Assembly (NCBI RefSeq): GCF_001719615.1
Contig: NZ_MDVX01000009.1
Span: forward strand, 62,001 to 126,000
From: Neptunicoccus sediminis
GTDB taxonomy: Bacteria; Pseudomonadota; Alphaproteobacteria; Rhodobacterales; Rhodobacteraceae
Reading direction: 5' to 3'
Length of the DNA stretch: 64,000 nt
In this document: positions 1-64,000 of the stretch, one piece after another
Layout: each line of letters begins with the position of its first letter
Numbering within the stretch: the first letter of the stretch is position 1
The notes under the pieces: generated by a model
What the model was told of the DNA's origin: nothing
Database searches by the model: none
Seen by the model: the letters and a program-made list of their open reading frames with translations, nothing else
Made by a program: the position numbers and the translations under genes

Positions 1-63
1 TTGCCAGATCACCGTTCCGCGCTTAGGGTTTTGGTATTTCGCACAGGTTTTATTGGGGTCTTC

Positions 64-1332
64 ATGGGTTTTACATCAAAAGTTCTACTACTCTGCCTGT
101 CTCTCCTTGTGGCGGCTTGCGGCGGCATTGACCGCGCCATCTATGCCCCGCCACAGGCCAGCCATTCGCAAATGCAGCCTATCGGATTTCCGGATGTGCG
201 CTACTTCGGGGATACCGCGCCACAGAGTCTGGATAATGAAGTCGATACATTCGCCCAGCGCCTGCGCACAGTGCGGCGCGAAGGGGACGGTTTGCACATT
301 CTTGCACTGTCGGGGGGCGGACCGAACGGGGCTTTTGGTGCCGGTGTGATGAAAGGCTGGACGCAATCCGGCACCCGACCGGAATTTGACATCGTTACAG
401 GCATCTCCACCGGCTCTATCATCGCGCCTTTCGCCTTTCTCGGGCCAGCCTATGACGACAGGCTGGGAGAGTTTTACAAGACCGCCACAACCGACGCGCT
501 GGTGCGCAAACGGTTTCTGGCTGGTATCTTTGGCGGCGGGTCGCTTTATTCTACGGCACCATTGAAACGGGTGATCGACTCGGTCGTTACCCCCGAATTT
601 ATCGGCGCATTGGCCGATGAATACGCCCGCGGTCGGCTGCTGCTGATTGGGACCACCAACATGGATGCAGAGCGGCCCGTGATCTGGAATGTCACCGAAA
701 TTGCCAGCTACCGGAACGAAGAGGCCCGCGCCCTTGTGCGCGATGTGATCCTTGCCTCTGCCTCTATCCCGATCATGTTCACGCCGGTCCGCTTTAACGT
801 GACCGATGGCACCGAGGAATTTACCGAACTTCATGCAGACGGCGGGCTGACTCAGGAAATCTTTACCTATTCGCCGGAACTGCCCGTGCGCAGCTATTTG
901 CGCCGTGCGGGGCTGGCCCATCGGGACAACCGCGTCTGGGTAATCCACAACAACCTGATCAATCCGGTCTACCAGCCCCAGAAAACCGGTTTGCGCGATA
1001 TTGGAGAGCGCACCCTATCAACCCTGATCAAAAGCCAGAGCGTCGGGGATTTGCAACGGATCGCAGCCCTTGCGCGGCGCGACGGGTTTTCCCTGCGGGC
1101 GATGATCATGCCCGCCCGTTTCACCGACAAATCCCGCGAGCTGTTCGATCCGGTCTACATGAGCCGCCTCTACGCCCTTGGGGAGTCTATGGGCCGTCAG
1201 CCGAACGCTTGGGGACGCAAGCTCGAAAGCCTGTTCGAGCGGGACAAACGGGAAGGCGAAGCCGCCATCGCCGCGATAAATGCCGCGCAAGAACAGGTAA
1301 TGCAGGGAAAGACGGTTATCGTGTCACAGTAA
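64..1332 (+). CDS. Patatin-like phospholipase lipoprotein
   Basis: Predicted outer-envelope lipoprotein with a patatin-type serine acyl hydrolase domain, about 422 aa. The reading frame is open to base 1, but the ATG at 64 begins a clean type II signal with lipobox LVAAC (Cys19), so I chose it. Patatin features are all visible: a glycine-rich oxyanion loop SGGGPNG near residue 83, the nucleophile elbow GISTG near residues 113-117 (Ser115), and the DGG motif with the dyad Asp near residue 259. The family hydrolyses acyl esters of phospholipids or related lipids; the substrate here cannot be told. It is convergent with the ppx-type gene, only 9 nt between stops. The first 63 bases of the window are upstream sequence. 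Confidence 0.88.
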   Translation: MGFTSKVLLLCLSLLVAACGGIDRAIYAPPQASHSQMQPIGFPDVRYFGDTAPQSLDNEVDTFAQRLRTVRREGDGLHILALSGGGPNGAFGAGVMKGWTQSGTRPEFDIVTGISTGSIIAPFAFLGPAYDDRLGEFYKTATTDALVRKRFLAGIFGGGSLYSTAPLKRVIDSVVTPEFIGALADEYARGRLLLIGTTNMDAERPVIWNVTEIASYRNEEARALVRDVILASASIPIMFTPVRFNVTDGTEEFTELHADGGLTQEIFTYSPELPVRSYLRRAGLAHRDNRVWVIHNNLINPVYQPQKTGLRDIGERTLSTLIKSQSVGDLQRIAALARRDGFSLRAMIMPARFTDKSRELFDPVYMSRLYALGESMGRQPNAWGRKLESLFERDKREGEAAIAAINAAQEQVMQGKTVIVSQ

Positions 1333-1341
1333 GGGGCGGTT

Positions 1342-2874
1342 CTAACAGTAGGTCAGCCGACCCTCACAGCCCATCGACTGCGCCAGTTCCACGAGCCGTG
1401 TTTGCACCACTTCCCCGCCAAAGGCGGCGATGGCGGGGGGGAGTTTCAGTTCCAGCACCCCCTCGGACTGCACCAGTTTCGCGCGGCGCAGCACGCTGCG
1501 GTCGCCCCCTGCCAGTGACGCGCCAAGCCGCATGGCTTTGCCGATAATCTGCGCACCAGTATATTGTTCATCGTTCAGCAAGGGCCGCAGCGCCTTGTAT
1601 TTGTCTAACTTGCCGCTCTTGCGATAGCGGTGCAGCAGCGCCATTGCCAGCAACACACGGCCCGAATGATCCAGCCCGCCAAGGTTGCCGCGCGAAGCGT
1701 TGTCAAAGCATTCCTCGGCACGGGAGCTTGGATCGGAACGCCAACTGACATCATGCAGCAAGGCCGCCGCCAGCGTGATCCGTTCCCAACGGTCCGGGTC
1801 GGGCAGCAAGGGCAGAATCCAGCGGGCCAGTTCCACACCAAACCCCGGAAACCGTGCAGAGGTTCTCTCGTTGAACAAACACGCCTCGATCAGCGGATCG
1901 CGGGCGCGCAGGCCCTCGGGCATCTGTTCGTACAACAGCCCTTCGCGCAATCCGTAGCTGGAAATCGCCACTTCTTTAGGGTCAAACACATCGACCAGAT
2001 GGCGCAGCACACGGGCGGCCATTGGCACCAGCGTCAAACGGTCCACACTGGTGCTGCTCAGGGCGCGAAACTCTTCCAGCGATGCGCCGTCGATCCAGTC
2101 CAGCGTTTCCGCCAGCCGCCTGCGCGAGAGTTTGTATTCGTGGAGCACCTGCAGGGGATAATCCCGCCGTGCCATATCCAGTTTAGCAATAGCGCGGTAA
2201 GAGCCCCCCACTAGATAAAGCGTAGGGTAGTCTTTGGAAATGGTCTTGCGCAACTGGTGCAGCGTATCGCGGATATGGGTATCAAGATCCCCCTCCACAC
2301 CAGCCAGACGCAGGGGCGCAAGCGGAGAGGTCAGGCGCTCTCCGATCTCGCCGTTGTTCAGTTCCACCAGTTCCATAGAGGCCCCGCCGATGTCACTGAC
2401 CAGCCCGTCCGCCCCCGGCCAGCCGAGCAGGACACCCTGCGCTGACAGGCGGGCTTCTTCGACGCCGCTGGCCACGGATACCTCTATTCCCGTTTTTTCC
2501 CGCACTTCGGCGCAAAAGGCCGGACCGTCCTTTGCCTCGCGCACGGCGGCGGTGGCCACGGTGGTCAGGGACTGCACCTTGAAGCTTTTGGCAAGGGCGG
2601 CAAAACGGATCATGGCAGACAGGGCGCGCGCCCGCCCTTCGGGGTTCAGACGACCGGTTTCAGACATGCCTTTGCCCAGACCGCACATTACCTTTTCGTT
2701 GTAAAAATACGCCGGAGACCGCGCCGCGCCGTCAAACACCACCATGCGGACAGAGTTCGAGCCCACGTCGATCACCCCGACCCGTTCCAGTGCTGCAAAT
2801 TTGGTTGTGATCTTCACGCGCTTCGCCCCCTTGATTGAACCCTGTTCCTGTCGTCTGACAGGATCAGGCATCAT
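1342..2874 (-). CDS. ppx: Ppx/GppA family exopolyphosphatase
   Basis: Ppx/GppA phosphatase of 510 aa, expected to hydrolyse polyphosphate from the chain end or the 5' phosphate of pppGpp. The N-terminal actin-like ATPase fold starts with DVGSNSVRMVVFD near residues 37-49, and the second phosphate-binding loop is DIGGASMELVEL. An HD-like helical domain with the motif LLHDVSW lies in the C-terminal third, as in long Ppx proteins. Its start overlaps the end of ppk by 11 nt, so the two are translationally coupled and probably control polyphosphate level together. A GTG a few codons downstream is an alternative start. Ppx and GppA cannot be separated by sequence alone; the ppk linkage favours Ppx. 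Confidence 0.9.
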   Translation of the reverse strand: MMPDPVRRQEQGSIKGAKRVKITTKFAALERVGVIDVGSNSVRMVVFDGAARSPAYFYNEKVMCGLGKGMSETGRLNPEGRARALSAMIRFAALAKSFKVQSLTTVATAAVREAKDGPAFCAEVREKTGIEVSVASGVEEARLSAQGVLLGWPGADGLVSDIGGASMELVELNNGEIGERLTSPLAPLRLAGVEGDLDTHIRDTLHQLRKTISKDYPTLYLVGGSYRAIAKLDMARRDYPLQVLHEYKLSRRRLAETLDWIDGASLEEFRALSSTSVDRLTLVPMAARVLRHLVDVFDPKEVAISSYGLREGLLYEQMPEGLRARDPLIEACLFNERTSARFPGFGVELARWILPLLPDPDRWERITLAAALLHDVSWRSDPSSRAEECFDNASRGNLGGLDHSGRVLLAMALLHRYRKSGKLDKYKALRPLLNDEQYTGAQIIGKAMRLGASLAGGDRSVLRRAKLVQSEGVLELKLPPAIAAFGGEVVQTRLVELAQSMGCEGRLTYC

Positions 2875-5083
2875 CGCTGTGCATCAATTCCGGCACATCC
2901 TTTGCCCCGACCGAACCACGCCCAGACAGAGAGGGATTCTCCATAAAGAAGCGGTGGCAGTTAAAGCGTTTGTCGCCGTCTTCGTCGGGTTCGCGCAGAT
3001 AGCTGCCATCAGGTTGCAGCACCCAAGAATTTGCCCGATCCGCCATATTCGCCGCCATGATCTGACTCATGATCTGGGCATGGACGGTCTTGTTGGTAAT
3101 CTCCACCAGCGATTCCACGCGGTGGTTCAGATTGCGCCCCATCCAATCCGCCGAGGACATGAAAACCCGCGCCTTTTTATCGGGCAGCCCGTGTCCGTTG
3201 CCAAAACAAACGATCCGCGAATGTTCCAGAAACCGCCCCACGATGGATTTGACCCGTACGTTTTCGGACAATCCCTTTATACCGGGGCGCAAACCGCAGA
3301 TGCCGCGCACCACAAGGTCGATTTTCACGCCAGCCTGACTGGCCGTGTAAAGCGCGTCAATCACATCCCCGTCGATCAGCGCGTTCATCTTGGCCCAGAT
3401 CACCCCCGGCTTGCCGTCTTTGACCGCTTCCACCTCATTGTGGATCATGGCCAGAAGATCCCGCTTCAAAAACATCGGAGAGACCGAAAGCTGTTGCAAG
3501 CCTTCGGGTTCTACATAGCCGGAGATGAAGTTGAACACTTTGGTCGCATCATGGCCAAGCTGTTTGTTGCAGGTGAAAAACGACAGATCGGTGTAAAACC
3601 GCGCGGTGATCGGGTGATAGTTTCCGGTGCCAAAATGGGTATAGGTGACAAGCTCCGCCCCCTCGCGCCGCACCACAGTTGAAAGCTTCGCATGGGTCTT
3701 GAGGTCCAGAAATCCGTAAACCACATGGGCCCCTGCCCGTTCCAGCCTGCGGGACTGGCGAATGTTGGCGGCCTCGTCAAACCGGGCCTTCAACTCTACC
3801 AGTGCTGTGACGGATTTGCCTTCCTCGGCCGCTTCGCAAAGCGCCTCTACGATAGAGCTTTCGTTAGAGGTCCGGTAAAGTGTCTGCTTGATCGCCACCA
3901 CAGCCGGATCACGGGCCGCCTGTCGCAAAAAGTCCACCACGATGTCAAAGGTTTCGTAAGGGTGATGCAGCAGCATGTCCTTTTGGCGGATTGCGGCAAA
4001 AATATCCCCTTCAAAATCCTGCACCCGTTCGGGCACGCGGGGTTTGAACTCCGGCCATTGCAAATCCTTGCGTGTGTCCAGAATAAGCGCCCCGAGATCG
4101 GACACCCCAAGCAGCCCGTCCACTTCGATGGCCTGTTCGGACGTCAGGCCCAGCGCACCAAAAATCACGGTCCGCAGCGCGGCGGGCGCACCGGCTGAAA
4201 TGGTCATGCGGATCACTTCGCCGCGACGCCGCCGTTTCAGGGCTATTTCAAACTCGCGCAGCAGATCTTCGGCTTCGTCTTCCAGTTCCAGATCACTGTC
4301 GCGCAGCAGCCGGAAGGCGCAATGTCCTTCCACGGTGTAGCCGGGGAACAACTGGTCGATGAACTTCAGCAGAACCTCTTCGAGCATAATCAGGCGCTGG
4401 GTGCCGCCCGGACCGTCGGGCAAGGGAATGAACCGTTGCACCTGCGCGGGAATGGGCAGAAGCGATTGCAGCACCCGCTTGTCCTTCTTGCGCTTGAGTT
4501 GCAGCGCCAGTGTCAGGCCGGTGTTCGGGATAAAGGGAAACGGATGCGCCGGATCAATCGCCAGTGGCGTCAGGATCGGAAAAATCTGGTCCACAAACAC
4601 CTGTTTGAGATAATCCTGATCCCTGTCGTCCAGTTCAGTGCGCACCAGAATGTCGATGCCGACTTTCTCCATCTCGGCAATCAGTGTGACCCAGACTTCC
4701 TGCTGGATGTGCATCAGATGGCGGGCTTCCGCGTCGATCTGCACCAGTTGCTCTTTGGGGGTGCGCCCGTCCAGCGCCGGTGTCTCGATGCCGTTACGTT
4801 CCAGCTCGCGCAGACCAGCCACGCGCACGGAATAGAACTCGTCCAGATTGGTCCCCGAGATCGACAGCATCCGCACCCGCTCCAGCAGGGGTAAACGGGG
4901 GTTCTGTGCCTCTTCCAGCACGCGCCAGTTGAATTGCAGCCAGCTTAGCTCGCGGTTGAAAAAGCGGTCGGTACTGCCCTTGTCCAGCAACGGCAGATCA
5001 AGCGGTTCGGGCGCAGGGTTGCGCAGGAAATCCGCTTGCACCCTGCGTTCGGCAGGTTGATCGGGCAGGTTGCCATCCATCAC
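2864..5083 (-). CDS. ppk1: Polyphosphate kinase 1
   Basis: Polyphosphate kinase, 739 aa, which reversibly transfers the ATP gamma-phosphate to a growing inorganic polyphosphate chain. The N-terminal PPK domain begins with FFNRELSWLQFNWRVLEEA, the hallmark of PPK1. The two phospholipase D-like C-terminal domains carry the autophosphorylation region HVVYGFLDLKTHAKL and the motif THFGTGNYHP. Length is normal for the family. It sits in the minus-strand series permease-hda-ppk-ppx; its ATG overlaps the stop of the hda-like gene by 4 nt (ATGA) and its 3' end overlaps ppx. Coupling of a DnaA-inactivating protein with ppk/ppx is a recurrent alphaproteobacterial arrangement as far as I recall. Confidence 0.96.
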   Translation of the reverse strand: MMDGNLPDQPAERRVQADFLRNPAPEPLDLPLLDKGSTDRFFNRELSWLQFNWRVLEEAQNPRLPLLERVRMLSISGTNLDEFYSVRVAGLRELERNGIETPALDGRTPKEQLVQIDAEARHLMHIQQEVWVTLIAEMEKVGIDILVRTELDDRDQDYLKQVFVDQIFPILTPLAIDPAHPFPFIPNTGLTLALQLKRKKDKRVLQSLLPIPAQVQRFIPLPDGPGGTQRLIMLEEVLLKFIDQLFPGYTVEGHCAFRLLRDSDLELEDEAEDLLREFEIALKRRRRGEVIRMTISAGAPAALRTVIFGALGLTSEQAIEVDGLLGVSDLGALILDTRKDLQWPEFKPRVPERVQDFEGDIFAAIRQKDMLLHHPYETFDIVVDFLRQAARDPAVVAIKQTLYRTSNESSIVEALCEAAEEGKSVTALVELKARFDEAANIRQSRRLERAGAHVVYGFLDLKTHAKLSTVVRREGAELVTYTHFGTGNYHPITARFYTDLSFFTCNKQLGHDATKVFNFISGYVEPEGLQQLSVSPMFLKRDLLAMIHNEVEAVKDGKPGVIWAKMNALIDGDVIDALYTASQAGVKIDLVVRGICGLRPGIKGLSENVRVKSIVGRFLEHSRIVCFGNGHGLPDKKARVFMSSADWMGRNLNHRVESLVEITNKTVHAQIMSQIMAANMADRANSWVLQPDGSYLREPDEDGDKRFNCHRFFMENPSLSGRGSVGAKDVPELMHSDDA

Positions 5084-5754
5084 GGTTTCTCCTCAAGGCG
5101 GCGCAGTGTCTCTGTCACCATACGGGGCCCAACGGGCCGCTTTCGTTGCAGGGACAGGCGGTCCAACTCACCAACGAGTGCGCGGATACCCGCAAAAGAC
5201 CGCTCTGCACGGCGCAGGATCATGTCCACGACGCCCGGTTCCATCAAAAGCTGACGATCCGCACAGAGTTTCAGCAGCACCGCCGCCAGTAACGTGTCAT
5301 CCGGCGCGCCAAGTTGCACAAGCTGGCTGCCCTCGATCCGGCTGGCCAGATCAGGCAGGGTAATTCCCCAACTGCGCGGCACCCCGCGCCCCGTCATCAG
5401 CAGCGGATGCCCGCCCTGCGCCATCAGATTGTGCAGATGGAACAGCGCGGCCTCTTGCGTGCTGTCCCCCGCAATTGCATGCAGGTTCTCAACACACAGC
5501 GGTCCGCGTGCCAGTGCGGCCGCGTCCCCGACCTTGCGCGCCTGCACCACAGTCGCACCGGCAATATCCGCCCAGATCCGCGCCAGATGGGACTTTCCGG
5601 CACCTTCCGGTCCGCTCAGCACCAGCTTTCCCAAAGGCCACTGTCGCCAGTCCTCAATCGCTGCAACCGCCAGACTGTTGGCCGAAGAGGTAAAGAAATC
5701 ATCCCGCCCGAAGGCTGTGACCACAGGCAGGTCAAAGACCAGTTGTTCAGCCAT
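5080..5754 (-). CDS. hda: Hda-like DnaA-related AAA+ protein
   Basis: Short DnaA homologue of 224 aa: only the AAA+ region is present, without the DnaA N-terminal domain or the DNA-binding domain IV. It begins MAEQLVFDLPV, an N-terminal motif like the clamp-binding QL(S/D)LP peptide of Hda proteins. The P-loop GPEGAGKSHL and a degenerate Walker B (LCVENLHAI) follow. Hda proteins bind the beta clamp and promote ATP hydrolysis by DnaA, preventing re-initiation (HdaA in Caulobacter). An upstream in-frame start at 5835 would run deep into the permease gene; the ATG at 5754 overlaps the permease stop by 8 nt and puts the clamp motif at the N terminus. The gene end overlaps ppk by 4 nt. Confidence 0.88.
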   Translation of the reverse strand: MAEQLVFDLPVVTAFGRDDFFTSSANSLAVAAIEDWRQWPLGKLVLSGPEGAGKSHLARIWADIAGATVVQARKVGDAAALARGPLCVENLHAIAGDSTQEAALFHLHNLMAQGGHPLLMTGRGVPRSWGITLPDLASRIEGSQLVQLGAPDDTLLAAVLLKLCADRQLLMEPGVVDMILRRAERSFAGIRALVGELDRLSLQRKRPVGPRMVTETLRRLEEKP

Positions 5755-6820
5755 CCACCGGCTCCTCTTCGGCAATGCCTTTGTAAAGCCGCCCGTCCAG
5801 ATACTGACCGACCCCGAAGCGGAAAAACACGCCAAGACACGCCGCCACCGGAACCGCGATCAACATGCCGGTAAAACCCATGAAAGACCCGAAAGCCGAG
5901 AGTGCGAACATCAGCCAGACCGGATGCAACCCGACAGAGCGCCCCACCAGTTTGGGCGTCAGAAAGTTGCCCTCAATCATCTGGCCAGCCACAAAAATCG
6001 CCAGAACCGCCCCGATCCAGATTGGCGTGTCCCAGAACTGGAACAGCGCCAGCCCGATGGACAGCGCCCCGCCAATGATCGACCCCACATAAGGAATAAA
6101 CGTCAGCAAGCCTGCGATCAGCCCGACCACGATGCCAAATTGCAAACCGACCGCCATCAACGCGACCGCGTAAAACGTGCCTAGGATGGCGCAAACCGTA
6201 AGTTGCCCGCGCACAAATCCCGCCAGCACATTGTCCACTTGCCGCGCCAGATAGCGCACGGTTTCCAGATGGTCGCGGGGCACCCAACTGTCGATGGTGG
6301 CAACCATCCGGTCCCAGTCCAGCAGCATGTAAAACGCCACCACCGGCGCCACCACGACAAAAATCGCGACATCGACAATGGTGAACGCAGATGCCAGCAC
6401 AGCATTGGCCAGTTCCCCGCCCTTGGAGCGGATGAACTCTACCAGCGTGCCAAGCCCCTGCCGCACGGCGGACGTTTCATCAAAAAACTCCGGAAAGCGG
6501 GTGGATATAAAGTCCTGAAGCTTGCTGACATATTCCGGCAGGGCCGTCACAAACGCGGCCGTCTGCTTTACCAGCAACGGGCCGAGCACGATGACCAGCA
6601 ACAGAATCACCAGAATCGCCATCAGCGTGATCAATGTGGTCGCCAGTGCGCGCGAAGCCCCTGCCCGCTCCAGCCGGTCGGCCACGGGATCAAGGAAATA
6701 CGCGATGGTCATTCCGGTAATAAACGGCAGCAGGACATTGCCCAGTAACCACATGGCCACCAGAACCAGCACCAGTCCGATCCCCCAGTACCGCACCTGC
6801 TCATTTGCACTTAACGCCAT
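5747..6820 (-). CDS. AI-2E family transporter (PerM-like)
   Basis: Integral membrane protein of 357 aa of the AI-2E/PerM family. Several hydrophobic segments are evident: two near the N terminus, a long central soluble-like stretch, then a cluster in the second half including the conserved FIPYVGSIIGGAL and the terminal LIAVPVAACLGVFFRFG. Family members have been linked to export of autoinducer-2 or to Na+/H+ antiport, but most have no proven substrate. The ATG at 6820 is preceded by GGTGGAG with good spacing, better than the upstream start at 6880. It is the first gene of the permease-hda-ppk-ppx operon. Confidence 0.9.
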   Translation of the reverse strand: MALSANEQVRYWGIGLVLVLVAMWLLGNVLLPFITGMTIAYFLDPVADRLERAGASRALATTLITLMAILVILLLVIVLGPLLVKQTAAFVTALPEYVSKLQDFISTRFPEFFDETSAVRQGLGTLVEFIRSKGGELANAVLASAFTIVDVAIFVVVAPVVAFYMLLDWDRMVATIDSWVPRDHLETVRYLARQVDNVLAGFVRGQLTVCAILGTFYAVALMAVGLQFGIVVGLIAGLLTFIPYVGSIIGGALSIGLALFQFWDTPIWIGAVLAIFVAGQMIEGNFLTPKLVGRSVGLHPVWLMFALSAFGSFMGFTGMLIAVPVAACLGVFFRFGVGQYLDGRLYKGIAEEEPVDG

Positions 6821-6949
6821 GTAAGCTCCACCAAATTCCGAAGTCTGTTCTAGCCCAAGACTGTAACAATAACAATTCACCCGCCACAGGTCTTGCGCAA
6901 GGGTCCATACACAGGATAGCCCTTATAAGGAACAATCAAAGGCCCTGTT

Positions 6950-7297
6950 ATGCCCAAAACCCGTGTTGCTCTTGAAATCGGCCATGGTACATCGCTGCGC
7001 CGTGCCGATTATACCGCTGCCGCCCGCCGTGCGATTCAAAATGCGCTCTGGCGCAATTCCCTGACCGTGGCCCCGGCCTTTGGTTTTCCCAAGGAAGCGA
7101 TGATCGTGGATGTGGATATTGCCGTGCAAAAACCGGAACAGGTGGACACCGACGCGCTGGGCGAGATGTTCCCCTACGGACAAATCGCCATCACTGCCTC
7201 CCACGGCGGTCTTGATATTGCCAAGCCGGATGACGCAGGGATCACCGTGATCGCCAATGCCGCCATAGTGGTTTCTTTTGATATGGAGCGGGCATGA
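6950..7297 (+). CDS. Lin0512 family protein, copy 1
   Basis: Small protein of 115 aa of the Lin0512 family (no established biochemical function). The family pattern is clear: an N-terminal beta strand with GHGTSLRRADYT, then AARRAIQNALWRNSL, and later PYGQIAITASHGG. It overlaps the next gene by 4 nt (ATGA), and that gene encodes a related protein, so this is an ancient tandem duplication probably translated as a pair. A perfect 10-bp palindrome CCTTATAAGG lies at 6921-6930, about 20 nt upstream of the ATG, and could be a regulatory site or part of the promoter. Function unknown. Confidence 0.85.
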   Translation: MPKTRVALEIGHGTSLRRADYTAAARRAIQNALWRNSLTVAPAFGFPKEAMIVDVDIAVQKPEQVDTDALGEMFPYGQIAITASHGGLDIAKPDDAGITVIANAAIVVSFDMERA

Positions 7298-7683
7298 CAC
7301 AGACCACCCCAACACCTGACGCCCGCATCATACTTGAAACAGGTATCGGCACAGACCTTTACGGCGAGGACTACACCAAAGCCGCCATCCGCGCAGTGAA
7401 TGACGCAATCCGCCATTCCTCGCTGACGATGTTCTCCGAATTAGGACTGGACCATCGCGACATGACAGTTGCGGTCACGATTGGCGTGCAGGAACCGGAC
7501 CGGCTCGACACCGATCAGGTTGCCGCAGAACTGCCCCGCGGCAAAGCGAAAGTCACTGCCGTGAAAGGCGGGCAAAACATCCCCTCAGCAGACGGCAGCA
7601 CCGCCAGCGTCATCGCAACTGCCGCGATTGAGGCCTATTATCCGGTCAATCCGGCCGACTGGAAACTCTCAAAGGAAAGCTGA
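7294..7683 (+). CDS. Lin0512 family protein, copy 2
   Basis: Second Lin0512 family protein, 129 aa. It carries the canonical version of the motif, GTDLYGEDYTKAAIRAVNDA, followed by SSLTMF, and the later LPRGKAKVTAVKGG. The first copy lacks the canonical central acidic residue of this motif, so the two may have divided roles, for example as a heteromer with alternating beta sheets. The start overlaps copy 1 by 4 nt. Immediately after the stop come a CAAATATCC box (7689-7711) and a small GC hairpin with a short T run (7715-7730), which may end the transcript. No function is known to me. Confidence 0.87.
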   Translation: MTQTTPTPDARIILETGIGTDLYGEDYTKAAIRAVNDAIRHSSLTMFSELGLDHRDMTVAVTIGVQEPDRLDTDQVAAELPRGKAKVTAVKGGQNIPSADGSTASVIATAAIEAYYPVNPADWKLSKES

Positions 7684-7688
7684 CCCCC

Positions 7689-7730
7689 GGCTCTTTTTGG
7701 TTCAAATATCCAGCCGCGCAAAGCGCGTTT
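7689..7730 (+). repeat. CAAATATCC box plus small hairpin, 3' of Lin0512 pair
   Basis: CTTTTTGGTTCAAATATCC begins a few bases after the stop codon at 7683 and is followed at 7715-7727 by the hairpin CGCGC-AAA-GCGCG and TTT. The same box recurs downstream of other plus-strand genes in this window (17888, 24747, 51248), always on the sense strand. The hairpin is a plausible weak terminator. Confidence 0.5.
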
Positions 7731-7746
7731 GAAAATTCGGCCAACC

Positions 7747-8511
7747 CTAAACGAACTGTTCGCGGATCAGACGTTCTTCCAGCCCGTGCCCCGGATCAAA
7801 CAGCAAACGATGGGTGATCTCGGGGGCGATGGCGATTTCCACCCATTCCACTTCCCGCGCCTCATTGCCGTCCGCCACTGCCTGCACAGGACGCTTTTCC
7901 ATCTCCAGCACTTCAAACCGCACTTTTGCTTTCATAGGCAGCAACGCCCCGCGCCAGCGGCGGGGGCGGAAGGCGGCCATAGCTGTCAGGGCAAGGATTT
8001 CCGCACCAATTGGCAAAATCGGACCGTGGGCCGAATAATTATAGGCCGTTGATCCCGCAGGCGTCGCCAGCAGCGCACCGTCGCAGACCAGTTCGGGCAG
8101 CCGTTCCTTGCCGTCCACCAGAATCCGCAGCTTGGCGGCTTGGGGCCCGTGGCGCAGCAGGGACACCTCGTTGATCGCCAGCGCCTCGATCTCGCTGCCA
8201 TCCACGCAATGGGCCCGCATCCGCAAGGGATGGATCACCGCCTCTTCCGCTTCGGCCAGCCGGTCGGTCAGACCCTCGGGCGCAAACGTATTCATCAAAA
8301 AGCCGACCGTTCCGCGATTCATCCCGTAAACCGGCGCGCGCAGCCCTTGGGTCTGGTGCAGCACCGACAGCATAAACCCGTCCCCGCCCAGCGCCACGAT
8401 CAGATCCGCCTGCACCGGCGGTACATCGCCGTAACGCTTTACCAGAACGGCGCGTGCCTCTTGTGCGGTCTCTACCTGACTGGCCAGAAAACATATTTTC
8501 TTATACTGCAT
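7747..8511 (-). CDS. nadK: NAD kinase
   Basis: NAD kinase, 254 aa, which phosphorylates NAD to NADP using ATP or polyphosphate. Diagnostic motifs are present in order: LGGDGFML (the GGDG phosphate-binding loop) near residues 41-48, the [11 protein letters not shown] stretch, and the nucleotide-binding segment [15 protein letters not shown]. The length is typical of the short alphaproteobacterial form. It is convergent with the Lin0512 pair and divergent from glyA. No strong ribosome binding site is visible before the ATG at 8511. Confidence 0.94.
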
Positions 8512-8785
8512 CCAAAGCGCCCCGCTTGGTCTTTCATTGGTCGTCCGGACAGTTTCACCGCCCCTAGGGTCCGGCGCAAGGGAAAACCCCTGCCTGCCGC
8601 AGTGTAATTCACACGCAGAAAAGGCGAAAAACGACTATTCCGCGACAGTTTGCGCCTTTTCATTTGACACAATTCCCCGTACCTGCGTCCGCAATTGGCA
8701 GTCACACGTCGCATATGGATCAGCCAGCCTGCAGCGCGTGGACTACCCGTACCGCATCGGCAAGACCAACAAAGGATCATCCCCT
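8512..8785 (+). promoter_or_regulatory. glyA leader region
   Basis: A 274-nt gap between the divergent nadK and glyA starts. It contains a perfect -35 hexamer TTGACA at 8664-8669 on the glyA strand, but the matching -10 is poor (the best AT-rich hexamer nearby, CGCAAT at 8690-8695, has a 20-nt spacer). An AAAGGA ribosome binding site lies at 8771-8776. I could not fit a known riboswitch. The leader would be about 90 nt if the TTGACA is used. Confidence 0.35.
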
Positions 8786-10078
8786 ATGACAACCGTCCGC
8801 GACGCTGGATTTTTCACTGAATCCCTTTCCACCCGTGATCCCGAACTGTTCGGCTCCATCACAGACGAGCTGGGCCGCCAACGGGACGAGATCGAACTGA
8901 TCGCTTCCGAAAACATCGTTTCCAAAGCGGTGATGGAAGCGCAAGGCTCGGTGATGACAAACAAATACGCCGAGGGCTATCCCGGACGCCGCTATTACGG
9001 CGGGTGCCAGTTTGTGGACGTGGCAGAGAACCTTGCCATTGATCGCGCCAAACAACTGTTCGGCTGCGACTTTGCCAATGTGCAACCCAATTCCGGCAGT
9101 CAGGCCAATCAGGGCGTGTTTCAGGCGCTGCTGACACCGGGCGACACAATTCTTGGCATGTCCCTTGATGCAGGCGGCCACCTGACACACGGCGCCAAGC
9201 CGAACCAATCCGGCAAATGGTTCAACGCCATTCAATACGGCGTGCGCAAGCAGGACAATCTGCTGGACTACGATCAGGTGCAATCCCTTGCGGATGAACA
9301 CAAGCCCAAGATGATCATCGCTGGTGGTTCTGCCATTCCGCGTCAGATCGACTTTGCCAGAATGCGCGAGATTGCGGACAGCGTTGGCGCCTATCTTTTG
9401 GTGGACATGGCCCATTTCGCCGGTCTGGTTGCGGGCGGCGAGCATCCCTCCCCCTTCCCCCACGCGCATGTAGCTACGACAACGACCCATAAAACCCTGC
9501 GTGGCCCGCGCGGTGGTATGATTCTGACCAATGACGAGACGATCGCGAAAAAGGTCAACTCTGCCATCTTCCCCGGCATTCAGGGTGGACCGCTGATGCA
9601 TGTCATCGCCGGTAAAGCCGCCGCCTTCGGTGAGGCCCTGCGCCCCGAGTTCAAAAGCTATCAAAAACAAGTCGTCGCCAATGCCAAAGCGCTGGCGGAC
9701 CAGTTGATGAAGGGCGGTCTCAACATCGTCACGGGCGGCACTGACACCCATGTGATGCTGGTAGACCTGCGCCCCAAAGGCGTGACTGGCAACATCACCG
9801 ACAAGGCGCTGGGCCGTGCCCATATCACCACCAACAAAAACGGCATCCCGTTTGATCCTGAAAAGCCGACAGTGACCTCCGGCATCCGCCTTGGCACACC
9901 TGCCGGCACCACCCGTGGTTTTGGCGAGGCTGAATTCCGCGAGATCGGGGATATGATCATCGAAGTCGTGGACGGTCTGGCCGCCAACGGCGAAGACGGC
10001 AATGCAGAGGTCGAGGCCGCTGTACGCGCCAAAGTCGCCGATCTGTGCAAACGCTTCCCGCTTTACGAAGACCTTTAA
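8786..10078 (+). CDS. glyA: Serine hydroxymethyltransferase
   Basis: PLP-dependent serine hydroxymethyltransferase, 430 aa, interconverting serine plus tetrahydrofolate with glycine plus 5,10-methylene-THF. The start at 8786 gives [14 protein letters not shown] and the normal family length; the frame stays open further upstream but without homology, and AAAGGA at 8771 supports 8786. Conserved blocks include [28 protein letters not shown], and the PLP-lysine motif [14 protein letters not shown]. The product feeds the one-carbon pool used by folD and fhs, encoded 45 kb away in this window. A strong terminator follows at 10113. Confidence 0.97.
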
Positions 10079-10112
10079 GGTTTCATCGCCCTGAGCGCGA
10101 TACCTGCATGTC

Positions 10113-10145
10113 AAAGCCGCCCCTTTATCGGGGGCGGCTTTTTTC
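10113..10145 (+). terminator. Rho-independent terminator of glyA
   Basis: Perfect inverted repeat AAAGCCGCCCC / GGGGCGGCTTT with a 7-nt loop, followed by a T run. It lies 35 nt downstream of the glyA stop and just before the 3' end of the convergent oxidoreductase gene. Confidence 0.9.
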
Positions 10146-10158
10146 TTGTGATGCCGGA

Positions 10159-11238
10159 TTATCCGCGCCCCAGCATCTTGTTGTATTTCGACAGGAACAA
10201 ATCCTTCCCTTTCATCGCGCGGGTCAGGACATTACCTGCCGTAAAAAGAATCAGATAGGAATTGCCCTTCTGCGGGCCAAGCGGCACCAGAAACGGTGCT
10301 TTGTCCCAAGGCTTGTAAGGCGGCACATTTTCCACAGCCGTCCCACCCATCAGGGCCACCAAAGTCTTTTCCAGCCAGGGGGCCTGTCTGCTGGCGCCGA
10401 CCACTGTCATGGCATCTCCGGTTTCGGCAACGTCACCGGCGGCAAACACATTTGGCAACTCTGACGGGCGAAGCCAGGCATCTGTCTTGATGCGGCCGCC
10501 GCCCCCTTTGACGACACCCGGAAGGGTTTCTGATAGTTCCGTTGAAGGACGCGACCCGATCACTGGAAAGATCAAATCGGCCGTGATCTGCTGTCCGTTG
10601 CTAAGCGCAAGCGTTCCGGAATAGGGTTCACTGGTGCTTTCAAGGTTTTCAACCCGCACGCCAAAGATGGTTTTCACCCCTGCTTTTGACAGCTTGGCGG
10701 CAAGTCCGCCCGCCAGTTTCTGCGGCATAGACGGGAACAGCGTTGCTTCATCAGAAATTAGTGTCACATCTTTTTGCGGCATGAAATGGGCAATCTCTCC
10801 GGCCAGTTCGGTGCCAACCGCCCCTGCCCCCACAATCGCGATCGTTTGCGCAGCGCCGAGCCTGTCGTGAACCCGCGCATTGTCCGTTCTAAAGGCGTCG
10901 ATACTATCGGAGTTCGGCTTGAACGGCACCGCATTGGAAGAGCCGGTCGCGATCACGATATAATCCGCAGGCACCTCCTGCCCGTTCTCCAGCGTGACGC
11001 CATCCCCGCTGATATGGATTGCCCGCGACCGGATCACCCGACCGTTCTGCAAAAGCCTGTCATAGGGAATCAGAGCCTGATCCAGAAGCTGTGGATTGAC
11101 GACCGCGCGGATCAATGCCGGTGTATGGGCAAAATGGCTGCGCGGTTCTATCAGTGTCACATCGGCTTTGCTGTCCAGCCCCTTAGCCAGTTGCACGCCA
11201 AGATAGCCGCCACCGACGATAACAATACGTTGAGACAT
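10159..11238 (-). CDS. FAD-dependent pyridine nucleotide-disulfide type oxidoreductase (AIF/NDH-2-like)
   Basis: Two-dinucleotide-binding-domain flavoprotein, 359 aa. The FAD Rossmann motif GGGYLGVQLAKGL is at the N terminus and the NAD(P)H motif VGAGAVGTELAGEIAHF is central; a second FAD contact VFAAGDVAETG lies near the C terminus. It resembles single-chain NADH:quinone oxidoreductases and the AIF/FSP1-like group, which pass electrons from NAD(P)H to quinones. No redox-active CxxC is present. The substrate is unknown. It is divergent from a MerR regulator 111 nt away, so redox- or electrophile-responsive control is a reasonable guess. Confidence 0.8.
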   Translation of the reverse strand: MSQRIVIVGGGYLGVQLAKGLDSKADVTLIEPRSHFAHTPALIRAVVNPQLLDQALIPYDRLLQNGRVIRSRAIHISGDGVTLENGQEVPADYIVIATGSSNAVPFKPNSDSIDAFRTDNARVHDRLGAAQTIAIVGAGAVGTELAGEIAHFMPQKDVTLISDEATLFPSMPQKLAGGLAAKLSKAGVKTIFGVRVENLESTSEPYSGTLALSNGQQITADLIFPVIGSRPSTELSETLPGVVKGGGGRIKTDAWLRPSELPNVFAAGDVAETGDAMTVVGASRQAPWLEKTLVALMGGTAVENVPPYKPWDKAPFLVPLGPQKGNSYLILFTAGNVLTRAMKGKDLFLSKYNKMLGRG

Positions 11239-11276
11239 TCTGCGATTCCCGATACGTGTTTTTGTTGCACTCTTGC

Positions 11277-11287
11277 CTCTTTAAGAG
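11277..11287. promoter_or_regulatory. Short dyad between oxidoreductase and MerR genes
   Basis: CTCTTTAAGAG is an 11-bp dyad (5-bp arms) in the 111-nt divergent intergenic region. Its central location makes it a possible operator for the MerR-type regulator encoded at 11350, but it is shorter than usual MerR operators and no 19-bp-spaced promoter could be fitted convincingly. Confidence 0.3.
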
Positions 11288-11349
11288 CACAGTTGAAAAC
11301 GTAAAACAATGGACAATGATCCACGGTTTGATGTTAGCGGAGATAAACG

Positions 11350-11694
11350 ATGCGTATAGGCGAACTCGCTGAAAAAACCGGTGTGAGCCGGGACACCATC
11401 CGGTTTTACGAACGCAACGGACTGATTTCGTCCTCCGTCAGCGACAGCACCACAAACAATTACCGCGACTACAAAGACGATTGTGTGGTGAAACTGAAGT
11501 TCTTTGCCGGAGCAAGAGAAGCCGGCATGTCCATTGCCGACCTTCGTTCGATCATGGACTCCACCGCCGACAGTTGTGATCCGGAGGTTGGCCGGCGGGT
11601 GATTCAAAGCAAGATTACCGAACTGAAGGAACGGGCCGGCCAGATCGAAAACGTGATCCGGTTTCTTGAAAACGTTAAAAACGGGTCGGGCTGA
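11350..11694 (+). CDS. MerR family transcriptional regulator
   Basis: MerR-type regulator, 114 aa. The winged helix-turn-helix begins at residue 1 (MRIGELAEKTGVSRDTIRFYERNGL, positions 1-25 or so), followed by the wing with NYRDY and the VVKLKFFAGAREAGMS segment, then a dimerisation coiled coil (TELKERAGQIENVIRFLEN). Only one cysteine is visible in the C-terminal half, so a classical two- or three-cysteine metal site is unlikely; it may sense a small molecule or oxidant. It is divergent from the flavoprotein at 10159-11238, its most probable target. Confidence 0.88.
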   Translation: MRIGELAEKTGVSRDTIRFYERNGLISSSVSDSTTNNYRDYKDDCVVKLKFFAGAREAGMSIADLRSIMDSTADSCDPEVGRRVIQSKITELKERAGQIENVIRFLENVKNGSG

Positions 11695-11865
11695 GCCGTT
11701 TCTATCGGGCTTTTCCGCTTCGCAATGCGATCTCTTTTGAACTGACGCTCGGGCGGTTTCGGTCTTGCCGGCCTGCGTCTTGCACGCGGCTGCGGATTTC
11801 CCTATCGTTCTGGGTATTCAGATTGGCGCTGCCGCTTGGTTGCACATTGATCCAAGGACTTTTTT

Positions 11866-12792
11866 ATGTCTGACGCCCAGTTCGAAGTGATTGTTGCTGT
11901 TGTCTGTGCCGATATTTCCGGCAGCACAGCCCTGTATGATCAGGTCGGCAATCTGGAGGCCCGCACCCAGATCGACAGTTGCCTGCACATTCTCAGGGAT
12001 GTGATCAGCGAACACGGCGGCGAGTTTATCCATTCCCGCGGGGATGATGTGCTGTGCATCTTTGAAGACCCGAACAACGCGCTCCAGACGATGCAGGACA
12101 TGCTGGCGCGCACGCGGGAGGGGGCTCTTTCCGTGCATATCGGGCTGGACTTTGGCCCGGCCATTCGCACGCGCGACGATGTATTCGGGGATTGCGTCAA
12201 TGTAGCGGCCCGTCTGGGCAGTCTTGCCAACCCGAGGGAATCCCTGTGCAGCCGCGCCTTTTTCAAAGCCATCAAACCGGGCGGGCGCGATGCGTTGCAC
12301 TATTTCGACAGCCGCAAATTGCGTGGCAAGGCCCGCGCGGAAAACATCTACCGCTATGCGGATGTAACCGTAGACAGCAATACACAAGTGTCCTTCGGCG
12401 CTGCCCCGAATACGGATCTGCCCCGCGCAAAGAGCGGCGGCACAAAGGAACTTTCGGCGCTGATCGCCTTTGACGGCACGGTGGCGGAATGTACCCAAGC
12501 GCGTGAAGTCACCATCGGGCGGGCCGAGGGCTGTGATCTGGTTTTGCCGCGCCAATGGGTATCCCGGCGCCATATCATCATTGAAATGCGCAAGGATCAC
12601 GCCTACCTACGGGATGTCAGCTCTAACGGGACTTATGTTTGTCTGCCCGGTCAGGACCCGATCCTGCTGCGCCGCGAAACTATGGCGTTGCCGGGTAAAT
12701 GCACATTGTCACCGACCAAACACCCCGAGGCAGAGGATGCCCTTTCCGTGACTTGCCAATTGCACCATATGGCCCAGCTTAAACCGGCATAG
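11866..12792 (+). CDS. Class III nucleotidyl cyclase domain fused to FHA domain
   Basis: Cytoplasmic protein of 308 aa with an N-terminal class III adenylate/guanylate cyclase domain and a C-terminal FHA phosphothreonine-binding domain (about residues 205-290, with IGRAEGCDL, VSRRH and SSNGTYV). Metal-binding Asp16 and Asp60 and the transition-state pair Asn112/Arg116 (in VNVAARL) are in place. The residue that is normally the purine-recognising lysine in the motif KT.GD is His56 here, so nucleotide choice may be altered or activity weak. No membrane segment or sensor domain is present; control may be by binding of a phosphorylated partner through FHA. It stands alone between MerR and the M16 genes, with AAGGA before the ATG. 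Confidence 0.85.
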   Translation: MSDAQFEVIVAVVCADISGSTALYDQVGNLEARTQIDSCLHILRDVISEHGGEFIHSRGDDVLCIFEDPNNALQTMQDMLARTREGALSVHIGLDFGPAIRTRDDVFGDCVNVAARLGSLANPRESLCSRAFFKAIKPGGRDALHYFDSRKLRGKARAENIYRYADVTVDSNTQVSFGAAPNTDLPRAKSGGTKELSALIAFDGTVAECTQAREVTIGRAEGCDLVLPRQWVSRRHIIIEMRKDHAYLRDVSSNGTYVCLPGQDPILLRRETMALPGKCTLSPTKHPEAEDALSVTCQLHHMAQLKPA

Positions 12793-12829
12793 GCACCTTC
12801 CGCCCTTTATCCCAGCAAAGGACGTTTCA

Positions 12830-14113
12830 TTGCTCCGTTCTATCGTCTTCCTGTTCCTGACGCTCCTGCCCGTTTCCGTCACCGCCCAAGAGGTCATCCC
12901 CCTGAAAAACACCGGCGGGTTGCACAGCGCCTATGTGGTGCCGCGTAATGATTTCAACCGTGTGGATGTGCAGGTTCTAGTGCTGTCAGGCAGTTATGAC
13001 GACGATCAAGTTGCCGGAACCGCGCATTTTCTGGAACATCTCGCCGCGTTTTCTGCCGATACCTATGTGCTGCGCCAGCCCCGCGAACGGGATCTGTTTG
13101 CAAAGACTTCGGCGGTGGCGACGATCTACACCAATTCGGGGCATCCTGCGGAAATCGACCGGCTGATGAAACTGTCCCGCGCCTTGCTCGACACGCCCAA
13201 ACTGCCCGAAGAGTTCCTGCAAAGTGAAAAGAAGATTGTCGAGCGGGAAACCTACCTGAGAGAGCGCCAGTACCCGACCCGCTGGCTGCGGCGCAAGGCT
13301 TTGCAGAACCTTTACGGCTCCACCCGCGGGCGGGCCAATGACATTATCGCAGATGTGCCCAAGCTGAGCCTCGAAGCCGCGCTCGACTTTCACGCACAAC
13401 ATTATGTGCCCTCTAATGTCATGCTGATTATATCGGGGAACATCCCGCCCGAACTGGCGGCACAAAAGGTAGGCGAATATTTCGGGGATACCCAAGCCTC
13501 CGAACCGCCGGAAAAATGGTGGCTGGACGAAAAACCGCAACCCGGTCTGCGCAAGATCGAACGGCTGTCGTCCAACCGGCTGTATGATGACACGCTGGTC
13601 TACACCAAATTCGTCGAATACCCTGTGGAAGACACCAGCATCGACCTGCAAGGGGAGTTCTTTATCGCTGTCTCCATCTTTGAAAGCCGTATCCGCAAGG
13701 CGTTGATTTTCGACAGTTTCGATTTCCAGTCCATCAACACCAATTTCTTTCTGGCCAAGAACGGCGATATGGAAATGGTTTCGTTTCTGGTGCCCATGCC
13801 CGGCGTGTCCTTTGACACTGCGCTAGAGATTTTCGAGACCAAAATCGCCGGATTGCTCGACACCCCGCCAAGTGCGCAGGAAATTGAAACCGCCCGAAAG
13901 CGCAATGCGGCCCATGCCAGTTCTGCGGCACGCCGACCCGATGATTTTCTGGCATTTTTGGAGAACGTCGGCTCGGACGGGTTGCCGCCGATTTCCCCCG
14001 GCTCCTATGCCAGCCTGATCGAGGACACCACAGACGCCGAAGTTCTGGAGTTTCTGGAAAACCTGATTGCCCCCGCCCCGATGTCCGCCATTTTCGCAAC
14101 AAAGGAAGACTAA
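12830..14113 (+). CDS. M16 family zinc metallopeptidase (catalytic subunit)
   Basis: Secreted (periplasmic) M16/insulinase-type protease, 427 aa. A TTG start at 12830 is preceded by AAAGGA and gives a good signal peptide (VFLFLTLLPVSVTA, cut before QE). The inverted zinc motif HFLEH is at residues 66-70, and glutamates suitable as the third zinc ligand follow some 70-80 residues later. A second domain of the M16 fold occupies the C-terminal half. The next gene starts 1 nt after the stop and encodes a related protein lacking the zinc motif, so the two likely form the active/inactive heterodimer typical of bacterial M16B pairs. Confidence 0.87.
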   Translation: MLRSIVFLFLTLLPVSVTAQEVIPLKNTGGLHSAYVVPRNDFNRVDVQVLVLSGSYDDDQVAGTAHFLEHLAAFSADTYVLRQPRERDLFAKTSAVATIYTNSGHPAEIDRLMKLSRALLDTPKLPEEFLQSEKKIVERETYLRERQYPTRWLRRKALQNLYGSTRGRANDIIADVPKLSLEAALDFHAQHYVPSNVMLIISGNIPPELAAQKVGEYFGDTQASEPPEKWWLDEKPQPGLRKIERLSSNRLYDDTLVYTKFVEYPVEDTSIDLQGEFFIAVSIFESRIRKALIFDSFDFQSINTNFFLAKNGDMEMVSFLVPMPGVSFDTALEIFETKIAGLLDTPPSAQEIETARKRNAAHASSAARRPDDFLAFLENVGSDGLPPISPGSYASLIEDTTDAEVLEFLENLIAPAPMSAIFATKED

Positions 14114-14114
14114 G

Positions 14115-15458
14115 ATGATTTTACGCTTCCTGAGCCTTTGTGCCGTGACCCTATTGTTGCCGCTTATGGCCCGTGCCGAACTAATCGCAGCGTCCGGCGA
14201 TCCTAAAATTGCGCAGCTCAATCCGATGCGCAACGGCCTGTCTGCCATCACCTTTGTCTGGGAAATGCCCGATCTCGCCATGAACCGTGTGCTCTCGCTG
14301 AACGCGGGGCTGGCCACGGCGATCAGCGCAGGAACCGCCGATCTTACCCCGTTTGAGGCGGAAACCTACCGCGAAGTGAACGGCATTTCGCTGGGGGTCT
14401 CCACTCAGGATTCCGACATTCTGCTGACACTGACCGCCCCCCACGCGGTCTTTGCGGACGCATTGGACCATCTGAACGCGCTGCTGGTCAATCCGGCGTT
14501 TTCCAAGGATTGGTACAAGCGCCAGACCCTGCTGCTGACCCCCGTCAAAGCGACCAAGAACCGGCGACCCGACCATGTGATCAACGTGCTGGCAGATTAC
14601 CTGCGCTTTCCTGTTACGGATGATGGTGTTGATACTTCGGATGCGGAATATGCCTTTGGCATGCCGCGCCAGATCATCCTACGCACCACAGAGCGCGACC
14701 CCGCCCCCCTGATCCAGAGCGCCATCAACGGTCTGCCCCTGCGCAACGCACCGGTTGCGCCGACCCACAAACCGGACCAGCCGGTGGCCCTGCCAAAGGG
14801 CGTTATCTTTGCGCCCGATCCGGACGGAGAGGAAACCCTGATCCTTGCGGTGCACCACAGTATTTTTGACGATGCAGAGCAGCAAATCACCGCCAACCTG
14901 CTTCTCGACTATATGGGCGCCTATCAGGGCTCCGAGATGTTCCGCATCATCCGGCAGGAAATGCGCGCCGCCTATGATCCTGCATCCGATTTCCTGCAGA
15001 TCGCCCGCAATCAGGCCCTTCTCGCGCTAAGCGCAACAGTCTCGACACAGGACTGGCCGGCTGTGCTGGACACTATCCGCAACATCTATGAAACCACCCG
15101 CGCGGGCGAGGTCAGCGCACAGGGGCTCGCCAACAACCACAGACGCCTGCGCAGCGGTTTTGAGTACAGGTTCGCCACCAATCCGTCATGGACCGCCATG
15201 CAGTTTCTGTTTGAATATCCCGATGGCACCACCTCAGAGATACAGATTCCCCTGTTTACAGCCCTCGTCCAAGCCAGACTGGAAACCCTCGCCGCAGCGG
15301 GCAAGGACAGCCTGCCGCCGTTTTCCGATTATCTGATCGTGTTGATCGGCGGCACCCAACCGCCAAGCGTGCAGATGCAACAGGATGGGTACTGCGAACT
15401 GCCCCTGTCAGAACCGCTGCGCTATTGTCTGGACCAGCTCGGCGCCGCGCCGCAATAG
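14115..15458 (+). CDS. M16 family peptidase-like protein (non-catalytic subunit)
   Basis: Secreted M16-type protein, 447 aa, with signal peptide FLSLCAVTLLLPLMARA. The place where HxxEH would occur has no such motif, so it is predicted to be the substrate-binding, non-catalytic partner of the preceding protease. The start at 14115 (ATG, 1 nt after the upstream stop) is preferred over an in-frame upstream start that would lie inside the first gene and precede the signal peptide. Tight spacing means translational coupling and equal amounts. The natural substrate is unknown. Confidence 0.85.
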   Translation: MILRFLSLCAVTLLLPLMARAELIAASGDPKIAQLNPMRNGLSAITFVWEMPDLAMNRVLSLNAGLATAISAGTADLTPFEAETYREVNGISLGVSTQDSDILLTLTAPHAVFADALDHLNALLVNPAFSKDWYKRQTLLLTPVKATKNRRPDHVINVLADYLRFPVTDDGVDTSDAEYAFGMPRQIILRTTERDPAPLIQSAINGLPLRNAPVAPTHKPDQPVALPKGVIFAPDPDGEETLILAVHHSIFDDAEQQITANLLLDYMGAYQGSEMFRIIRQEMRAAYDPASDFLQIARNQALLALSATVSTQDWPAVLDTIRNIYETTRAGEVSAQGLANNHRRLRSGFEYRFATNPSWTAMQFLFEYPDGTTSEIQIPLFTALVQARLETLAAAGKDSLPPFSDYLIVLIGGTQPPSVQMQQDGYCELPLSEPLRYCLDQLGAAPQ

Positions 15459-15469
15459 CTTCGCGGGCC

Positions 15470-16048
15470 TTATACCCCCACAACCCGCCGCACCATTGCG
15501 ACATAGCTCTGGACCACGGCTTCGCGGTCCAGACGACCGCCCTCGCGGTACCAAGTGTTAACGCCGGTCAGCATGGCCAGCACAGCAAGGGTTGTCAGCT
15601 TGGGATCGCCCAGCCCCTCACCGCCGCAGGCCAGCAGAATATCTTCGAGCACCCGTTCGTATTCCGCCCGCATGGCTTCGATCTGTGCAAAATTCTCCGG
15701 CGTGAGGTTGCGCAGTTCCATGTAAGAGATGAACACCGCATCCGCGCGGTCCAGATGGTGCAGGATGTGAAAACGCACGAAACTGTCCAACCGCGCCAGC
15801 GGTTCTGCGCCGGCGTCTACCTCTGCCCAAGTGGTAAGAAGCTCCTCCATATGCACCTGCATCAGCTCAAACAGTAGGCTCTGTTTGTCCGGCGTATAGC
15901 GGTACAGCGCCCCCGCCTGCACGCCCACTTCGGCAGCGATCTGGCGCATGGACACAGCCGCAAACCCGTGCTGCGCAAACAGCCGTAGCGCTGCAGCCCG
16001 CACCAGTGGTCCGGTCTTTTGTGAACTGGAGCCGGATGTCCGCGCCAT
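15470..16048 (-). CDS. TetR family transcriptional regulator
   Basis: TetR-type repressor, 192 aa. The DNA-binding domain covers roughly residues 12-58, with AALRLFAQHGFAAVSMRQIA and the recognition region VGVQAGALYRYTPDKQSLL. The C-terminal ligand domain is all helical and ends near the stop, 12 nt from the convergent M16 gene. I start at the ATG at 16048 (MARTSGSSSQ); the frame remains open upstream but that stretch is non-conserved and overlaps noncoding sequence. The C-terminal part resembles the TetR_C_33-like/AcrR group acting on lipid metabolism genes, but I cannot name a ligand. Divergent from the small lipoprotein at 16205. Confidence 0.87.
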   Translation of the reverse strand: MARTSGSSSQKTGPLVRAAALRLFAQHGFAAVSMRQIAAEVGVQAGALYRYTPDKQSLLFELMQVHMEELLTTWAEVDAGAEPLARLDSFVRFHILHHLDRADAVFISYMELRNLTPENFAQIEAMRAEYERVLEDILLACGGEGLGDPKLTTLAVLAMLTGVNTWYREGGRLDREAVVQSYVAMVRRVVGV

Positions 16049-16204
16049 TTGCCTGTCCCTGCCTTTGCTGCCAGATTGCTGTTTCCTTCCCAAAAGAAAT
16101 GAACGCCCGTTTAATTGCAAGCCCAAAGGAGACCGCCGCGCACCATTGCCCTGCCCGCAGGTTTTCCATAAACTCCGCCCAGCACAAAAGCGGAGCTTTC
16201 CTTG

Positions 16205-16471
16205 ATGCGCCTGATCCTTCTTCTGACCACCGCGCTGGCACTGGCGGCCTGTTCGATCAAATCGAACCGGCCCGACTACCAGTACCCCGAAGGGTCCGAT
16301 GCCACAGGAGCCGACTGGCCCGAACTGGCCGTGACCTCGGAACTGGCCGCCGCAGGAGCCAGCGTCAGCCGCGCCGCGCAGGACAATCAGCAAGCCACAG
16401 AAAGGCTTGCTGCCCGTGCCCGTGCCCTGCGCACCCGCGCGGCCCGTCTGCAACGGGAAGCAGCCAATTGA
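16205..16471 (+). CDS. Small hypothetical lipoprotein
   Basis: Predicted lipoprotein of 88 aa: signal LILLLTTALALAAC with lipobox ALAAC, then a short acidic/polar spacer and a C-terminal helix rich in Ala, Arg and Gln (SRAAQDNQQATERLAARARAL) likely to form a coiled coil. The ATG at 16205 has GGAG at 16192-16195. I recognise no family. It lies about 100 nt upstream of hom, on the same strand, and could be co-transcribed, but there is no functional link to methionine/threonine synthesis. Confidence 0.65.
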   Translation: MRLILLLTTALALAACSIKSNRPDYQYPEGSDATGADWPELAVTSELAAAGASVSRAAQDNQQATERLAARARALRTRAARLQREAAN

Positions 16472-16568
16472 CCCCTGCCCGTGGCCGGATCGGATTGCAC
16501 CCTTTCCCCCCTTGGGATAACAGAGGGCGAAACCCGAAGTATTCACCCGTTTTTCAAAGGTAGATCCC

Positions 16569-17855
16569 ATGTCCACCACACTCCGTCTCGGCATTGCCGG
16601 ACTTGGAACCGTTGGTTCCGGCGTCATCAAGATTGTTCAGCAGAATACGGCCCTTCTGACGGCACGCTCGGGCTGCACAATCGAAGTGGCAGCGGTCAGC
16701 GCCCGCTCCCGCGGGAAAGACCGTGGCGTGGACCTGTCGGCCTATGACTGGGAAGACGATCCAACCAAACTGGCGCAGCGGGACGATGTGGATGTCTACG
16801 TCGAACTGATGGGCGGCGAAGACGGCCCAGCGAAAGCCTCGGTAGAGGCCGCGTTGGCCGCAGGCAAACACGTTGTCACCGCCAATAAGGCACTGTTGGC
16901 CCACCACGGCCACGCCCTTGCAACGGCGGCGGAAGAAAACGGCCTGAACCTGCGGTTCGAGGCGGCGGTTGCCGGTGGCATTCCGGTAATCAAGGCCCTG
17001 ACAGAAGGACTGGCAGGGAACAAGATCAATCGGATCATGGGGGTGATGAACGGCACCTGTAACTATATCCTGACGCGAATGGAAAATGCCGGCCTGCCCT
17101 ATGAGGACGTGTTCGAGGAAGCCAACCAGCTTGGCTATCTCGAAGCGGACCCGAACCTAGATGTGGGCGGCATTGATGCGGCCCATAAACTGGTGCTGCT
17201 GTCCTCTATCGCCTATGGCACGCAGGTGGATTTCCCTTCCGCACAACTGCAAGGCATCGGAGAAATTTCCATCGACGACATTCGCGCGGCCAGTGATATG
17301 GGCTACCGGATCAAACTGCTCGGCCTTAGCCAGATGACCGCCAACGGGCTGGAGCAAACCATGCAGCCCTGTCTCGTGCCTTACAATTCACCGCTGGGCC
17401 AGCTTGAAGGCGGCACCAATATGATCGTGATCGAAGGCGACAGCGTTGGCCAGATCGTCATGCGTGGCGCCGGTGCCGGTGAAGGCCCTACGGCCAGCGC
17501 GGTGATGGGAGACGTGATGGACATAGCGCGGGGCCTTACCCTGCCGGTCTTTGGCATTCCTGCGGCACAACTGGTGGACACACCTTCGGCCCAGTCCCAA
17601 GCGCCTTCAGCCTATTACATTCGCACCAGCCTGCGGGATGCGCCGGGTGTATTGGCCAACATTGCCCGCGCACTGGGCGATGCCAATGTCTCTATCGACC
17701 GTCTGCGCCAGCAGAACCACGAGGGCGACAGCGCCCCTGTCCTGATCGTGACGCACCCCTGCAAACCATCCGATGTAGAGGCCGCCCTTGAGGGCATCCG
17801 CGCCACAGGCGAGGCCACAAGCGAGCCGATCGCCCTGAAAATCGTTGAAGTCTGA
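16569..17855 (+). CDS. hom: Homoserine dehydrogenase
   Basis: Monofunctional homoserine dehydrogenase, 428 aa, reducing aspartate semialdehyde to homoserine for threonine and methionine synthesis. The NAD(P)-binding GLGTVGSG is at residues 11-18; the catalytic domain has TANKALLAHHG, GGIPVIKALTEGLAGNKINRIMGVMNGTCNYIL (in parts) and the conserved ADP.LDV.G.DAAHKL block. An ACT domain (from about residue 350, AYYIRTSLRDAPGVLANIA) suggests allosteric control, usually by threonine. A bidirectional terminator separates it from the convergent atp operon. Confidence 0.96.
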   Translation: MSTTLRLGIAGLGTVGSGVIKIVQQNTALLTARSGCTIEVAAVSARSRGKDRGVDLSAYDWEDDPTKLAQRDDVDVYVELMGGEDGPAKASVEAALAAGKHVVTANKALLAHHGHALATAAEENGLNLRFEAAVAGGIPVIKALTEGLAGNKINRIMGVMNGTCNYILTRMENAGLPYEDVFEEANQLGYLEADPNLDVGGIDAAHKLVLLSSIAYGTQVDFPSAQLQGIGEISIDDIRAASDMGYRIKLLGLSQMTANGLEQTMQPCLVPYNSPLGQLEGGTNMIVIEGDSVGQIVMRGAGAGEGPTASAVMGDVMDIARGLTLPVFGIPAAQLVDTPSAQSQAPSAYYIRTSLRDAPGVLANIARALGDANVSIDRLRQQNHEGDSAPVLIVTHPCKPSDVEAALEGIRATGEATSEPIALKIVEV

Positions 17856-17887
17856 AGACGCACAAACAGCCGGATCCTGACGGGTCC

Positions 17888-17911
17888 GGCCTCCATTTTC
17901 TTCAAATATCC
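17888..17911 (+). repeat. CAAATATCC box 3' of hom
   Basis: CATTTTCTTCAAATATCC lies about 30 nt after the hom stop and directly before the hairpin terminator. It matches the boxes at 7689, 24747 and 51248 in its core and in orientation. Confidence 0.45.
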
Positions 17912-17914
17912 AAA

Positions 17915-17950
17915 GAAAAAACCCCGCAGCTTTCACTGCGGGGTCTTTTT
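17915..17950. terminator. Bidirectional terminator between hom and atp operon
   Basis: Perfect 9-bp stem ACCCCGCAG / CTGCGGGGT (17921-17929 and 17936-17944) with a 6-nt loop. An A-rich run precedes it and a T run follows, so it can terminate hom on the plus strand and atpF on the minus strand. Confidence 0.9.
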
Positions 17951-18013
17951 ATGTCTGTGTGCCAAAGGCAGAACCCGTATACGCGCCCTGCCCGACCGTC
18001 GGGCCTGTGCAGC

Positions 18014-18574
18014 TTAGTGCAGCTTTTCGCCCACGTCCTGAATGGACGCGTCGATCAGCGCGCCTGCGTCTTTTGCAGACATGCCTTTTGCAATCACATC
18101 GCTGGCCGCAGCAACCGCAACAGCGATTGCCTGATCCCGCACATCCTTGATCGCAGCAGCTTGGGCAGATGCGATCTGGTCCTCGGCCCCTTGCAGACGA
18201 CGGGCGATAGAGACGCGGATGTCCTCTTTCGCTTGCTCGGCTGCGCGGCTGGCTTCGGCTTTGGCGGTTTCAACAATGTGGTCAGCCTGTTCGGACACTT
18301 CCTGTTGCTTGCGCTCGTAAGTGGCCAGAATGCTCTGGGCTTCTTCACGCAGGGCACGGGCTTCGTCCAGTTCGGCCTGAATGTCAGTCGCCCGTTTGTC
18401 CAGCAGACCGGCCACTTTTGCAGGCACCTTCAAATAGACCAGAACCGCGATGAAGATCACAAATGCGATTGCGACCACAAAGTCGGTGTTGGCCAGGCTG
18501 AAGAATGGACCACTGGCGGCAAAAGCCGGAGCGGACGACAATGCGAGGGCTGCGAGGGTGTTGAGAATTTTCAT
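18014..18574 (-). CDS. atpF: F0F1 ATP synthase subunit B
   Basis: Membrane-anchored b subunit of the peripheral stalk, 186 aa. An N-terminal hydrophobic stretch resembling a signal (LNTLAALALSSAPAFA) precedes the true membrane helix (FVVAIAFVIFIAVLVYL), then a long charged coiled coil rich in Ala, Glu, Lys and Arg that reaches the F1 head. The ATG at 18574 lies 5 nt after the stop of the b' gene, with AAGGG formed by the end of that gene as ribosome binding site; a GTG three codons upstream is less well placed. Last gene of the F0 operon. Confidence 0.94.
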   Translation of the reverse strand: MKILNTLAALALSSAPAFAASGPFFSLANTDFVVAIAFVIFIAVLVYLKVPAKVAGLLDKRATDIQAELDEARALREEAQSILATYERKQQEVSEQADHIVETAKAEASRAAEQAKEDIRVSIARRLQGAEDQIASAQAAAIKDVRDQAIAVAVAAASDVIAKGMSAKDAGALIDASIQDVGEKLH

Positions 18575-18579
18575 AGTCT

Positions 18580-19110
18580 TCACCCTTTCAACCGTGCAGA
18601 GACAGCCGCCTGAACCGCAGCTTTATCCGCTGCTGCCGGCATGATTTTGGCAACGATGGCTTCTGCTGTGTCATTCGCAACTTCTTCGATGGCGCTCATC
18701 GCGGAATCGCGAATCTCTTTGATTGCAGTTTCGGACTCTGCTGATTTCGCAGCAATTTCCGCATCTGCCTTCGCCATTGCCACATCCACATCTTTCTGGA
18801 TCTCGGCACGGGTCGCATCGACGATAGCCTGCGCTTCGGCACGGGCATCCACCAGCGCTTTGTTATACGCAGCCTCTGCCTCGACAGCTTTGGCTTTCAT
18901 TTGCTCGGCCTTGTCCAGATCGCTCTGGATGGCGCCATGCCGTTCCGCAAGAACCGAAGCGATACGCGGAAGCGCAACGCGGCTCATGACGAAATAGATA
19001 ACGACCAGAGTAACCAGCAACCAGAAGATCTGGTTCGGAAAAGTCGAGAAGTCCAGCTGCGGCATACCCTGGGCATGCTCGGTTGCAGCTCCGTTTGTTT
19101 CAGTTGCCAT
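18580..19110 (-). CDS. atpX: F0F1 ATP synthase subunit B'
   Basis: The second, diverged b-type stalk subunit (b'), 176 aa, typical of photosynthetic and related alphaproteobacteria, which build the stalk from a b/b' heterodimer. After a polar N terminus comes one membrane helix ([20 protein letters not shown]) and a long Ala/Glu-rich coiled coil. The motif [22 protein letters not shown] marks the b' type. It lies between atpE and atpF in the canonical order. Also written atpG in some annotations. Confidence 0.93.
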
Positions 19111-19185
19111 GGCAACCTCCGTTCAGCTTAAGAACCAAAGGGCGGGCCGAATGGCCCAACCCTTACGTACTTCGGTTCGGTTGGC

Positions 19186-19428
19186 TTAAACGGCAAACAT
19201 CAGCAGCAGCGCAACGAGGAACGAGAAGATCCCCAGAGCTTCGGCAAACGCGATACCAATGAACATGGTCGCTGTTTGGCCAGCAGCCGCAGCAGGGTTA
19301 CGCAGAGCGCCGGACAGGTAGTTGCCAACAACGTTGCCCACACCGATGGCTGCGCCACCCATGCCAACACTTGCCAAGCCTGCGCCAAGGAATGCACCCA
19401 TTTGTGCCAGATCGCCTTCGATTGCCAT
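19186..19428 (-). CDS. atpE: F0F1 ATP synthase subunit C
   Basis: Proteolipid c subunit, 80 aa: two transmembrane helices joined by the polar loop containing Arg43-Asn44-Pro45, and the proton-carrying carboxylate Glu63 in the second helix ([11 protein letters not shown]). Glycine-rich packing motif [12 protein letters not shown]-like repeats lie in the first helix. The ring it forms rotates with proton flow. A strong AAGGAG ribosome binding site sits just upstream, fitting the high copy number of c. The c-ring ligand residues fit an H+ (not clearly Na+) type. Confidence 0.96.
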
Positions 19429-19474
19429 TTTTTTTCTCCTTAAGATTCTAATGACGTAGATAGTTTACTCGGAC

Positions 19475-20236
19475 TTAGTGCGACGGATGCAGAGCATCTT
19501 TGAGGTATACACAAGTCAGAATGGTGAACACGTAAGCCTGAATACAGACCACGAGCGTTTCCAGCGCATAGATCGCAACGATCGCGCCAATTGCAGCAGG
19601 GGAGATGAAGGTCACAACAGCGAACCCTGCAAAAACTTTGATAACAGCGTGTCCCGCCATCATGTTCCCAGCCAGACGAATGGAGTGGCTGACCGGACGC
19701 ACGAAGTAAGAGATTACCTCGATCAGTGCGAGGATCGGGCGCAGCGCCAGAGGGGCCGCAGACACCCAGAACAGGGACAAAAAGGCGGTGCCGTTTTTCA
19801 CGAAGCCCAGAACCGTAACAGCGACAAACACGATCAAGGCGAGCGTTGCGGTTACAGCGATATGGCTGGTTGTGGTGAAGGACGCTGGCAGCAGGCCGAC
19901 GACGTTAGCCACAAGGATAAAGATGAACAGCGAGAAGATGTAAGGGAAGTACTTCAGACCGTCCTTGCCGGTGATGTCTTCAACCATTTTATAGATGAAC
20001 ACATAGATCACTTCGGCAATGGACTGGCTGCGGCTTGGCACGATGGCGCGGCCCCGTGTGCCCAGAACCATCAGGGCGATGGCGCACAGAACCGTAATCC
20101 CCAGCCACAAAGTGGCGTTGGTGATTGTGAACATGCCGATGTCACTACCGCCGAACAGCGGCTTGACCAGAAACTGGTCCATTGGATGAATGGCGAGCTC
20201 AAGCTCCTGTTCGACTGCATCACTTTCAATTGCCAC
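19475..20236 (-). CDS. atpB: F0F1 ATP synthase subunit A
   Basis: Subunit a, 253 aa, multi-spanning membrane protein forming the proton half-channels against the c ring. The essential arginine lies in [14 protein letters not shown] in the penultimate helix, and [17 protein letters not shown] near the C terminus is characteristic. The N-terminal region ([14 protein letters not shown]) is typical of alphaproteobacterial a subunits. It follows atpI and precedes atpE by 46 nt; the operon is transcribed on the minus strand. Confidence 0.96.
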
Positions 20237-20279
20237 GGTCTCGTGTCCTCTTATCGGGCGGAACCCTTATGGTCCCGAA

Positions 20280-20594
20280 TTAACTGTCGTGCGTTTCCGC
20301 GTTCTTTTTCGTGATCTCTTCGGCGGATCGCATCATAGCGCGCACCCCACCGGCGAAACCCAGCATTGTAAATATGACCAGAAAAACCGGCATCGTATCG
20401 AAGGCACGATCCAATCCGTATCCCAGCCCGAAACCCAGCAGCAAACCCACCACCAGTTCCGTAACCATCCGCCATCCGGCTTGCGCCTGGCTAAGGTGAT
20501 GCTCCTGCGCGGGGGCAGGCTCGATCGCCTTCCTCTTTGCCTGAAGCTTCTCCTCAAGGGCGTTCAACCTGTTGGGGTCAGGGCTGTCTGACAT
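20280..20594 (-). CDS. atpI: AtpI/AtpZ-type F0 assembly protein
   Basis: Small membrane protein, 104 aa, first gene of the F0 operon. A charged N-terminal helix (LNALEEKLQAKRKAIE) is followed by two transmembrane segments (LVVGLLLGFGLGYGLD and FLVIFTMLGFAGG), as in AtpI/AtpZ proteins, which help c-ring assembly or Mg2+/Ca2+ handling. I take the ATG at 20594 (MSDSPDPNRL); an in-frame start 6 codons upstream is possible. The 44 nt to atpB are consistent with one operon. The gap beyond it (20595-20805) should hold the operon promoter; I see no clear consensus there. Confidence 0.88.
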   Translation of the reverse strand: MSDSPDPNRLNALEEKLQAKRKAIEPAPAQEHHLSQAQAGWRMVTELVVGLLLGFGLGYGLDRAFDTMPVFLVIFTMLGFAGGVRAMMRSAEEITKKNAETHDS

Positions 20595-20805
20595 ATGCCG
20601 AGCCTCCTTCATCCATAGTAAAACGCCGCTTTGGACAGTTGCGCGGAAAATAGCAGGGGTTCACACAGAGTCAACGGGAATAGCATTTACCAAACCATTG
20701 ATCAGAAACAGTTTTCTAGGATGTCGCAGGGGCGGCGTCGGCGCAAACTGTGGATTCAGCGCCTTTTCGCTTATTCAACGTTTCGGTTGAATGACATATT
20801 GTGGC

Positions 20806-21696
20806 CTAGCGCGTGCGCCACGCTGCGCTTTCGGCAAGCATCCAGTCCCGAAAGACTTTCACCGCCTTGCGCCGCGCTGCCGTGGCATTTGTCAGCAGAT
20901 AATACCCCCCAGACTGCACCCCCACATCCGAGAGCTTGATCAACCGTCCCGCCTCGACCTCAACCGAAGTCAGTTCCGCCGACATCAGGATCGCCCCCAG
21001 CCCTGAAATCGCCGCTTCGATCCCGAGCACCGCATCCAGAGGTGTCGACAGGTTCAGCGGCCGGTCCGGAATAACGCCTGCCGCGCGAAACCACATCGGC
21101 CAGAGCAATCCGGTGTGTTCCTGTATCAGATGCTGACGGGCCAGAACCGCCAGATCCAGATTGTCCGGGTCAAGATCGGCAAAACCGGGTTTGGCATATG
21201 GGTATACCGGCGCACGGCTGATTTCGTCATAGGCCGAGACATCCACCCCCTCGCTGACATAGCGCAGGGCAATATCACAATCGTGGTTGGCAACATTGGC
21301 CAGCCGGTCCGTGACGGTCAGGGTGATCCGCACATCAGGGTGCAGCGCATTAAACCGCCCCATGCGGGGGATCAGCCATTTCTGCGCGATGGAGGGCTCG
21401 CAACTCAGGATCACCTGCCCCGCCGGTACATCCGTCAACCCGTCTGTCGCCTCTGCTATCGCGTCAAACGCGGGGCCGATGCGTTCCAGATACCACTGAC
21501 CGTCCGGCGTCAGTTCCACGCCGCGGGCAACCGCGCGGAACAGCGCCACATCAAGCCGTTTTTCCAATCCGCGCACATGGCGGCTGATGGCGGAATGGGA
21601 CACGTTCAGCTCTCGCGCTGCACGGGTAAAACTGTTCAGCCGCGCCGCAGATTCAAAGGCACGCAGGGCATTCAGAGGGGGAAGAGTTCGAGCCAT
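20806..21696 (-). CDS. LysR family transcriptional regulator (GcvA-like)
   Basis: LysR-type regulator, 296 aa. The winged HTH covers residues 5-63 (LNALRAFESAARLNSFTRAA, then VSHSAISRHVRGLE). The effector domain begins near residue 90 (GQVILSCEPSIAQKWLIPRM) and has the GcvA-like segments HDCDIALRY and GLGAILMS. The ATG at 21696 gives the standard N terminus; the upstream extension lies in the promoter of the divergent DUF1127 gene. LysR proteins usually control the divergent neighbour, so the DUF1127 gene at 21810 is a candidate target. Confidence 0.9.
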   Translation of the reverse strand: MARTLPPLNALRAFESAARLNSFTRAARELNVSHSAISRHVRGLEKRLDVALFRAVARGVELTPDGQWYLERIGPAFDAIAEATDGLTDVPAGQVILSCEPSIAQKWLIPRMGRFNALHPDVRITLTVTDRLANVANHDCDIALRYVSEGVDVSAYDEISRAPVYPYAKPGFADLDPDNLDLAVLARQHLIQEHTGLLWPMWFRAAGVIPDRPLNLSTPLDAVLGIEAAISGLGAILMSAELTSVEVEAGRLIKLSDVGVQSGGYYLLTNATAARRKAVKVFRDWMLAESAAWRTR

Positions 21697-21809
21697 AGCG
21701 GACACGTGACTTTTTTGCACAGTACCTGTCAAGTAAAGCCGTTTGTGCGATCGGCGTAAAGCCCCCAGATTAGACCCAACGCAACCGTTAAACCCGAAAG
21801 GGATCGCAC

Positions 21810-22073
21810 ATGGCCCTGATTGAAACACACCCCTCCCGCAAACTTCGCGCCGCCCTGAACCGGAGCACCGACAGCTTGCAGCTTCTGGACACCCTGCCGC
21901 TGCTGGGCAGGCTCCGCACCGCGATAGACCGGTCCCGCAATCTCAACCGCTTGCGCCAGATGCCGGACCATCTGCTGCGCGACATCGGACTGGATGACGG
22001 CGATATAGAGCAGCTTAAGCCGACACCTTTCATCTCGGATATGGATGATTCCGACAGTCTGCGATTGCGCTGA
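21810..22073 (+). CDS. DUF1127 domain protein
   Basis: Small basic protein, 87 aa, with a C-terminal DUF1127 motif (about residues 46-70: RNLNRLRQMPDHLLRDIGLD, followed by DGDIEQL). DUF1127 proteins in alphaproteobacteria are strongly regulated stress proteins; one in Rhodobacter sphaeroides (CcaF1) has been described as an RNA-binding protein. This copy has a longer N-terminal part than minimal DUF1127 proteins. AAAGGG lies 8 nt before the ATG. It is divergent from a LysR regulator and is followed by a 17-bp perfect stem-loop at 22088-22129. Confidence 0.87.
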   Translation: MALIETHPSRKLRAALNRSTDSLQLLDTLPLLGRLRTAIDRSRNLNRLRQMPDHLLRDIGLDDGDIEQLKPTPFISDMDDSDSLRLR

Positions 22074-22087
22074 CACAGTTTGTTACA

Positions 22088-22129
22088 GGTGCAGCCTGCC
22101 GGATGATGCGAAATCCGGCAGGCTGCACC
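22088..22129. terminator. 17-bp perfect stem-loop after DUF1127 gene
   Basis: Perfect inverted repeat GGTGCAGCCTGCCGGAT / ATCCGGCAGGCTGCACC (22088-22104 and 22113-22129), 8-nt loop GATGCGAA, beginning 15 nt after the stop. There is no T run on either side. It sits between convergent genes and may stop transcription from both sides or protect the 3' end; processing into a stable 3' RNA is also possible. Confidence 0.75.
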
Positions 22130-22154
22130 CCATCGCCCGGCTTTTAAAACACCA

Positions 22155-22955
22155 TTACTGGCTCTGCCGATAGCGGGTGCCCCTGCGCGGCGGCTTAGAC
22201 GCACCACCGGCAAAACACTGGGCGGTGGTCATCCATTCCGCAGCGACATCACCGTGGGCGTGCAGGTCCGTATCCTTCCAATGCCGCGTCTGCGTCACCG
22301 TCTGCGCAAAGCCGAGCGCCGATCCCGTGATAATATTATCGGGATTTTCCACCCCGAAGGTCCAGACCTCTCCGCTGGGCGCGGTCAGTTTCAGATAAGG
22401 CATCACAATCGGCACCGGCTTGCCACGCACCGTAAAGCTCCAGCCAAAAGTGTTCACCCCAAGCACAACAATGTTGCGGATGCGGTCGGTTTCGCCGCGC
22501 TCGACCCCCAAAAGATCGAACACTTCATGACCGTGGGCCCAAGTCTCCATCTGTCGCGCAGTGATGCTGGACCGCGCACTCATGCTGGGGCCGGCCCAGC
22601 GCACACGGGTTTTAGGATCAGCGGCGGCATAGGCATCGGCCAGCACATCACAGCCCCTGCGCCATGCGTCAAACAGGGCTTTGCCCTTCAAACCGTCCAG
22701 CCAAGGATACTGGGCATCGACCATTGACGCGCCCTTGGCCATTCGCGCTGCAATTTTCCCAAAGAACGCATCAAAGGCATCGCCATCGCGCAAGGACAGT
22801 TCCGCTGCGTGGTTGAACATGTGCAAATGGCCAAGCACATCATCAATCGTCCAGCCCTTGAACTGGGTGCGTTTGAAAAAATCGTCTTCGGGTAGCGGGG
22901 CTAACACCTCTGCGAGCGTGACGCATTCCGTGCGGAAATCTTCTGCCTGTTGCAT
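22155..22955 (-). CDS. TIGR03084-type DinB-superfamily protein
   Basis: Protein of 266 aa of the DinB/mycothiol-dependent maleylpyruvate isomerase-like superfamily, closest in my judgement to the TIGR03084 metal-binding family. Histidines placed as in the family are seen in DVLGHLHMFNHAAEL and ETWAHGHEVFDLLGV, which should bind one divalent metal. The function of the family is unknown; fold relatives transfer or isomerise thiol adducts. The ATG at 22955 is preceded by AAGGAG with 8-nt spacing, better than the start 9 codons upstream. Monocistronic on the minus strand. Confidence 0.78.
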   Translation of the reverse strand: MQQAEDFRTECVTLAEVLAPLPEDDFFKRTQFKGWTIDDVLGHLHMFNHAAELSLRDGDAFDAFFGKIAARMAKGASMVDAQYPWLDGLKGKALFDAWRRGCDVLADAYAAADPKTRVRWAGPSMSARSSITARQMETWAHGHEVFDLLGVERGETDRIRNIVVLGVNTFGWSFTVRGKPVPIVMPYLKLTAPSGEVWTFGVENPDNIITGSALGFAQTVTQTRHWKDTDLHAHGDVAAEWMTTAQCFAGGASKPPRRGTRYRQSQ

Positions 22956-23054
22956 GGGACTGGCTCCTTGGGATGTCCCCAAATTGCGCCCTGACGCCTG
23001 AACTGTCCAGAGCCCTCGCGCCGCTTTTCCAGCGAAAAAAGGGATTGCTTGCGG

Positions 23055-23492
23055 TTAGCCCGCCATAACCAGCGGGGAAAGCCTGTCGCGCTGATCCGCA
23101 TTCATCGCAACCGGCTTGTGCCCGTCGGATGTCACATGCACATGCACAAACCGCCCATCTGCGGCAGAGTCTTCCGCGCCTTCGCGGAACAGACCGATCT
23201 GCCACACCACAGAAGACCCGCCCAAACGCTCAATCCGCAGTCCGGCCTCTATCATCTCGGGGAACATCAAATCGCCGTGATAGCAACAGCCGGTTTCCGC
23301 CACGATGAAAGCGGTCTCCGCACCAAAGCTCAGCAGGCCCTGTTCAATCAGCCAACCGTTCACCGCCGTATCGAACAGCTGATAATGCACTGCATTGTTC
23401 ATATGGCCGTATAGATCATTGTCATTCCAGCGGGTTTGCACCGGACGGAACAGGGAATATTCGGACCTCAAGCTCGGGGGGATACGCGCCAT
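23055..23492 (-). CDS. Acyl-CoA thioesterase, hotdog fold (4HBT type)
   Basis: Single-domain hotdog thioesterase, 145 aa. The typical motif TRWNDNDLYGHMNNAVHY near residues 20-37 includes the catalytic Asp and the H/N pair of the 4-hydroxybenzoyl-CoA thioesterase/YbgC group. The product hydrolyses acyl-CoA thioesters; chain specificity cannot be read from sequence. It is divergent from a MaoC-type hydratase, also a hotdog protein, which suggests shared involvement in acyl-CoA metabolism. Confidence 0.88.
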   Translation of the reverse strand: MARIPPSLRSEYSLFRPVQTRWNDNDLYGHMNNAVHYQLFDTAVNGWLIEQGLLSFGAETAFIVAETGCCYHGDLMFPEMIEAGLRIERLGGSSVVWQIGLFREGAEDSAADGRFVHVHVTSDGHKPVAMNADQRDRLSPLVMAG

Positions 23493-23709
23493 CTGTTTTC
23501 ACCTTCGTATTCAAATTCATTACCGCTTACCCGCAGGAACAGGGCCGCAGTTTGCCCCAGTGTCCCTGCATTCGCCGCCCTGTGCAAGCCTCCAGACCCG
23601 CAAGAACACTACGTCACGGCGGCTTTGCAACAGCTTGTCTTTACAACGCCTTACAAAGCGGGTTCACTCTGTTCGACTTAAACGGGAGCGGGCCTGGCCC
23701 GAAGGATAC

Positions 23710-24174
23710 ATGATCGAAAAAGCACTTGAAATCCAGACGTCAAAAATTGGTACGGAAACCGGCGTTTCCGACTGGGTCACAATCGAACAGGACCGGATTG
23801 ATACCTTTGCCGAAGTGACCGAAGACCCCCAGTGGATCCACACCGATCCCGAACGCGCGGCGAAAGAAACCCCATTCGGCGGCTCTATCGCGCACGGGTT
23901 CCTGACCCTGTCGATGGCCTCGAAATTTGCAATCGACACGGCCGAGGATCTGCCGGGTCAGGTGATGGGGATCAACTATGGTCTGAACAAGGTGCGGTTT
24001 CTCAACCCTGTCTGCGCCGGAGACCAGATTCGCGGACGGTTTGTGCTGAAATCCGTGACCCAGAAATCCCCGACACAATTGTTGTCGGAAAATACCCTGA
24101 CCATTGAAATCAAGGGCAAGGACACCCCCGCCCTGATCGCCCAATGGCTCGGCATGGCGGTCTTTGAGGCCTGA
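23710..24174 (+). CDS. MaoC family (R)-specific enoyl-CoA hydratase-like protein
   Basis: Hotdog-fold MaoC dehydratase, 154 aa. The hydratase motif with catalytic Asp and His is clear: FAEVTEDPQWIHTDPERA, then GGSIAHGFLTLSM. Such enzymes hydrate 2-enoyl-CoA to (R)-3-hydroxyacyl-CoA, linking beta-oxidation to polyhydroxyalkanoate or acting in degradation pathways. The ATG at 23710 has GAAGGA 3-9 nt upstream; a longer frame reaching 23395 would overlap the divergent thioesterase gene and carries no homology. Confidence 0.9.
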   Translation: MIEKALEIQTSKIGTETGVSDWVTIEQDRIDTFAEVTEDPQWIHTDPERAAKETPFGGSIAHGFLTLSMASKFAIDTAEDLPGQVMGINYGLNKVRFLNPVCAGDQIRGRFVLKSVTQKSPTQLLSENTLTIEIKGKDTPALIAQWLGMAVFEA

Positions 24175-24290
24175 TCCAAGCTGATACACACCGCCACCGG
24201 CCAAACCCCGCCGGTGGCACACCCGTATCATTTGCCTTTCGACGCGATCTTACCTAACCTGCGCCAAGCGTATTCAGACAGGCCGCGCAG

Positions 24291-24725
24291 ATGCCCCCGA
24301 TAGATCCGACCCAGCAAGACAGTCTCGACCGTTTCCTGACCGCGCAGACGCCGGTCTATGATACGGTGCTGTCCGAATTGCGGGCCGGACGCAAGGAAAC
24401 CCACTGGATGTGGTTTATATTCCCGCAATTGCGCGGCTTGGGACGCAGCACCACGGCCGATTACTTTGGCCTGAAAGACATTGCCGAGGCCCGTGCCTAT
24501 CTCGCCCATGAAACGCTTGGCGCACGTCTGCGCCAGTGCAGCGGCATCCTGCTGACCACGGGGGATAAAACCGCCTATCAGGTCTTCGGCTCGCCTGATG
24601 ATCTGAAGCTCTGTTCCTGCATGACCCTGTTTGCCTCTCTGGCCGAAGACAACTCCCCCTTTGACGAAGTTCTGCGCAAGTATTTCCCCAACCGCCGCCC
24701 CGCCCCCGCTGCAACGGGCGAATAA
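24291..24725 (+). CDS. DUF1810 family protein
   Basis: Protein of 144 aa with the DUF1810 signature: an N-terminal RFLTAQ helix, then GRKETHWMWFIFPQLRGLG, the ADYFGLKDIAEARAYLAHE segment, and the SPDDLKLCSCMTLFA block near the end. The biochemical role of the family is unknown. It lies 102 nt upstream of rimO on the same strand, with a CAAATATCC box in between, and might be co-transcribed. Confidence 0.88.
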   Translation: MPPIDPTQQDSLDRFLTAQTPVYDTVLSELRAGRKETHWMWFIFPQLRGLGRSTTADYFGLKDIAEARAYLAHETLGARLRQCSGILLTTGDKTAYQVFGSPDDLKLCSCMTLFASLAEDNSPFDEVLRKYFPNRRPAPAATGE

Positions 24726-24746
24726 GCGCCGGAAATCCCGCAAACC

Positions 24747-24769
24747 GGCTCTTTTTGGGTCAAATATCC
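24747..24769 (+). repeat. CAAATATCC box 3' of DUF1810 gene
   Basis: CTCTTTTTGGGTCAAATATCC begins about 25 nt after the stop at 24725. It is nearly identical over 20 nt to the box at 7689. No hairpin follows here; rimO starts 59 nt downstream. Confidence 0.5.
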
Positions 24770-24827
24770 AATACTGACGCCGCCAAAACCCTTTTCTTTG
24801 CGGATAAAAAACCCCTATACCGCAAAA

Positions 24828-26219
24828 ATGAGTCAGAACCCCCCCAGCCTCCGCCCCGATCTTGCCCCGCAAGCCCGTTTCTCTGATGCGCCGCGCGACG
24901 GCCAGCCCAAAATCGGCATGGTCTCACTGGGCTGCCCCAAGGCATTGGTGGATTCCGAACGCATCCTGACCAGATTGCGGGCCGAGGGCTATGCCATCTC
25001 GCCGGATTATTCCGGTGCCGAAGCGGTGATCGTGAACACCTGCGGCTTTCTGGATTCTGCCAAGGCCGAAAGCCTTGAAGCCATTGGCGAGGCGCTGAAC
25101 GAAAACGGCAAAGTGATCGTAACGGGCTGTCTGGGCGCGGAAGAAGATTACATCCGCGGCACCCACCCGAGCGTCCTTGCCGTGACGGGACCGCACCAGT
25201 ACGAACAGGTGCTGGACGCTGTACATACCGCAGTCCCACCCAAGCCCGATCCGTTTATCGACCTTCTGCCCGCGCAGAATGTGTCGCTGACACCGCGCCA
25301 CTACAGCTATCTGAAGATTTCCGAGGGCTGCAACCACAAGTGCAAGTTCTGCATTATTCCGGATATGCGGGGGCGTCTGGCCTCCCGTCCTGCCCATGCC
25401 ATTCTGCGCGAAGCGGAAAAGCTGGTAGATGCGGGGGTGAAGGAACTGCTGGTGATTTCGCAGGACACATCCGCCTACGGACTGGACCGCCGCCACGACA
25501 TGAACCCGTGGAAAGACGGTGAGGTCCGGTCCCATATCACCGATCTGACGCGAGAGCTGGGACAACTCGGCGCTTGGGTGCGGCTGCACTATGTTTATCC
25601 CTACCCTTTCGTGCGCGACCTGATCCCGATCATGGCCGACCCGCGCAATGGCGTGCTGCCCTATCTGGACATTCCGTTCCAGCATTCCCACCCTGATGTT
25701 CTCAAACGCATGGCCCGCCCTGCGGCGAGCGCGAAAACGCTGGATGAAATTGCGGCGTGGCGGGCGACCTGCCCCGACATCACCCTGCGCTCCACCTTTA
25801 TTGTCGGCTACCCCGGCGAAACCGAGGCCGAGTTCCAGCACCTGCTGGACTGGCTGGACGAAGCGCAACTGGATCGGGTCGGCTGCTTCCAGTACGAAAA
25901 CGTGGATGGCGCACGCTCTAACGCGCTGCCGGATCATGTGCCGGATGAGGTGAAACAGGACCGCTGGAACCGTTTCATGGAGAAATCCCAAGCAATCTCC
26001 GAAGCCAAGCTGGAAGCCAAAGTCGGCAAAACCCTGCAAGTGATTGTGGACAGCGTAGAAGACGATGGCGCCACCTGCCGCACAATGGCCGACGCGCCTG
26101 AAATCGACGGGAACCTGTTCATTGATGAGGGTTTTGACGGGTTGAGTGCGGGTGATCTGGTGACGGTCGAGGTGGACGAAGCGTCAGAATATGACTTGTG
26201 GGGGAAACCCGTCGCATAA
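24828..26219 (+). CDS. rimO: Ribosomal protein S12 methylthiotransferase
   Basis: Radical SAM methylthiotransferase RimO, 463 aa, which adds a methylthio group to the conserved aspartate of ribosomal protein S12. The N-terminal UPF0004 domain has the three cluster-binding cysteines ([31 protein letters not shown]). The radical SAM motif CNHKCKFC is at residues 168-175, followed by [12 protein letters not shown], which is typical of RimO rather than MiaB. A C-terminal TRAM domain starts around residue 390. I take the ATG at 24828; an earlier in-frame start adds ten non-conserved residues. Confidence 0.96.
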
Positions 26220-26598
26220 ATCCCACCCCAGCGCATGACCTTGGGGAGGCGCAACGCGCCTTCCCGTGGGGAAGGTCAGGCGCGGGCCGCTCGCGCGGCC
26301 GGTGTAGTTTTGAAACCATAAAATAGAAAACAGCTTTTAACAAATACTTGCTACAGCCCACACAAGCCCCGCGCTCGACCTCGGGTGGGCGCGTTTCACA
26401 ACGCCCACTACAAGAACGACTGTTGTAACGCGCCCTCCCGCGTGGGAGGTCGGGCGCGGGGCGTCCTGCCGGACACCACCTCTTAGGATTAACATTTGCG
26501 CGCCGCCTTCCCGGATCGCCCCTCCCACGAAAAAAGGGGCGCCTTTTGGCACCCCTCTCCTTACTCGCTACTCACTCAACCTAAATCCAAACGCGCCT
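26220..26598. repeat. Intergenic region with three related REP-like palindromes
   Basis: This 379-nt gap has no gene. It holds three related GC-rich units: A at 26253-26286, B at 26427-26461, and a shorter B' at 26367-26394 in inverted orientation to B. Units share AACGCGCC, an inner hairpin (CTTCCC...GGGAAG in A, CCTCCC...GGGAGG in B) and GGTC-GGCGCGGG. B' and B face each other across a spacer with ACAAC/GTTGT arms, giving one large imperfect palindrome. A GGCCGC/GCGGCC hairpin lies at 26285-26300. The arms of A and B differ by paired changes that keep the stem. Confidence 0.75.
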
Positions 26599-26796
26599 TT
26601 AGTGGCGGGCCAGAAAATCGTCTACTTCGCGCTCGGCTTGTTCTTTGGTTTTGCCGTATTTGGACTGGATTTTGCCTTCCAGTGCGCGGCGGTCGCCGTT
26701 GACCTCTGCAACTTCGTCGTCGGTCAGATCGCCCCATTCGGATTGAATCTTACCGGAATATTCTTTCCACTTACCTTTAACTTGGTCCCAATTCAT
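26599..26796 (-). CDS. CsbD family stress protein
   Basis: Small, hydrophilic, highly charged CsbD-like protein, 65 aa. It has the usual opening MNWDQVKGKWKEYSGKIQ and the second half YGKTKEQAEREVDDFLARH. CsbD proteins accumulate under general stress in many bacteria, with unknown molecular action. The start at 26796 is preceded by AAGGAA; the frame is open further upstream but unconserved and overlapping the divergent regulator region. Possible control by the neighbouring divergent HTH protein is speculative. Confidence 0.92.
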   Translation of the reverse strand: MNWDQVKGKWKEYSGKIQSEWGDLTDDEVAEVNGDRRALEGKIQSKYGKTKEQAEREVDDFLARH

Positions 26797-26996
26797 AACG
26801 GTTCCTTTCTTTGTTAATATGCCCGCCCAGATCATTGCGCAGACATCGGTTGCTCTGCCAATGGAACGCACCGGATCGGGAAAGGGTTCCGGCGGTTTCG
26901 CAAAACGCCGGAAAAAAGTCGCAAAAAACTCCACCATCCGGCGACAGTCCGTGCAACACTGTGCCAAGACTTCACACAAGAGACAGGAATTTCGTT

Positions 26997-27398
26997 TTGA
27001 CCCCCACAGAGACCGCCCTCGCAGAGACCTTCGAAGCCACCTCCGCCAGCTTTGGCGGACGCCTGCAAGCCGCCCGCGAAGCCAAAGGGCTGACCGTTCA
27101 GGGACTGAGCGAAAAGCTCGGCGTGCAGCCCGAGTCTATAGAAGCATGGGAAAGCGACGAGGATTCGCCCCGCTCTAACAGGTTGCAGATGCTGGCTGGC
27201 CTGCTGAACGTGTCGATCGTCTGGCTGATCAACGGCGAAAGCAATGGCACCAGCCATGTGGAAGACGCTTTTGATCGTCCGGTGGCAATCAATGATGCAC
27301 TGGGTGAAATTGCGCAGTTGAAGGAAACACTCGCCGCTGCGGTGGAAAAACTCGACCAGTTGGAAACCCGTCTGCAAGAGGCAAACCATTCGGTTTAG
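26997..27398 (+). CDS. Helix-turn-helix XRE family regulator
   Basis: Transcriptional regulator of 133 aa: an XRE/Cro-type HTH at about residues 20-75 (FGGRLQAAREAKGLTVQGLS, then IEAWESDEDSPRSNRLQMLAGLLNV) and a C-terminal coiled coil (LKETLAAAVEKLDQLETRL) for oligomerisation. I choose a TTG start at 26997, with AGGA 8 nt upstream, giving MTPTETALAETF; longer versions would extend into the csbD promoter. The frame has no ATG near this point. It is divergent from csbD, 200 nt away. Confidence 0.8.
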   Translation: MTPTETALAETFEATSASFGGRLQAAREAKGLTVQGLSEKLGVQPESIEAWESDEDSPRSNRLQMLAGLLNVSIVWLINGESNGTSHVEDAFDRPVAINDALGEIAQLKETLAAAVEKLDQLETRLQEANHSV

Positions 27399-27481
27399 TG
27401 TCTGAAAAGCGGCGATTTATGGCTCACACACACGTGAAGGACTCGCAGCTTCCGCGCATGCGCCCTATCTGCTAGGACAGC

Positions 27482-28075
27482 ATGAAATTAATGAGAAGAG
27501 TTCAAGCCATGACACAACAAAACCGCCGCACTTTCATTACGGCTGCCCTGGCCACCTTGAGCGCGCCTTCTTTGCTGCGTGCGCAATCCGAGCCTGCCAT
27601 CAACCCTTTGGTGAACCGCAACGTATCGGGTTTTATGGCACAGGACTGGCAAGAGCATTTCAGCGCGTTGGACCGGGTGTCGATTCTGTGTGACACCAAT
27701 TCCCGCTCTTTGCATTACTGGAATCCGGTGGGCAATGATTACCGCATCTACCCGACTTCCGTGCCCCAAACCAACGAGCTGACCAAACGGGGCTATACAA
27801 AGATCGTCCGCAAGAAGGTTGGCCCCACATGGACCCCGACTGTGAACATGCGCAAACGGGACCCGAGCCTGCCTGCCTTTATGCCTGCAGGGGAAGGCAA
27901 CCCGCTTGGCACGCACGCCATGTATCTCAGCTGGCCCGCCTATCTGATCCACGGCACCCATGACACCCGCAAAATCGGGCGCCAGTCCTCTTCGGGATGT
28001 ATCGGCCTGTTCAACTATATGATCGAGGAACTTTTCGAGATCACTCCGGTTGGCGCACAGGTTCGCATCATCTGA
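27482..28075 (+). CDS. L,D-transpeptidase (YkuD domain), Tat-type signal
   Basis: Periplasmic L,D-transpeptidase, 197 aa, which makes 3-3 cross-links in peptidoglycan or attaches proteins to it. The N terminus has a twin-arginine type signal (NRRTFITAALATLSAPSLLRAQ in shape). The YkuD catalytic motif is H-x(n)-SSSGCIGL with the nucleophile Cys173 and conserved HGTHDTRKIG before it. The ATG at 27482 has AGGA close upstream; an internal ATG at 27509 would give a tighter Tat signal and is equally possible. Monocistronic. Confidence 0.9.
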   Translation: MKLMRRVQAMTQQNRRTFITAALATLSAPSLLRAQSEPAINPLVNRNVSGFMAQDWQEHFSALDRVSILCDTNSRSLHYWNPVGNDYRIYPTSVPQTNELTKRGYTKIVRKKVGPTWTPTVNMRKRDPSLPAFMPAGEGNPLGTHAMYLSWPAYLIHGTHDTRKIGRQSSSGCIGLFNYMIEELFEITPVGAQVRII

Positions 28076-28140
28076 TTAAAACCTGTTTTCAGGTTTACAG
28101 CGTCATTGCCCGACAGCCTTGCGGCGGCTAGGCTGCGGGC

Positions 28141-28767
28141 ATGACGCTTTATCGTACTATCGTATTCCTTCTGGCCGCCTTTTACTGGCTGGAACTGTTC
28201 CGCCATATCGATCCCGCCGCGTTCGGCTGGCAATTCCGCTTTCTCACCATCTGGACCCTGACAGCCAATCTGATTGTGGCCGCTCAGATGCTTCGCCTGA
28301 GCCTCGGGCGCAGCACCGCGCGCTGGGAGAGTTTTGTCTCATTGGTCGTTGTGATGAATATGGCTGTGCTGGTGCAATACTGGCGGCTGTATTTCCTTGA
28401 TCCGGCCAATGTGACGACCGGTGATGGGCCGGTCTGGTGGAAGGAATACTATCTGCATCTGGGCGGGGCAGTGTTGATGTGGATCGACGCCTTCTTTCTG
28501 CTGGGCGTGTTTTCACGGCTGCGCCCTGTGTTTGTTGCCGTCCTTGTCCTCGGGGTTGCCTATCCGCTCTGGCTGGAACTTTTCGTGCATCCGCTGAACG
28601 ATGCGCCGGTCGGGACAGTCACAGCCGGACTACCCTATCCGTTTCTCAACGATCTGGAATTAGGCGGGAGGCTGATGTTCTATGCTTTCGTGACAGCGGC
28701 CAATATCGTCTTCGTCTTTGTGGGATGGGGGCTTGCGCGGGGGGTCGCCGCTATCCGGCAGCGCTGA
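28141..28767 (+). CDS. AIG1/FAR-17a (Pr6Pr)-like six-helix membrane protein
   Basis: Integral membrane protein, 208 aa, with about six hydrophobic segments. I suggest the FAR-17a/AIG1-like (Pr6Pr) family because of FLTIWTLTANLI in helix 2 (compare the FxTxxxNL motif with the catalytic Thr), YYLHLGGAVLMWID in helix 4 (conserved His), and YPLW plus LPYPFLNDL near the end. Animal AIG1 and ADTRP are threonine hydrolases of fatty-acid esters of hydroxy fatty acids; bacterial members are uncharacterised. The 3' end overlaps the convergent IMPACT-type gene by 17 nt. The family call is by motif memory, so moderate confidence. Confidence 0.55.
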   Translation: MTLYRTIVFLLAAFYWLELFRHIDPAAFGWQFRFLTIWTLTANLIVAAQMLRLSLGRSTARWESFVSLVVVMNMAVLVQYWRLYFLDPANVTTGDGPVWWKEYYLHLGGAVLMWIDAFFLLGVFSRLRPVFVAVLVLGVAYPLWLELFVHPLNDAPVGTVTAGLPYPFLNDLELGGRLMFYAFVTAANIVFVFVGWGLARGVAAIRQR

Positions 28768-29122
28768 CATCCGTGCGGGCGTCGACATAGGCACGCACGC
28801 AGGTCTGCACGTGGCGGAACCGGTCGCCGCCCAGATGCACACCGCCGTACCAGCGGGTGACGACAACCACCTCTCCGATGATGTTGTCCCGTTCCAGCAT
28901 GCGCAGGATGACCATGCCTGCCCCGCTTTCTCCGTCGTCGTTTTTGATCTGGGTGCCATCCGGCAGGATCACTGCCCAGGTGTTATGGGTGGCCTTGGCA
29001 AATTTCTTCTTCCGGCGGAGTGTTTTGACAAAGGCAGTTGCGCCGTCCCGGTCTTTGACCACGCCGCCGCTGACCGCGTATTTGGAGCCACGGTCTGTTA
29101 GCACATTTTCGATTTGGATCAT
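28751..29122 (-). CDS. YigZ/IMPACT N-terminal domain protein (UPF0029)
   Basis: Protein of 123 aa matching the N-terminal UPF0029 domain of YigZ/IMPACT: KKKFAKATHNTWAVIL, then the signature DDGESGAGMVIL and VVVTRWYGGVHLGGDRFRHV. YigZ proteins are usually about 200 aa with a second domain (DUF1949); this one is a single-domain version. The eukaryotic relative regulates GCN2; bacterial function is unclear. Convergent overlap of 17 nt with the membrane protein gene; divergent from the small conserved gene at 29157. Confidence 0.85.
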   Translation of the reverse strand: MIQIENVLTDRGSKYAVSGGVVKDRDGATAFVKTLRRKKKFAKATHNTWAVILPDGTQIKNDDGESGAGMVILRMLERDNIIGEVVVVTRWYGGVHLGGDRFRHVQTCVRAYVDARTDVSAAG

Positions 29123-29156
29123 TGCTGCTTTGGCCTCTGAAGGTTACGCTGAAACC

Positions 29157-29393
29157 ATGTTTACCATTGAACACGACTTCGACGCCACCATCGTTACCCT
29201 GATCGACGACGGAGATCGTCCGTTGCAGGATGACATTACCATTGCAGCTTTCGCGAGTGTGGTAACGGTGGAGCAATATAATCCCGAGACGGACCGGACC
29301 AACAAGATCACGCTGTCTATGGCGCAGCTGCGGGATCTACAGGCGGCGCTGGACCTGCCCGAAGGCAGTTACCGCTTTGCGGAAAAAGAATAG
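29157..29393 (+). CDS. Conserved hypothetical protein, 78 aa
   Basis: Small acidic protein of 78 aa (MFTIEHDFDATIVTLIDDG... in style: beta-rich first half, then LSMAQLRDLQAALDLPEGSY). I believe similar proteins occur widely in Rhodobacteraceae but know no family name or function. The ATG at 29157 follows shortly after the divergent IMPACT gene (34 nt between starts); longer in-frame starts would lie antisense inside that gene. No clear ribosome binding site beyond GAAGG at 29139-29143. Confidence 0.7.
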   Translation: MFTIEHDFDATIVTLIDDGDRPLQDDITIAAFASVVTVEQYNPETDRTNKITLSMAQLRDLQAALDLPEGSYRFAEKE

Positions 29394-29551
29394 CCGGCGG
29401 TCTGACCCAGCGAAGGGCGCGAATTTGCCTAAGTTATAGCCGGGAATTCAGTGTCTGGTGATCCCGCAGGCGCGGGATGCGGCCTGTGCGGGCTTGCTCC
29501 CCTTGCGAAAGACATCCCCCTTCGGCTGCCACGATCCATCCTGCAAGTGCG

Positions 29552-29647
29552 ATCACCCTGCATTTAAGAAGCTTCATTTATGAAGCGTCTTACAACACGC
29601 GTCTTACAACACGCTTCATATATGACGCTTCATATTTGCAGGGTGAT
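29552..29647. repeat. 96-bp element with 11-bp terminal inverted repeats
   Basis: Terminal repeats ATCACCCTGCA (29552-29562) and TGCAGGGTGAT (29637-29647) are perfect. Inside are GCTTCA-TTTA-TGAAGC (29571-29586), two tandem copies of GCGTCTTACAACAC (29585-29598, 29599-29612), and the palindrome TCATATATGA (29616-29625). It is much more AT-rich than its surroundings. No target-site duplication and no open reading frame are seen. It could be a miniature transposable element or a complex operator region. Confidence 0.6.
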
Positions 29648-29780
29648 AACCGGCTTTCGTCTTTTGTTTTCAAATAGCCTCATCGCCCCGACCTATCCCC
29701 GCGCCGGAATTTCCTCGCCGCCGGTGCAAAACCTGATAACGTTAACCCTGATGCGGAAATTGGCCGCTTCTTGCATACCG

Positions 29781-29791
29781 CTGCGACGCAG
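29781..29791. promoter_or_regulatory. Candidate PhaR-type operator upstream of scoA
   Basis: CTGCGACGCAG fits the CTGC-N3-GCAG pattern that I recall for the polyhydroxyalkanoate regulator PhaR of Paracoccus denitrificans. It lies about 36 nt before the scoA start codon, in position to block transcription. A single short site can arise by chance in GC-rich DNA. Confidence 0.35.
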
Positions 29792-29826
29792 CGTAAACAC
29801 GTTTCAATTGCAACGAGGAGTCCCCA

Positions 29827-30531
29827 ATGGGTAAGATATACAACTCCGCAGCAGAGGCGCTTGACGGCCTTCTGTTCGACGGAATGCTCATCGCGGCAGG
29901 CGGCTTTGGCCTGTGCGGTATCCCTGAAAACCTGATCAGCGCCATCAAAGACGCTGGCACCAAAGACCTGACCGTCGCCTCAAACAACGCAGGCGTTGAC
30001 GATTTCGGCCTTGGCGTGCTGTTGCAAACCCGTCAGGTAAAAAAGATGATTTCCTCCTATGTGGGTGAAAACGACGAATTCATGCGCCAGTATCTTTCCG
30101 GAGAGCTGGAGCTGGAATTTAACCCCCAAGGCACTCTGGCCGAGCGTATGCGCTCTGCGGGTTGCGGCATTCCGGGTTTCTACACCAAAACCGGCGTGGG
30201 CACTGTGATCGCGGAGGGCAAGGAAGTGAAAACCTTCAACGGAGAGGATTACATTCTCGAAGAGGGCATTTTTGCAGACCTGTCCATCGTCAAGGCGTGG
30301 AAAGCGGATGACACGGGCAATCTGGTGTTCCGCAAAACCGCCCGCAACTTCAACCCGCCGGCAGCCATGTGTGGCAAGACCTGTGTGGTAGAGGTCGAAG
30401 AAATCGTCCCGCGCGGCTCCATTGATCCCGATCACATCCATCTGCCCGGCATCTATGTGCATCGTATCATTCAGGGCGAGCATGAAAAACGTATTGAACA
30501 GCGCACAGTGCGCCAGCGCGAGGAGGCTTGA
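29827..30531 (+). CDS. scoA: 3-oxoacid CoA-transferase subunit A
   Basis: Subunit A of succinyl-CoA:3-ketoacid CoA-transferase, 234 aa. The family signature [22 protein letters not shown] lies near residues 14-35 (type 1 CoA transferase, glycine-rich CoA site), and [19 protein letters not shown] is also typical. With subunit B it activates acetoacetate to acetoacetyl-CoA using succinyl-CoA, for ketone body or polyhydroxybutyrate use. A strong GAGGAG ribosome binding site precedes the ATG. The scoB start is 3 nt downstream of the stop. Confidence 0.95.
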
Positions 30532-30534
30532 ACC

Positions 30535-31161
30535 ATGGCTTGGGACAGAAACCAGATGGCCGAACGGGCCGCACAGGAACTGCAAGACGGCTGGTATGTG
30601 AACCTCGGCATCGGCATTCCGACGCTGGTGGCGAACTACGTGGGCGACAAGGACATCACGCTGCAATCGGAAAACGGTATGCTCGGCATGGGGCCCTTCC
30701 CCTTTGAAGGGGAAGAAGACCCCGATCTGATCAACGCAGGCAAGCAGACAATCACCGAATTGTCCCGCACCGCTTATTTTGACAGCGCCACATCCTTTGG
30801 CATGATCCGTGGCGGCAAAATCGCAGCCGCGATCCTTGGCGCGATGGAAGTGGCTGAAAACGGCGATCTGGCCAACTGGATGATTCCGGGCAAGCTGGTC
30901 AAAGGCATGGGCGGCGCGATGGATCTGGTGGCCGGTGTGGGCAAAGTGATCGTCATCATGGATCACGCCAACAAGAAGGGCGAAAGCAAGCTGCTGAAGG
31001 AATGCACCCTGCCGTTGACAGGCAAGGGCGTTGTGGATCGCATCATCACCAATCTGGGCGTGTTCGATGTGGTCGAAGGTGGCCTGAAGCTGGTTGAAAT
31101 GGCCGATGGTGTCACCCGCGAGGAAATCGACTCTCTGACCGAGGCGACGCTGATCAACTGA
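30535..31161 (+). CDS. scoB: 3-oxoacid CoA-transferase subunit B
   Basis: Subunit B, 208 aa. The catalytic glutamate that forms the enzyme-CoA thioester is Glu46 in the motif SENG (LQSENGMLGMG). Other conserved parts are VNLGIGIPTLVANY at residues 22-35 and KGMGGAMDLVAGV. It starts 3 nt after scoA, with an AGGAGG ribosome binding site inside the end of scoA. A strong terminator lies 27 nt downstream, so scoAB is a two-gene operon. Confidence 0.95.
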   Translation: MAWDRNQMAERAAQELQDGWYVNLGIGIPTLVANYVGDKDITLQSENGMLGMGPFPFEGEEDPDLINAGKQTITELSRTAYFDSATSFGMIRGGKIAAAILGAMEVAENGDLANWMIPGKLVKGMGGAMDLVAGVGKVIVIMDHANKKGESKLLKECTLPLTGKGVVDRIITNLGVFDVVEGGLKLVEMADGVTREEIDSLTEATLIN

Positions 31162-31187
31162 TCCGCACATCTTCAAAAGACTCTATC

Positions 31188-31220
31188 AAGGCCCCGACCC
31201 TGTTCGGGGCCTTTTCTTTT
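31188..31220 (+). terminator. Rho-independent terminator of scoAB
   Basis: Perfect 10-bp stem AAGGCCCCGA / TCGGGGCCTT with a 6-nt loop (31188-31197, 31204-31213), followed by a T-rich tract. Confidence 0.9.
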
Positions 31221-31340
31221 GCCTCTGCAATCACCACAAATATGCAACAGTCGTGACCCTTGCGCGCCACACTCTGGCCCGAATCCGGCGCTATCCAGCA
31301 GGGAACGCGGCACAACGACAGACCGCCCGAGGCAGAGACA

Positions 31341-32318
31341 ATGACACCCGCAATGAACGGCGCGCATCCATATCGCTCCACCCTGATCGTTCTGGCGATT
31401 TTCTTGGGGTGCGGTGTGCTGGCCTTTGCCACCGCCTCCGGAGAGGACATCTGGCACCAGATTACCCTCTTGTCCCTGACGCAAATCGGAATCCTCTTGG
31501 CCCTGTCGCTGGTCAATTACACCTTCCGCGCCTTTCGCTGGTTCCTGTACGGTCGCGCACTCGGGCTGGACCTTGGGCTTTTACAGGTGTTGCGGCATTA
31601 TCTGGGCGGCTTTGCCCTGACCATAACGCCGGGACGACTGGGGGAACTGGTGCGGGTGCGCTGGATCAACCGTGAAACCGGCGCCAGTGTGGAACGCACC
31701 GCGCCTTTGGTACTGGTAGATCGCGCGGCTGATCTCGCCTCCTCCGGCCTGCTGCTGGCGGCTGCGATGCTGGTTATGACCGGCGGTATCAACGGCGGCA
31801 TCCCTGTTGCCATTATCGCAATCCTCGCCGCTATTATCGCCACGCGCCCTGCCCTGTTCCGCTGGTGCGTTACCATGCTGTTCAAGCTGATTGGACGCAA
31901 GCCACGTCTGTTCGCCCGCGCCCGCCGCGCGGCGCTTTCGCTGAGGCCGTTTTCCCAACCCGCCATTGCGCTGCCCGCCTTCGCGCTGGGCTTTCTGGGC
32001 TGGTTCGCAGAAGGTTACGCCTTTTACCTGCTGCTGGACTGGATGGGCGCGGGCCTGCCGGTCTGGACCTGTGTCGGTATCTTTGTCTTTGCCATGATGA
32101 CCGGAGGCGCCACAGGGTTGCCCGGCGGCATAGGCGGTGCCGAAGCCGCGATGCTTGCACTGTTGTCCTTGCAAGGGGTTCCGCTGGAAATCGCCCTGCC
32201 CGCCACTGCCATTATCCGCATCACCACACTCTGGTTTGCCATCGGGCTGGGTGTACTGATCTTCCCGATAGCCGAAACCGCTGCCGCACGGAGGCCACAT
32301 GCGCTGGAAAACCGCTGA
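31341..32318 (+). CDS. Lysylphosphatidylglycerol synthase TM-like (flippase-like) membrane protein
   Basis: Polytopic membrane protein, 325 aa, of the LPG synthase transmembrane/UPF0104 family (flippase-like domain without the catalytic aminoacyl transferase domain). Typical parts: NYTFRAFRWFLYGRAL in helix 2 region, TPGRLGELVRVRWINRETG, VLVDRAADLAS, and the glycine-rich TGGATGLPGGIGGAEAAML near the C terminus. The ATG at 31341 follows a weak GGCAGAG site. Its end overlaps the DprE1-like gene by 20 nt, so it belongs to the arabinofuranose-donor cluster and could move the polyprenyl-linked sugar across the membrane; that role is inference. Confidence 0.82.
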   Translation: MTPAMNGAHPYRSTLIVLAIFLGCGVLAFATASGEDIWHQITLLSLTQIGILLALSLVNYTFRAFRWFLYGRALGLDLGLLQVLRHYLGGFALTITPGRLGELVRVRWINRETGASVERTAPLVLVDRAADLASSGLLLAAAMLVMTGGINGGIPVAIIAILAAIIATRPALFRWCVTMLFKLIGRKPRLFARARRAALSLRPFSQPAIALPAFALGFLGWFAEGYAFYLLLDWMGAGLPVWTCVGIFVFAMMTGGATGLPGGIGGAEAAMLALLSLQGVPLEIALPATAIIRITTLWFAIGLGVLIFPIAETAAARRPHALENR

Positions 32319-33621
32319 ACTGACCGGCTGGGGCCGTGTTTTATCTGGGAAAGCCGAACTCGCCCGCCCTGAGAAACCCGCTGCCCTGTCAGTAATATTC
32401 ACCGACACGCCCGCCCCTGCCATCGGTGCGCAACGCTCCTACGGGGATGCGGCGGTGAACAGCGACGGGCGCGCCATTGATATGACGCGGCTGGACCGCT
32501 TCATCGGTTTTGACGCAGACACCGGCATTCTGCACGCCGAAGCGGGCTGTTCCATTACCGATATGCTCGACACATTTGCCCCAAAAGGCTGGATGCCTGC
32601 GGTGATGCCGGGAACCGGATTTGCCACGCTCGGCGGCTGTATCGCACATGATGTCCACGGCAAGAACCACCATAAGGCCGGCACCTTTGGCCAGCATGTT
32701 CTGGAAATCGAACTGGCAGGCGCGGACGGCAAGACCACAACCGTGACCTCCCAAAGCGATCCGGCCCTGTTCAAAGCGACAATCGGCGGGCTGGGCCAAA
32801 CGGGTGCGATCTTGTCGGCCAAAATCCAGATGATCCCCTGCTCGTCCCGACTGATACAAGTGGACGAACGCCGCGCGGCAAATCTGGCAGAGTTCATGGA
32901 GATGCTCAAATCCTCTACCGCGACCTATTGCGTGGGCTGGATTGATGGCACCGCAAATGGTCAGAACCTTGGACGGGGCATTATGGAAGAAGCAGAATTG
33001 ACCAGCTCCAACATGGCCCCGAAGCTGCGCAAACCGCGCAAGGTACCGTTCAATGCCCCGCCTTTCGCACTGTCCCCGCCAACGGTTCGGCTGTTCAACC
33101 GCATGTATTTCAACCGCATCCCGAAACAGGGGCGCGGCGTGTTGCGCAGCCTGAAGGATTTTTTCTTCCCGCTTGATAAAATCCACGACTGGAACAAGCT
33201 TTATGGCAAGCGCGGCTTCCACCAGTTCCAATGCGTCCTGCCCGATGAGACCGCCGAACGCACCCTGCGCGATATGCTGCGATTGATTGCGGATGCGGGA
33301 CTTGCCTCGCCACTTGCCGTGCTGAAACGCACGGGTCCGGGACGGGCTGGCTCCCTCTCCTTTCCGATGGAAGGTTTCACGCTGGCGCTGGACTTCCCCA
33401 ACAGCGAAAAATCCCGTGCGCTGGTGGCCCAGTTAAACACACTGGCCGCCGAAGCCGGAGGCCGCATTTATTTCGCCAAAGACAGTCTGGCCACCGCGGC
33501 GCAGGCCCGTCTGATGTATCCCGAGCTGTCGGAGTGGCAGAAAACCGTCGAGGCAGCCGATCCGGAAGGCGCCTTCAAAACCGATCTTATCCGCCGCCTG
33601 AAACTGAGGGACCCCGCATGA
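32299..33621 (+). CDS. DprE1-like FAD-binding oxidoreductase
   Basis: Flavoprotein of 440 aa of the VAO family, resembling DprE1, the decaprenylphosphoryl-beta-D-ribose 2'-oxidase. The FAD-binding PCMH domain shows QRSYGDAAVNSDGRAIDMTRLDRF near residues 46-70 and the motif MPGTGFATLGGCIAHDVHGKNHH, both close to DprE1. The C-terminal substrate domain carries FFFPLDKIHDWNKLYGKRGFHQFQCVLP-like text (in parts) also seen in that group. It overlaps the flippase-like gene by 20 nt and the SDR gene by 4 nt (ATGA), so the oxidase and reductase steps are translationally coupled. The lipid carrier is unknown. Confidence 0.87.
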   Translation: MRWKTAELTGWGRVLSGKAELARPEKPAALSVIFTDTPAPAIGAQRSYGDAAVNSDGRAIDMTRLDRFIGFDADTGILHAEAGCSITDMLDTFAPKGWMPAVMPGTGFATLGGCIAHDVHGKNHHKAGTFGQHVLEIELAGADGKTTTVTSQSDPALFKATIGGLGQTGAILSAKIQMIPCSSRLIQVDERRAANLAEFMEMLKSSTATYCVGWIDGTANGQNLGRGIMEEAELTSSNMAPKLRKPRKVPFNAPPFALSPPTVRLFNRMYFNRIPKQGRGVLRSLKDFFFPLDKIHDWNKLYGKRGFHQFQCVLPDETAERTLRDMLRLIADAGLASPLAVLKRTGPGRAGSLSFPMEGFTLALDFPNSEKSRALVAQLNTLAAEAGGRIYFAKDSLATAAQARLMYPELSEWQKTVEAADPEGAFKTDLIRRLKLRDPA

Positions 33622-34355
33622 GCCAGACTTGGATAATACTTGGCGCTGGTTCCGCTATGGGCCGCGCGTTCGCCCGCAAAGCGGCCATTGAAGGGGCGCA
33701 TCTGGTTCTTGCCGCACGGGATCAGGATGATCTTGACCGGACCGCTACGGATTGTCTCGCAAGGGGGGCAGCTTCGGCGGCGGCTGTGCTATTTGACGTG
33801 CGCAACCCCGAAAGCTTCGCGCCGATCTATGACGCCGCCAAAGCTAATGACGGCATCATTAACGCCGCTGTTTTCGTTGGTTCGATGGCGCCGCAGGGGG
33901 ATGTAGACGCAGACCCGAATACGGGTGATCTGACCATTCAGGACAGCTTTACCGGCCCCGTGAACTTCCTGCACGGACTGGCCCCGATCATGGAGGAGCG
34001 GAAGGGCGGCACGGTTCTGGGGATCGGGTCGGTCGCGGGGGATCGCGGCCGGATCGGGAATTACACCTACGGCGCGGCCAAGGCCGGTTTTCACACCTAT
34101 TTGTCTGGCCTGCGCAACCGTCTGAACCGCAGCGGCGGACATGTTGTCACCGTGAAGCCGGGGTTTGTGGACACGGCAATGACTTGGGGAATAGAGGGCA
34201 TGTTCCTTGTGGCCAGCCCCGACCAGATCGCGCAGGATCTGTGGACCGCCCATGAAAAGCGTAAAAATACGCTCTACACGCCATTCTTCTGGCGCTACAT
34301 CATGGCGATTATCAAATCCATCCCCGAGCCGATTTTCAAGAAACTATCGGTCTGA
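33618..34355 (+). CDS. DprE2-like short-chain dehydrogenase
   Basis: Short-chain dehydrogenase/reductase, 245 aa. The nucleotide motif is GAGSAMGRAFARKA at residues 9-22 (classical SDR GxxxGxG pattern) and the active site is YTYGAAKAGF (Tyr-x3-Lys), preceded by a serine in GSVAG. In gene context it corresponds to DprE2, which reduces the 2-keto intermediate made by DprE1 to the arabino epimer. The start at 33618 overlaps the DprE1-like stop (ATGA); no upstream extension is justified. Convergent with the HAD-UbiA gene, 13 nt between stops. Confidence 0.85.
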   Translation: MSQTWIILGAGSAMGRAFARKAAIEGAHLVLAARDQDDLDRTATDCLARGAASAAAVLFDVRNPESFAPIYDAAKANDGIINAAVFVGSMAPQGDVDADPNTGDLTIQDSFTGPVNFLHGLAPIMEERKGGTVLGIGSVAGDRGRIGNYTYGAAKAGFHTYLSGLRNRLNRSGGHVVTVKPGFVDTAMTWGIEGMFLVASPDQIAQDLWTAHEKRKNTLYTPFFWRYIMAIIKSIPEPIFKKLSV

Positions 34356-34368
34356 AGCCGCCCGAAGC

Positions 34369-35790
34369 TCAGGCGATTTCGCCAGCGGCGTAGAACAGGA
34401 TCAACACCGTCACCGCGATGATTGCGATACCGGATTTATCGCGCATGGCAAAAACAATCGGGTCGTAATCCTGTTTGCCCTGCCAACCCAGCAGCACCAT
34501 ACGGATCTGCCACAGCGCAAGCGGGATAATCGCTAGGCGCAGCATCCAGATATCCTGATAGAGCGTCGCCGCTGTGCCGCTGAACGTGTACATTAGGAAC
34601 ACCAGCAGCGAAAAAAATACCCCAAGGCCCGCCACATTCACCAGATCCTCGCGGTCGGATTTGCAATAGCCCCGTCCGGGCACCTTGCCATCCGATTTGG
34701 CAAGGGTCAGTTCCGTCAGCCGCTTGACACAGCCAAGCGCAAGGAAGGTCGGAAAGATAAAGCCCACCAGCCAGCCCGAGGCCGTCACCTGCGCGGCAAG
34801 CCCGCCAGCAATCACCCGCAGGGTATAAAGGGCAGCAAGGGTCGCAATATCCACCCAGCGCATTTTCTTCAGCTTCAGGGAATAGGACAGGGACAACAGC
34901 ATATAAAGCGCGATCACCCCCAAGAGCGCCCAGCCAATGATGAACCCCACCCCAAGCGCGAACACCCCGAGCGCAAAGCTCATCAACATGGCATCGGGAA
35001 TCCGAGCATTGCCCGAAGCCAGCGGGCGGAACTGCTTTTTAGGGTGCTGTCGGTCTGCCTCCAGATCCAGCAGATCGTTGACGATATAGATGGACGAAGC
35101 CGCAGCCGAGAATGCCGCAATCGCCAGTATCACCCGCATGATCGACATGGGATCAAGGGAATGGGCGGCGATCAGCGGCAGGAACAACAGCGCATTCTTG
35201 ACCCATTGATGGGGCCGCAACCCCATAGCGAGCGAGCGGCGGGACCATGATTTTTTAACCTGCACCACTTCGACGCCATCCGCCTTTAACTGGCGCACAA
35301 CGGATGGGTGACGCCCCACGACGATCGCCTCTCCGGCAGATTTCCAGACCTTGAAGTCGAGCTTTTGATCCCCTGCATAGGCGTATTGCCCTTCTCCGAA
35401 GCGGGCATTCAAAGCGGCGGCCTTGGCGTCCCCCTTCAGGTTCACCTCTCCGTCAGAGCCGATGTGCGTCCCCTCAACCCCGTGGTGGTCCGCCAGTCTC
35501 TGAACCAAAGACGTGTCGCTGGCCGAAGCAAAGATCACTTCCCGCCCGTCAGCGCGGGCCTCTTCCATATAGGCCCGAATGTCGGGATTGACTGGCAACA
35601 ACTCGACGTTCACATCTGCAAGCTCGGTAATCTCCCGTTTCAGACGGGCGCGGTCCTTAAAGTGGCGAAAGACGGTTTTGATGGTTTTCATCGGCTGTTT
35701 GCCCAAGGCAAGCCAAAACCCCTCAAACAGCATATCGGTTTTCAGAAACGTCCCGTCTATATCAACGGCTAGCGGTCTTTTGTTGGTCAT
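34369..35790 (-). CDS. HAD phosphatase domain fused to UbiA prenyltransferase (polyprenyl-P phosphoribosyltransferase-like)
   Basis: Two-domain protein, 473 aa. The N-terminal part (1 to about 185) is a HAD hydrolase: DIDGT with Asp10/Asp12, ASASDTS as motif II, and AGDQKLDFKVW as motif IV. The C-terminal part, about nine membrane helices, is a UbiA prenyltransferase with RPHQWVKNALLFLP and NDLLDLEADRQHPKKQFRPLASG, like the mycobacterial decaprenylphosphate phosphoribosyltransferase (Rv3806c) group. A single protein could thus attach phosphoribose from PRPP to a polyprenyl phosphate and remove the 5-phosphate. Located opposite dprE1/dprE2-like genes, it completes the pathway to polyprenyl-P-arabinofuranose. 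Confidence 0.85.
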   Translation of the reverse strand: MTNKRPLAVDIDGTFLKTDMLFEGFWLALGKQPMKTIKTVFRHFKDRARLKREITELADVNVELLPVNPDIRAYMEEARADGREVIFASASDTSLVQRLADHHGVEGTHIGSDGEVNLKGDAKAAALNARFGEGQYAYAGDQKLDFKVWKSAGEAIVVGRHPSVVRQLKADGVEVVQVKKSWSRRSLAMGLRPHQWVKNALLFLPLIAAHSLDPMSIMRVILAIAAFSAAASSIYIVNDLLDLEADRQHPKKQFRPLASGNARIPDAMLMSFALGVFALGVGFIIGWALLGVIALYMLLSLSYSLKLKKMRWVDIATLAALYTLRVIAGGLAAQVTASGWLVGFIFPTFLALGCVKRLTELTLAKSDGKVPGRGYCKSDREDLVNVAGLGVFFSLLVFLMYTFSGTAATLYQDIWMLRLAIIPLALWQIRMVLLGWQGKQDYDPIVFAMRDKSGIAIIAVTVLILFYAAGEIA

Positions 35791-36647
35791 TTACTGGCTC
35801 TTGTTTTGAAGACACATCCGTCCGTGACGTATTTTGGCGGAGTCATACACAGACTGCGGGCGACTTGCCATGCCGCGACCACTTTGGGCACATAGGCACG
35901 GGTTTCGGGATAGGGCGGCACGCCGAGATGTTTTTTCACGGCATTCTCTCCCGCGTTATATCCGGCAAGGGCAAGCAGCGGATCGCGGTTGAATTCATTT
36001 AACAGCCAGTCCAGATAAGCCGAACCACCCTTGATGTTCTGCGCCGGATCGGTGCTGTCAGTCACGTTGAACCGCGCTGCCGTATCAGGAATGAGCTGCA
36101 TCAGCCCCACAGCCCCTGCCCCGCTGACCGCATCCGCACGTCCGGCCGATTCCACACCAATCACTGCCAGAACGAAGGCGGGCGAGACATTCTTTCCTAA
36201 AGTCGCCAACAGAATACTGCCGCCGTATTTATCGGCCAGAGACTGCATATGCCCGATGTTGGGGGACAGACGCGCAGAATGGGCAGGATTTCTGCTAAGG
36301 CTTTGCAGGGCTTTTTCCAGCCGCCCGGAGGCCGCTGCGGTCATCAAAGGGGAATTGTCATCCCAAAACCAGTCTTGCAAATCGGTCGGCTTGACCGTGG
36401 CCACTGTTGCTTCGGGCTTATCCTGTGGCGGTTTGGTCTTCTGATTTTCCATCTTCTCGCGATGAAGACGTTTGTAATAATCTTCCTCCGGCGTGATCTG
36501 CACATTGATGCGCTTGCCGGCGGCCTTGCCGGGGACGCCCACCTTCTTGAACGTGATGCCTTGTGCGCTTACTGTCGGGGCGGCTGCTCCGGCAAGACTG
36601 ATCGCTCCGGCCAAACACGCCGCTTTGAATGCGGGAAAACCTGTCAC
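35787..36647 (-). CDS. Lytic transglycosylase (SLT domain)
   Basis: Periplasmic lytic transglycosylase, 286 aa. The GTG start at 36647 gives a fitting signal peptide (FKAACLAGAISLAGAAAPTVSA, cut before QG); a longer frame upstream to 36836 has no conserved sequence and would cover the divergent promoter region. The SLT catalytic glutamate lies in VIGVESAGRADAVSG, followed by AVGLMQLIPDTAARF and LAGYNAGENAV, as in the Slt/MltC type. It cleaves peptidoglycan and, next to the Tad pilus locus, may open the wall for pilus assembly. Overlaps the HAD-UbiA gene by 4 nt. Start codon is the least certain part. Confidence 0.85.
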   Translation of the reverse strand: MTGFPAFKAACLAGAISLAGAAAPTVSAQGITFKKVGVPGKAAGKRINVQITPEEDYYKRLHREKMENQKTKPPQDKPEATVATVKPTDLQDWFWDDNSPLMTAAASGRLEKALQSLSRNPAHSARLSPNIGHMQSLADKYGGSILLATLGKNVSPAFVLAVIGVESAGRADAVSGAGAVGLMQLIPDTAARFNVTDSTDPAQNIKGGSAYLDWLLNEFNRDPLLALAGYNAGENAVKKHLGVPPYPETRAYVPKVVAAWQVARSLCMTPPKYVTDGCVFKTRASK

Positions 36648-37002
36648 TGCTCTGCTCTTTTGATTTTGTTTTCCAAGGAATCGCAAAAAAGCGGCCGCAA
36701 AGCTAGGAGATTGTGTGTTTGAACTGTGGCTTTTTTGCCAAAACTCCCCATACACCCTAACGGAATCCATCGGGACCGAAAATAATTTCACAAGTAAAGT
36801 ATCGAAAACTAAGGGATTTTGGCGTTTCTCTGACAAAAAGTTAATTTCCTAGAATTTCCAAGTTTATGCGCCAAACTGTGGTCACATTTCCCAGTATAAA
36901 TAGCTTCATAGACACGACGGGCCGAGCATTGACGAGAACGCTCTCTCCCAGTTAGCCGGGTCTAAAGAGAAAAACTTAAATGTGACCTTGGAGGGTTCAA
37001 AA
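36648..37002. promoter_or_regulatory. Divergent intergenic region upstream of flp
   Basis: A 355-nt AT-rich stretch between the transglycosylase and pilin genes. I see a -10-like TATAAA at 36895-36900 without a convincing -35, a small dyad AGTTT-N7-AAACT at 36861-36877, and GGAGG at 36990-36994 as ribosome binding site for flp. No coding sequence is evident. The transcript leader of flp would be about 95 nt if TATAAA is used. Confidence 0.4.
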
Positions 37003-37176
37003 ATGAAACTGTTTAAATTTGCAAAAGACGAAGACGGCGCTGTAACTGTAGACTGGGTTGTTCTGACAGCTGCACTGGTTCTGGTTGGTGGCGTTGTTGT
37101 GACAGCGATCCGCGGCGGCATGGAAGATCTGGCCTCCGACATCAACACCCAGCTGTCCGCGACTTCCGTATCCTAA
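37003..37176 (+). CDS. flp: Flp/Fap type IVb pilin
   Basis: Major Flp pilin, 57 aa. A short basic leader ends at Gly12 (KDEDG); prepilin peptidase should cut before Ala13, leaving AVTVDWVVLTAALVLVGG as the hydrophobic helix. The residue five positions after cleavage is Asp17 rather than the usual Glu. The mature protein is about 45 aa. The ATG at 37003 has GGAGG 9 nt upstream; an earlier in-frame ATG lies before that site and is unlikely. Two hairpins follow the gene, which fits strong separate expression of the pilin. Confidence 0.93.
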   Translation: MKLFKFAKDEDGAVTVDWVVLTAALVLVGGVVVTAIRGGMEDLASDINTQLSATSVS

Positions 37177-37191
37177 GCTGACTGATGCTGT

Positions 37192-37216
37192 AGCGAAGGG
37201 CCGGCGGCCCTTCGCT
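37192..37216 (+). terminator. Hairpin 3' of flp
   Basis: Perfect 11-bp stem AGCGAAGGGCC / GGCCCTTCGCT with a GGC loop, 15 nt after the flp stop. No T run follows. It may stabilise the pilin mRNA or partly terminate transcription. Confidence 0.65.
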
Positions 37217-37260
37217 CTCCACCGCGCAAGGCGGCAGCAAAACAAAAAGATTTGTATGCC

Positions 37261-37294
37261 GCGAACGATCATGGATCGGGTCGCGCTTTTTTTT
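37261..37294 (+). terminator. Second hairpin with T8 tract 3' of flp
   Basis: GCGA..CGATC / GATCG..TCGC stem with a small internal loop, followed by GC and eight T residues (37287-37294). A plausible intrinsic terminator separating flp from cpaB, which would then need its own promoter within 37295-37445. Confidence 0.6.
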
Positions 37295-37445
37295 GGTGGA
37301 ACAGTGCAGGCGTTTCCGGAGCAGGTTAAAATATGCTCCCGAACACAGGTTTTGCAGGCGGCTTGCATTTAATCGCGCGCTGCCACGGGTCGCAACTCAA
37401 CCGGATAGATGAGTTCAATCGGGTAAACACATACAAGAAGAGCGG

Positions 37446-38285
37446 GTGAAGAACATGCGTATGGTTTTTGCATTAGTGCTAATTATGGGTGTCGCCATCG
37501 CAGGTGGTGCCGTCTACATGGCGATGGAGCGTTTCAATCAATATGAAGCCGCTCTCGCACAGAAAAACACGCCGAAAGTCCAGAAAATCGACCTGAAGAC
37601 AGTCTATGTCGCGGCGAACACTCTGGAATACGGCAAACCCTTGACCGAAGAAGATGTCAAAGCGGTAGAATTTCCGCTGGCGGCGATTCCGGAAAATTCC
37701 TTTTCCGAACTGGAAGCCCTGATCGGTAGCAAAGATGACGACGAATTTCGCACTGTGCTGCGGACTATGGAACCTGGCGAGGCTATTCTTGCCTCTAAAG
37801 TAACCCGCTTGGGCGAAGATGCCGGCGTGTCCTCCCGTCTGGAAAAAGGTATGCGTGCCTTTGCGATCCGTGTTGACGTGGCCTCCGGTGTCTCCGGCTT
37901 CCTGCGCCCCGGTGACAAAGTAGACGTGTATTGGACCGGCAAAACGGAAAATGACACCGTTACCAAACTGATCCTGAACGGACTGGAGCTGATCGCGATT
38001 GACCAGCAAGCCGATGCGACCCGCAACCGCCCGACTGTTGCGCGGACAGTGACCGTCGCGGCCGATGTAAAGACCATTGCGGCGCTGGTTCAGGCCCAAT
38101 CCACAGGCAACCTGCTGCTGTCCCTGCGCGGCATCGACGATGAAACAACCTCCGAACAGATCGAGATCACCAAAGACGATCTGCTAGGTCGCGAGCAGAT
38201 AAAACTGGTCGAAAAAGAGGTCTGCACCATCAAAACCCGTCGGGGTGCGGAAGTGATCGAAATCCCGATCCCCTGCTCCAACTGA
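37446..38285 (+). CDS. cpaB: Tad pilus assembly protein CpaB (RcpC)
   Basis: Tad pilus periplasmic protein CpaB/RcpC, 279 aa. One N-terminal membrane anchor (MVFALVLIMGVAIAGGAVYMAM) precedes a SAF domain (about residues 50-115: VYVAANTLEYGKPLTEEDV, then GEAILASKVT) and the RcpC/CpaB domain with RLEKGMRAFAIRVDVASGVSGFLRPGDKVDVYW. It is thought to act at the periplasmic/outer-membrane part of the pilus with the secretin. A GTG at 37446 and an ATG at 37455 are both possible starts; neither has a clearly better ribosome binding site. Confidence 0.93.
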   Translation: MKNMRMVFALVLIMGVAIAGGAVYMAMERFNQYEAALAQKNTPKVQKIDLKTVYVAANTLEYGKPLTEEDVKAVEFPLAAIPENSFSELEALIGSKDDDEFRTVLRTMEPGEAILASKVTRLGEDAGVSSRLEKGMRAFAIRVDVASGVSGFLRPGDKVDVYWTGKTENDTVTKLILNGLELIAIDQQADATRNRPTVARTVTVAADVKTIAALVQAQSTGNLLLSLRGIDDETTSEQIEITKDDLLGREQIKLVEKEVCTIKTRRGAEVIEIPIPCSN

Positions 38286-38314
38286 CCCCGCGAACACTCG
38301 ATTGCACCGAACTG

Positions 38315-38338
38315 ACGGGCGCTTCGGCGCCCGTTTTG
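38315..38338 (+). terminator. UUCG-loop hairpin between cpaB and cpaC
   Basis: Perfect 8-bp stem ACGGGCGC / GCGCCCGT around a TTCG tetraloop, followed by TTTGC. It lies 30 nt after the cpaB stop; cpaC starts 170 nt further on, leaving an AT-rich stretch (38395-38460) that could carry a promoter. Confidence 0.7.
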
Positions 38339-38508
38339 CTGCAAAATCAGGGACAATACTGTGACACTGTTGCCCCGTTTCAACATACACTGCCCCTTAC
38401 AAAATATTGAATCTTGATAATAAAACCCAATTGGAGCAGTGTGCTCGATAATAATCGGGCAGCAAAGACCCGGACCAAAGCAGTAGTGGTTCAGAGAGGC
38501 AGGATCAC

Positions 38509-39918
38509 ATGAATATTAAAAACCTGTTAAAAGCGGGCCTGTTGGGCATATGCGCAACCGGCATTATCGCACCACCGGCAGCAGCGCAGAATGTGCTGAA
38601 AATTATGCGTGGCGCGACCACTAGCAGTATTAAAGTTTCGGTTAACCGTGCCATTGTCATGGAATCCGACCAGCCCTTCGCAGAACTATCAGTGGCCAAT
38701 CCGGGCATCGCGGACATCGCGACGCTGTCGGATAGGACCATTTATGTTCTGGGAAAATCACCTGGCCGCACCACGCTGACACTTCTGGCAGCGGACGGCA
38801 AGCTGATCACCAACGTAGACGTCCATGTGTCCCCCGATCTTGCGGAATTCAAGGAACGCCTGCGCGAGATCCTCCCCCGCGAACCTATTGAAGTCCGCAC
38901 GGCCAATGACGGCATCGTGCTGTCGGGCCGCGTATCGGGTAAACAGAAACTGGCGCGTGCGCTGGATCTGGCGGAACGCTATGCGCCGGAACGTGTGACC
39001 AACCTGATGACGGTTGGCGGCTCCCAGCAGGTGATGCTGAAAGTGCGCTTTGCAGAAATGCAACGCAGTGTTGCAAAAAACCTGTCTGCCAGCATCGGCG
39101 TCGACATTACCGGCAACAGCCCCGTGGCCCAGATCGGCACCGGCTCCCTGCTCCAGACCCCGACAACAACCGGAGTTGGCGTGGCAACCACAGGACAACA
39201 GGGCGCCTTCTCTTTGGGGTTCTCTTCGGGTGATCTTGCGATCAACCTGATGCTGGAAGCTCTGGAAACCAAAGGTCTGGTCCGCACGCTTGCGGAACCG
39301 AACCTCGTGGCCATTTCCGGCAACGAAGCCAGCTTTCTTGCCGGGGGTGAGTTTCCCGTCCCTGTAGCGGACGGCGACGGTATCACAATTGAATATAAAC
39401 CCTTTGGTATTGAATTGAAATTCAAGCCCATCGTGGTAGACGGCGACCTGATCAACCTGACCATTGAAAGCGCGGTGTCCGAACTGGACCCGACGCAATC
39501 CATCACGGTCAGCGGCTCTGTCATTCCGGCGTTTTCCAAGCGTCAGGCGACCACCGTGGTTGAAATGCGTGACGGGCAAAGCATGTCGATTGCAGGTCTG
39601 TTGCAAGACAACTTCTCTGACGCGGCATCCCAAGTGCCCTGGCTCGGGGATGTGCCCATCCTTGGCGCCCTGTTCCGCAGTGCCAATTACGCCCGCGACC
39701 AGAGCGAACTGGTTGTGATCGTTACGCCACATCTTGTGACGCCGGTGAATGGCGACAGCCTCAGCCTGCCGACAGACCGTGTGAAAATCCCTAACGAGAG
39801 CGAATTGTTCCTCTTGGGGAATGTGACCGGAAATCGCAAAGGCAAAACCGTGAAACGCGCCACAGGAACAGTGTCTTCCCAAGACTTCACTGGTTCTTAC
39901 GGCTATGTGATGGAGTAA
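38509..39918 (+). CDS. cpaC: Tad pilus outer-membrane secretin CpaC (RcpA)
   Basis: Secretin of the Tad system, 469 aa, forming the outer-membrane pore for the pilus. A signal peptide (LLGICATGIIAPPAAA) is followed by an N-terminal pilus-assembly domain (about 40-110: SIKVSVNRAIVMESDQPFAEL, GKSPGRTTLTLL) and a BON-like piece, then the secretin domain ending with VPWLGDVPILGALFRS and ELVVIVTPHLV, both secretin hallmarks. It is followed 5 nt later by the OmpA-type lipoprotein gene, implying a common transcript. Confidence 0.95.
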   Translation: MNIKNLLKAGLLGICATGIIAPPAAAQNVLKIMRGATTSSIKVSVNRAIVMESDQPFAELSVANPGIADIATLSDRTIYVLGKSPGRTTLTLLAADGKLITNVDVHVSPDLAEFKERLREILPREPIEVRTANDGIVLSGRVSGKQKLARALDLAERYAPERVTNLMTVGGSQQVMLKVRFAEMQRSVAKNLSASIGVDITGNSPVAQIGTGSLLQTPTTTGVGVATTGQQGAFSLGFSSGDLAINLMLEALETKGLVRTLAEPNLVAISGNEASFLAGGEFPVPVADGDGITIEYKPFGIELKFKPIVVDGDLINLTIESAVSELDPTQSITVSGSVIPAFSKRQATTVVEMRDGQSMSIAGLLQDNFSDAASQVPWLGDVPILGALFRSANYARDQSELVVIVTPHLVTPVNGDSLSLPTDRVKIPNESELFLLGNVTGNRKGKTVKRATGTVSSQDFTGSYGYVME

Positions 39919-39923
39919 GGCAC

Positions 39924-40565
39924 ATGAAAACGGTATCAATCACCTCCTCCGCCGTTGTGGCGCTCCTGCTGGCCGGCTGTTCGGTTACTGACAATTCTTT
40001 CGCCTATATCGGGCCGGAAGCAGGGTCCGAGATCAACGACGCCAACCTTGGGGTTTCCACGGCACACAATGTTGCGGTGCTTTCGGGTGAACTGGGCACA
40101 ATGGCGGCCAACCTGACGCGCAAATTTGCAGCGGAAGCGCCGGCACAGATCAATTTCGCCTTTAATTCCGCAGCTTTGGACGCAACCGCCCAAAGCCAGC
40201 TGCGCCGTCAGGCCCAGTGGATCAAGGCACACCCCCAGATCGTATTCCGCGTTTATGGCCACACTGACAAGGTCGGCTCGGATGCTTTCAATCGCCGTCT
40301 TGGTAAACAACGTGCCGTGGCGGCTGTGAACTATCTGGTGAGTCAGGGCGTAGACCGGCGCAAGGTTCAGGCTGTTGCCTCCTTCGGGGAAACCCGTCCT
40401 GTTGTGCTGACCGAAGGCCCGAGCCGGGCTAACCGGCGCACAGTAACCGAAGTCTACGGTTTTGCCCGCAAGGGCCGTGCCTCTGATCTGGACGGAAAAT
40501 ACGCTAAATTTGTCTACGATCAGTATATCTCGACGACCTACACGACTGAAGACACTAAAGAATAA
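39924..40565 (+). CDS. OmpA-domain lipoprotein of the Tad locus
   Basis: Predicted lipoprotein, 213 aa, with lipobox LLAGC (about residues 14-18 to Cys18-19) and an OmpA-like peptidoglycan-binding domain in residues 70-175 (INFAFNSAALDATAQSQLRRQA, YGHTDKVGSDAFNRRLGKQRA, FGETRPVV...RANRRTV). It occupies the place of RcpB/CpaD in other Tad clusters and may anchor the secretin to the cell wall. ATG 5 nt after the cpaC stop with AAGG upstream. A stem-loop follows at 40582. Confidence 0.88.
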   Translation: MKTVSITSSAVVALLLAGCSVTDNSFAYIGPEAGSEINDANLGVSTAHNVAVLSGELGTMAANLTRKFAAEAPAQINFAFNSAALDATAQSQLRRQAQWIKAHPQIVFRVYGHTDKVGSDAFNRRLGKQRAVAAVNYLVSQGVDRRKVQAVASFGETRPVVLTEGPSRANRRTVTEVYGFARKGRASDLDGKYAKFVYDQYISTTYTTEDTKE

Positions 40566-40581
40566 CAGCTTTCAGCTTCCC

Positions 40582-40619
40582 TGATGCGGGCAGCGTTTTC
40601 ATTAAAATTGCCCGCATCA
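40582..40619 (+). terminator. Stem-loop between OmpA-type gene and tadZ
   Basis: Perfect 11-bp stem TGATGCGGGCA / TGCCCGCATCA with a 16-nt AT-rich loop, 16 nt after the stop at 40565. No strong T run follows, though the next bases are AT-rich. It could reduce read-through into tadZ. Confidence 0.6.
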
Positions 40620-40724
40620 AACAAAATATTACCACAATTTTAATATATTTCCGATGTGAAGAGTGGGCGCATTACGCGCTAAAAAACAAGCGGGGAAACT
40701 CCCGCATTTGGGTGGAACGAGGGT

Positions 40725-41957
40725 ATGAGCGCCGAAACAGAAAACAAGAACGCGGATAAAGTCATTGCCTGCGCCATCGCACGCGACATTGAAGCGTTCG
40801 ATCTTCTGATTGAAGATATGGAGACCGAATTCGACGAGAATTGGGGCGCTCTGACGTTTGAAGCTGCCGAAGCGGCTTTGAATTCGGAAATCGGCAAGGA
40901 TCTGAAACTTGTCACCGTTGCGGTGGACAAGGAGGATGAACAGGATCTGACACCTGTCGCCAACGCAATCCGTGCGGCCAGCGATCGCGGCATCAAGGTC
41001 ATCCTTGTCCCGAACGAACTGAACACCGTTGCGTTGCACCAGTTGATGCGCATGGGCTGCGATGACTTCGCGCCCTACCCGCTCCCCGAAGGGGCGTTGC
41101 ACGACGCGATTGAACGGATTTCCAACGTTCCGGTGCCCCCGCCAGCCGCGCCTGTCAGTGTCGCCATGCCACCTGCTGATACCACACGCAGTGGAATCGT
41201 TTTGCCGGTCTACGGGCTTGGCGGCGGTGTCGGAGCGACCACTTTCGCGGCCAATCTGGCCTGGGAGCTGCAGAAAATTAGCGAGAAAGAGAATAAAAAG
41301 GTTTGTATCCTCGATTTCGATTTCCAGTATGGCGCTGTGTCCACCTATCTTGACGTGCCCCGCTCTGAGGCGGTGTTCGAGTTTTTGTCCGATGCCGCTG
41401 CCACGGACGCAACAGGTCTGCAACAGGCCATGACGGCCTATAAAGACCGGCTCGACGTGCTGTCCTCCCCCATCGACGCGCTGCCACTGGAGTTTGTAGA
41501 ACCGGATGGCATCCAGAATATTTTGACGCTGGCAAAATCAAGCTATGACTTTGTTATCGTTGACGTTCCGCAAGCATTGGTAAGCTGGTCCGAAACCGTT
41601 TTGGAAGAGGCACAACTGTATTTTGGCGTGCTCGAACTCGACATGCGCTGCGCCCAGAACGCGCTGCGTTTCGTGCGCACGCTCAAAGCCGAAGATCTGC
41701 CGATTGAAAAGGTCCAGTTCGCCCTGAACCGCGCCCCGAAATTTACCGATATGTCTGGTAAACAACGGGTTAAACGGATGGCGGAAAGTCTGGAAATCGA
41801 ATTCCGCTACCACCTTCCCGACGGGGGCAAACCGGTATCAAATGCCGGAGATGAAGGCGTGCCGCTGGCAGAAATCGCCGCTAAAAATCCGCTTCGTAAG
41901 GAAATATTCAAGATCGCTAAGACACTATCCGAACTCGTAAAAGAAGACGCCCAGTAA
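40725..41957 (+). CDS. cpaE: Tad pilus localisation ATPase TadZ (CpaE)
   Basis: TadZ/CpaE protein, 410 aa: a receiver-like N-terminal domain (about 1-130) without the full set of phosphorylation residues, then a MinD/ParA-like ATPase domain. The P-loop is GLGGGVGATTFAANLAWEL, in which the usual GKT lysine is Ala, as is common in TadZ. LDFDFQYGAVSTYLD is the Walker A' part, and VIVDVPQALVSW replaces Walker B. TadZ marks the site of pilus assembly at the pole. It opens a run of closely spaced genes to the end of tadC. Confidence 0.93.
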   Translation: MSAETENKNADKVIACAIARDIEAFDLLIEDMETEFDENWGALTFEAAEAALNSEIGKDLKLVTVAVDKEDEQDLTPVANAIRAASDRGIKVILVPNELNTVALHQLMRMGCDDFAPYPLPEGALHDAIERISNVPVPPPAAPVSVAMPPADTTRSGIVLPVYGLGGGVGATTFAANLAWELQKISEKENKKVCILDFDFQYGAVSTYLDVPRSEAVFEFLSDAAATDATGLQQAMTAYKDRLDVLSSPIDALPLEFVEPDGIQNILTLAKSSYDFVIVDVPQALVSWSETVLEEAQLYFGVLELDMRCAQNALRFVRTLKAEDLPIEKVQFALNRAPKFTDMSGKQRVKRMAESLEIEFRYHLPDGGKPVSNAGDEGVPLAEIAAKNPLRKEIFKIAKTLSELVKEDAQ

Positions 41958-41970
41958 CGGGGAGTACAAG

Positions 41971-43431
41971 ATGTTCAAGAGATACAAAAAGCCGGACGCA
42001 AAACCGGCACCGACAGACGCCGGCGAAGCCCCCGAAATGGTTGCAGCGCCTCAAGCGGCTGCGCCCGAGCCTGCGGTCGTTAAAGCGCCTCCCAAGGCTG
42101 TGCCGGCTGCAAAGGCAAAGCCGGACAATCTCAGCCGTGAGGAACGTCGCGCCCAGAAACTGATGGATGTGCGTCTGGATATGCACACCCGGCTGCTCGA
42201 AAACCTGAACCTCGGCGCCATCGAAAGCGCCTCTGAAGCAGACCTGCGCCGCGAAATCGCGGCAATCTGTTCGGACGGGCTGCAGGAAATGGGGATGGTG
42301 CTGTCAAAGGAAGAACGCACGAACCTCAACAACGAGATGTACGATGAGGTCACGGGGCTCGGCCCGCTGGAACCGTTGCTCAAAGACGACGACATCGCGG
42401 ATATTCTGATCAACGGTCCCAAGCAGATTTTTATCGAGAAAAAAGGGAAACTCTCCCTGTCACGGGTGGTTTTCCGCGACGACAAACATCTGCTGCGGGT
42501 GATCGACAAGATCGTTTCGGCAGTGGGGCGGCGTGTTGATGAATCAAACCCTTATGTGGATGCGCGGCTACAGGACGGCTCTCGCTTTAACGCTATGGTG
42601 CCCCCGATCGCCATCGACGGGGCGCTGGTGTCCATCCGGAAATTCAAAAAAGACAAACTCGGCATCGACGATCTGGTTAAATTCGGGGCTTTCACCGATG
42701 AAATGGCCGCTTATTTGCAGGCAGCCGTGGCCTGCCGCCTGAACATCATTGTGTCGGGCGGTACGGGGTCGGGTAAAACCACCACGCTGAACGCTTTGTC
42801 GAGCTTTATCGCCAATGACGAACGTGTCGCCACGATTGAGGATACGGCGGAACTTCAGCTGCAACAACAACACCTTGCACGGATGGAGACCCGCCCGCCG
42901 AACGTGGAAGGCAAAGGTGAAGTTGACGCCCGCGCCTGTCTGAAAAACGCCCTGCGGATGCGCCCCGACCGGATCATCGTGGGGGAAACCCGCGGCGATG
43001 AGGTGATCGACATGCTTCAGGCGATGAATACCGGCCACGACGGGTCAATGACGACGATCCACGCCAACTCGGCACGGGATGCGGTTGCCCGTCTGGAAAA
43101 CATGATCGCCATGACCGGCGTTGAAATGCCCCTGCGCGCCATGCGCTCGCAGATCGCGTCGGCTGTGAACCTGATTGTTCAGGCCAAACGATTGCAGGAC
43201 GGTTCCCGCCGGATGGTGTCCATCACCGAAGTCGCCGGCATGGAAGGCGATGTGATCTCGTTGCAGGAAATTTTCAGATACGAAATCGAAGGCACCGGAA
43301 AAGACGGCAAGCTGATCGGTGATTTTACCCCGACCGGATTGCGCTCGCTCTATTCGGACCGTTTCAAACAGTGGGGCTACGATCTGCCCTCCAGCATCTA
43401 TTCTCCGCGCCGCCAGACCGCCGCGCAATAA
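41971..43431 (+). CDS. cpaF: Tad pilus assembly ATPase TadA (CpaF)
   Basis: Secretion ATPase of the VirB11/GspE superfamily, 486 aa, powering Flp pilus extension and retraction. After a Pro/Ala-rich N terminus comes the N-terminal domain ([22 protein letters not shown]) and the ATPase core with Walker [16 protein letters not shown], the Asp box IEDTAELQL, Walker [15 protein letters not shown] and the His box [14 protein letters not shown]. 13 nt after tadZ, 12 nt before tadB. Confidence 0.96.
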
Positions 43432-43443
43432 GGAACCGTTCCC

Positions 43444-44406
43444 ATGGGTACACAGGCTGTTATCTATCTTCTGATCTTCGTCGGCGTTGTTCTGATCGTC
43501 GAGGGTATCTACCTTGTGACCTTTGGCAAATCCATCAAGCTGAACAGCCGCGTGAACCGTCGTCTGGCGATGATGGAAACCGGCAAGGCGCAGGAAGAAG
43601 TGTTCGAGGCGCTTCGCAAGGAGCGGGATCAGCATCTTTCCGGCCTGAAACTGCCGATTATGTCCATTCTCAGCCATAAGGCGCAGCAGGCCAACATCGC
43701 TTTTTCGCCGTCTGCTTTGATTATGGTGATGGTTTTTGTCGCCGCGCTCAGCTTTGCGGGTCTGACCTATTTCACTGCAACCGGTCTGGTTTTGCGCTGT
43801 ATTCTATCCGTTCTGATCGGTGGTGGCGGGGTATATTTCTGGCTTAGCGGCAAGGCGAAAAAGCGTATGGCCGCCTTTGAAGAGCAGCTTCCAGATGCGG
43901 TTGACCTGATCGTGCGCTCGCTGCGCGTGGGGCACCCTTTTTCCAATGCAATCAATATCGTAGCAAACGAAATGCCCGACCCGATCGGTTCCGAATTTGG
44001 CATGATCGTGGATGAAACCGCTTATGGCGCCGATGTGGCGACCGCGTTGAACAACATGGCAGAGCGTATTGACGTGCCCGACCTGCGCTTTTTGACTGTT
44101 GCCGTGGCAATTCAGGCCAAGGCCGGTGGTAATCTGGCAGAGGTTCTGGATGGGCTGTCCAAGGTGATCCGCTCCCGCTTCAAACTGTTCCGTCGTGTCA
44201 ATGCCATCACCGCCGAGGCAAAATGGTCCGGCATGTTTCTCTCGGGCTTTCCGCTTGCAGCGCTTGGCGGGGTCAATGTGATGAACCCGACCTATTATGA
44301 CGCCGTGAAACCGACCGAATATTACATGCCCGCCGCGATTGCCGTGTTTGTGATGCTTGCCATTAACGTTTTGGTCATGCGTCACATGGTAAATATTAAG
44401 GTATAG
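43444..44406 (+). CDS. tadB: Tad pilus membrane platform protein TadB
   Basis: Inner-membrane platform protein TadB, 320 aa, with a T2SF domain. Hydrophobic segments at the N terminus (VIYLLIFVGVVLIVEGIYLV), in the middle (two between about residues 90 and 135) and at the C terminus (AAIAVFVMLAINVLVM). The conserved F-domain part reads EEQLPDAVDLIVRSLRVGHPFSNAI (in parts) and GGNLAEVLDGLSKVIRSRFKL. It pairs with TadC to form the platform on which TadA acts. Confidence 0.94.
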   Translation: MGTQAVIYLLIFVGVVLIVEGIYLVTFGKSIKLNSRVNRRLAMMETGKAQEEVFEALRKERDQHLSGLKLPIMSILSHKAQQANIAFSPSALIMVMVFVAALSFAGLTYFTATGLVLRCILSVLIGGGGVYFWLSGKAKKRMAAFEEQLPDAVDLIVRSLRVGHPFSNAINIVANEMPDPIGSEFGMIVDETAYGADVATALNNMAERIDVPDLRFLTVAVAIQAKAGGNLAEVLDGLSKVIRSRFKLFRRVNAITAEAKWSGMFLSGFPLAALGGVNVMNPTYYDAVKPTEYYMPAAIAVFVMLAINVLVMRHMVNIKV

Positions 44407-44416
44407 GATTCGTCAG

Positions 44417-45400
44417 ATGCTTGAACAGTTCAACACATACCTTATAGAAATTCTCGGTCCGGCCGGCCCGTTCATCGCGATGGGCGTGCTTGGCATTTTC
44501 TGTATCGTCATGACGCTGCCTTTCCTGCTGACCAAGAAAGAAGACCCGTTCGACCGGCTGGCCGGATCGGCTGTGCGCAATCCCAGTCCGAAACGGGGTG
44601 CAGGCGACCAGCCCAAGCTGGAGCTGCGGGAAAAACAGAAAGGGCCGAATCTCGACAAATTCGCCGCCTATCTGGAACCTCAGGATCAACAGGAATTTTC
44701 CGACCGGCGTCTGAAACTTATCCAGGCCGGTTACAGAACCAAAGGCGCGGTGCGGACCTTTCACTTCCTGCAACTTGTGCTCGGGTTGGCGGGTCTGCTG
44801 CTCGGGACGATCTATACATTCCTGCTCACCGGTGGCACCTCTGATCTGAAATGGCTTGCGATCCAGACGCTCGGTCCCGGCTTTGTGGGATATTACGCCC
44901 CGATCTACTGGGTCGAAAAACGTCGCGCCACCCGTCAGGAGGAAATCCTGAACGGATTTCCCGACTCGCTCGACCTGATGCTGGTCTGTATTGAGGCTGG
45001 CCAATCCCTTGATCAGGCGGTGCAGCGTGTTGCCAAGGAAATCGCGCCTTCGGCCCCTGCCCTCTCGGAAGAGTTTACCATCGTGGCAAACGAAATGCGC
45101 GCCGGTAAGGAACGACCCGTTGTGCTGCGTGACATGGCAGAACGCTGTGACTGTCAGGACATTTCAGCCTTTGTGACCGTTATGATCCAGTCGGCCACCT
45201 TCGGGACCTCTCTTGGCGAAGCTTTACGGGTCTATGCCTCTGAAATGCGGGACAAACGTGTGACCCGCGCGGAAGAAAAGGCAAACAAGCTGCCCACGAA
45301 AATGACGCTCTGCACCATGATGTTCACGGTGCCCCCTCTTCTCGTAATTATGGTGGGACCTTCGGTCTTTGATATTTATGTTCACATGGTTCAAAAATAA
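44417..45400 (+). CDS. tadC: Tad pilus membrane platform protein TadC
   Basis: Second platform protein, 327 aa, T2SF domain. N-terminal membrane segment GPFIAMGVLGIFCIVMTLPFLL, two central helices (near residues 112-160), a cytoplasmic domain with LDLMLVCIEAGQSLDQAVQRVAKE and FGTSLGEALRVYASEMRDKR, and a final helix CTMMFTVPPLLVIMVGPSVF. It begins 10 nt after tadB and overlaps the following TPR gene by 23 nt. Confidence 0.94.
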   Translation: MLEQFNTYLIEILGPAGPFIAMGVLGIFCIVMTLPFLLTKKEDPFDRLAGSAVRNPSPKRGAGDQPKLELREKQKGPNLDKFAAYLEPQDQQEFSDRRLKLIQAGYRTKGAVRTFHFLQLVLGLAGLLLGTIYTFLLTGGTSDLKWLAIQTLGPGFVGYYAPIYWVEKRRATRQEEILNGFPDSLDLMLVCIEAGQSLDQAVQRVAKEIAPSAPALSEEFTIVANEMRAGKERPVVLRDMAERCDCQDISAFVTVMIQSATFGTSLGEALRVYASEMRDKRVTRAEEKANKLPTKMTLCTMMFTVPPLLVIMVGPSVFDIYVHMVQK

Positions 45401-45989
45401 TTCGGCCGCGCTGGCTGCAATCTTTGGCACAGCCACTCTTGGTGCCTGTTCCAGCGTGGGAACCGTAGATTCCCGCTCGCTGGCGGTGATCCACGAAGGG
45501 TTGAAGGCCCCGGCTGGTACAGAGAAGATTACCGAGGCTGTGGACGGGCTGACCGTCGGCCACCGATTGATGGCCTCAAAAGAGTACGAACTTGCGCTAA
45601 AAGCCTATACCCGTGCGGCCTCGGAAAAAGGGCTTAACGCCGATGTCCTTAGCGCCCTTGGCTCTGCCAATATGCATCTGGGCCGGTTGCACCACGCGAA
45701 TGAGCTTTTGCAACTCGCCGTTAAAAAAGACCCCGATTTTGTTCCGGCCTGGAATAATCTTGGCGTGGTTTTGATGTCCCAAGGCGAATATGCCGAAGCA
45801 AAGCGTGTCTTTCAGCTCGCATATGGGCTTGATAACGGCAGTTCCGAAGAAATTCGCAAGAATTTAACCAAAGTTATCGCAATTATGGATAACACGGAGT
45901 ATTCTTCTCCTAATACTAATAACGACTTCGAGTTGGTGAGGCGGGGTAACGGCAAATACCTGCTGCTTTCCACATCAAACTCGGGCTAA
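45378..45989 (+). CDS. tadD: TPR lipoprotein TadD
   Basis: Predicted lipoprotein, 203 aa, with tetratricopeptide repeats; equivalent of TadD, thought to act as a pilotin-like factor for Tad secretin assembly. The start at 45378 gives a signal ending in LGAC and overlaps tadC by 23 nt, suggesting coupling. TPR motifs cover about residues 55-165 (YELALKAYTRAASEKGLN, AWNNLGVVLMSQGEYAEAKRVF). A TTG three codons earlier is possible but gives no better signal. Confidence 0.88.
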   Translation: MFTWFKNNSAALAAIFGTATLGACSSVGTVDSRSLAVIHEGLKAPAGTEKITEAVDGLTVGHRLMASKEYELALKAYTRAASEKGLNADVLSALGSANMHLGRLHHANELLQLAVKKDPDFVPAWNNLGVVLMSQGEYAEAKRVFQLAYGLDNGSSEEIRKNLTKVIAIMDNTEYSSPNTNNDFELVRRGNGKYLLLSTSNSG

Positions 45990-46013
45990 AACGAGCAGTA
46001 CAGGAACAGACCC

Positions 46014-46871
46014 ATGGGCAATCCACTAATGGGCACACTCGCAATCGCCGGCTTGCTGGCTCTTGGGGCATGTGCAGACAATGGCGACGCATCAAAAGCT
46101 GCGGATCTTGATCCTACGAGCGTTGTAGATGCAACCGATCTTAACGACATTATGCTGACGGTCGCTGATCCGAACGAAGCCGTTGAATATTTCCGCAGTT
46201 CCCTGACCAAAGATCCTGACCGGACCGAGTTCCGCCGCGGCCTCGCCCAGTCCCTGATCCGCGCCAAACGCGCGGCAGAGGCCGTTCCCGTGTTTGAAAA
46301 ACTTGTGGAGTCCAAGGAAGGCACCGATCAGGACCGGATCGATTTTGCAGACGCCCTGATCCGCACCAATGACTGGAAAGGCGCCGAGGCCCAGTTAAAT
46401 CAGGTTCCCCCTACCGTTGAAACATACAAACGCTATCGTCTGGAAGCAATGATTGCGGACAGCCAGAAGAAATGGAAAAAAGCCGACAGTTTTTACGAAA
46501 TCGCAAGCGGACTGACCACGAAACCGTCCAATGTGATGAACAACTGGGGCTATTCCAAAATGGCCCGCGGCGATTACAAAGGCGCGGAAAAGCTGTTTGT
46601 TCAGGCGATTACCTATGATCGCAAACTGTTCACGGCGAAAAACAACCTGATGCTCGCCCGGGCTGCGCAGAAAAACTACAGCCTGCCCGTCGTCCCGATG
46701 AGCGAAACTGAAAAAGCCCAGATGCTCTACACCGCCGGCCTGTCCGCGGTAAAACAGGGCGATACCGACATCGGGCGCGGTCTTCTCGAAGACGCAATCG
46801 ACACCCATCCACGCCACTTTGAAGAGGCCGTCCGCAGTCTGGAAGCCCTGACGCGCACAATCAAAAGCTGA
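46014..46871 (+). CDS. Second TPR lipoprotein of the Tad locus
   Basis: Lipoprotein of 285 aa with lipobox LLALGAC near residues 14-20 and several TPR units (EAVEYFRSSLTKDPDRTEF, FRRGLAQSLIRAKRAAEAV, NNWGYSKMARGDYKGAEKLF). It is a second TadD-like protein, common in Rhodobacteraceae Tad loci as far as I recall. The stop overlaps the prepilin peptidase start by 1 nt (TGATG), so the two are coupled. Precise role not established. Confidence 0.87.
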   Translation: MGNPLMGTLAIAGLLALGACADNGDASKAADLDPTSVVDATDLNDIMLTVADPNEAVEYFRSSLTKDPDRTEFRRGLAQSLIRAKRAAEAVPVFEKLVESKEGTDQDRIDFADALIRTNDWKGAEAQLNQVPPTVETYKRYRLEAMIADSQKKWKKADSFYEIASGLTTKPSNVMNNWGYSKMARGDYKGAEKLFVQAITYDRKLFTAKNNLMLARAAQKNYSLPVVPMSETEKAQMLYTAGLSAVKQGDTDIGRGLLEDAIDTHPRHFEEAVRSLEALTRTIKS

Positions 46872-47368
46872 TGGAAAACCTGTTGGACCCGACTGTGGTT
46901 CTTCTGCTGATCGCCCTGCCCTTTTGCATCTGGGCCGCGATCAGCGATTTGCGTCACATGAAGATCTACAACAAGACCACGCTGGGCCTGTTTCTGGCTT
47001 TCGCAGTGGTCGGCCTGTTGCTGTTTCCACTTGATCTTTATGCGCTGCGCATCGCCCAGGCGGCGTTAATGCTGGCTGTCGGCTTTTTGTTAACGGCTTT
47101 TGGGTACATGGGGGGTGGTGACAGTAAATTCATCGCCGCAATGGCCCCTTTCATCGCGCTTGGGGATGCGCCCATGTTTCTGATGCTGCTGGCCGCTTTG
47201 TCGCTGTTGACCGTTGCGCTGCATCGCGGGATTGGCGCGATCGGGGCGTTCAAACCCTATCTTGCCGGATGGAAATCCTGGCAGGTTGGCGGCAAATTCC
47301 CTTATGGCGTCACGCTTAGCGCGTCTTTGGCCTGTTATCTGCTACTGCAGGCTGGCAACGCCTCCTGA
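46871..47368 (+). CDS. cpaA: Flp prepilin peptidase TadV (CpaA)
   Basis: Aspartic prepilin peptidase, 165 aa, with about five to six membrane helices and no N-methylation domain, as usual for CpaA/TadV. The two catalytic aspartates lie in AAISDLRHMKIYN (near residue 22) and in the GxGD-type motif YMGGGDSKFIAA (near residue 82). It should remove the leader of the Flp pilin encoded 10 kb upstream. Its 3' end overlaps the convergent GT-C-like gene by 27 nt. Confidence 0.93.
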   Translation: MENLLDPTVVLLLIALPFCIWAAISDLRHMKIYNKTTLGLFLAFAVVGLLLFPLDLYALRIAQAALMLAVGFLLTAFGYMGGGDSKFIAAMAPFIALGDAPMFLMLLAALSLLTVALHRGIGAIGAFKPYLAGWKSWQVGGKFPYGVTLSASLACYLLLQAGNAS

Positions 47369-49006
47369 CGGGGCGGTTTTTTCCAACAGAATGAACAAAT
47401 CGTCCCGCGCCACTTCGCGGAACGACAGGGCCGGATCCTGCTCTATCGAATTCACGATCATCCGGCGCACCCCCTGCCCCATCGGGCAAAGCGGCACCAC
47501 GAGGAAATCCGCCGCCGCAAACCCCGCCGTACCGCCGTAATACCACGGCGCGCCGCCGTGCAGCGGCACTGTTTTGGAAAACAGCCACAACCCGTTGACC
47601 CAATCCGCATAAAGCACCTGCGCCCCGCTGGTCTGCGCAAACCCATCCAGCCGCTTTCCGGTCTCGATCAGATCATTCAACAACCCGTTGATTTTTTGGC
47701 ATGCGGGCAAAGTCTCTCCATTCAGGATTGTTGCGACGGTTTTATCCTTAAACGCACTGTTCAGGGGCCGCTCCACCCGCACATCCTTGCCGACGAGACT
47801 GCGGAACCGCAAATCCTGCAACCCTGCCCCATCCAGTGCCGCAGCAAACTGCTTCGGCTTCAAACTGTTATGGATCAACAACGACTGAATCTGCGTTATC
47901 AGCAGGGGCGTGCCCAGCGCAAACAACAGGACTGCAACGCTTTGCAATGCCCGCTGCAACGGCCAGCCGAAACGATTATATAGCGTCACATCGCGGGCCA
48001 ATATCATCACAAGCAACCCCGCCGGCACCAGCCAGTGCGGATCGTTCTGCCAGTTCTGATGGGTGATCAACATCCATCCAGCGGCCAGCACCAGCAGAAC
48101 CAGAGCCTCTGATGATTTGCGCGCCTGACGCAGGAACAGGATTGCCACCAGAACAGCCAGATTACCCACGACCTGCGAAGGGGCGAGCAGCATGAGTGGC
48201 AAGGATGCACCGGGTTGGCTCCGCGTGCCGGACTGCGCAACATAGAGCAAATCCGCCACATATCCCTGCCAATAGGTCACAGCGCCATAGGGCAGCGTCA
48301 CCGCCGCCAGCACCAGCAGCGCCCAAATCACCCCAAACCCGAGCACCCGCATCTGCCTGCGCAGGATCAGGGCGATGATCAACGCTGGCAGGATAAACAC
48401 GGCAAAGGGCACCTTGGTCAGCGTCAGGAACGCCACCCCAACCCCGAGGATCAGCGACTCCGCCCAAACCGTTTTCAGACCCGTCGTGCGGGAGGGCAGA
48501 ACCGCCATGACCACCAGCAAAGCGGCCACAGCCCAGCACCAGTTGTTGTAATACATGGAGGCCGTGACCGTAGGTTCTACCCCGCCATGCACCATCGCCA
48601 GAAGCTGCACCAGAAACACGCCGCCAAAAGCAAGCGCACCGGCCGGTGAGAACCGTGTTATTCCGACAAAATAGAGCGCGGGAAGGCTAACCAATCCGAT
48701 AAACACAGGCGCATAGGCAAACGCCGCGCCCAGACCGAAGCCTGCGTCCATCAACCAGACAATTGGCAAAAACGCGAAGAGTCCAAGCGGTGTCAGAAAG
48801 TCCCGATGGGGCAGATCGCCGGCCTGCAACCGCAGCACAATCTGTGCCATATGGATCGCATCCCCGTCAAAACTGAGGATCAGAACCGCACCGTCGTTCA
48901 CCCGCATCAAGGCAAGGCCGGCAAGCAACCCGATCAGGAACAGGGCATACCAAGCCCAGAATAAATTTCGCACCTTTGCCCCCGGGCTGTTGCCTGTTTC
49001 AGACAA
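47342..49006 (-). CDS. Polytopic membrane protein, GT-C glycosyltransferase-like
   Basis: Large membrane protein, 554 aa, about ten to eleven hydrophobic helices in residues 1-400 and a soluble C-terminal domain. After the first helix an acidic loop reads SFDGDAIHMAQIVLRLQAGDLPHRDF, reminiscent of the first periplasmic loop of GT-C enzymes that use polyprenyl-phosphate sugars (GT39/GT83/arabinosyltransferases), where an Asp or Glu is catalytic. I do not recognise a specific family. Its location in the Tad locus, 11 kb from a set of genes predicted to make polyprenyl-P-arabinofuranose, makes a sugar-transfer role possible. Convergent with cpaA, divergent from the AAA ATPase. Confidence 0.6.
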   Translation of the reverse strand: MSETGNSPGAKVRNLFWAWYALFLIGLLAGLALMRVNDGAVLILSFDGDAIHMAQIVLRLQAGDLPHRDFLTPLGLFAFLPIVWLMDAGFGLGAAFAYAPVFIGLVSLPALYFVGITRFSPAGALAFGGVFLVQLLAMVHGGVEPTVTASMYYNNWCWAVAALLVVMAVLPSRTTGLKTVWAESLILGVGVAFLTLTKVPFAVFILPALIIALILRRQMRVLGFGVIWALLVLAAVTLPYGAVTYWQGYVADLLYVAQSGTRSQPGASLPLMLLAPSQVVGNLAVLVAILFLRQARKSSEALVLLVLAAGWMLITHQNWQNDPHWLVPAGLLVMILARDVTLYNRFGWPLQRALQSVAVLLFALGTPLLITQIQSLLIHNSLKPKQFAAALDGAGLQDLRFRSLVGKDVRVERPLNSAFKDKTVATILNGETLPACQKINGLLNDLIETGKRLDGFAQTSGAQVLYADWVNGLWLFSKTVPLHGGAPWYYGGTAGFAAADFLVVPLCPMGQGVRRMIVNSIEQDPALSFREVARDDLFILLEKTAPSGGVASLQ

Positions 49007-49113
49007 GTTAGATCAAACCGTACCGATCCGCAAAATCAAATACAGTTTTTGTTTACCCGTTCCTGCTAGGCAGGGTAGGCTTTCGCCATAAAGACAAAAG
49101 CAGTGGTATTGAT

Positions 49114-50412
49114 ATGAACATGCAGGCGCGTACTTTGCATCCGCCCAAGATACCGATGTCCGTCGCGGCAACGGGTCTCAATCCCGTATTTGCACGGGAT
49201 ATTCTGATCAAGACGATGTTCCGCAAGAATGTCTCAACTCCGGGTGAGGTGGAAAAAACGCTGTGTTGCTCCACACCTGTTGCCCTTGAACTGATCGAAA
49301 TGGCCCGCAGTCAGAACCTGCTTGAGGTGACGGGCAAATCCGGCACGGAACTGCGCTATCAGATGTCCGAAAGTGGCAAATCCCGCGCGCTCGACGCGCT
49401 GGCACAATCGGAATACTTTGGCGCCCTGCCAATCCCCCTTGATGATTACCGTGAACAGGTGAAACTGCAATCGGTGGCGGATGTCGGGATCACACAGGAC
49501 GCGCTGGAAAATGCGATGGGGCACCTGATCATACCGGACGGTCTGCTCACCCAGCTTGGCCCTGCGGTGAACTCTGGCAAATCCATCCTGATGTATGGTC
49601 CGCCTGGCAATGGTAAATCGTCTATTTCCAACGGGATACGGGATGCGCTCGGGGATCGGATTTTTGTGCCCAAGGTGCTGGAATATTCCGGTCAGGTGAT
49701 CTCTGTCTACGATCCGATCGTGCATGGTCAGGCACAAGAAAGCGCGGCGGACCCGAACGCGCTGCGGCGCACGGGGATGCAATTCGACAACCGCTATGTG
49801 CTGTGCAACCGGCCCTCTGTGATCACCGGCGGTGAGCTGACCCTCAGCATGTTGGAACTGAACTACAACGCCAATTCCAAAACCTATCAGGCGCCCCTGC
49901 AGCTCAAGGCTACGGGCGGTGTTTTCATCGTGGATGACCTTGGCCGTCAGGCGGAGCCGCCACAAGCGCTGATCAACCGCTGGATTGTCCCGATGGAAGG
50001 CGGAGAGGATATTCTGTCCCTGCAATCGGGCGAAAAATTCCTTGTGCCCTTTGACACGCTGGTCATTTTCTCAACCAACTTCCACCCTGCCGAGATTTTC
50101 GACGGAGCCGCACTGCGCCGCATCTACTACAAGGTGCTGGTGGACCGTCCGACTCGCGACCAGATGATCCAGATCTACGCACTGGTGTCCAAGGCGATGA
50201 AGATGCCGCTGGACGAACAAGTGCTGATCCATCTGTTTTCCAAACTCTACCCGCAGGTTGATAATACCTATGCGGCCTATCATGCGCCTTTCCTGATCAC
50301 CCAGATGAAATCCATCTGCGATTACGAAGGCCGCCCCTATCAAATGGCCGTCGATCTGGTGGAACGGGCTTGGGCGAACCTTTTTGTGGCGGAATCTGTT
50401 GTCGAACACTGA
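49114..50412 (+). CDS. MoxR-type AAA ATPase with N-terminal winged-helix-like domain
   Basis: Protein of 432 aa. The first 120 residues look like a winged helix (VSTPGEVEKTLCCSTPVALELIEMARS, LLEVTGKSGTELRYQMSESGK), followed by an AAA+ module with Walker A GPPGNGKSSISNGI and Walker B GVFIVDDLGRQ, a sensor-1-like IFSTNFHP, and the lid. It resembles MoxR-like chaperone ATPases, and homologues occur near Tad genes in roseobacters to my recollection, but no role is proven. It starts 107 nt from the divergent GT-C-like gene and overlaps or abuts the following dehydrogenase. Confidence 0.75.
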   Translation: MNMQARTLHPPKIPMSVAATGLNPVFARDILIKTMFRKNVSTPGEVEKTLCCSTPVALELIEMARSQNLLEVTGKSGTELRYQMSESGKSRALDALAQSEYFGALPIPLDDYREQVKLQSVADVGITQDALENAMGHLIIPDGLLTQLGPAVNSGKSILMYGPPGNGKSSISNGIRDALGDRIFVPKVLEYSGQVISVYDPIVHGQAQESAADPNALRRTGMQFDNRYVLCNRPSVITGGELTLSMLELNYNANSKTYQAPLQLKATGGVFIVDDLGRQAEPPQALINRWIVPMEGGEDILSLQSGEKFLVPFDTLVIFSTNFHPAEIFDGAALRRIYYKVLVDRPTRDQMIQIYALVSKAMKMPLDEQVLIHLFSKLYPQVDNTYAAYHAPFLITQMKSICDYEGRPYQMAVDLVERAWANLFVAESVVEH

Positions 50413-50428
50413 TCCCGTCACCGCCGGC

Positions 50429-51232
50429 GTGAAAACTGTCGTAGCGGGCTGCGGCCGAATGGGAGAGCCTATGCTGGCCGCTCTCTGCGCTGCGGGTATT
50501 GATGCGACGGGTTTTGACATCCGCGATCCGTCGCACTACGGCGAAAACGGCAACCGAATTACCCGCGATGTGGCTGCCCTGCCTGCCGACACCAAGGTGC
50601 TCATCACCGTAGTGCGCGATATAGCGCAAACCGAAGCTCTGCTTTTTGACGAACAGGCCCTGCTCGGGCACCTGCCCGCACTGACCCATCTGGTGGTCTC
50701 CTCCACGCTCTCCCCCCGCTATGTCACCGCGCTACAGGACCGTATCCCCTGCCCCCTGATCGACGCACCCATGTCCGGCGCTGCCATCGCCGCACAGGAA
50801 GCCCGCCTTTCTTTCATGCTCGGCGGCAGCGATCAGGACATTCGATACCTCATGCCGTTGTTCCGTGCTATGGGGGCCCATTTCCACCACATGGGCGACA
50901 CCGGCGCCGGAATGGCTGCGAAAGTGTTGAACAACCTGCTGGCGGCCACCAATACGGCCACAACGCGGCTGGTGCTGGATTGGGCCGATGCGGCCGGAAT
51001 AGACGAGCACAAACTCCTCAACCTCATCCACACCTCTTCGGGGCAGAACTGGCTCGCCTCCGGCTTTGACACCATCGAATTTGCCCGCGACGGTTTTGCC
51101 AATGACAACACCATCGGCATTTTGAAAAAAGACGTCGAAAGCGCATTGGACGCCGCGCCCGATCACGCTGACACCAGCCTGCCGGAAACCGTGATCCGCC
51201 ATATTCGCGCATTAAAACCACGGGGCAGCTGA
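50429..51232 (+). CDS. 3-hydroxyisobutyrate dehydrogenase-like NAD(P)-dependent oxidoreductase
   Basis: Beta-hydroxyacid dehydrogenase family member, about 267 aa. The Rossmann motif GCGRMGEP starts at residue 7 if the GTG at 50429 is used, normal for the family; TTG codons at 50384 and 50399 inside the preceding gene are alternatives. The substrate-binding signature DAPMSGAAIAAQEARLSFMLGG and the catalytic-lysine region GAGMAAKVLNNLLAATNT follow. Substrate unknown: 3-hydroxyisobutyrate, tartronate semialdehyde or another beta-hydroxy acid. Coupled to the AAA gene only by position. Confidence 0.85.
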   Translation: MKTVVAGCGRMGEPMLAALCAAGIDATGFDIRDPSHYGENGNRITRDVAALPADTKVLITVVRDIAQTEALLFDEQALLGHLPALTHLVVSSTLSPRYVTALQDRIPCPLIDAPMSGAAIAAQEARLSFMLGGSDQDIRYLMPLFRAMGAHFHHMGDTGAGMAAKVLNNLLAATNTATTRLVLDWADAAGIDEHKLLNLIHTSSGQNWLASGFDTIEFARDGFANDNTIGILKKDVESALDAAPDHADTSLPETVIRHIRALKPRGS

Positions 51233-51247
51233 CAGCGCTTCTTCTGG

Positions 51248-51290
51248 CGGGAAATATCCGCGGGGGTCAGGGGGCAGCCAGCCCCCTTTG
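51248..51290 (+). repeat. AAATATCC box plus GC hairpin 3' of dehydrogenase gene
   Basis: GCGGGAAATATCCGCGGGGG begins about 13 nt after the stop at 51232 and is followed by AGGGGGC-AGCCA-GCCCCCT (51269-51287) and TT. The core AAATATCC matches the boxes at 7689, 17888 and 24747, but flanking bases differ, so it may be a second subtype. The hairpin is a probable weak terminator. Confidence 0.45.
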
Positions 51291-51321
51291 CAACCCCGCA
51301 TCGGCGCACTACTTTCAGGGT

Positions 51322-53721
51322 ATGAACACCCTTCCACAAAACTTTCAGGACTGGTTTGCACAGCGCGGCTGGCAGATCCATCCCCACCAGCAGCAGCTTC
51401 TGGAGCGTGCCGACACCCCGGCAGCATTGCTGATCGCGCCGACGGGGGGCGGCAAAACTTTGGCCGGCTTTTTGCCCAGCCTGATTGCGCTGGCGGAAAA
51501 TCCCAAAGACGGTTTGCACACGCTCTATGTCTCGCCGCTCAAGGCGCTGGCCGCAGACATCCGCCGCAACCTGCAAACCCCGATCGAGTCGCTGAACCTG
51601 CCCATTCGGGTAGAGGACCGGACCGGCGACACCTCTCAGACCAGACGCAAACGACAACGGGCCGATCCGCCCCATATCCTTCTGACCACACCGGAATCCC
51701 TTGCCATTCTGCTGTCCTATCCAGATGCACCGAAAATTTTCGCGGGATTACAGCGGGTTGTGGTGGATGAAATTCACGCCCTCGCAGAAAGCAAACGGGG
51801 CGACCAGTTGATGCTTTGCCTGTCCCGCCTGCAATCGCTCTGTCCTGATATGCGCCGCGTCGGACTCTCCGCAACTGTCGAAGATCCCCCCGCGCTTGGC
51901 CGGTTTCTCGCACCCTCCGCCCTCCCTTGCGAGATTATCAGGGCGGATCCCGGACCCGACCCGGACATCACCATCCTGCACAGCGAAACGCCGCCGCCCT
52001 GGGCCGGTGCAGGGGCGGCCTATGCGGTCAATGACGTGCTGAAACTGGTGGAGGGTGCCGATACAACGCTGATCTTCATTAACACCCGCGCGCAGGCGGA
52101 AATATTCTTTCGTGCGCTCTGGGCGGCCAATGATGCATCGCTCCCGATCGCGCTGCACCACGGCTCTCTGGCGCGGGAAGCGCGGGACAAGGTCGAGGCC
52201 GCAATGGTGGCGGGCAGCCTGCGGGCGGTGGTCTGCACCGGCACGCTTGACCTCGGGATCGACTGGGGGAATGTGGATTTGGTGATACAGGTGGGCGCCC
52301 CTAAGAACATCAAACGACTGGTGCAGCGGATCGGGCGTTCCAACCACCGCTACAACGCCCCCTCCCGCGCGGTTATTGTGCCGGCCAACAGGTTTGAGGT
52401 GCTCGAAGCCCAAGCCGCGCTAGAGGCCGTACGCGCGCACACGCTCGACGGGGAACCCCGCGCCAAGGGACCGCGGGATGTGGTCTGCCAGCACATCCTG
52501 CTGCGGGCCTGTGCCGGTCCTTTCGATGCTGCGGCACTCTATCAGGAAATAACACAGGCCGGACCCTATGCCGAACTCAGCCGGCCTGAATTTGAGGATT
52601 GTCTGGAATTTTGCGCCACCGGGGGCTATGCGCTCAGGGCTTATGACAGGTGGCAGCGGTTGATGCAGACCCCGCAGGGCTTGTGGCAGTTGCGCGATCC
52701 CCGCACCGCCCAAAGCATCCGGATGAATGTTGGCACGATTGTGGACACGGAAACACTAAACGTGCGGTGGCGCGGACGGGGCGGTGCGCCATTGGGAGAG
52801 ATCGAAGAGGGCTTCGCGGCGACTTTGACCGAAGGCGACACGTTTCTGATTGGTGGTCAGGTGGTGCGCTACGAGGGTCTGCGCGAAATGACCGTGCAGG
52901 TCACGAAAGGCCGCAAGGAACCCCGTATCGCCACCTTTGCCGGTACAAAATTTGCCACGTCTACGCTGCTGTCCACCCGCGTGATTGCGCTGCTCAATAG
53001 CGGGGACTGGTCGGCCCTGCCCGAACACACCCGAAGCTGGCTGGAGACGCAGCAGCAGGTGTCGATGCTGCCCAAGCCGGGGCGGATGCTGGTTGAAAGC
53101 TACTGGCGCGACACGCGGGCTTACACCTGTTTCTACGGCTTTGCAGGGCGTAACGCATTGCAAACACTGGGTCTTTTGGTGACAAAGCGGATGGAACTTG
53201 CCGGTTTGCACCCTATCGGTTTTGTCGCCACAGATTACGCGCTGTTAATCTGGGGGCTGGACGCGGTGGAGGACCCTGCTGCGCTGCTCTCGCCCGAAGA
53301 TCTGCGTGACGGGCTGGAAGGCTGGCTCGCCAATAACGCGGTGATGAAGCGCAGCTTCCGCAATGTGGCGACGATTGCAGGGCTAATCGTGAAAAACCTG
53401 CCGGGCAAGCGCAAGACCGGACGGCAGGCAACGTTTTCTTCAGACATTCTTTACGATACGCTGCTAAAATATGATCCGGACCACCTGTTGTTGCAGATCA
53501 CCCGTGCCGAAGCGATGGGCGGGCTGGTGGATTTTGGCAGGATCGAAGAAATGCTAACCCGCGTTCAGGGGCGTATTGATCATGTGAAGGCGCCGCATGT
53601 CACCCCTCTTAGCGCGCCGATGTTGCTGGAGGTTGGCAAAGTGCCGATTTACGGCGCCGCAATAGACCGCGCCGCAGCGATAGAGGCTGCCGAACTGATG
53701 CGAGAGGCCGGATTGGAGTGA
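51322..53721 (+). CDS. Lhr-like DEXH helicase (ligase-associated DNA damage response)
   Basis: Superfamily 2 DNA helicase, 799 aa, of the short Lhr type. Walker A APTGGGKTLAGFLP near residues 35-48, DEIH box VVDEIHALAESKRGDQL, SAT motif GLSATVED, then the second RecA domain with STOLE-like TGTLDLGIDWGNVDLVIQ and QRIGRSNHR, followed by the Lhr winged-helix and core domains (HILLRACAGPFDAAALYQEI). Relatives are encoded with a DNA ligase, an exonuclease and PdeM in a damage-response set; here PdeM follows after 41 nt but ligase and exonuclease are not in the neighbourhood. Confidence 0.92.
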   Translation: MNTLPQNFQDWFAQRGWQIHPHQQQLLERADTPAALLIAPTGGGKTLAGFLPSLIALAENPKDGLHTLYVSPLKALAADIRRNLQTPIESLNLPIRVEDRTGDTSQTRRKRQRADPPHILLTTPESLAILLSYPDAPKIFAGLQRVVVDEIHALAESKRGDQLMLCLSRLQSLCPDMRRVGLSATVEDPPALGRFLAPSALPCEIIRADPGPDPDITILHSETPPPWAGAGAAYAVNDVLKLVEGADTTLIFINTRAQAEIFFRALWAANDASLPIALHHGSLAREARDKVEAAMVAGSLRAVVCTGTLDLGIDWGNVDLVIQVGAPKNIKRLVQRIGRSNHRYNAPSRAVIVPANRFEVLEAQAALEAVRAHTLDGEPRAKGPRDVVCQHILLRACAGPFDAAALYQEITQAGPYAELSRPEFEDCLEFCATGGYALRAYDRWQRLMQTPQGLWQLRDPRTAQSIRMNVGTIVDTETLNVRWRGRGGAPLGEIEEGFAATLTEGDTFLIGGQVVRYEGLREMTVQVTKGRKEPRIATFAGTKFATSTLLSTRVIALLNSGDWSALPEHTRSWLETQQQVSMLPKPGRMLVESYWRDTRAYTCFYGFAGRNALQTLGLLVTKRMELAGLHPIGFVATDYALLIWGLDAVEDPAALLSPEDLRDGLEGWLANNAVMKRSFRNVATIAGLIVKNLPGKRKTGRQATFSSDILYDTLLKYDPDHLLLQITRAEAMGGLVDFGRIEEMLTRVQGRIDHVKAPHVTPLSAPMLLEVGKVPIYGAAIDRAAAIEAAELMREAGLE

Positions 53722-53762
53722 TTTGACTTGATTTCCGGCGCAAGGAGTAGCAAGACGCCGCG

Positions 53763-54491
53763 ATGCACGGTTATTCTTTCAAACTGAACCGGATTACCCT
53801 CACGGCGCTCGCTTCTGGCTTGCTCTGGTGGCAGGAACGACGCCTGCTTTGTGTTTCCGATCTTCACCTTGGCAAATCGGACCGCATGGCCCGGCGGGGC
53901 GGTGCCCTGTTGCCGCCCTATGAGAACCGCGAGACATTGGACCGGCTGGCACAGGCGGTAGACGCGCTCGACCCGCTTAGCGTGATTTGCCTTGGCGACA
54001 GTTTTGACGATGACGCGGGCCAGAACGCGCTCGATCCAGGGGACCACGCGCAGTTGACCACGTTGATGGCCGGTCGTCGCTGGATCTGGCTGGAAGGCAA
54101 TCACGATCCGGGTCCGGTGAATCTGGGCGGCACCCATATGGCGGAGTATAAAACCGGCCCGCTGGTGTTTCGCCACATCGCAAAATCCGGTGCGCAGGCC
54201 GAGATTTCCGGCCACTACCACCCCAAAGCCAGCCTGCGAATGAAAGCGGGCCGCATGTCGCGCCCCTGCTTTCTTATCGACGACAAGCGTGTGATTCTTC
54301 CGGCATTCGGGGCTTACACCGGCGGGTTGCGCTGCTGTGATCCGGTGTTTGAACCGCTGATGTCCGCCAAAGCTGTGGCCGTGCTGACCGGCACACAGGC
54401 GTTGCCCGTCCCGATGCCGCGGGCAGAGCCATCGCGCAAAAGCCTTGATGCAACAGACAAGCGCCCTACCTCAGTTACACCGGCGCAATAA
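53763..54491 (+). CDS. pdeM: Ligase-associated metallophosphoesterase PdeM
   Basis: Calcineurin-like metallophosphoesterase, 242 aa, predicted endonuclease/phosphoesterase of the ligase-associated damage-response set. Metal-binding motifs occur in order: VSDLHLGKSDRMARRGG, LGDSFDDD, LEGNHDPG, and SGHYHPKASL. A late CFLIDDKRVILPAFGAYTGG is characteristic of PdeM. It lies 41 nt after the Lhr-like helicase gene, on the same transcript. A strong terminator follows at 54572. Confidence 0.92.
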   Translation: MHGYSFKLNRITLTALASGLLWWQERRLLCVSDLHLGKSDRMARRGGALLPPYENRETLDRLAQAVDALDPLSVICLGDSFDDDAGQNALDPGDHAQLTTLMAGRRWIWLEGNHDPGPVNLGGTHMAEYKTGPLVFRHIAKSGAQAEISGHYHPKASLRMKAGRMSRPCFLIDDKRVILPAFGAYTGGLRCCDPVFEPLMSAKAVAVLTGTQALPVPMPRAEPSRKSLDATDKRPTSVTPAQ

Positions 54492-54571
54492 AGCCGGTCA
54501 GTTGGCAGAACTGTTCTAAGTCGTAATGCGCAAAAGTATGCGCGCCCTGCCCTGAAAAGTTACTAAGACAA

Positions 54572-54608
54572 AGACGCGGCGCCGGATCTGCTTCGGCGTC
54601 GCGTTTTT
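54572..54608 (+). terminator. Rho-independent terminator of lhr-pdeM
   Basis: 11-bp stem ACGCGGCGCCG / CGGCGTCGCGT with one G-U pair, 9-nt loop, followed by seven T residues. It lies between pdeM and the convergent folD. Confidence 0.9.
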
Positions 54609-54620
54609 TTGTGGCTTCGA

Positions 54621-55520
54621 TCAGGCCGTAAGCCCTTCGGGTTCGTCCAGCCCGTTGGCCCGACAACAGGCAGTCACGGTATTGGCCAGCAGACAGGCGA
54701 TGGTCATCGGCCCGACGCCACCCGGAACCGGAGTGATCGCACCGGCTTTTTCCACGGCGGAGGCAAAATCTACATCGCCAACCAGCTTGGATTTGCCCTC
54801 TTTTTCGGGATGAGGAATGCGATTGATGCCCACGTCGATCACAGTCGCGCCCTCTTTGATCCATTCTCCAGTGACCATTTCCGGCCGTCCAACCGCGGCA
54901 ACGACAATATCCGCTGTACGACAGAGGGCCTCGATATTCTTGGTGCGGGAATGGGCGATAGTGACAGTACAGCTGTCTTTCAACAGCAGGTTCGCCATCG
55001 GTTTGCCTACGATGTTCGACCGCCCCACAACCACCGCATTCAGACCGGACAGGCTGCCGTGATGGTCGCGCAGCATCATCAGACAGCCCAGCGGCGTACA
55101 GGGCACCATTGATTTTTGCCCCGTGCTGAGCCGTCCCACGTTTGAGATGTGAAACCCGTCCACGTCCTTTTCGGGCACGATGCTATTGATCACCAGTTCT
55201 TCATTCAGATGATCCGGCAGGGGCAACTGGCACAGGATGCCGTGCACGGACGGATCTTCGTTAAGTTGGTTAATCAGCGCCAGCAGGTCTGCTTCGCTGG
55301 TGTCCGCCGGCAGTTTGTGCTCGTAAGAGTTCATCCCCACTTCCAGCGTGGATTTGCCCTTGTTGCGCACGTAAACCTCAGAGGCCGGATCCTCGCCAAC
55401 CAACACCACAGCCAGACCCGGCGTGACATCGTGATCGGTTTTCAACCGCGTCACATGTTCTGCCACTTTGGCCCGAACAGAGGCCGCGAATTCTTTGCCG
55501 TCGATAATTTTCCCAGACAC
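54621..55520 (-). CDS. folD: Bifunctional methylene-THF dehydrogenase/methenyl-THF cyclohydrolase
   Basis: FolD, 299 aa, converts 5,10-methylene-THF to 10-formyl-THF in two steps. Motifs: [17 protein letters not shown] (with the catalytic Lys of the YxxxK pattern), [11 protein letters not shown], and the dinucleotide-binding [18 protein letters not shown], ending with [15 protein letters not shown]. Its partner fhs is transcribed in the same direction just upstream (98 nt), so the pair interconverts formate, formyl-THF and methylene-THF. Confidence 0.97.
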
Positions 55521-55618
55521 CCTATGGCCTTTCTAATTTTTTCAAATGCCCCGGCCGGAAGCAGCGCCCCCGGCCAGTATTGATTTTGTTGCGCCAGAGT
55601 ATGCTCCGGCCGGACGGA

Positions 55619-57295
55619 TCAGAACAGACCTTCGATCTCGCCCGCGTCGTTCAGGTGGATATTCTCCGCACTTGGCACGCGGGGCAAGCCCGGCATGGTC
55701 ATAATTTCCCCGCAAACTACAACGACAAATCCCGCACCCGCGCTCAGCCGCACCTCACGCACCGGCACCGAATGGCCTGTCGGCGCGCCGCGCAGGTTTG
55801 GATCGGTCGAGAACGAGTACTGGGTTTTTGCCATACAGACCGGCAGATCGCCATAGCCCTGTTCTTCCCACAGACGCAGTTGGTCACGAATTTTCTTATC
55901 CGCCAGAACCTCATCCGCGCGGTAAATCCGCTTGGCGATGGTCTCGATCTTCTCAAACAGGGGCATTTCGTCTGCATAGAGAGGGGCAAACTGCGAGCTT
56001 CCGCCCTCTGCGATTTCTGCAACGCGGGTCGCCAGTTCTTCAGACCCTTTCGACCCGAATTCCCAATGCTGCGATACAATCGCCTCGGAGCCCTGCCCGG
56101 CCACATAATCCTTCACCGCCTGCACTTCGGCATCCGTGTCCGCAACAAAGTGGTTAATGGCAACGACCACCGGCACGCCAAAGCTTTTGAGATTGTTGAT
56201 GTGACGGCCAAGGTTCGGGCAGCCCGCTTTCACCGCATCCACATTTTCCGCGCCCAGATCGGCCTTGGCTACGCCGCCGTTCATTTTCATCGCGCGCACA
56301 GTGGCCACCAGTACAACGCAATCCGGTGCCAGACCTGCTTTGCGGCACTTGATGTTCAGGAATTTTTCGGCCCCGAGATCGGCGCCAAAACCTGCTTCTG
56401 TCACGACGAAATCCGCCAGCTTCAGGGCTGTGGTGGTCGCCATGACAGAGTTACAGCCGTGGGCGATATTGGCGAAGGGACCGCCGTGGACGAAGGCCGG
56501 ATTGTTTTCCAGCGTCTGCACCAGATTAGGCTGCATCGCGTCTTTCAGCAGTACGGTCATCGCACCGTCTGCTTTGATGTCGCGGCAATACACAGGGGTC
56601 CGGTCACGACGGTAAGCCACGATCATATTGCCCAGCCGTTCCTGCAAATCGGTCAGATTGCGGGCAAGACACAGGATTGCCATCACTTCGGAGGCGACTG
56701 TGATGTCAAAACCGGCCTCACGGGGGAAACCGTTGGCGACCCCGCCCAAAGAGGCCGTGATCTGGCGCAGGGCGCGGTCGTTCATGTCCACAACGCGGCG
56801 CCACACCACACGGCGCACGTCGATTTCCAGCTCGTTACCCCAGTAAATATGGTTGTCGATCATGGCCGACAGCAAAGAGTGGGCCGAAGTAATCGCGTGG
56901 AAATCCCCGGTGAAATGCAGGTTCATATCTTCCATCGGTACGATCTGGGCATAGCCGCCCCCTGCAGCGCCCCCTTTCATACCAAAGTTCGGACCTAAGG
57001 AGGCCTCACGGATACAAACGCAGGCGTTCTTGCCGATCCGGTTCAGCCCATCGCCCAGCCCGACCGTCGTCGTGGTCTTGCCCTCACCCGCAGGTGTCGG
57101 GTTGATGGCCGTTACCAGCACCAGTTTGCCGTCTTTGCGGTCCTGCACAGAATCAATGAATGACTGGCTGACCTTTGCTTTGTCGTGGCCGAACGGAAGC
57201 AAGTCATCCGTGCCAATTCCCAATTTCGCGCCGATCTCCTGTATCGGTCGTTTCGACGCCTCCCGCGCGATTTCAATGTCGGTTTTGTAAGCCAT
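55619..57295 (-). CDS. fhs: Formate-tetrahydrofolate ligase
   Basis: Formyl-THF synthetase, 558 aa, ATP-dependent ligation of formate to THF. The P-loop is [20 protein letters not shown] near residues 64-83; [22 protein letters not shown] and the [13 protein letters not shown] block are diagnostic. The ATG at 57295 (MAYKTDIEI) has GGAAG seven bases upstream; ATG 57301 is also possible. With folD it forms a C1 module; in roseobacters this route can oxidise methyl groups from compounds such as DMSP or methylamines, though that link is inferred. Confidence 0.97.
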
Positions 57296-57460
57296 TTTCA
57301 TTCTTCCCTGTGGGTGTTGGTCTTCCAGTGTCACTCCCGTAATTTATGGCGAAGAACACGCCCCTGAACCCAGAGCAAATGCGACATAATCATATCCGTA
57401 ATCGCCGCCTGTGCAGATTCAGGCTGACCCAAGGGCCGTTTCCACAGGCGCGGCGCGGGA

Positions 57461-58048
57461 TCAGGTGTCTGGGGACCAGTGCCGCTGGTCCGGAATATGT
57501 AGGGTAAATCGGTCCCCGACCCGCAGCCGGCCTTCCCGCTCCACCCATGCGGTCACGCCGCGCCGGTTCGTGGCGGCGGTCTTGAACAACTTGCCCTTGC
57601 CGCTATGGCGCGGCTCCAGTTCTTCCTTGCCGGGGAAGATGCAGGGCCGGTTCTCCATATCGACGACAAGCGTCGTGCCCTCTTGGGTTTGCAGGCGCGA
57701 TGATGGTGGGACGAAGGTAAAGTCCGGCAGGCCGCTGACCATAATACTCGCGCCGAGCCATGCGGGATCAACGTGGTCCAGTCCGATGTCCGCAGCGATG
57801 AGCGCCAGTTCCTCGGCGCTGACGATAGAGAACTGGCGCGTGTTGCGGATTTCCGTGTCTCTGGGGTGTTGCGTCAGGACGCGGGAACATGACGGGCGGG
57901 TCAATCCGGCATGACACTCCCCCGCGGCGCCTGCAAACCCCGCAAAGACTTCATCCTTTGGGTCCGAGGCAAGTGCGGTCTCGCGGTGCGGCACCACGCC
58001 GAGATAGACGATTTCACAACTGTAGTTGGTGCGCTTCAATGCGGGCAT
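57461..58048 (-). CDS. MOSC domain protein
   Basis: Protein of 195 aa with a MOSC domain (molybdenum cofactor sulfurase C-terminal), a beta-barrel with a conserved cysteine found here in DMENRPCIFPG. MOSC proteins carry sulfur or bind the molybdenum cofactor (as in YiiM/YuaD or mARC enzymes). The N-terminal part (GLTRPSCSRVLTQHPRDTEIRN, IVSAEELALIAADIGL) matches stand-alone MOSC proteins. ATG at 58048 has AAGGA 10 nt upstream; a longer start at 58078 is possible. Stands alone between fhs and ftsH. Confidence 0.85.
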   Translation of the reverse strand: MPALKRTNYSCEIVYLGVVPHRETALASDPKDEVFAGFAGAAGECHAGLTRPSCSRVLTQHPRDTEIRNTRQFSIVSAEELALIAADIGLDHVDPAWLGASIMVSGLPDFTFVPPSSRLQTQEGTTLVVDMENRPCIFPGKEELEPRHSGKGKLFKTAATNRRGVTAWVEREGRLRVGDRFTLHIPDQRHWSPDT

Positions 58049-58131
58049 AGATTTGTGTCCTTGGCATTCATCGTGCAAATATGCGCTCCTTGGAACGCTT
58101 GGACCTGTTAGACCGCAGTGCCATGCAAAAG

Positions 58132-58165
58132 AAAAGACCCGCGCGGTGCACGGGTCTTTTTAACT
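58132..58165. terminator. Terminator of ftsH (bidirectional)
   Basis: Perfect 10-bp stem AAAAGACCCG / CGGGTCTTTT with a 9-nt loop. On the minus strand it follows the ftsH stop by about 37 nt and ends in TTTTCTTTT; a T run is present on the plus side as well. Confidence 0.85.
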
Positions 58166-58197
58166 TTATAAACTGTCTCCGAAAGTGGGGAAGCGGG

Positions 58198-60129
58198 TTA
58201 CACCGGATCAGGCTCCATATCCCCTTTTGGCGGGGTCTTGGGCTTTTTCGTTTTCGGAATAGCCGCAACACTGGAGGAGTTTCCGCCGGTATCCGTGTCG
58301 TCATCATCATCCGACCCGCGATTCAGCGGCTCTCCAGCGATGACTTTTTTGATCTCGGCTCCGGTCAGGGTTTCATATTCCAACAGCCCCTGCGCCATGT
58401 TTTCCAACTGGTCTGCATGCTCGGTCAGGATCTGCTTGGCCCGTTCATAGCCTTCATCAACCAGCTTGCGCACTTCGGCGTCGATGATTTCCTGCGTATC
58501 CGGTCCGGCATTCACCCCGCCACCCTGCGGCCCGAGATAGGTATCCTGACGGTTGGCATAGTCGATATTGCCAAGTTTGTCGGACATGCCGAACTGCGTG
58601 ACCATGGCCCGCGCTATCCGTGTGACCTGCTGAATATCGGAAGACGCACCAGAAGTGACATTCTCTTCCCCGAAGATCAGTTCTTCCGCAACCTTACCGC
58701 CCATCGCCATAGCGATCTGGGATTTGTATTTGGTTTTGGTCACAGACAGTTGGTCCCGTTCGGGCAGGGACAGCACCAGACCCAGCGCACGACCGCGCGG
58801 GATGATGGTCGCTTTGTGGATCGGATCATGCTGGGGCACATTGAGGCCGACGATGGCGTGACCGGCTTCGTGATAGGCGGTCAGCTTTTTCTCATCCTCG
58901 GACATCACCATAGAACGGCGTTCCGCGCCCATCATGACCTTGTCTTTGGCGTTCTCGAAATCTTCCATCGTCAGATAGCGTTTGCCGGTGCGGGCCGCCA
59001 TCAGCGCGGATTCATTGACGAGGTTCGCCAGATCCGCACCGGAAAATCCGGGCGTACCGCGGGCAATGATGCGCAGGTCCACGTCCGGTCCCAGCGGAGT
59101 CTTGCGGGCATGTACCTCAAGAATTTTCTTCCGGCCGTTGATGTCAGGGTTTGGCACCTGCACCTGACGGTCGAACCGGCCCGGACGCAGCAGCGCAGGG
59201 TCAAGAACATCGGGGCGGTTGGTGGCTGCCAGAAGGATCACACCTTCGTTGGCTTCAAACCCGTCCATTTCAACCAGCAACTGGTTGAGCGTTTGCTCCC
59301 GCTCGTCATTGCCGCCGCCATAACCGGCACCACGGTGACGGCCAACAGCGTCGATTTCGTCGATGAAAACGATACAAGGCGCGTTTTTCTTGGCCTGTTC
59401 AAACATGTCACGGACACGGGAGGCACCCACGCCCACAAACATTTCCACGAAATCCGAACCGGAGATGGTGAAGAAAGGCACGCCAGCCTCCCCAGCGATG
59501 GCACGGGCCAGCAGGGTTTTACCGGTGCCCGGAGGTCCGACAAGCAGCGCCCCTTTAGGAATCTTGCCACCGAGGCGGCTGAATTTCTGCGGATCGCGCA
59601 GGAATTCAACGATCTCTTCCAGTTCGTCTTTGGCTTCGTCGATGCCGGCCACATCGTCAAAAGTGATGCGTCCGTGCCGTTCGTTCAGCAGCTTGGCTTT
59701 GGATTTCCCAAAACCCATCGCACCGCCGCGTCCGCCGCCCTGCATCCGGTTCATAAAGAAAATCCAGACGCCGATCAGCACCAGAAACGGCAGCCACAGG
59801 GACATAGCCGAGAGGAAACCGGACTGTTCCTGCGCCTTGACGTTCACATTCACGCCGGCGTCGATCATTTGGTCGGTCAGCTTGTCAGATTCCATCGCTG
59901 CACGAGGCTGGATTGTCTGAAAGCGGGAACCGTCCTTGTTTACGATGGTGATCAACTCACCATCCATCTGCACTTCGGACACATTCCCCTTTTCAACGGA
60001 CTGGATAAATTCGGAATAAGTGATCTGATTCTCGTTGCCAGCGCTTTGCCCGTTGCTGAACATATTGAACAGGGCAACGATCAGCAGAAACAGCACGACC
60101 CAAAAAGCCAGATTTTTGGTATTTCCCAA
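58198..60129 (-). CDS. ftsH: ATP-dependent zinc metalloprotease FtsH
   Basis: Membrane-bound AAA+ protease, 643 aa. N-terminal transmembrane helix ([18 protein letters not shown]), periplasmic domain, second helix ([22 protein letters not shown]), then AAA module with [16 protein letters not shown], Walker [13 protein letters not shown], and second region of homology, and the M41 protease domain with zinc motif HEAGH. It degrades membrane and short-lived cytosolic proteins (sigma-32, LpxC type targets). Gene order tolB-pal-ybgF-tilS-ftsH is standard for alphaproteobacteria. A short C-terminal tail is Asp- and Pro-rich. Confidence 0.97.
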
Positions 60130-60208
60130 GGCGGTTCTCCTTAAGGCACTTTACGTGCCGAGTATTTAATAAAGTGTTACGTGAAACATAGGTTTCCGCG
60201 TGCTGTTT

Positions 60209-61435
60209 TCAATGCGTCACAATGGTTGCATAAAAACTTTCCGGACCATCCCGCAGCCAACACTTGCAGTCAGGGTTTTTATCGACAAAGGGAGCCGACT
60301 TCAATTCGTTATTATACCATAAAGACGGCGAGGCGAGGATAGCATTTCTGCTTTCGGCAGTTTCACGCCATTCCGGACGCTGCAATATGCCGACTTTTCC
60401 CAGCGGGCGCCAGCTTCCCACCCCTGTATCGCAGGCAAAGCGGCCGTCGAAAAACCCGTCCGAGCCGTCACATTCCTGCATCGCGGCGACCTCTCTTGTG
60501 ATCTCGCACACCCCGTTTCCCAAAGGCGTCAGAAGGCACCCTGACAGGCTGTGTGACCGCCCCCCAAGACAGGCCGCCAGCGCCCGTTTCAGCCCGTTCA
60601 GGCGCGGACGGTAAGGCGCAGCGGACACCCAGCGCAGGCTGTGGGCGAGAATACGCAGGCGGATCTCCTCCGGCTCGCAGGCCAAAGCGTTGATGTCCAG
60701 CCGGACCGAGCCGATGTCCCTTGGGGACGCAATGCGGCGCAGGGCGGTCTCGCTGACCTGCTCCAAGGCGGCTCTGGCAGGTTGCAGACGGGTTGCGGTA
60801 TCGGCCAGAACATCTACAGTCAGTCCGATTTCATCCAGCTTGACCAATGCCTTACGCATCTTCACCCGATCAAACCGGACGTCATCATTGCTCGGATCTT
60901 CTGCCCAGGGGATCTGGCGCACCCGCAAAACATCGCGCAGGGTTTCGCGGCGCATCTCCAGCGTCGGTCGCAACCATAACACACCCTCTTTTCTGCGCTG
61001 CGGCAGGATGCCCGACAAACCATCCACGCCGCTGCCCCTTTTCAGCCGCAACAGCAGGGTTTCGGCCTGATCCTCTTTGGTGTGTCCTGTTGCCACCGCT
61101 GCGATCCCACGCTCCAGCGCCCATTGCGCTATCAATCGCTGCCGCGCCTGCCGTGCGTTGTCCTGTAGATTGCCCCGCTCCGGATGATCGCGCCACTCTA
61201 GCGTTGTGTGGGGGACGCCAAGCCCGGCGCAGAGTTGCGCCACCATTTGCGCTTCGGCGGCAGAGTCCTTGCGCAACCCGTGATCCACCGTTACCGCGCT
61301 TAGGGAACGACCCGATGGTTTCGCCCATTCTGCCATCAGCACAAGCAGGGCAAGCGAATCGCCGCCCCCCGAAACAGCCACGCCAAGGGGGCCATCCGGT
61401 GCGGTCTCCATGTATTGAAAAAACGCTTGCGTCAT
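60209..61435 (-). CDS. tilS: tRNA(Ile)-lysidine synthase
   Basis: TilS, 408 aa, modifies C34 of the CAU-anticodon tRNA(Ile) to lysidine so that it reads AUA. The PP-loop SGGGDSLALLVL is at residues 21-32, followed by TVDHGLRKDSAAEA and GHTKEDQAETLLLRLKRGSG, all diagnostic. The C-terminal region is poorly conserved, as usual. Essential in most bacteria. Between ybgF and ftsH, transcribed with them. Confidence 0.95.
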   Translation of the reverse strand: MTQAFFQYMETAPDGPLGVAVSGGGDSLALLVLMAEWAKPSGRSLSAVTVDHGLRKDSAAEAQMVAQLCAGLGVPHTTLEWRDHPERGNLQDNARQARQRLIAQWALERGIAAVATGHTKEDQAETLLLRLKRGSGVDGLSGILPQRRKEGVLWLRPTLEMRRETLRDVLRVRQIPWAEDPSNDDVRFDRVKMRKALVKLDEIGLTVDVLADTATRLQPARAALEQVSETALRRIASPRDIGSVRLDINALACEPEEIRLRILAHSLRWVSAAPYRPRLNGLKRALAACLGGRSHSLSGCLLTPLGNGVCEITREVAAMQECDGSDGFFDGRFACDTGVGSWRPLGKVGILQRPEWRETAESRNAILASPSLWYNNELKSAPFVDKNPDCKCWLRDGPESFYATIVTH

Positions 61436-61451
61436 AGCAGGCGCGGCCGGT

Positions 61452-62282
61452 TCAGGAACACCCTATGGCACTGCGGCTGGCCTGTGCTTCGCCCACGATA
61501 GAGGCGGCCGGATAGCGGATCGGTACCTCGGCAAGCATCAGGCACGCCTCTTCCTGCTGGCCCAACTCTTTCAGGCTCAGCCCCAAACGATAAAGCGCAT
61601 CCGGTGCTTTGGTGCCTTCAGGTGCGCCGCTGAAACTCTCAAGGAAACTACGTGCCGCCCCGTCCCAATTGCTCTGCGCGGCCAGGGCTGCCCCTTTCCA
61701 GTAATGGGCTTCACCGGTCAAAGGGCCACCGGGAAAATTGGACACGAGCGTATCAAACTGGGCGGCGGCACTGGCATAATCCTGTGCTTCAAAAGCCGCC
61801 ATCGCCCGCTGGAACGTGTCTTGTTCTGTGCTGGTGGTCCCGGCTGCCGCGCCACCTTGGGTGTTGCCACCCGTAGAAACCGGAGTCCGCGGACGTGTCG
61901 TCACTTTCCCGCCCAAAGGCGCGGCCCGGTCAAGCGTGCTGACGTCACAGCTGGCTTCCATCTCGCAAAGGCGGAACTCAAGATCACCGATCCGGTTGGT
62001 GCCATCGCTGACAATGCTCTCGATCCAGAACTGTTTTTCTTCAATCGCGCCGGTCAGACGCCGCATCTCGGCTTCCAGCGCGTCAATCCGTTGCAGGGCC
62101 GGGGCGTTGCTGCTGCTCTGGGATGCTGCTCCTGTGGTGGACAGCTCCCGTTTCATCGACACAATATCTGCGTAAAGGAACTCCAGCTCCTGCCGGATAT
62201 CCGCCAGCGTTTCACCGTCTTGCGCCTGCGCGCCCAGAGGCGTCAAAACCGCCGCTACCAAGATTGCCCGCAAAATCCGCAT
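61452..62282 (-). CDS. ybgF: Tol-Pal associated periplasmic protein YbgF/CpoB
   Basis: Periplasmic protein, 276 aa. Signal peptide MRILRAILVAAVLTPLGAQA in the start chosen (62282, with GGGGAA 8 nt upstream), then a coiled coil (ADIRQELEFLYADIVSMKREL) and a C-terminal TPR domain (FQRAMAAFEAQDYASAAAQF, HYWKGAALAAQSNWDGAA, ALYRLGLSLKELGQ). YbgF/CpoB links Tol energy to peptidoglycan synthesis by PBP1B in E. coli. Two upstream in-frame ATGs would put extra residues before the signal. Directly after pal. Confidence 0.92.
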   Translation of the reverse strand: MRILRAILVAAVLTPLGAQAQDGETLADIRQELEFLYADIVSMKRELSTTGAASQSSSNAPALQRIDALEAEMRRLTGAIEEKQFWIESIVSDGTNRIGDLEFRLCEMEASCDVSTLDRAAPLGGKVTTRPRTPVSTGGNTQGGAAAGTTSTEQDTFQRAMAAFEAQDYASAAAQFDTLVSNFPGGPLTGEAHYWKGAALAAQSNWDGAARSFLESFSGAPEGTKAPDALYRLGLSLKELGQQEEACLMLAEVPIRYPAASIVGEAQASRSAIGCS

Positions 62283-62355
62283 CTTCAATGTTCCCCAAAT
62301 ACTCATGAACGCGCCGTTAGCAGGGCTCCGCAAACGGCGCAAATTCCAGTCCGGT

Positions 62356-62868
62356 TTAGCTGGTCAGTCCGGTTGCCACCAAAGTGACCGCGCGACGGTT
62401 CTTAGACCAGCATGCTTCGTTCGAGCAGATCGCCAATGGACGTTCCTTACCGTAAGTCACCGTGTCGATCCGGCTTTCGGTCACACCGCGACTGACGAGA
62501 TAATCCCGAACGGAATTGGCACGACGGGCGCCGAGTGCGAGGTTGTATTCCCGCGTTCCGGTTTCATCCGCATGGCCTTCGATTGTGACCGAATAGGTGC
62601 CATTCTGCTGCAACCAGTTTGCCTGCGCATCCAGTGTCTGCATCGCCACAGGTGTCAGCGTGTGCTGGTCCACCAGAAACAAAACGCGGTCCCCGATGGT
62701 CTGGTTGAAATAGGCCACCGACGTTGGATCATTCACCCCGACACCTGCCCCGTTTGCATTGGGGTTCGCGCCGTTGTATCCGGTGTCATCGCCGGTTTTC
62801 GGGCGCATGTCACAGGCCGCAAGGGCCGTCACACAGGCCAGCATCAGGCCGATTTTAGTCAATTTCAT
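62356..62868 (-). CDS. pal: Peptidoglycan-associated lipoprotein Pal
   Basis: Outer-membrane lipoprotein, 170 aa. The lipobox is LAAC near residues 16-19 after MKLTKIGLMLACVTA; the OmpA-like peptidoglycan-binding domain follows (DQHTLTPVAMQTLDAQANW, IEGHADETGTREYNLALGARRA, TYGKERPLA). AAGGATG precedes the ATG at 62868. It completes the Tol-Pal envelope bridge with TolB encoded upstream. Confidence 0.96.
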   Translation of the reverse strand: MKLTKIGLMLACVTALAACDMRPKTGDDTGYNGANPNANGAGVGVNDPTSVAYFNQTIGDRVLFLVDQHTLTPVAMQTLDAQANWLQQNGTYSVTIEGHADETGTREYNLALGARRANSVRDYLVSRGVTESRIDTVTYGKERPLAICSNEACWSKNRRAVTLVATGLTS

Positions 62869-62970
62869 CTGCTCATCCTTTCGTTCATTAGCGTCTCGGG
62901 CGCTTTGGAACCACGCTAAAATCATTGCATCTATAGCAGTTCTTTTACCTTATGGGAAACGCCCTGTCAC

Positions 62971-64000
62971 CTACTCCAACAGGCCCGACCATGCCGGGTC
63001 AGAGGCATAGGTGGGTGTAGTAATCCTGCGCAGGTTCTGCCCTGTCACATCCATTGAAAACAGCGCCGGAGCACCGCTTTCCCCTTGGGTTTCACGGAAG
63101 AACATGATGACCCGACCGTTCGGAGACCACGTCGGTCCTTCATCAAGAAACGATCCGGTCAGCAGTTTTTCCTGACTGCCATCGGTGCGCATCACGCCAA
63201 TGTGAAACCGTCCGCCGCTGATATTGGTAAAGGCAATCAGATCGCCGCGCGGCGACCAGACCGGCGTGCCGTAACGACCCGGACCAAAGCTGATCCGTTT
63301 CGCCTCACCGCCGGTGGCAGGCATGACGTAAATCTGCTGTCCGCCGCCGCGATCGCTCTCAAATACGATCTGGGTGCCATCGGGACTGAAGCTCGGCGCG
63401 GTTTCAATCGCGGGAGAGTTGGTCAGCTGGGTTTTCTGGCCGGTGGCAATATCAAAGGTATAAATATCCGAGTTGCCACCGTTGCTGAGCGACATAATCA
63501 CCTTGCGGCCATCCGGACTGAAGCGGGGCGCAAAGGTCATATCCTGACCGGCGGCATCAAGGGCGCGTCGGGACAGGGTATCCACATTCATCAGGAACAC
63601 CTGCGGCACGCCGGTTTCATAGGTGGTATAGATGATTTCCCGCGCATTGGGCGAAAACCGCGGCGCAAGGACAATATCCTCGCTGCCGGTCAGATAACGC
63701 ACATTTGCACCGTCGTAATCCATGACCGCCACCCGTTTCTTGCGGTCGTTCTTGGGGCCTTCCTCTGCCACGTAGGCCACGCGGCTGTCGAAATAGGGGT
63801 CTTCACCCGTCAGCCGGCTGTAGATGACATCCGCAACCTTGTGGCTCATGCGGCGCCAGCTCTGGCTGCTGGCGGCAAATTGCACGCCCTCAAGCTGTTC
63901 CTGCCCGAACACATCATACAGGCGGAATTTCACCACCATCTGGTTGTTTTCCGTCAGGCTGACCGCCCCCGTCACCAAGGCTTGCGCGTTGATGGCCTTC
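62971..64000 (-). CDS. tolB: Tol-Pal system beta-propeller protein TolB (partial)
   Basis: C-terminal part of TolB; the frame remains open to the right edge, so the 5' end with the signal peptide lies outside. Visible are the end of the N-terminal domain ([28 protein letters not shown]-like text) and the WD40-like propeller with repeated blades: [73 protein letters not shown]. TolB docks on Pal. An internal GTG at 63978 is not a real start. About 103 nt separate it from pal. Confidence 0.96.

Follow-up and report, generated by a model that had tools for sequence, protein, structure and literature searches.

The window, a 64,000-nt stretch of DNA from Neptunicoccus sediminis, contains four adjacent open reading frames at 31341-35790. 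The initial annotation had placed them exactly there, and the families it assigned to them were borne out by profile matches. Three of the genes lie on the plus strand and encode a flippase-like membrane protein of 325 aa (31341..32318, with an ATG at 31341), a DprE1-type FAD oxidase of 440 aa (32299..33621) and a DprE2-type SDR of 245 aa (33618..34355). As also claimed, the first two overlap by 20 nt, and the oxidase and SDR genes by 4 nt. The fourth gene (34369..35790, minus strand) is convergent to the other three and encodes a fusion of a HAD phosphatase with a UbiA-type polyprenyl-phosphate phosphoribosyltransferase (473 aa). Its start overlaps by 4 nt the stop of a gene for an SLT lytic transglycosylase (35787..36836, minus strand; PF01464, 91 bits), which adjoins a pilin gene.

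The HAD-UbiA fusion scored 496.9 bits against PRK08238 (cut-off 351) and 125.5-148.9 bits against three DPPRS models, each time under the cut-off of the model. Its best PDB match by sequence was DPPRS itself (8j8j, 98.5 bits, residues 188-428), from which it keeps the ND..D..ADR.HP.K.FRP stretch. The HAD domain alone was matched weakly in Pfam (20.1 bits, cut-off 27). The protein has an N-terminal HAD nucleophile and C-terminal UbiA motifs of the NDxxD type, as expected for an ORF15-type fusion. We refer to the DprE1 set of the window's type as type B and to the other DprE1 set as type A; among type-B rows, the UbiA motif was found in 38 of 39 and the HAD motif in 31 of 39. Judged by its sequence, the fusion is an enzyme of the polyprenyl-phosphate phosphoribose synthase kind, with a predicted PRPP-dependent transfer. 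The flippase-like protein, scanned from 31344, one codon past the ATG, was matched by PF03706 (136.8 bits) and TIGR00374 (65.8 bits), both over the cut-off; the PDB sequence search gave no match for it. It was matched in 26 of 27 type-B loci, and a 39% identical protein is encoded on an Azospirillaceae plasmid, placed between UbiA and DprE1.

The oxidase matched the DprE1 family NF053785 with 388.9 bits (E 3.9e-116), the next NCBIfam family reaching 49.1 bits. This score is below the curated cut-off of 500 bits, which was reached by none of the 148 genomes of our order sample (27 type-B genomes and 121 others). Mycobacterial DprE1 was its best PDB sequence match (254.6-254.9 bits, residues 6-436 aligned), indicating homology over the whole length, and the HGKNHH and AKDS stretches of DprE1 are kept. 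Among type-B DprE1 rows, HGKNHH was present in 43 of 47 and AKD in all 47; both stretches hold residues that matter in DprE1. A phylogeny had been proposed to place the oxidase. In a tree that includes NoeH and has no mycobacterial sequence among its rows, the window oxidase and 26 other type-B rows form one clade (support 99) with NoeH outside it; this covers a part of the proposed check, namely the type-B group and NoeH. The SDR scored 252.4 bits against PRK07102 (cut-off 267), more than the 147.4 bits against the DprE2 family NF053786, whose cut-off is 250. It has a YxxxK motif, its gene adjoins that of the DprE1 partner, and the nearest solved SDR is DprE2 (21gq_C, 83.5 bits; next SDR 55.8).

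The profile comparison with DprE1, DprE2 and Rv3806c asked for in the initial annotation came out in its favour, with DprE1, DprE2 and DPPRS as best PDB matches and the equivalog cut-offs missed. Such DprE1 and DprE2 scores below the curated cut-offs would fit a lipid-linked pentose other than D-Araf, either ribose or some keto or epimer form, that also ends up in pilus glycosylation, and in Citrobacter O2 xylofuranose does arise via a different epimerase (PMC11127046). We consider this improbable, since it is DprE1 and DprE2 that the two proteins match best in the PDB and since DprE1/DprE2 homologues are linked to Araf-containing glycans (PMC11127046).

Beyond the transglycosylase lies a gene for a Flp (Tad) pilin of 57 aa (37003..37176, plus strand), which carries the Flp-like GAVTVDWVVLTA segment and is located 443 nt upstream of CpaB. 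It is followed by a Tad pilus operon (37446..47368, plus strand) encoding CpaB, RcpA-like, OmpA-like, TadZ-like and CpaF-like proteins, TadB, TadC, two TPR proteins and an A24 prepilin peptidase. CpaB scored over the TIGR03177 cut-off, and TadB, TadC, TPR and A24 were matched in Pfam; the RcpA, OmpA, TadZ and CpaF names were given from the sequences, outside the profile scan. The Tad gene order is kept in relatives.

On the opposite flank of the operon, 11.5 kb from the donor set, a gene for a GT-C-like membrane protein of 554 aa (47342..49006, minus strand; start TTG at 49006, with GTG at 48973 also possible) lies tail to tail with the last Tad gene, the two sharing 27 nt. Two separate inserts, the donor set and the GT-C-like gene, flank one Tad operon. 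The protein has 10 hydrophobic segments and an invariant D49, and the window member is matched by no Pfam or NCBIfam model. Among 49 aligned family members, five matched GT87, a GT-C family (E up to 0.1, best 2.8e-5); a PDB profile search of the family gave a single chance match (E 6.4). Homologues are encoded directly behind DprE2 in the type-A operons of Tateyamaria and of two other genomes (G058 and G034). From co-occurrence, synteny and weak sequence similarity, we propose this protein as a candidate Araf transferase. Because this gene was found, the reading in which the donor set acts alone was dropped.

The gene-neighbourhood survey suggested in the initial annotation showed that the donor set recurs in relatives and is tied to the Tad locus and the GT-C-like gene. 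In a family sample of 345 genomes, each from a different genus with a single exception, the GT-C-like gene was present in 87 of 87 type-B genomes and in 11 of 258 others, seven of these 11 being type A. Some DprE1 was found in 94 of the 98 carriers of the GT-C-like gene. The order sample gave the same picture (26 of 27 type-B genomes against 2 of 121 others, both with a type-A set). On the Tad tree, independent pairs with any DprE1 counted 5.2 for and 0 against, in a small test (median p 0.0625, or 0.125 when only type B is counted) that scored G164 as DprE-positive on DprE2 and UbiA only. Exceptions were a genome with the donor set and no GT-C-like protein (G121) and three (G233, G334 and G367) that have a GT-C-like protein but yielded no DprE1 and no HAD-UbiA. 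At class level, G501 was the only other genome with a GT-C-like homologue; it gave no DprE1 at E 1e-30, and transposase-like and histidyl-tRNA-synthetase-like genes are among the neighbours of its homologue.

The families of the SDR and of PF03706 are broad, and four generic genes, for an SDR, an FAD oxidase, a UbiA protein and a membrane protein, could in principle have come to lie side by side by chance, with no pathway in common. However, the donor set occurs in identical order in other genomes, which argues against chance; this order is kept in 23 of the 27 type-B loci with HAD-UbiA in the fetched stretch. Together with the joint presence and absence of the set and the GT-C-like gene, this makes a chance grouping very hard to believe. 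The lytic transglycosylase adjoins the Tad genes in carriers and non-carriers alike and is therefore regarded as a neighbour rather than a part of the system.

A more serious alternative, although still an unlikely one, is that polyprenyl-P-D-Araf is made and used by the GT-C-like protein on another periplasmic acceptor (a polysaccharide, a lipid or another protein), the Tad locus being an old, stable insertion place. In published pentofuranose systems the acceptor is often O antigen (PMC11127046). The GT-C-like gene keeps with an AAA-type gene and not with Tad in two genomes (G049 and G045) and at some of the named loci; in these two genomes, as in G417 and G334, it lies 29-45 kb from CpaB. 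CpaB was not found in G233 and G421, which have the GT-C-like protein, and G055, also without CpaB, has kept the flippase-like gene, the GT-C-like gene and DprE1, although its DprE2 seems truncated and the fetched stretches contained no HAD-UbiA. Against this, CpaB was present in 95 of 98 carriers compared to 198 of 247 non-carriers, and the GT-C-like gene stays at the Tad operon even where the DprE genes are elsewhere or of type A (G086, G145, G105, G014, G099, G243 and G308). The flanking of one operon by two separate inserts also speaks for the pilus. The prepilin peptidase lies within 1.5 kb of the GT-C-like gene in 70 of 80 named relatives. Rhodobacter capsulatus and Neptunicoccus cionae are among the carriers. 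In non-carriers, the site between the prepilin peptidase and the AAA-type gene was empty in all 14 cases with both neighbours visible, and no donor-set genes were found in the fetched stretches of their Tad loci. Since the donor set is tied to the Tad locus, with the GT-C-like gene across it, the Flp pilin is the likely acceptor.

The pilins themselves were also compared. The tails of carriers and non-carriers differ, and Ser/Thr is over-represented among the final 8 and the final 12 residues, but not clearly so over the final 20 or 30 (p 0.08 and 0.11). The tail difference is not independent of descent, and this failed control counts on the side of another acceptor. The tail motif is missed by 20 of 37 test carriers and by the window's own pilin. 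For these reasons, namely the descent control and the window's own tail, we did not take the motif to demonstrate a signal for glycosylation.

The best-known source of D-arabinofuranose is the mycobacterial wall. The decaprenyl-P-arabinose pathway of mycobacteria (Rv3806c, Rv3807c, DprE1, DprE2, Rv3789) has the same order of reactions as proposed here, but its phosphatase is unfused and unrelated, its transporter is of the SMR type and its acceptor is cell-wall arabinan (PMC11127046). Also comparable are the three-component pentofuranose systems, whose described prototype is Citrobacter youngae ORF12-15 with GT136 (Kelly et al. 2024, PMC11127046). Like the window, they have a HAD domain in front of a UbiA-type synthase, a lipid-P-pentofuranose donor, DprE1/DprE2 homologues for Araf, and a separate flippase and GT-C enzyme, the latter two being predicted roles here. 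In the window, the synthase genes are together and the predicted GT-C-like gene is across the Tad operon. The flippase of the prototype is a MATE protein, whereas the predicted flippase of the window, given its PF03706 match, belongs to another family; the transferase is GT136 in one case and, set apart by description, a family whose window member is without a Pfam or NCBIfam model in the other, and the context is O antigen versus a pilus locus (PMC11127046). In the TfpW system of Pseudomonas paraeruginosa, D-Araf donor genes and a GT-C arabinosyltransferase serve a type IV pilin, and arabinosylation is reported to protect from pilus phages. Compared by description, that pilin is of type IVa and its donor genes are part of a genomic island, whereas the window has a Tad/Flp pilus with the donor genes beside its operon (PMC12369383, PMC11841053).

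The initial annotation had pointed to the noeCHOP genes of Nod factor arabinosylation. The likeness holds at the level of homology: noeCNHOP (PMC2443382, PMC5080398) includes UbiA, DprE1 and DprE2 homologues at 37-42% identity, NoeH and NoeO being 42% and 40% identical to their window counterparts and NoeC matching the UbiA half only. Membership in noeCHOP was rejected on these values and on further differences. On the IRBG74 plasmid a GtrA protein takes the place of the PF03706 protein, and the DprE1 homologue NoeH belongs to a separate group. The acceptor of the Noe system is Nod factor (PMC2443382, PMC5080398). NoeP had no match above 45 bits in positions 22001-46000 of the window (24 kb, ending before the GT-C-like gene) and is unrelated to the GT-C-like protein (hhalign, 0.2%). 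A defence system was likewise rejected, as a PADLOC scan of four proteins (the SDR not among them) gave no match. Among Tad/Flp pilins, Flp1 of Aggregatibacter actinomycetemcomitans is reported to be glycosylated; the passages on it name neither the sugar nor such a gene set (PMC6182317, PMC12307814). By title and abstract opening, we found nothing on Araf on Tad or Flp pili, and the main text of a study of Tad genes in Rhodobacterales (PMC8383342) contains no wording on glycosylation, arabinose, UbiA, prenyltransferase or oxidoreductase.

Families, motifs and gene context support the earlier suggestion of a donor set for polyprenyl-P-D-Araf that would feed an undescribed arabinosylated surface product. 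On strong family evidence, the UbiA domain would move ribose-5-phosphate from PRPP to polyprenyl phosphate, the fused HAD domain would strip the 5-phosphate, and DprE1-type oxidation of the resulting polyprenyl-P-ribofuranose at C2 followed by DprE2-type reduction would yield polyprenyl-P-D-Araf. Gene context suggests that the PF03706 protein flips this lipid to the periplasm. There, as co-occurrence, synteny and the weak GT-C similarity suggest, the GT-C-like protein would put Araf on Ser/Thr residues of the Flp pilin while this is held in the membrane, most likely close to its C-terminus. We find it reasonably likely that the locus is a D-Araf glycosylation system of the Tad (Flp, type IVc) pilus. 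With genes that probably supply this rare lipid-linked sugar on one side of the Tad operon and the predicted attaching enzyme on the other, the pili of N. sediminis and of many relatives probably carry arabinose. By analogy with TfpW, arabinosylation may shield the pili from phages. We lean slightly towards the fuller picture of a dedicated Tad-pilus D-arabinofuranosylation, common in the family, with a new GT-C family, a new class of PF03706 flippase and co-evolved pilin tails, possibly under phage pressure. The kind of system is already known from three-component pentofuranose synthesis and from TfpW on type IVa pilin; new would be the Tad pilus, the transferase family and the flippase class.

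If this is correct, many Rhodobacterales carry D-Araf on their Tad pili, and glycosylation of a Tad pilin, as reported for Aggregatibacter Flp1 (PMC6182317), could be tied to a specific sugar and to a set of genes. The system would offer a function for the GT-C-like membrane protein family as well as a candidate flippase class, and its one fixed locus gives a natural comparison of genomes with and without it. The prediction is a pentose on the Flp pilin, which should be measurable in carriers that can be cultured, Rhodobacter capsulatus among them.

The four donor genes described in the initial annotation lie where it had placed them, and its overlaps of 20 nt and 4 nt were confirmed in the sequence. 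Its family assignments also held in family searches, which matched PF03706/TIGR00374 (the flippase-like protein), DprE1, SDR/DprE2 and HAD plus UbiA; in the fourth protein, HAD is N-terminal and UbiA C-terminal, and PRK08238 was matched above the cut-off. Sequence comparison places mycobacterial DprE1, DprE2 and decaprenyl-phosphate phosphoribosyltransferase nearest among proteins of solved structure. Because the oxidase and the SDR score below the NCBI curated cut-offs, they are named DprE1-type and DprE2-type here. The donor pathway is very likely present. On one side of the donor set are CoA-transferase genes, on the other a lytic transglycosylase gene, which adjoins the Flp pilin gene and the Tad operon. 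In four surveyed genomes (G087, G002, G109, G083), scoB adjoins the transglycosylase gene; it was not found within 3.5-4 kb past this gene in G131, nor in G008 and G141, which belong to the window's genus.

With the DprE1 model (E < 1e-50), 55 places were found in 148 genomes of the order, including the window's. The other 54 were fetched, and locus L092, with 24-26% identity to the window's proteins, was set aside. The remaining 53 comprise 27 type-A loci, with the order UbiA-GtrA-DprE1-DprE2 resembling the rhizobial noe genes, and 26 type-B loci (27 with the window), with the order PF03706 gene-DprE1-DprE2. PF03706 was matched in 26 of the 27 type-B loci (exception, G086), and in 23 of the 27 the fetched stretch included a convergent HAD-UbiA gene. 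When 59 oxidases, none of them mycobacterial, were placed in a quick tree, type B formed a single clade (SH-aLRT 99), and NoeH grouped with type A. Next to the type-B clade was the set of an Azospirillaceae plasmid, likewise with a PF03706 gene. This set, from Indioceanicola profundi (L034:4868-12727), consists of consecutive UbiA, PF03706, DprE1 and DprE2 genes with a GT87 gene close by on the opposite strand, and is a second PF03706-type set, outside the bacterial family of the window. GtrA relatives occupy the NoeN slot in all 27 type-A loci. For NoeN of Rhizobium sp. IRBG74 (L035:5579-6001) the annotation is GtrA family; NoeN was proposed as the phosphatase in PMC5080398, and a flippase role fits the annotation better.

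The GT-C-like gene (47342-49006, minus strand) lies past the downstream end of the Tad operon and meets the operon's last gene tail to tail. The 554-aa membrane protein that it encodes matched no Pfam and no NCBIfam model. Among 49 aligned members, the window protein counted, five matched GT87 (E values up to 0.1, the best 2.8e-5); each of four further models matched one member. GT87, one of the GT-C families, has a mycobacterial arabinosyltransferase among its members. With a profile of the GT-C-like family, 46 multi-TM ORFs were searched, UbiA proteins among them: 4 came from L034 and 42 from 30 type-A loci. The profile matched the gene that immediately follows DprE2, both in G058 (E 2e-23) and on a Tateyamaria plasmid (E 7.6e-17), the third-best match (E 0.0054) being a UbiA-region ORF. 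The Tateyamaria gene was also matched to the family by hhalign (98.2% over 439 columns) and BLAST (4e-7), and in G034 a 22% match to the GT-C-like protein lies directly behind DprE2. Therefore, relatives of this protein end other lipid-P-Araf operons. NoeP is unrelated to it. Beyond the bacterial family the protein is rare: of 289 genomes of the class, two matched at E 1e-10, the window's own and G501, the latter without DprE1. The distant homologue in G501 (L286), from another alphaproteobacterial family, adjoins a transposase-like gene.

In the order sample (n = 148; E < 1e-50, excluding weak matches in G034 and G058), the GT-C-like protein was found in 28 genomes, type-B DprE1 in 27 and both in 26. 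The exceptions were G121, with DprE1 only, and G014 and G099, with the GT-C-like protein and a type-A set. G121 (L073, L121) has the donor set but lacks the GT-C-like gene, and its match to HAD-UbiA falls short of most others in length and strength (44%); this may be a system in the course of loss. The family sample covered 345 genomes of 344 genera at E < 1e-20, which dropped weaker matches in G244, G254 and G058. Here, 98 genomes had the GT-C-like protein (carriers), 87 type-B DprE1 (G206 and G403 counted on genes that are partial or split where a contig ends) and 37 type A (with less certainty for G251 and G429). Every one of the 87 type-B genomes was a carrier, and 7 of the 11 non-B carriers had type A (G014, G243, G294, G308, G377, G399, G408). 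No DprE1 match at E 1e-30 was found in the other four (G164, G233, G334, G367); in G164, DprE2 and HAD-UbiA were seen at a contig edge. Ignoring kinship, Fisher p was 5.5e-70 for association with type B and 1.6e-4 for association with type A among non-B genomes. CpaB was present in 95/98 carriers compared with 198/247 non-carriers.

To take shared descent into account, CpaF, TadB and TadC of 74 genomes, 56 of them carriers, were put in a quick tree, on which presence of the GT-C-like protein takes 8 or more changes. For type-B DprE1, the independent pairs came to 3.8 for, 0 against and 3.2 undecided (median p 0.125); for any DprE1, they came to 5.2, 0 and 1.8 (median p 0.0625), G164 counting as DprE-positive on the basis of its other genes. 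The number of pairs was too low for a stronger p.

The GT-C-like gene and CpaB shared a contig in 39 of 51 carriers with both positions listed, within 15 kb in 37 of the 39. Among the best 80 of 388 matched stretches, a prepilin peptidase lay within 1.5 kb in 70 named relatives. For the other ten, seven genomes were checked (three look already sampled, judged by contig and position), and all had CpaB and a HAD-UbiA match, at 39% in G434 and in two pieces in G435. The GT-C-like gene stays at the Tad operon in genomes that have the DprE genes at another place (G086, G145, G105; the latter two retain HAD-UbiA at Tad) and in those with type-A DprE (G014, G099, G243, G308). Counter-cases are G049, G045, G417 and G334, in which it lies 29-45 kb from CpaB; in G049 and G045, it adjoins the AAA-type gene. 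In Rhodobacter capsulatus DSM 1710 (L249), HAD-UbiA lies about 2 kb from CpaB and the GT-C-like gene (L249:10001-11542) away from Tad, with a DprE2-like match near it. G055 (L087, L110) gave no CpaB match, and its short DprE2 match runs into a Tad TPR gene; the arrangement resembles a deletion spanning the Tad locus.

Twenty GT-C-negative stretches were inspected, including G121 and one from a second Tad system. The prepilin peptidase and the AAA-type gene are both visible in 14 non-carrier genomes; in all of these the two are neighbours, with nothing resembling the GT-C-like protein between them, and G121 has the same bare junction. No donor genes were found at the non-carriers' Tad loci in these stretches. 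The AAA-type gene (49114-50412, plus strand; 432 aa, P-loop GPPGNGKSS, without Pfam match) adjoins the Tad locus whether or not a genome is a carrier.

A C-terminal pilin motif was defined on the first genomes, fixed, and tested on genomes outside the training set. M1 occurred in 12/18 carriers and 1/18 non-carriers in training, and in 17/37 carriers and 0/20 non-carriers in the test (Fisher 1.5e-4); the looser M2 occurred in 19/37 and 0/20 (Fisher 5.6e-5). The 37 test carriers were 32 new genomes and 5 from the order sample; the new genomes came from the top of the CpaB matches listed, and three of 40 fetched carrier stretches yielded no Flp (G086, G051, G268). Over the last 12 pilin residues (55 carriers vs 38 non-carriers), Ser/Thr was higher in carriers (0.314 vs 0.219, p 4e-5) and acidic residues lower (0.068 vs 0.151); the Ser/Thr difference was not significant over the last 20 or 30. 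The motif was not matched by the window's own pilin, and its link to carriers was not significant once descent was considered. The motif is taken as a hint.

The proposed chain takes as its template the three-component system described by Kelly et al. (PMC11127046), in which ORF15 has the same HAD-UbiA order as the window's fusion; by their account, Araf systems carry DprE1/E2 homologues. In the parts available, PMC12369383 and PMC11841053 cover TfpW, Araf on type IVa pilin and phage resistance, PMC12307814 and PMC6182317 mention Flp pilin glycosylation, and none of the five shows Araf on a Tad pilus. The donor sugar is probably used at the Tad pilus; features that set the system apart from known ones include the GT-C-like family, for whose member in the window there was no model.
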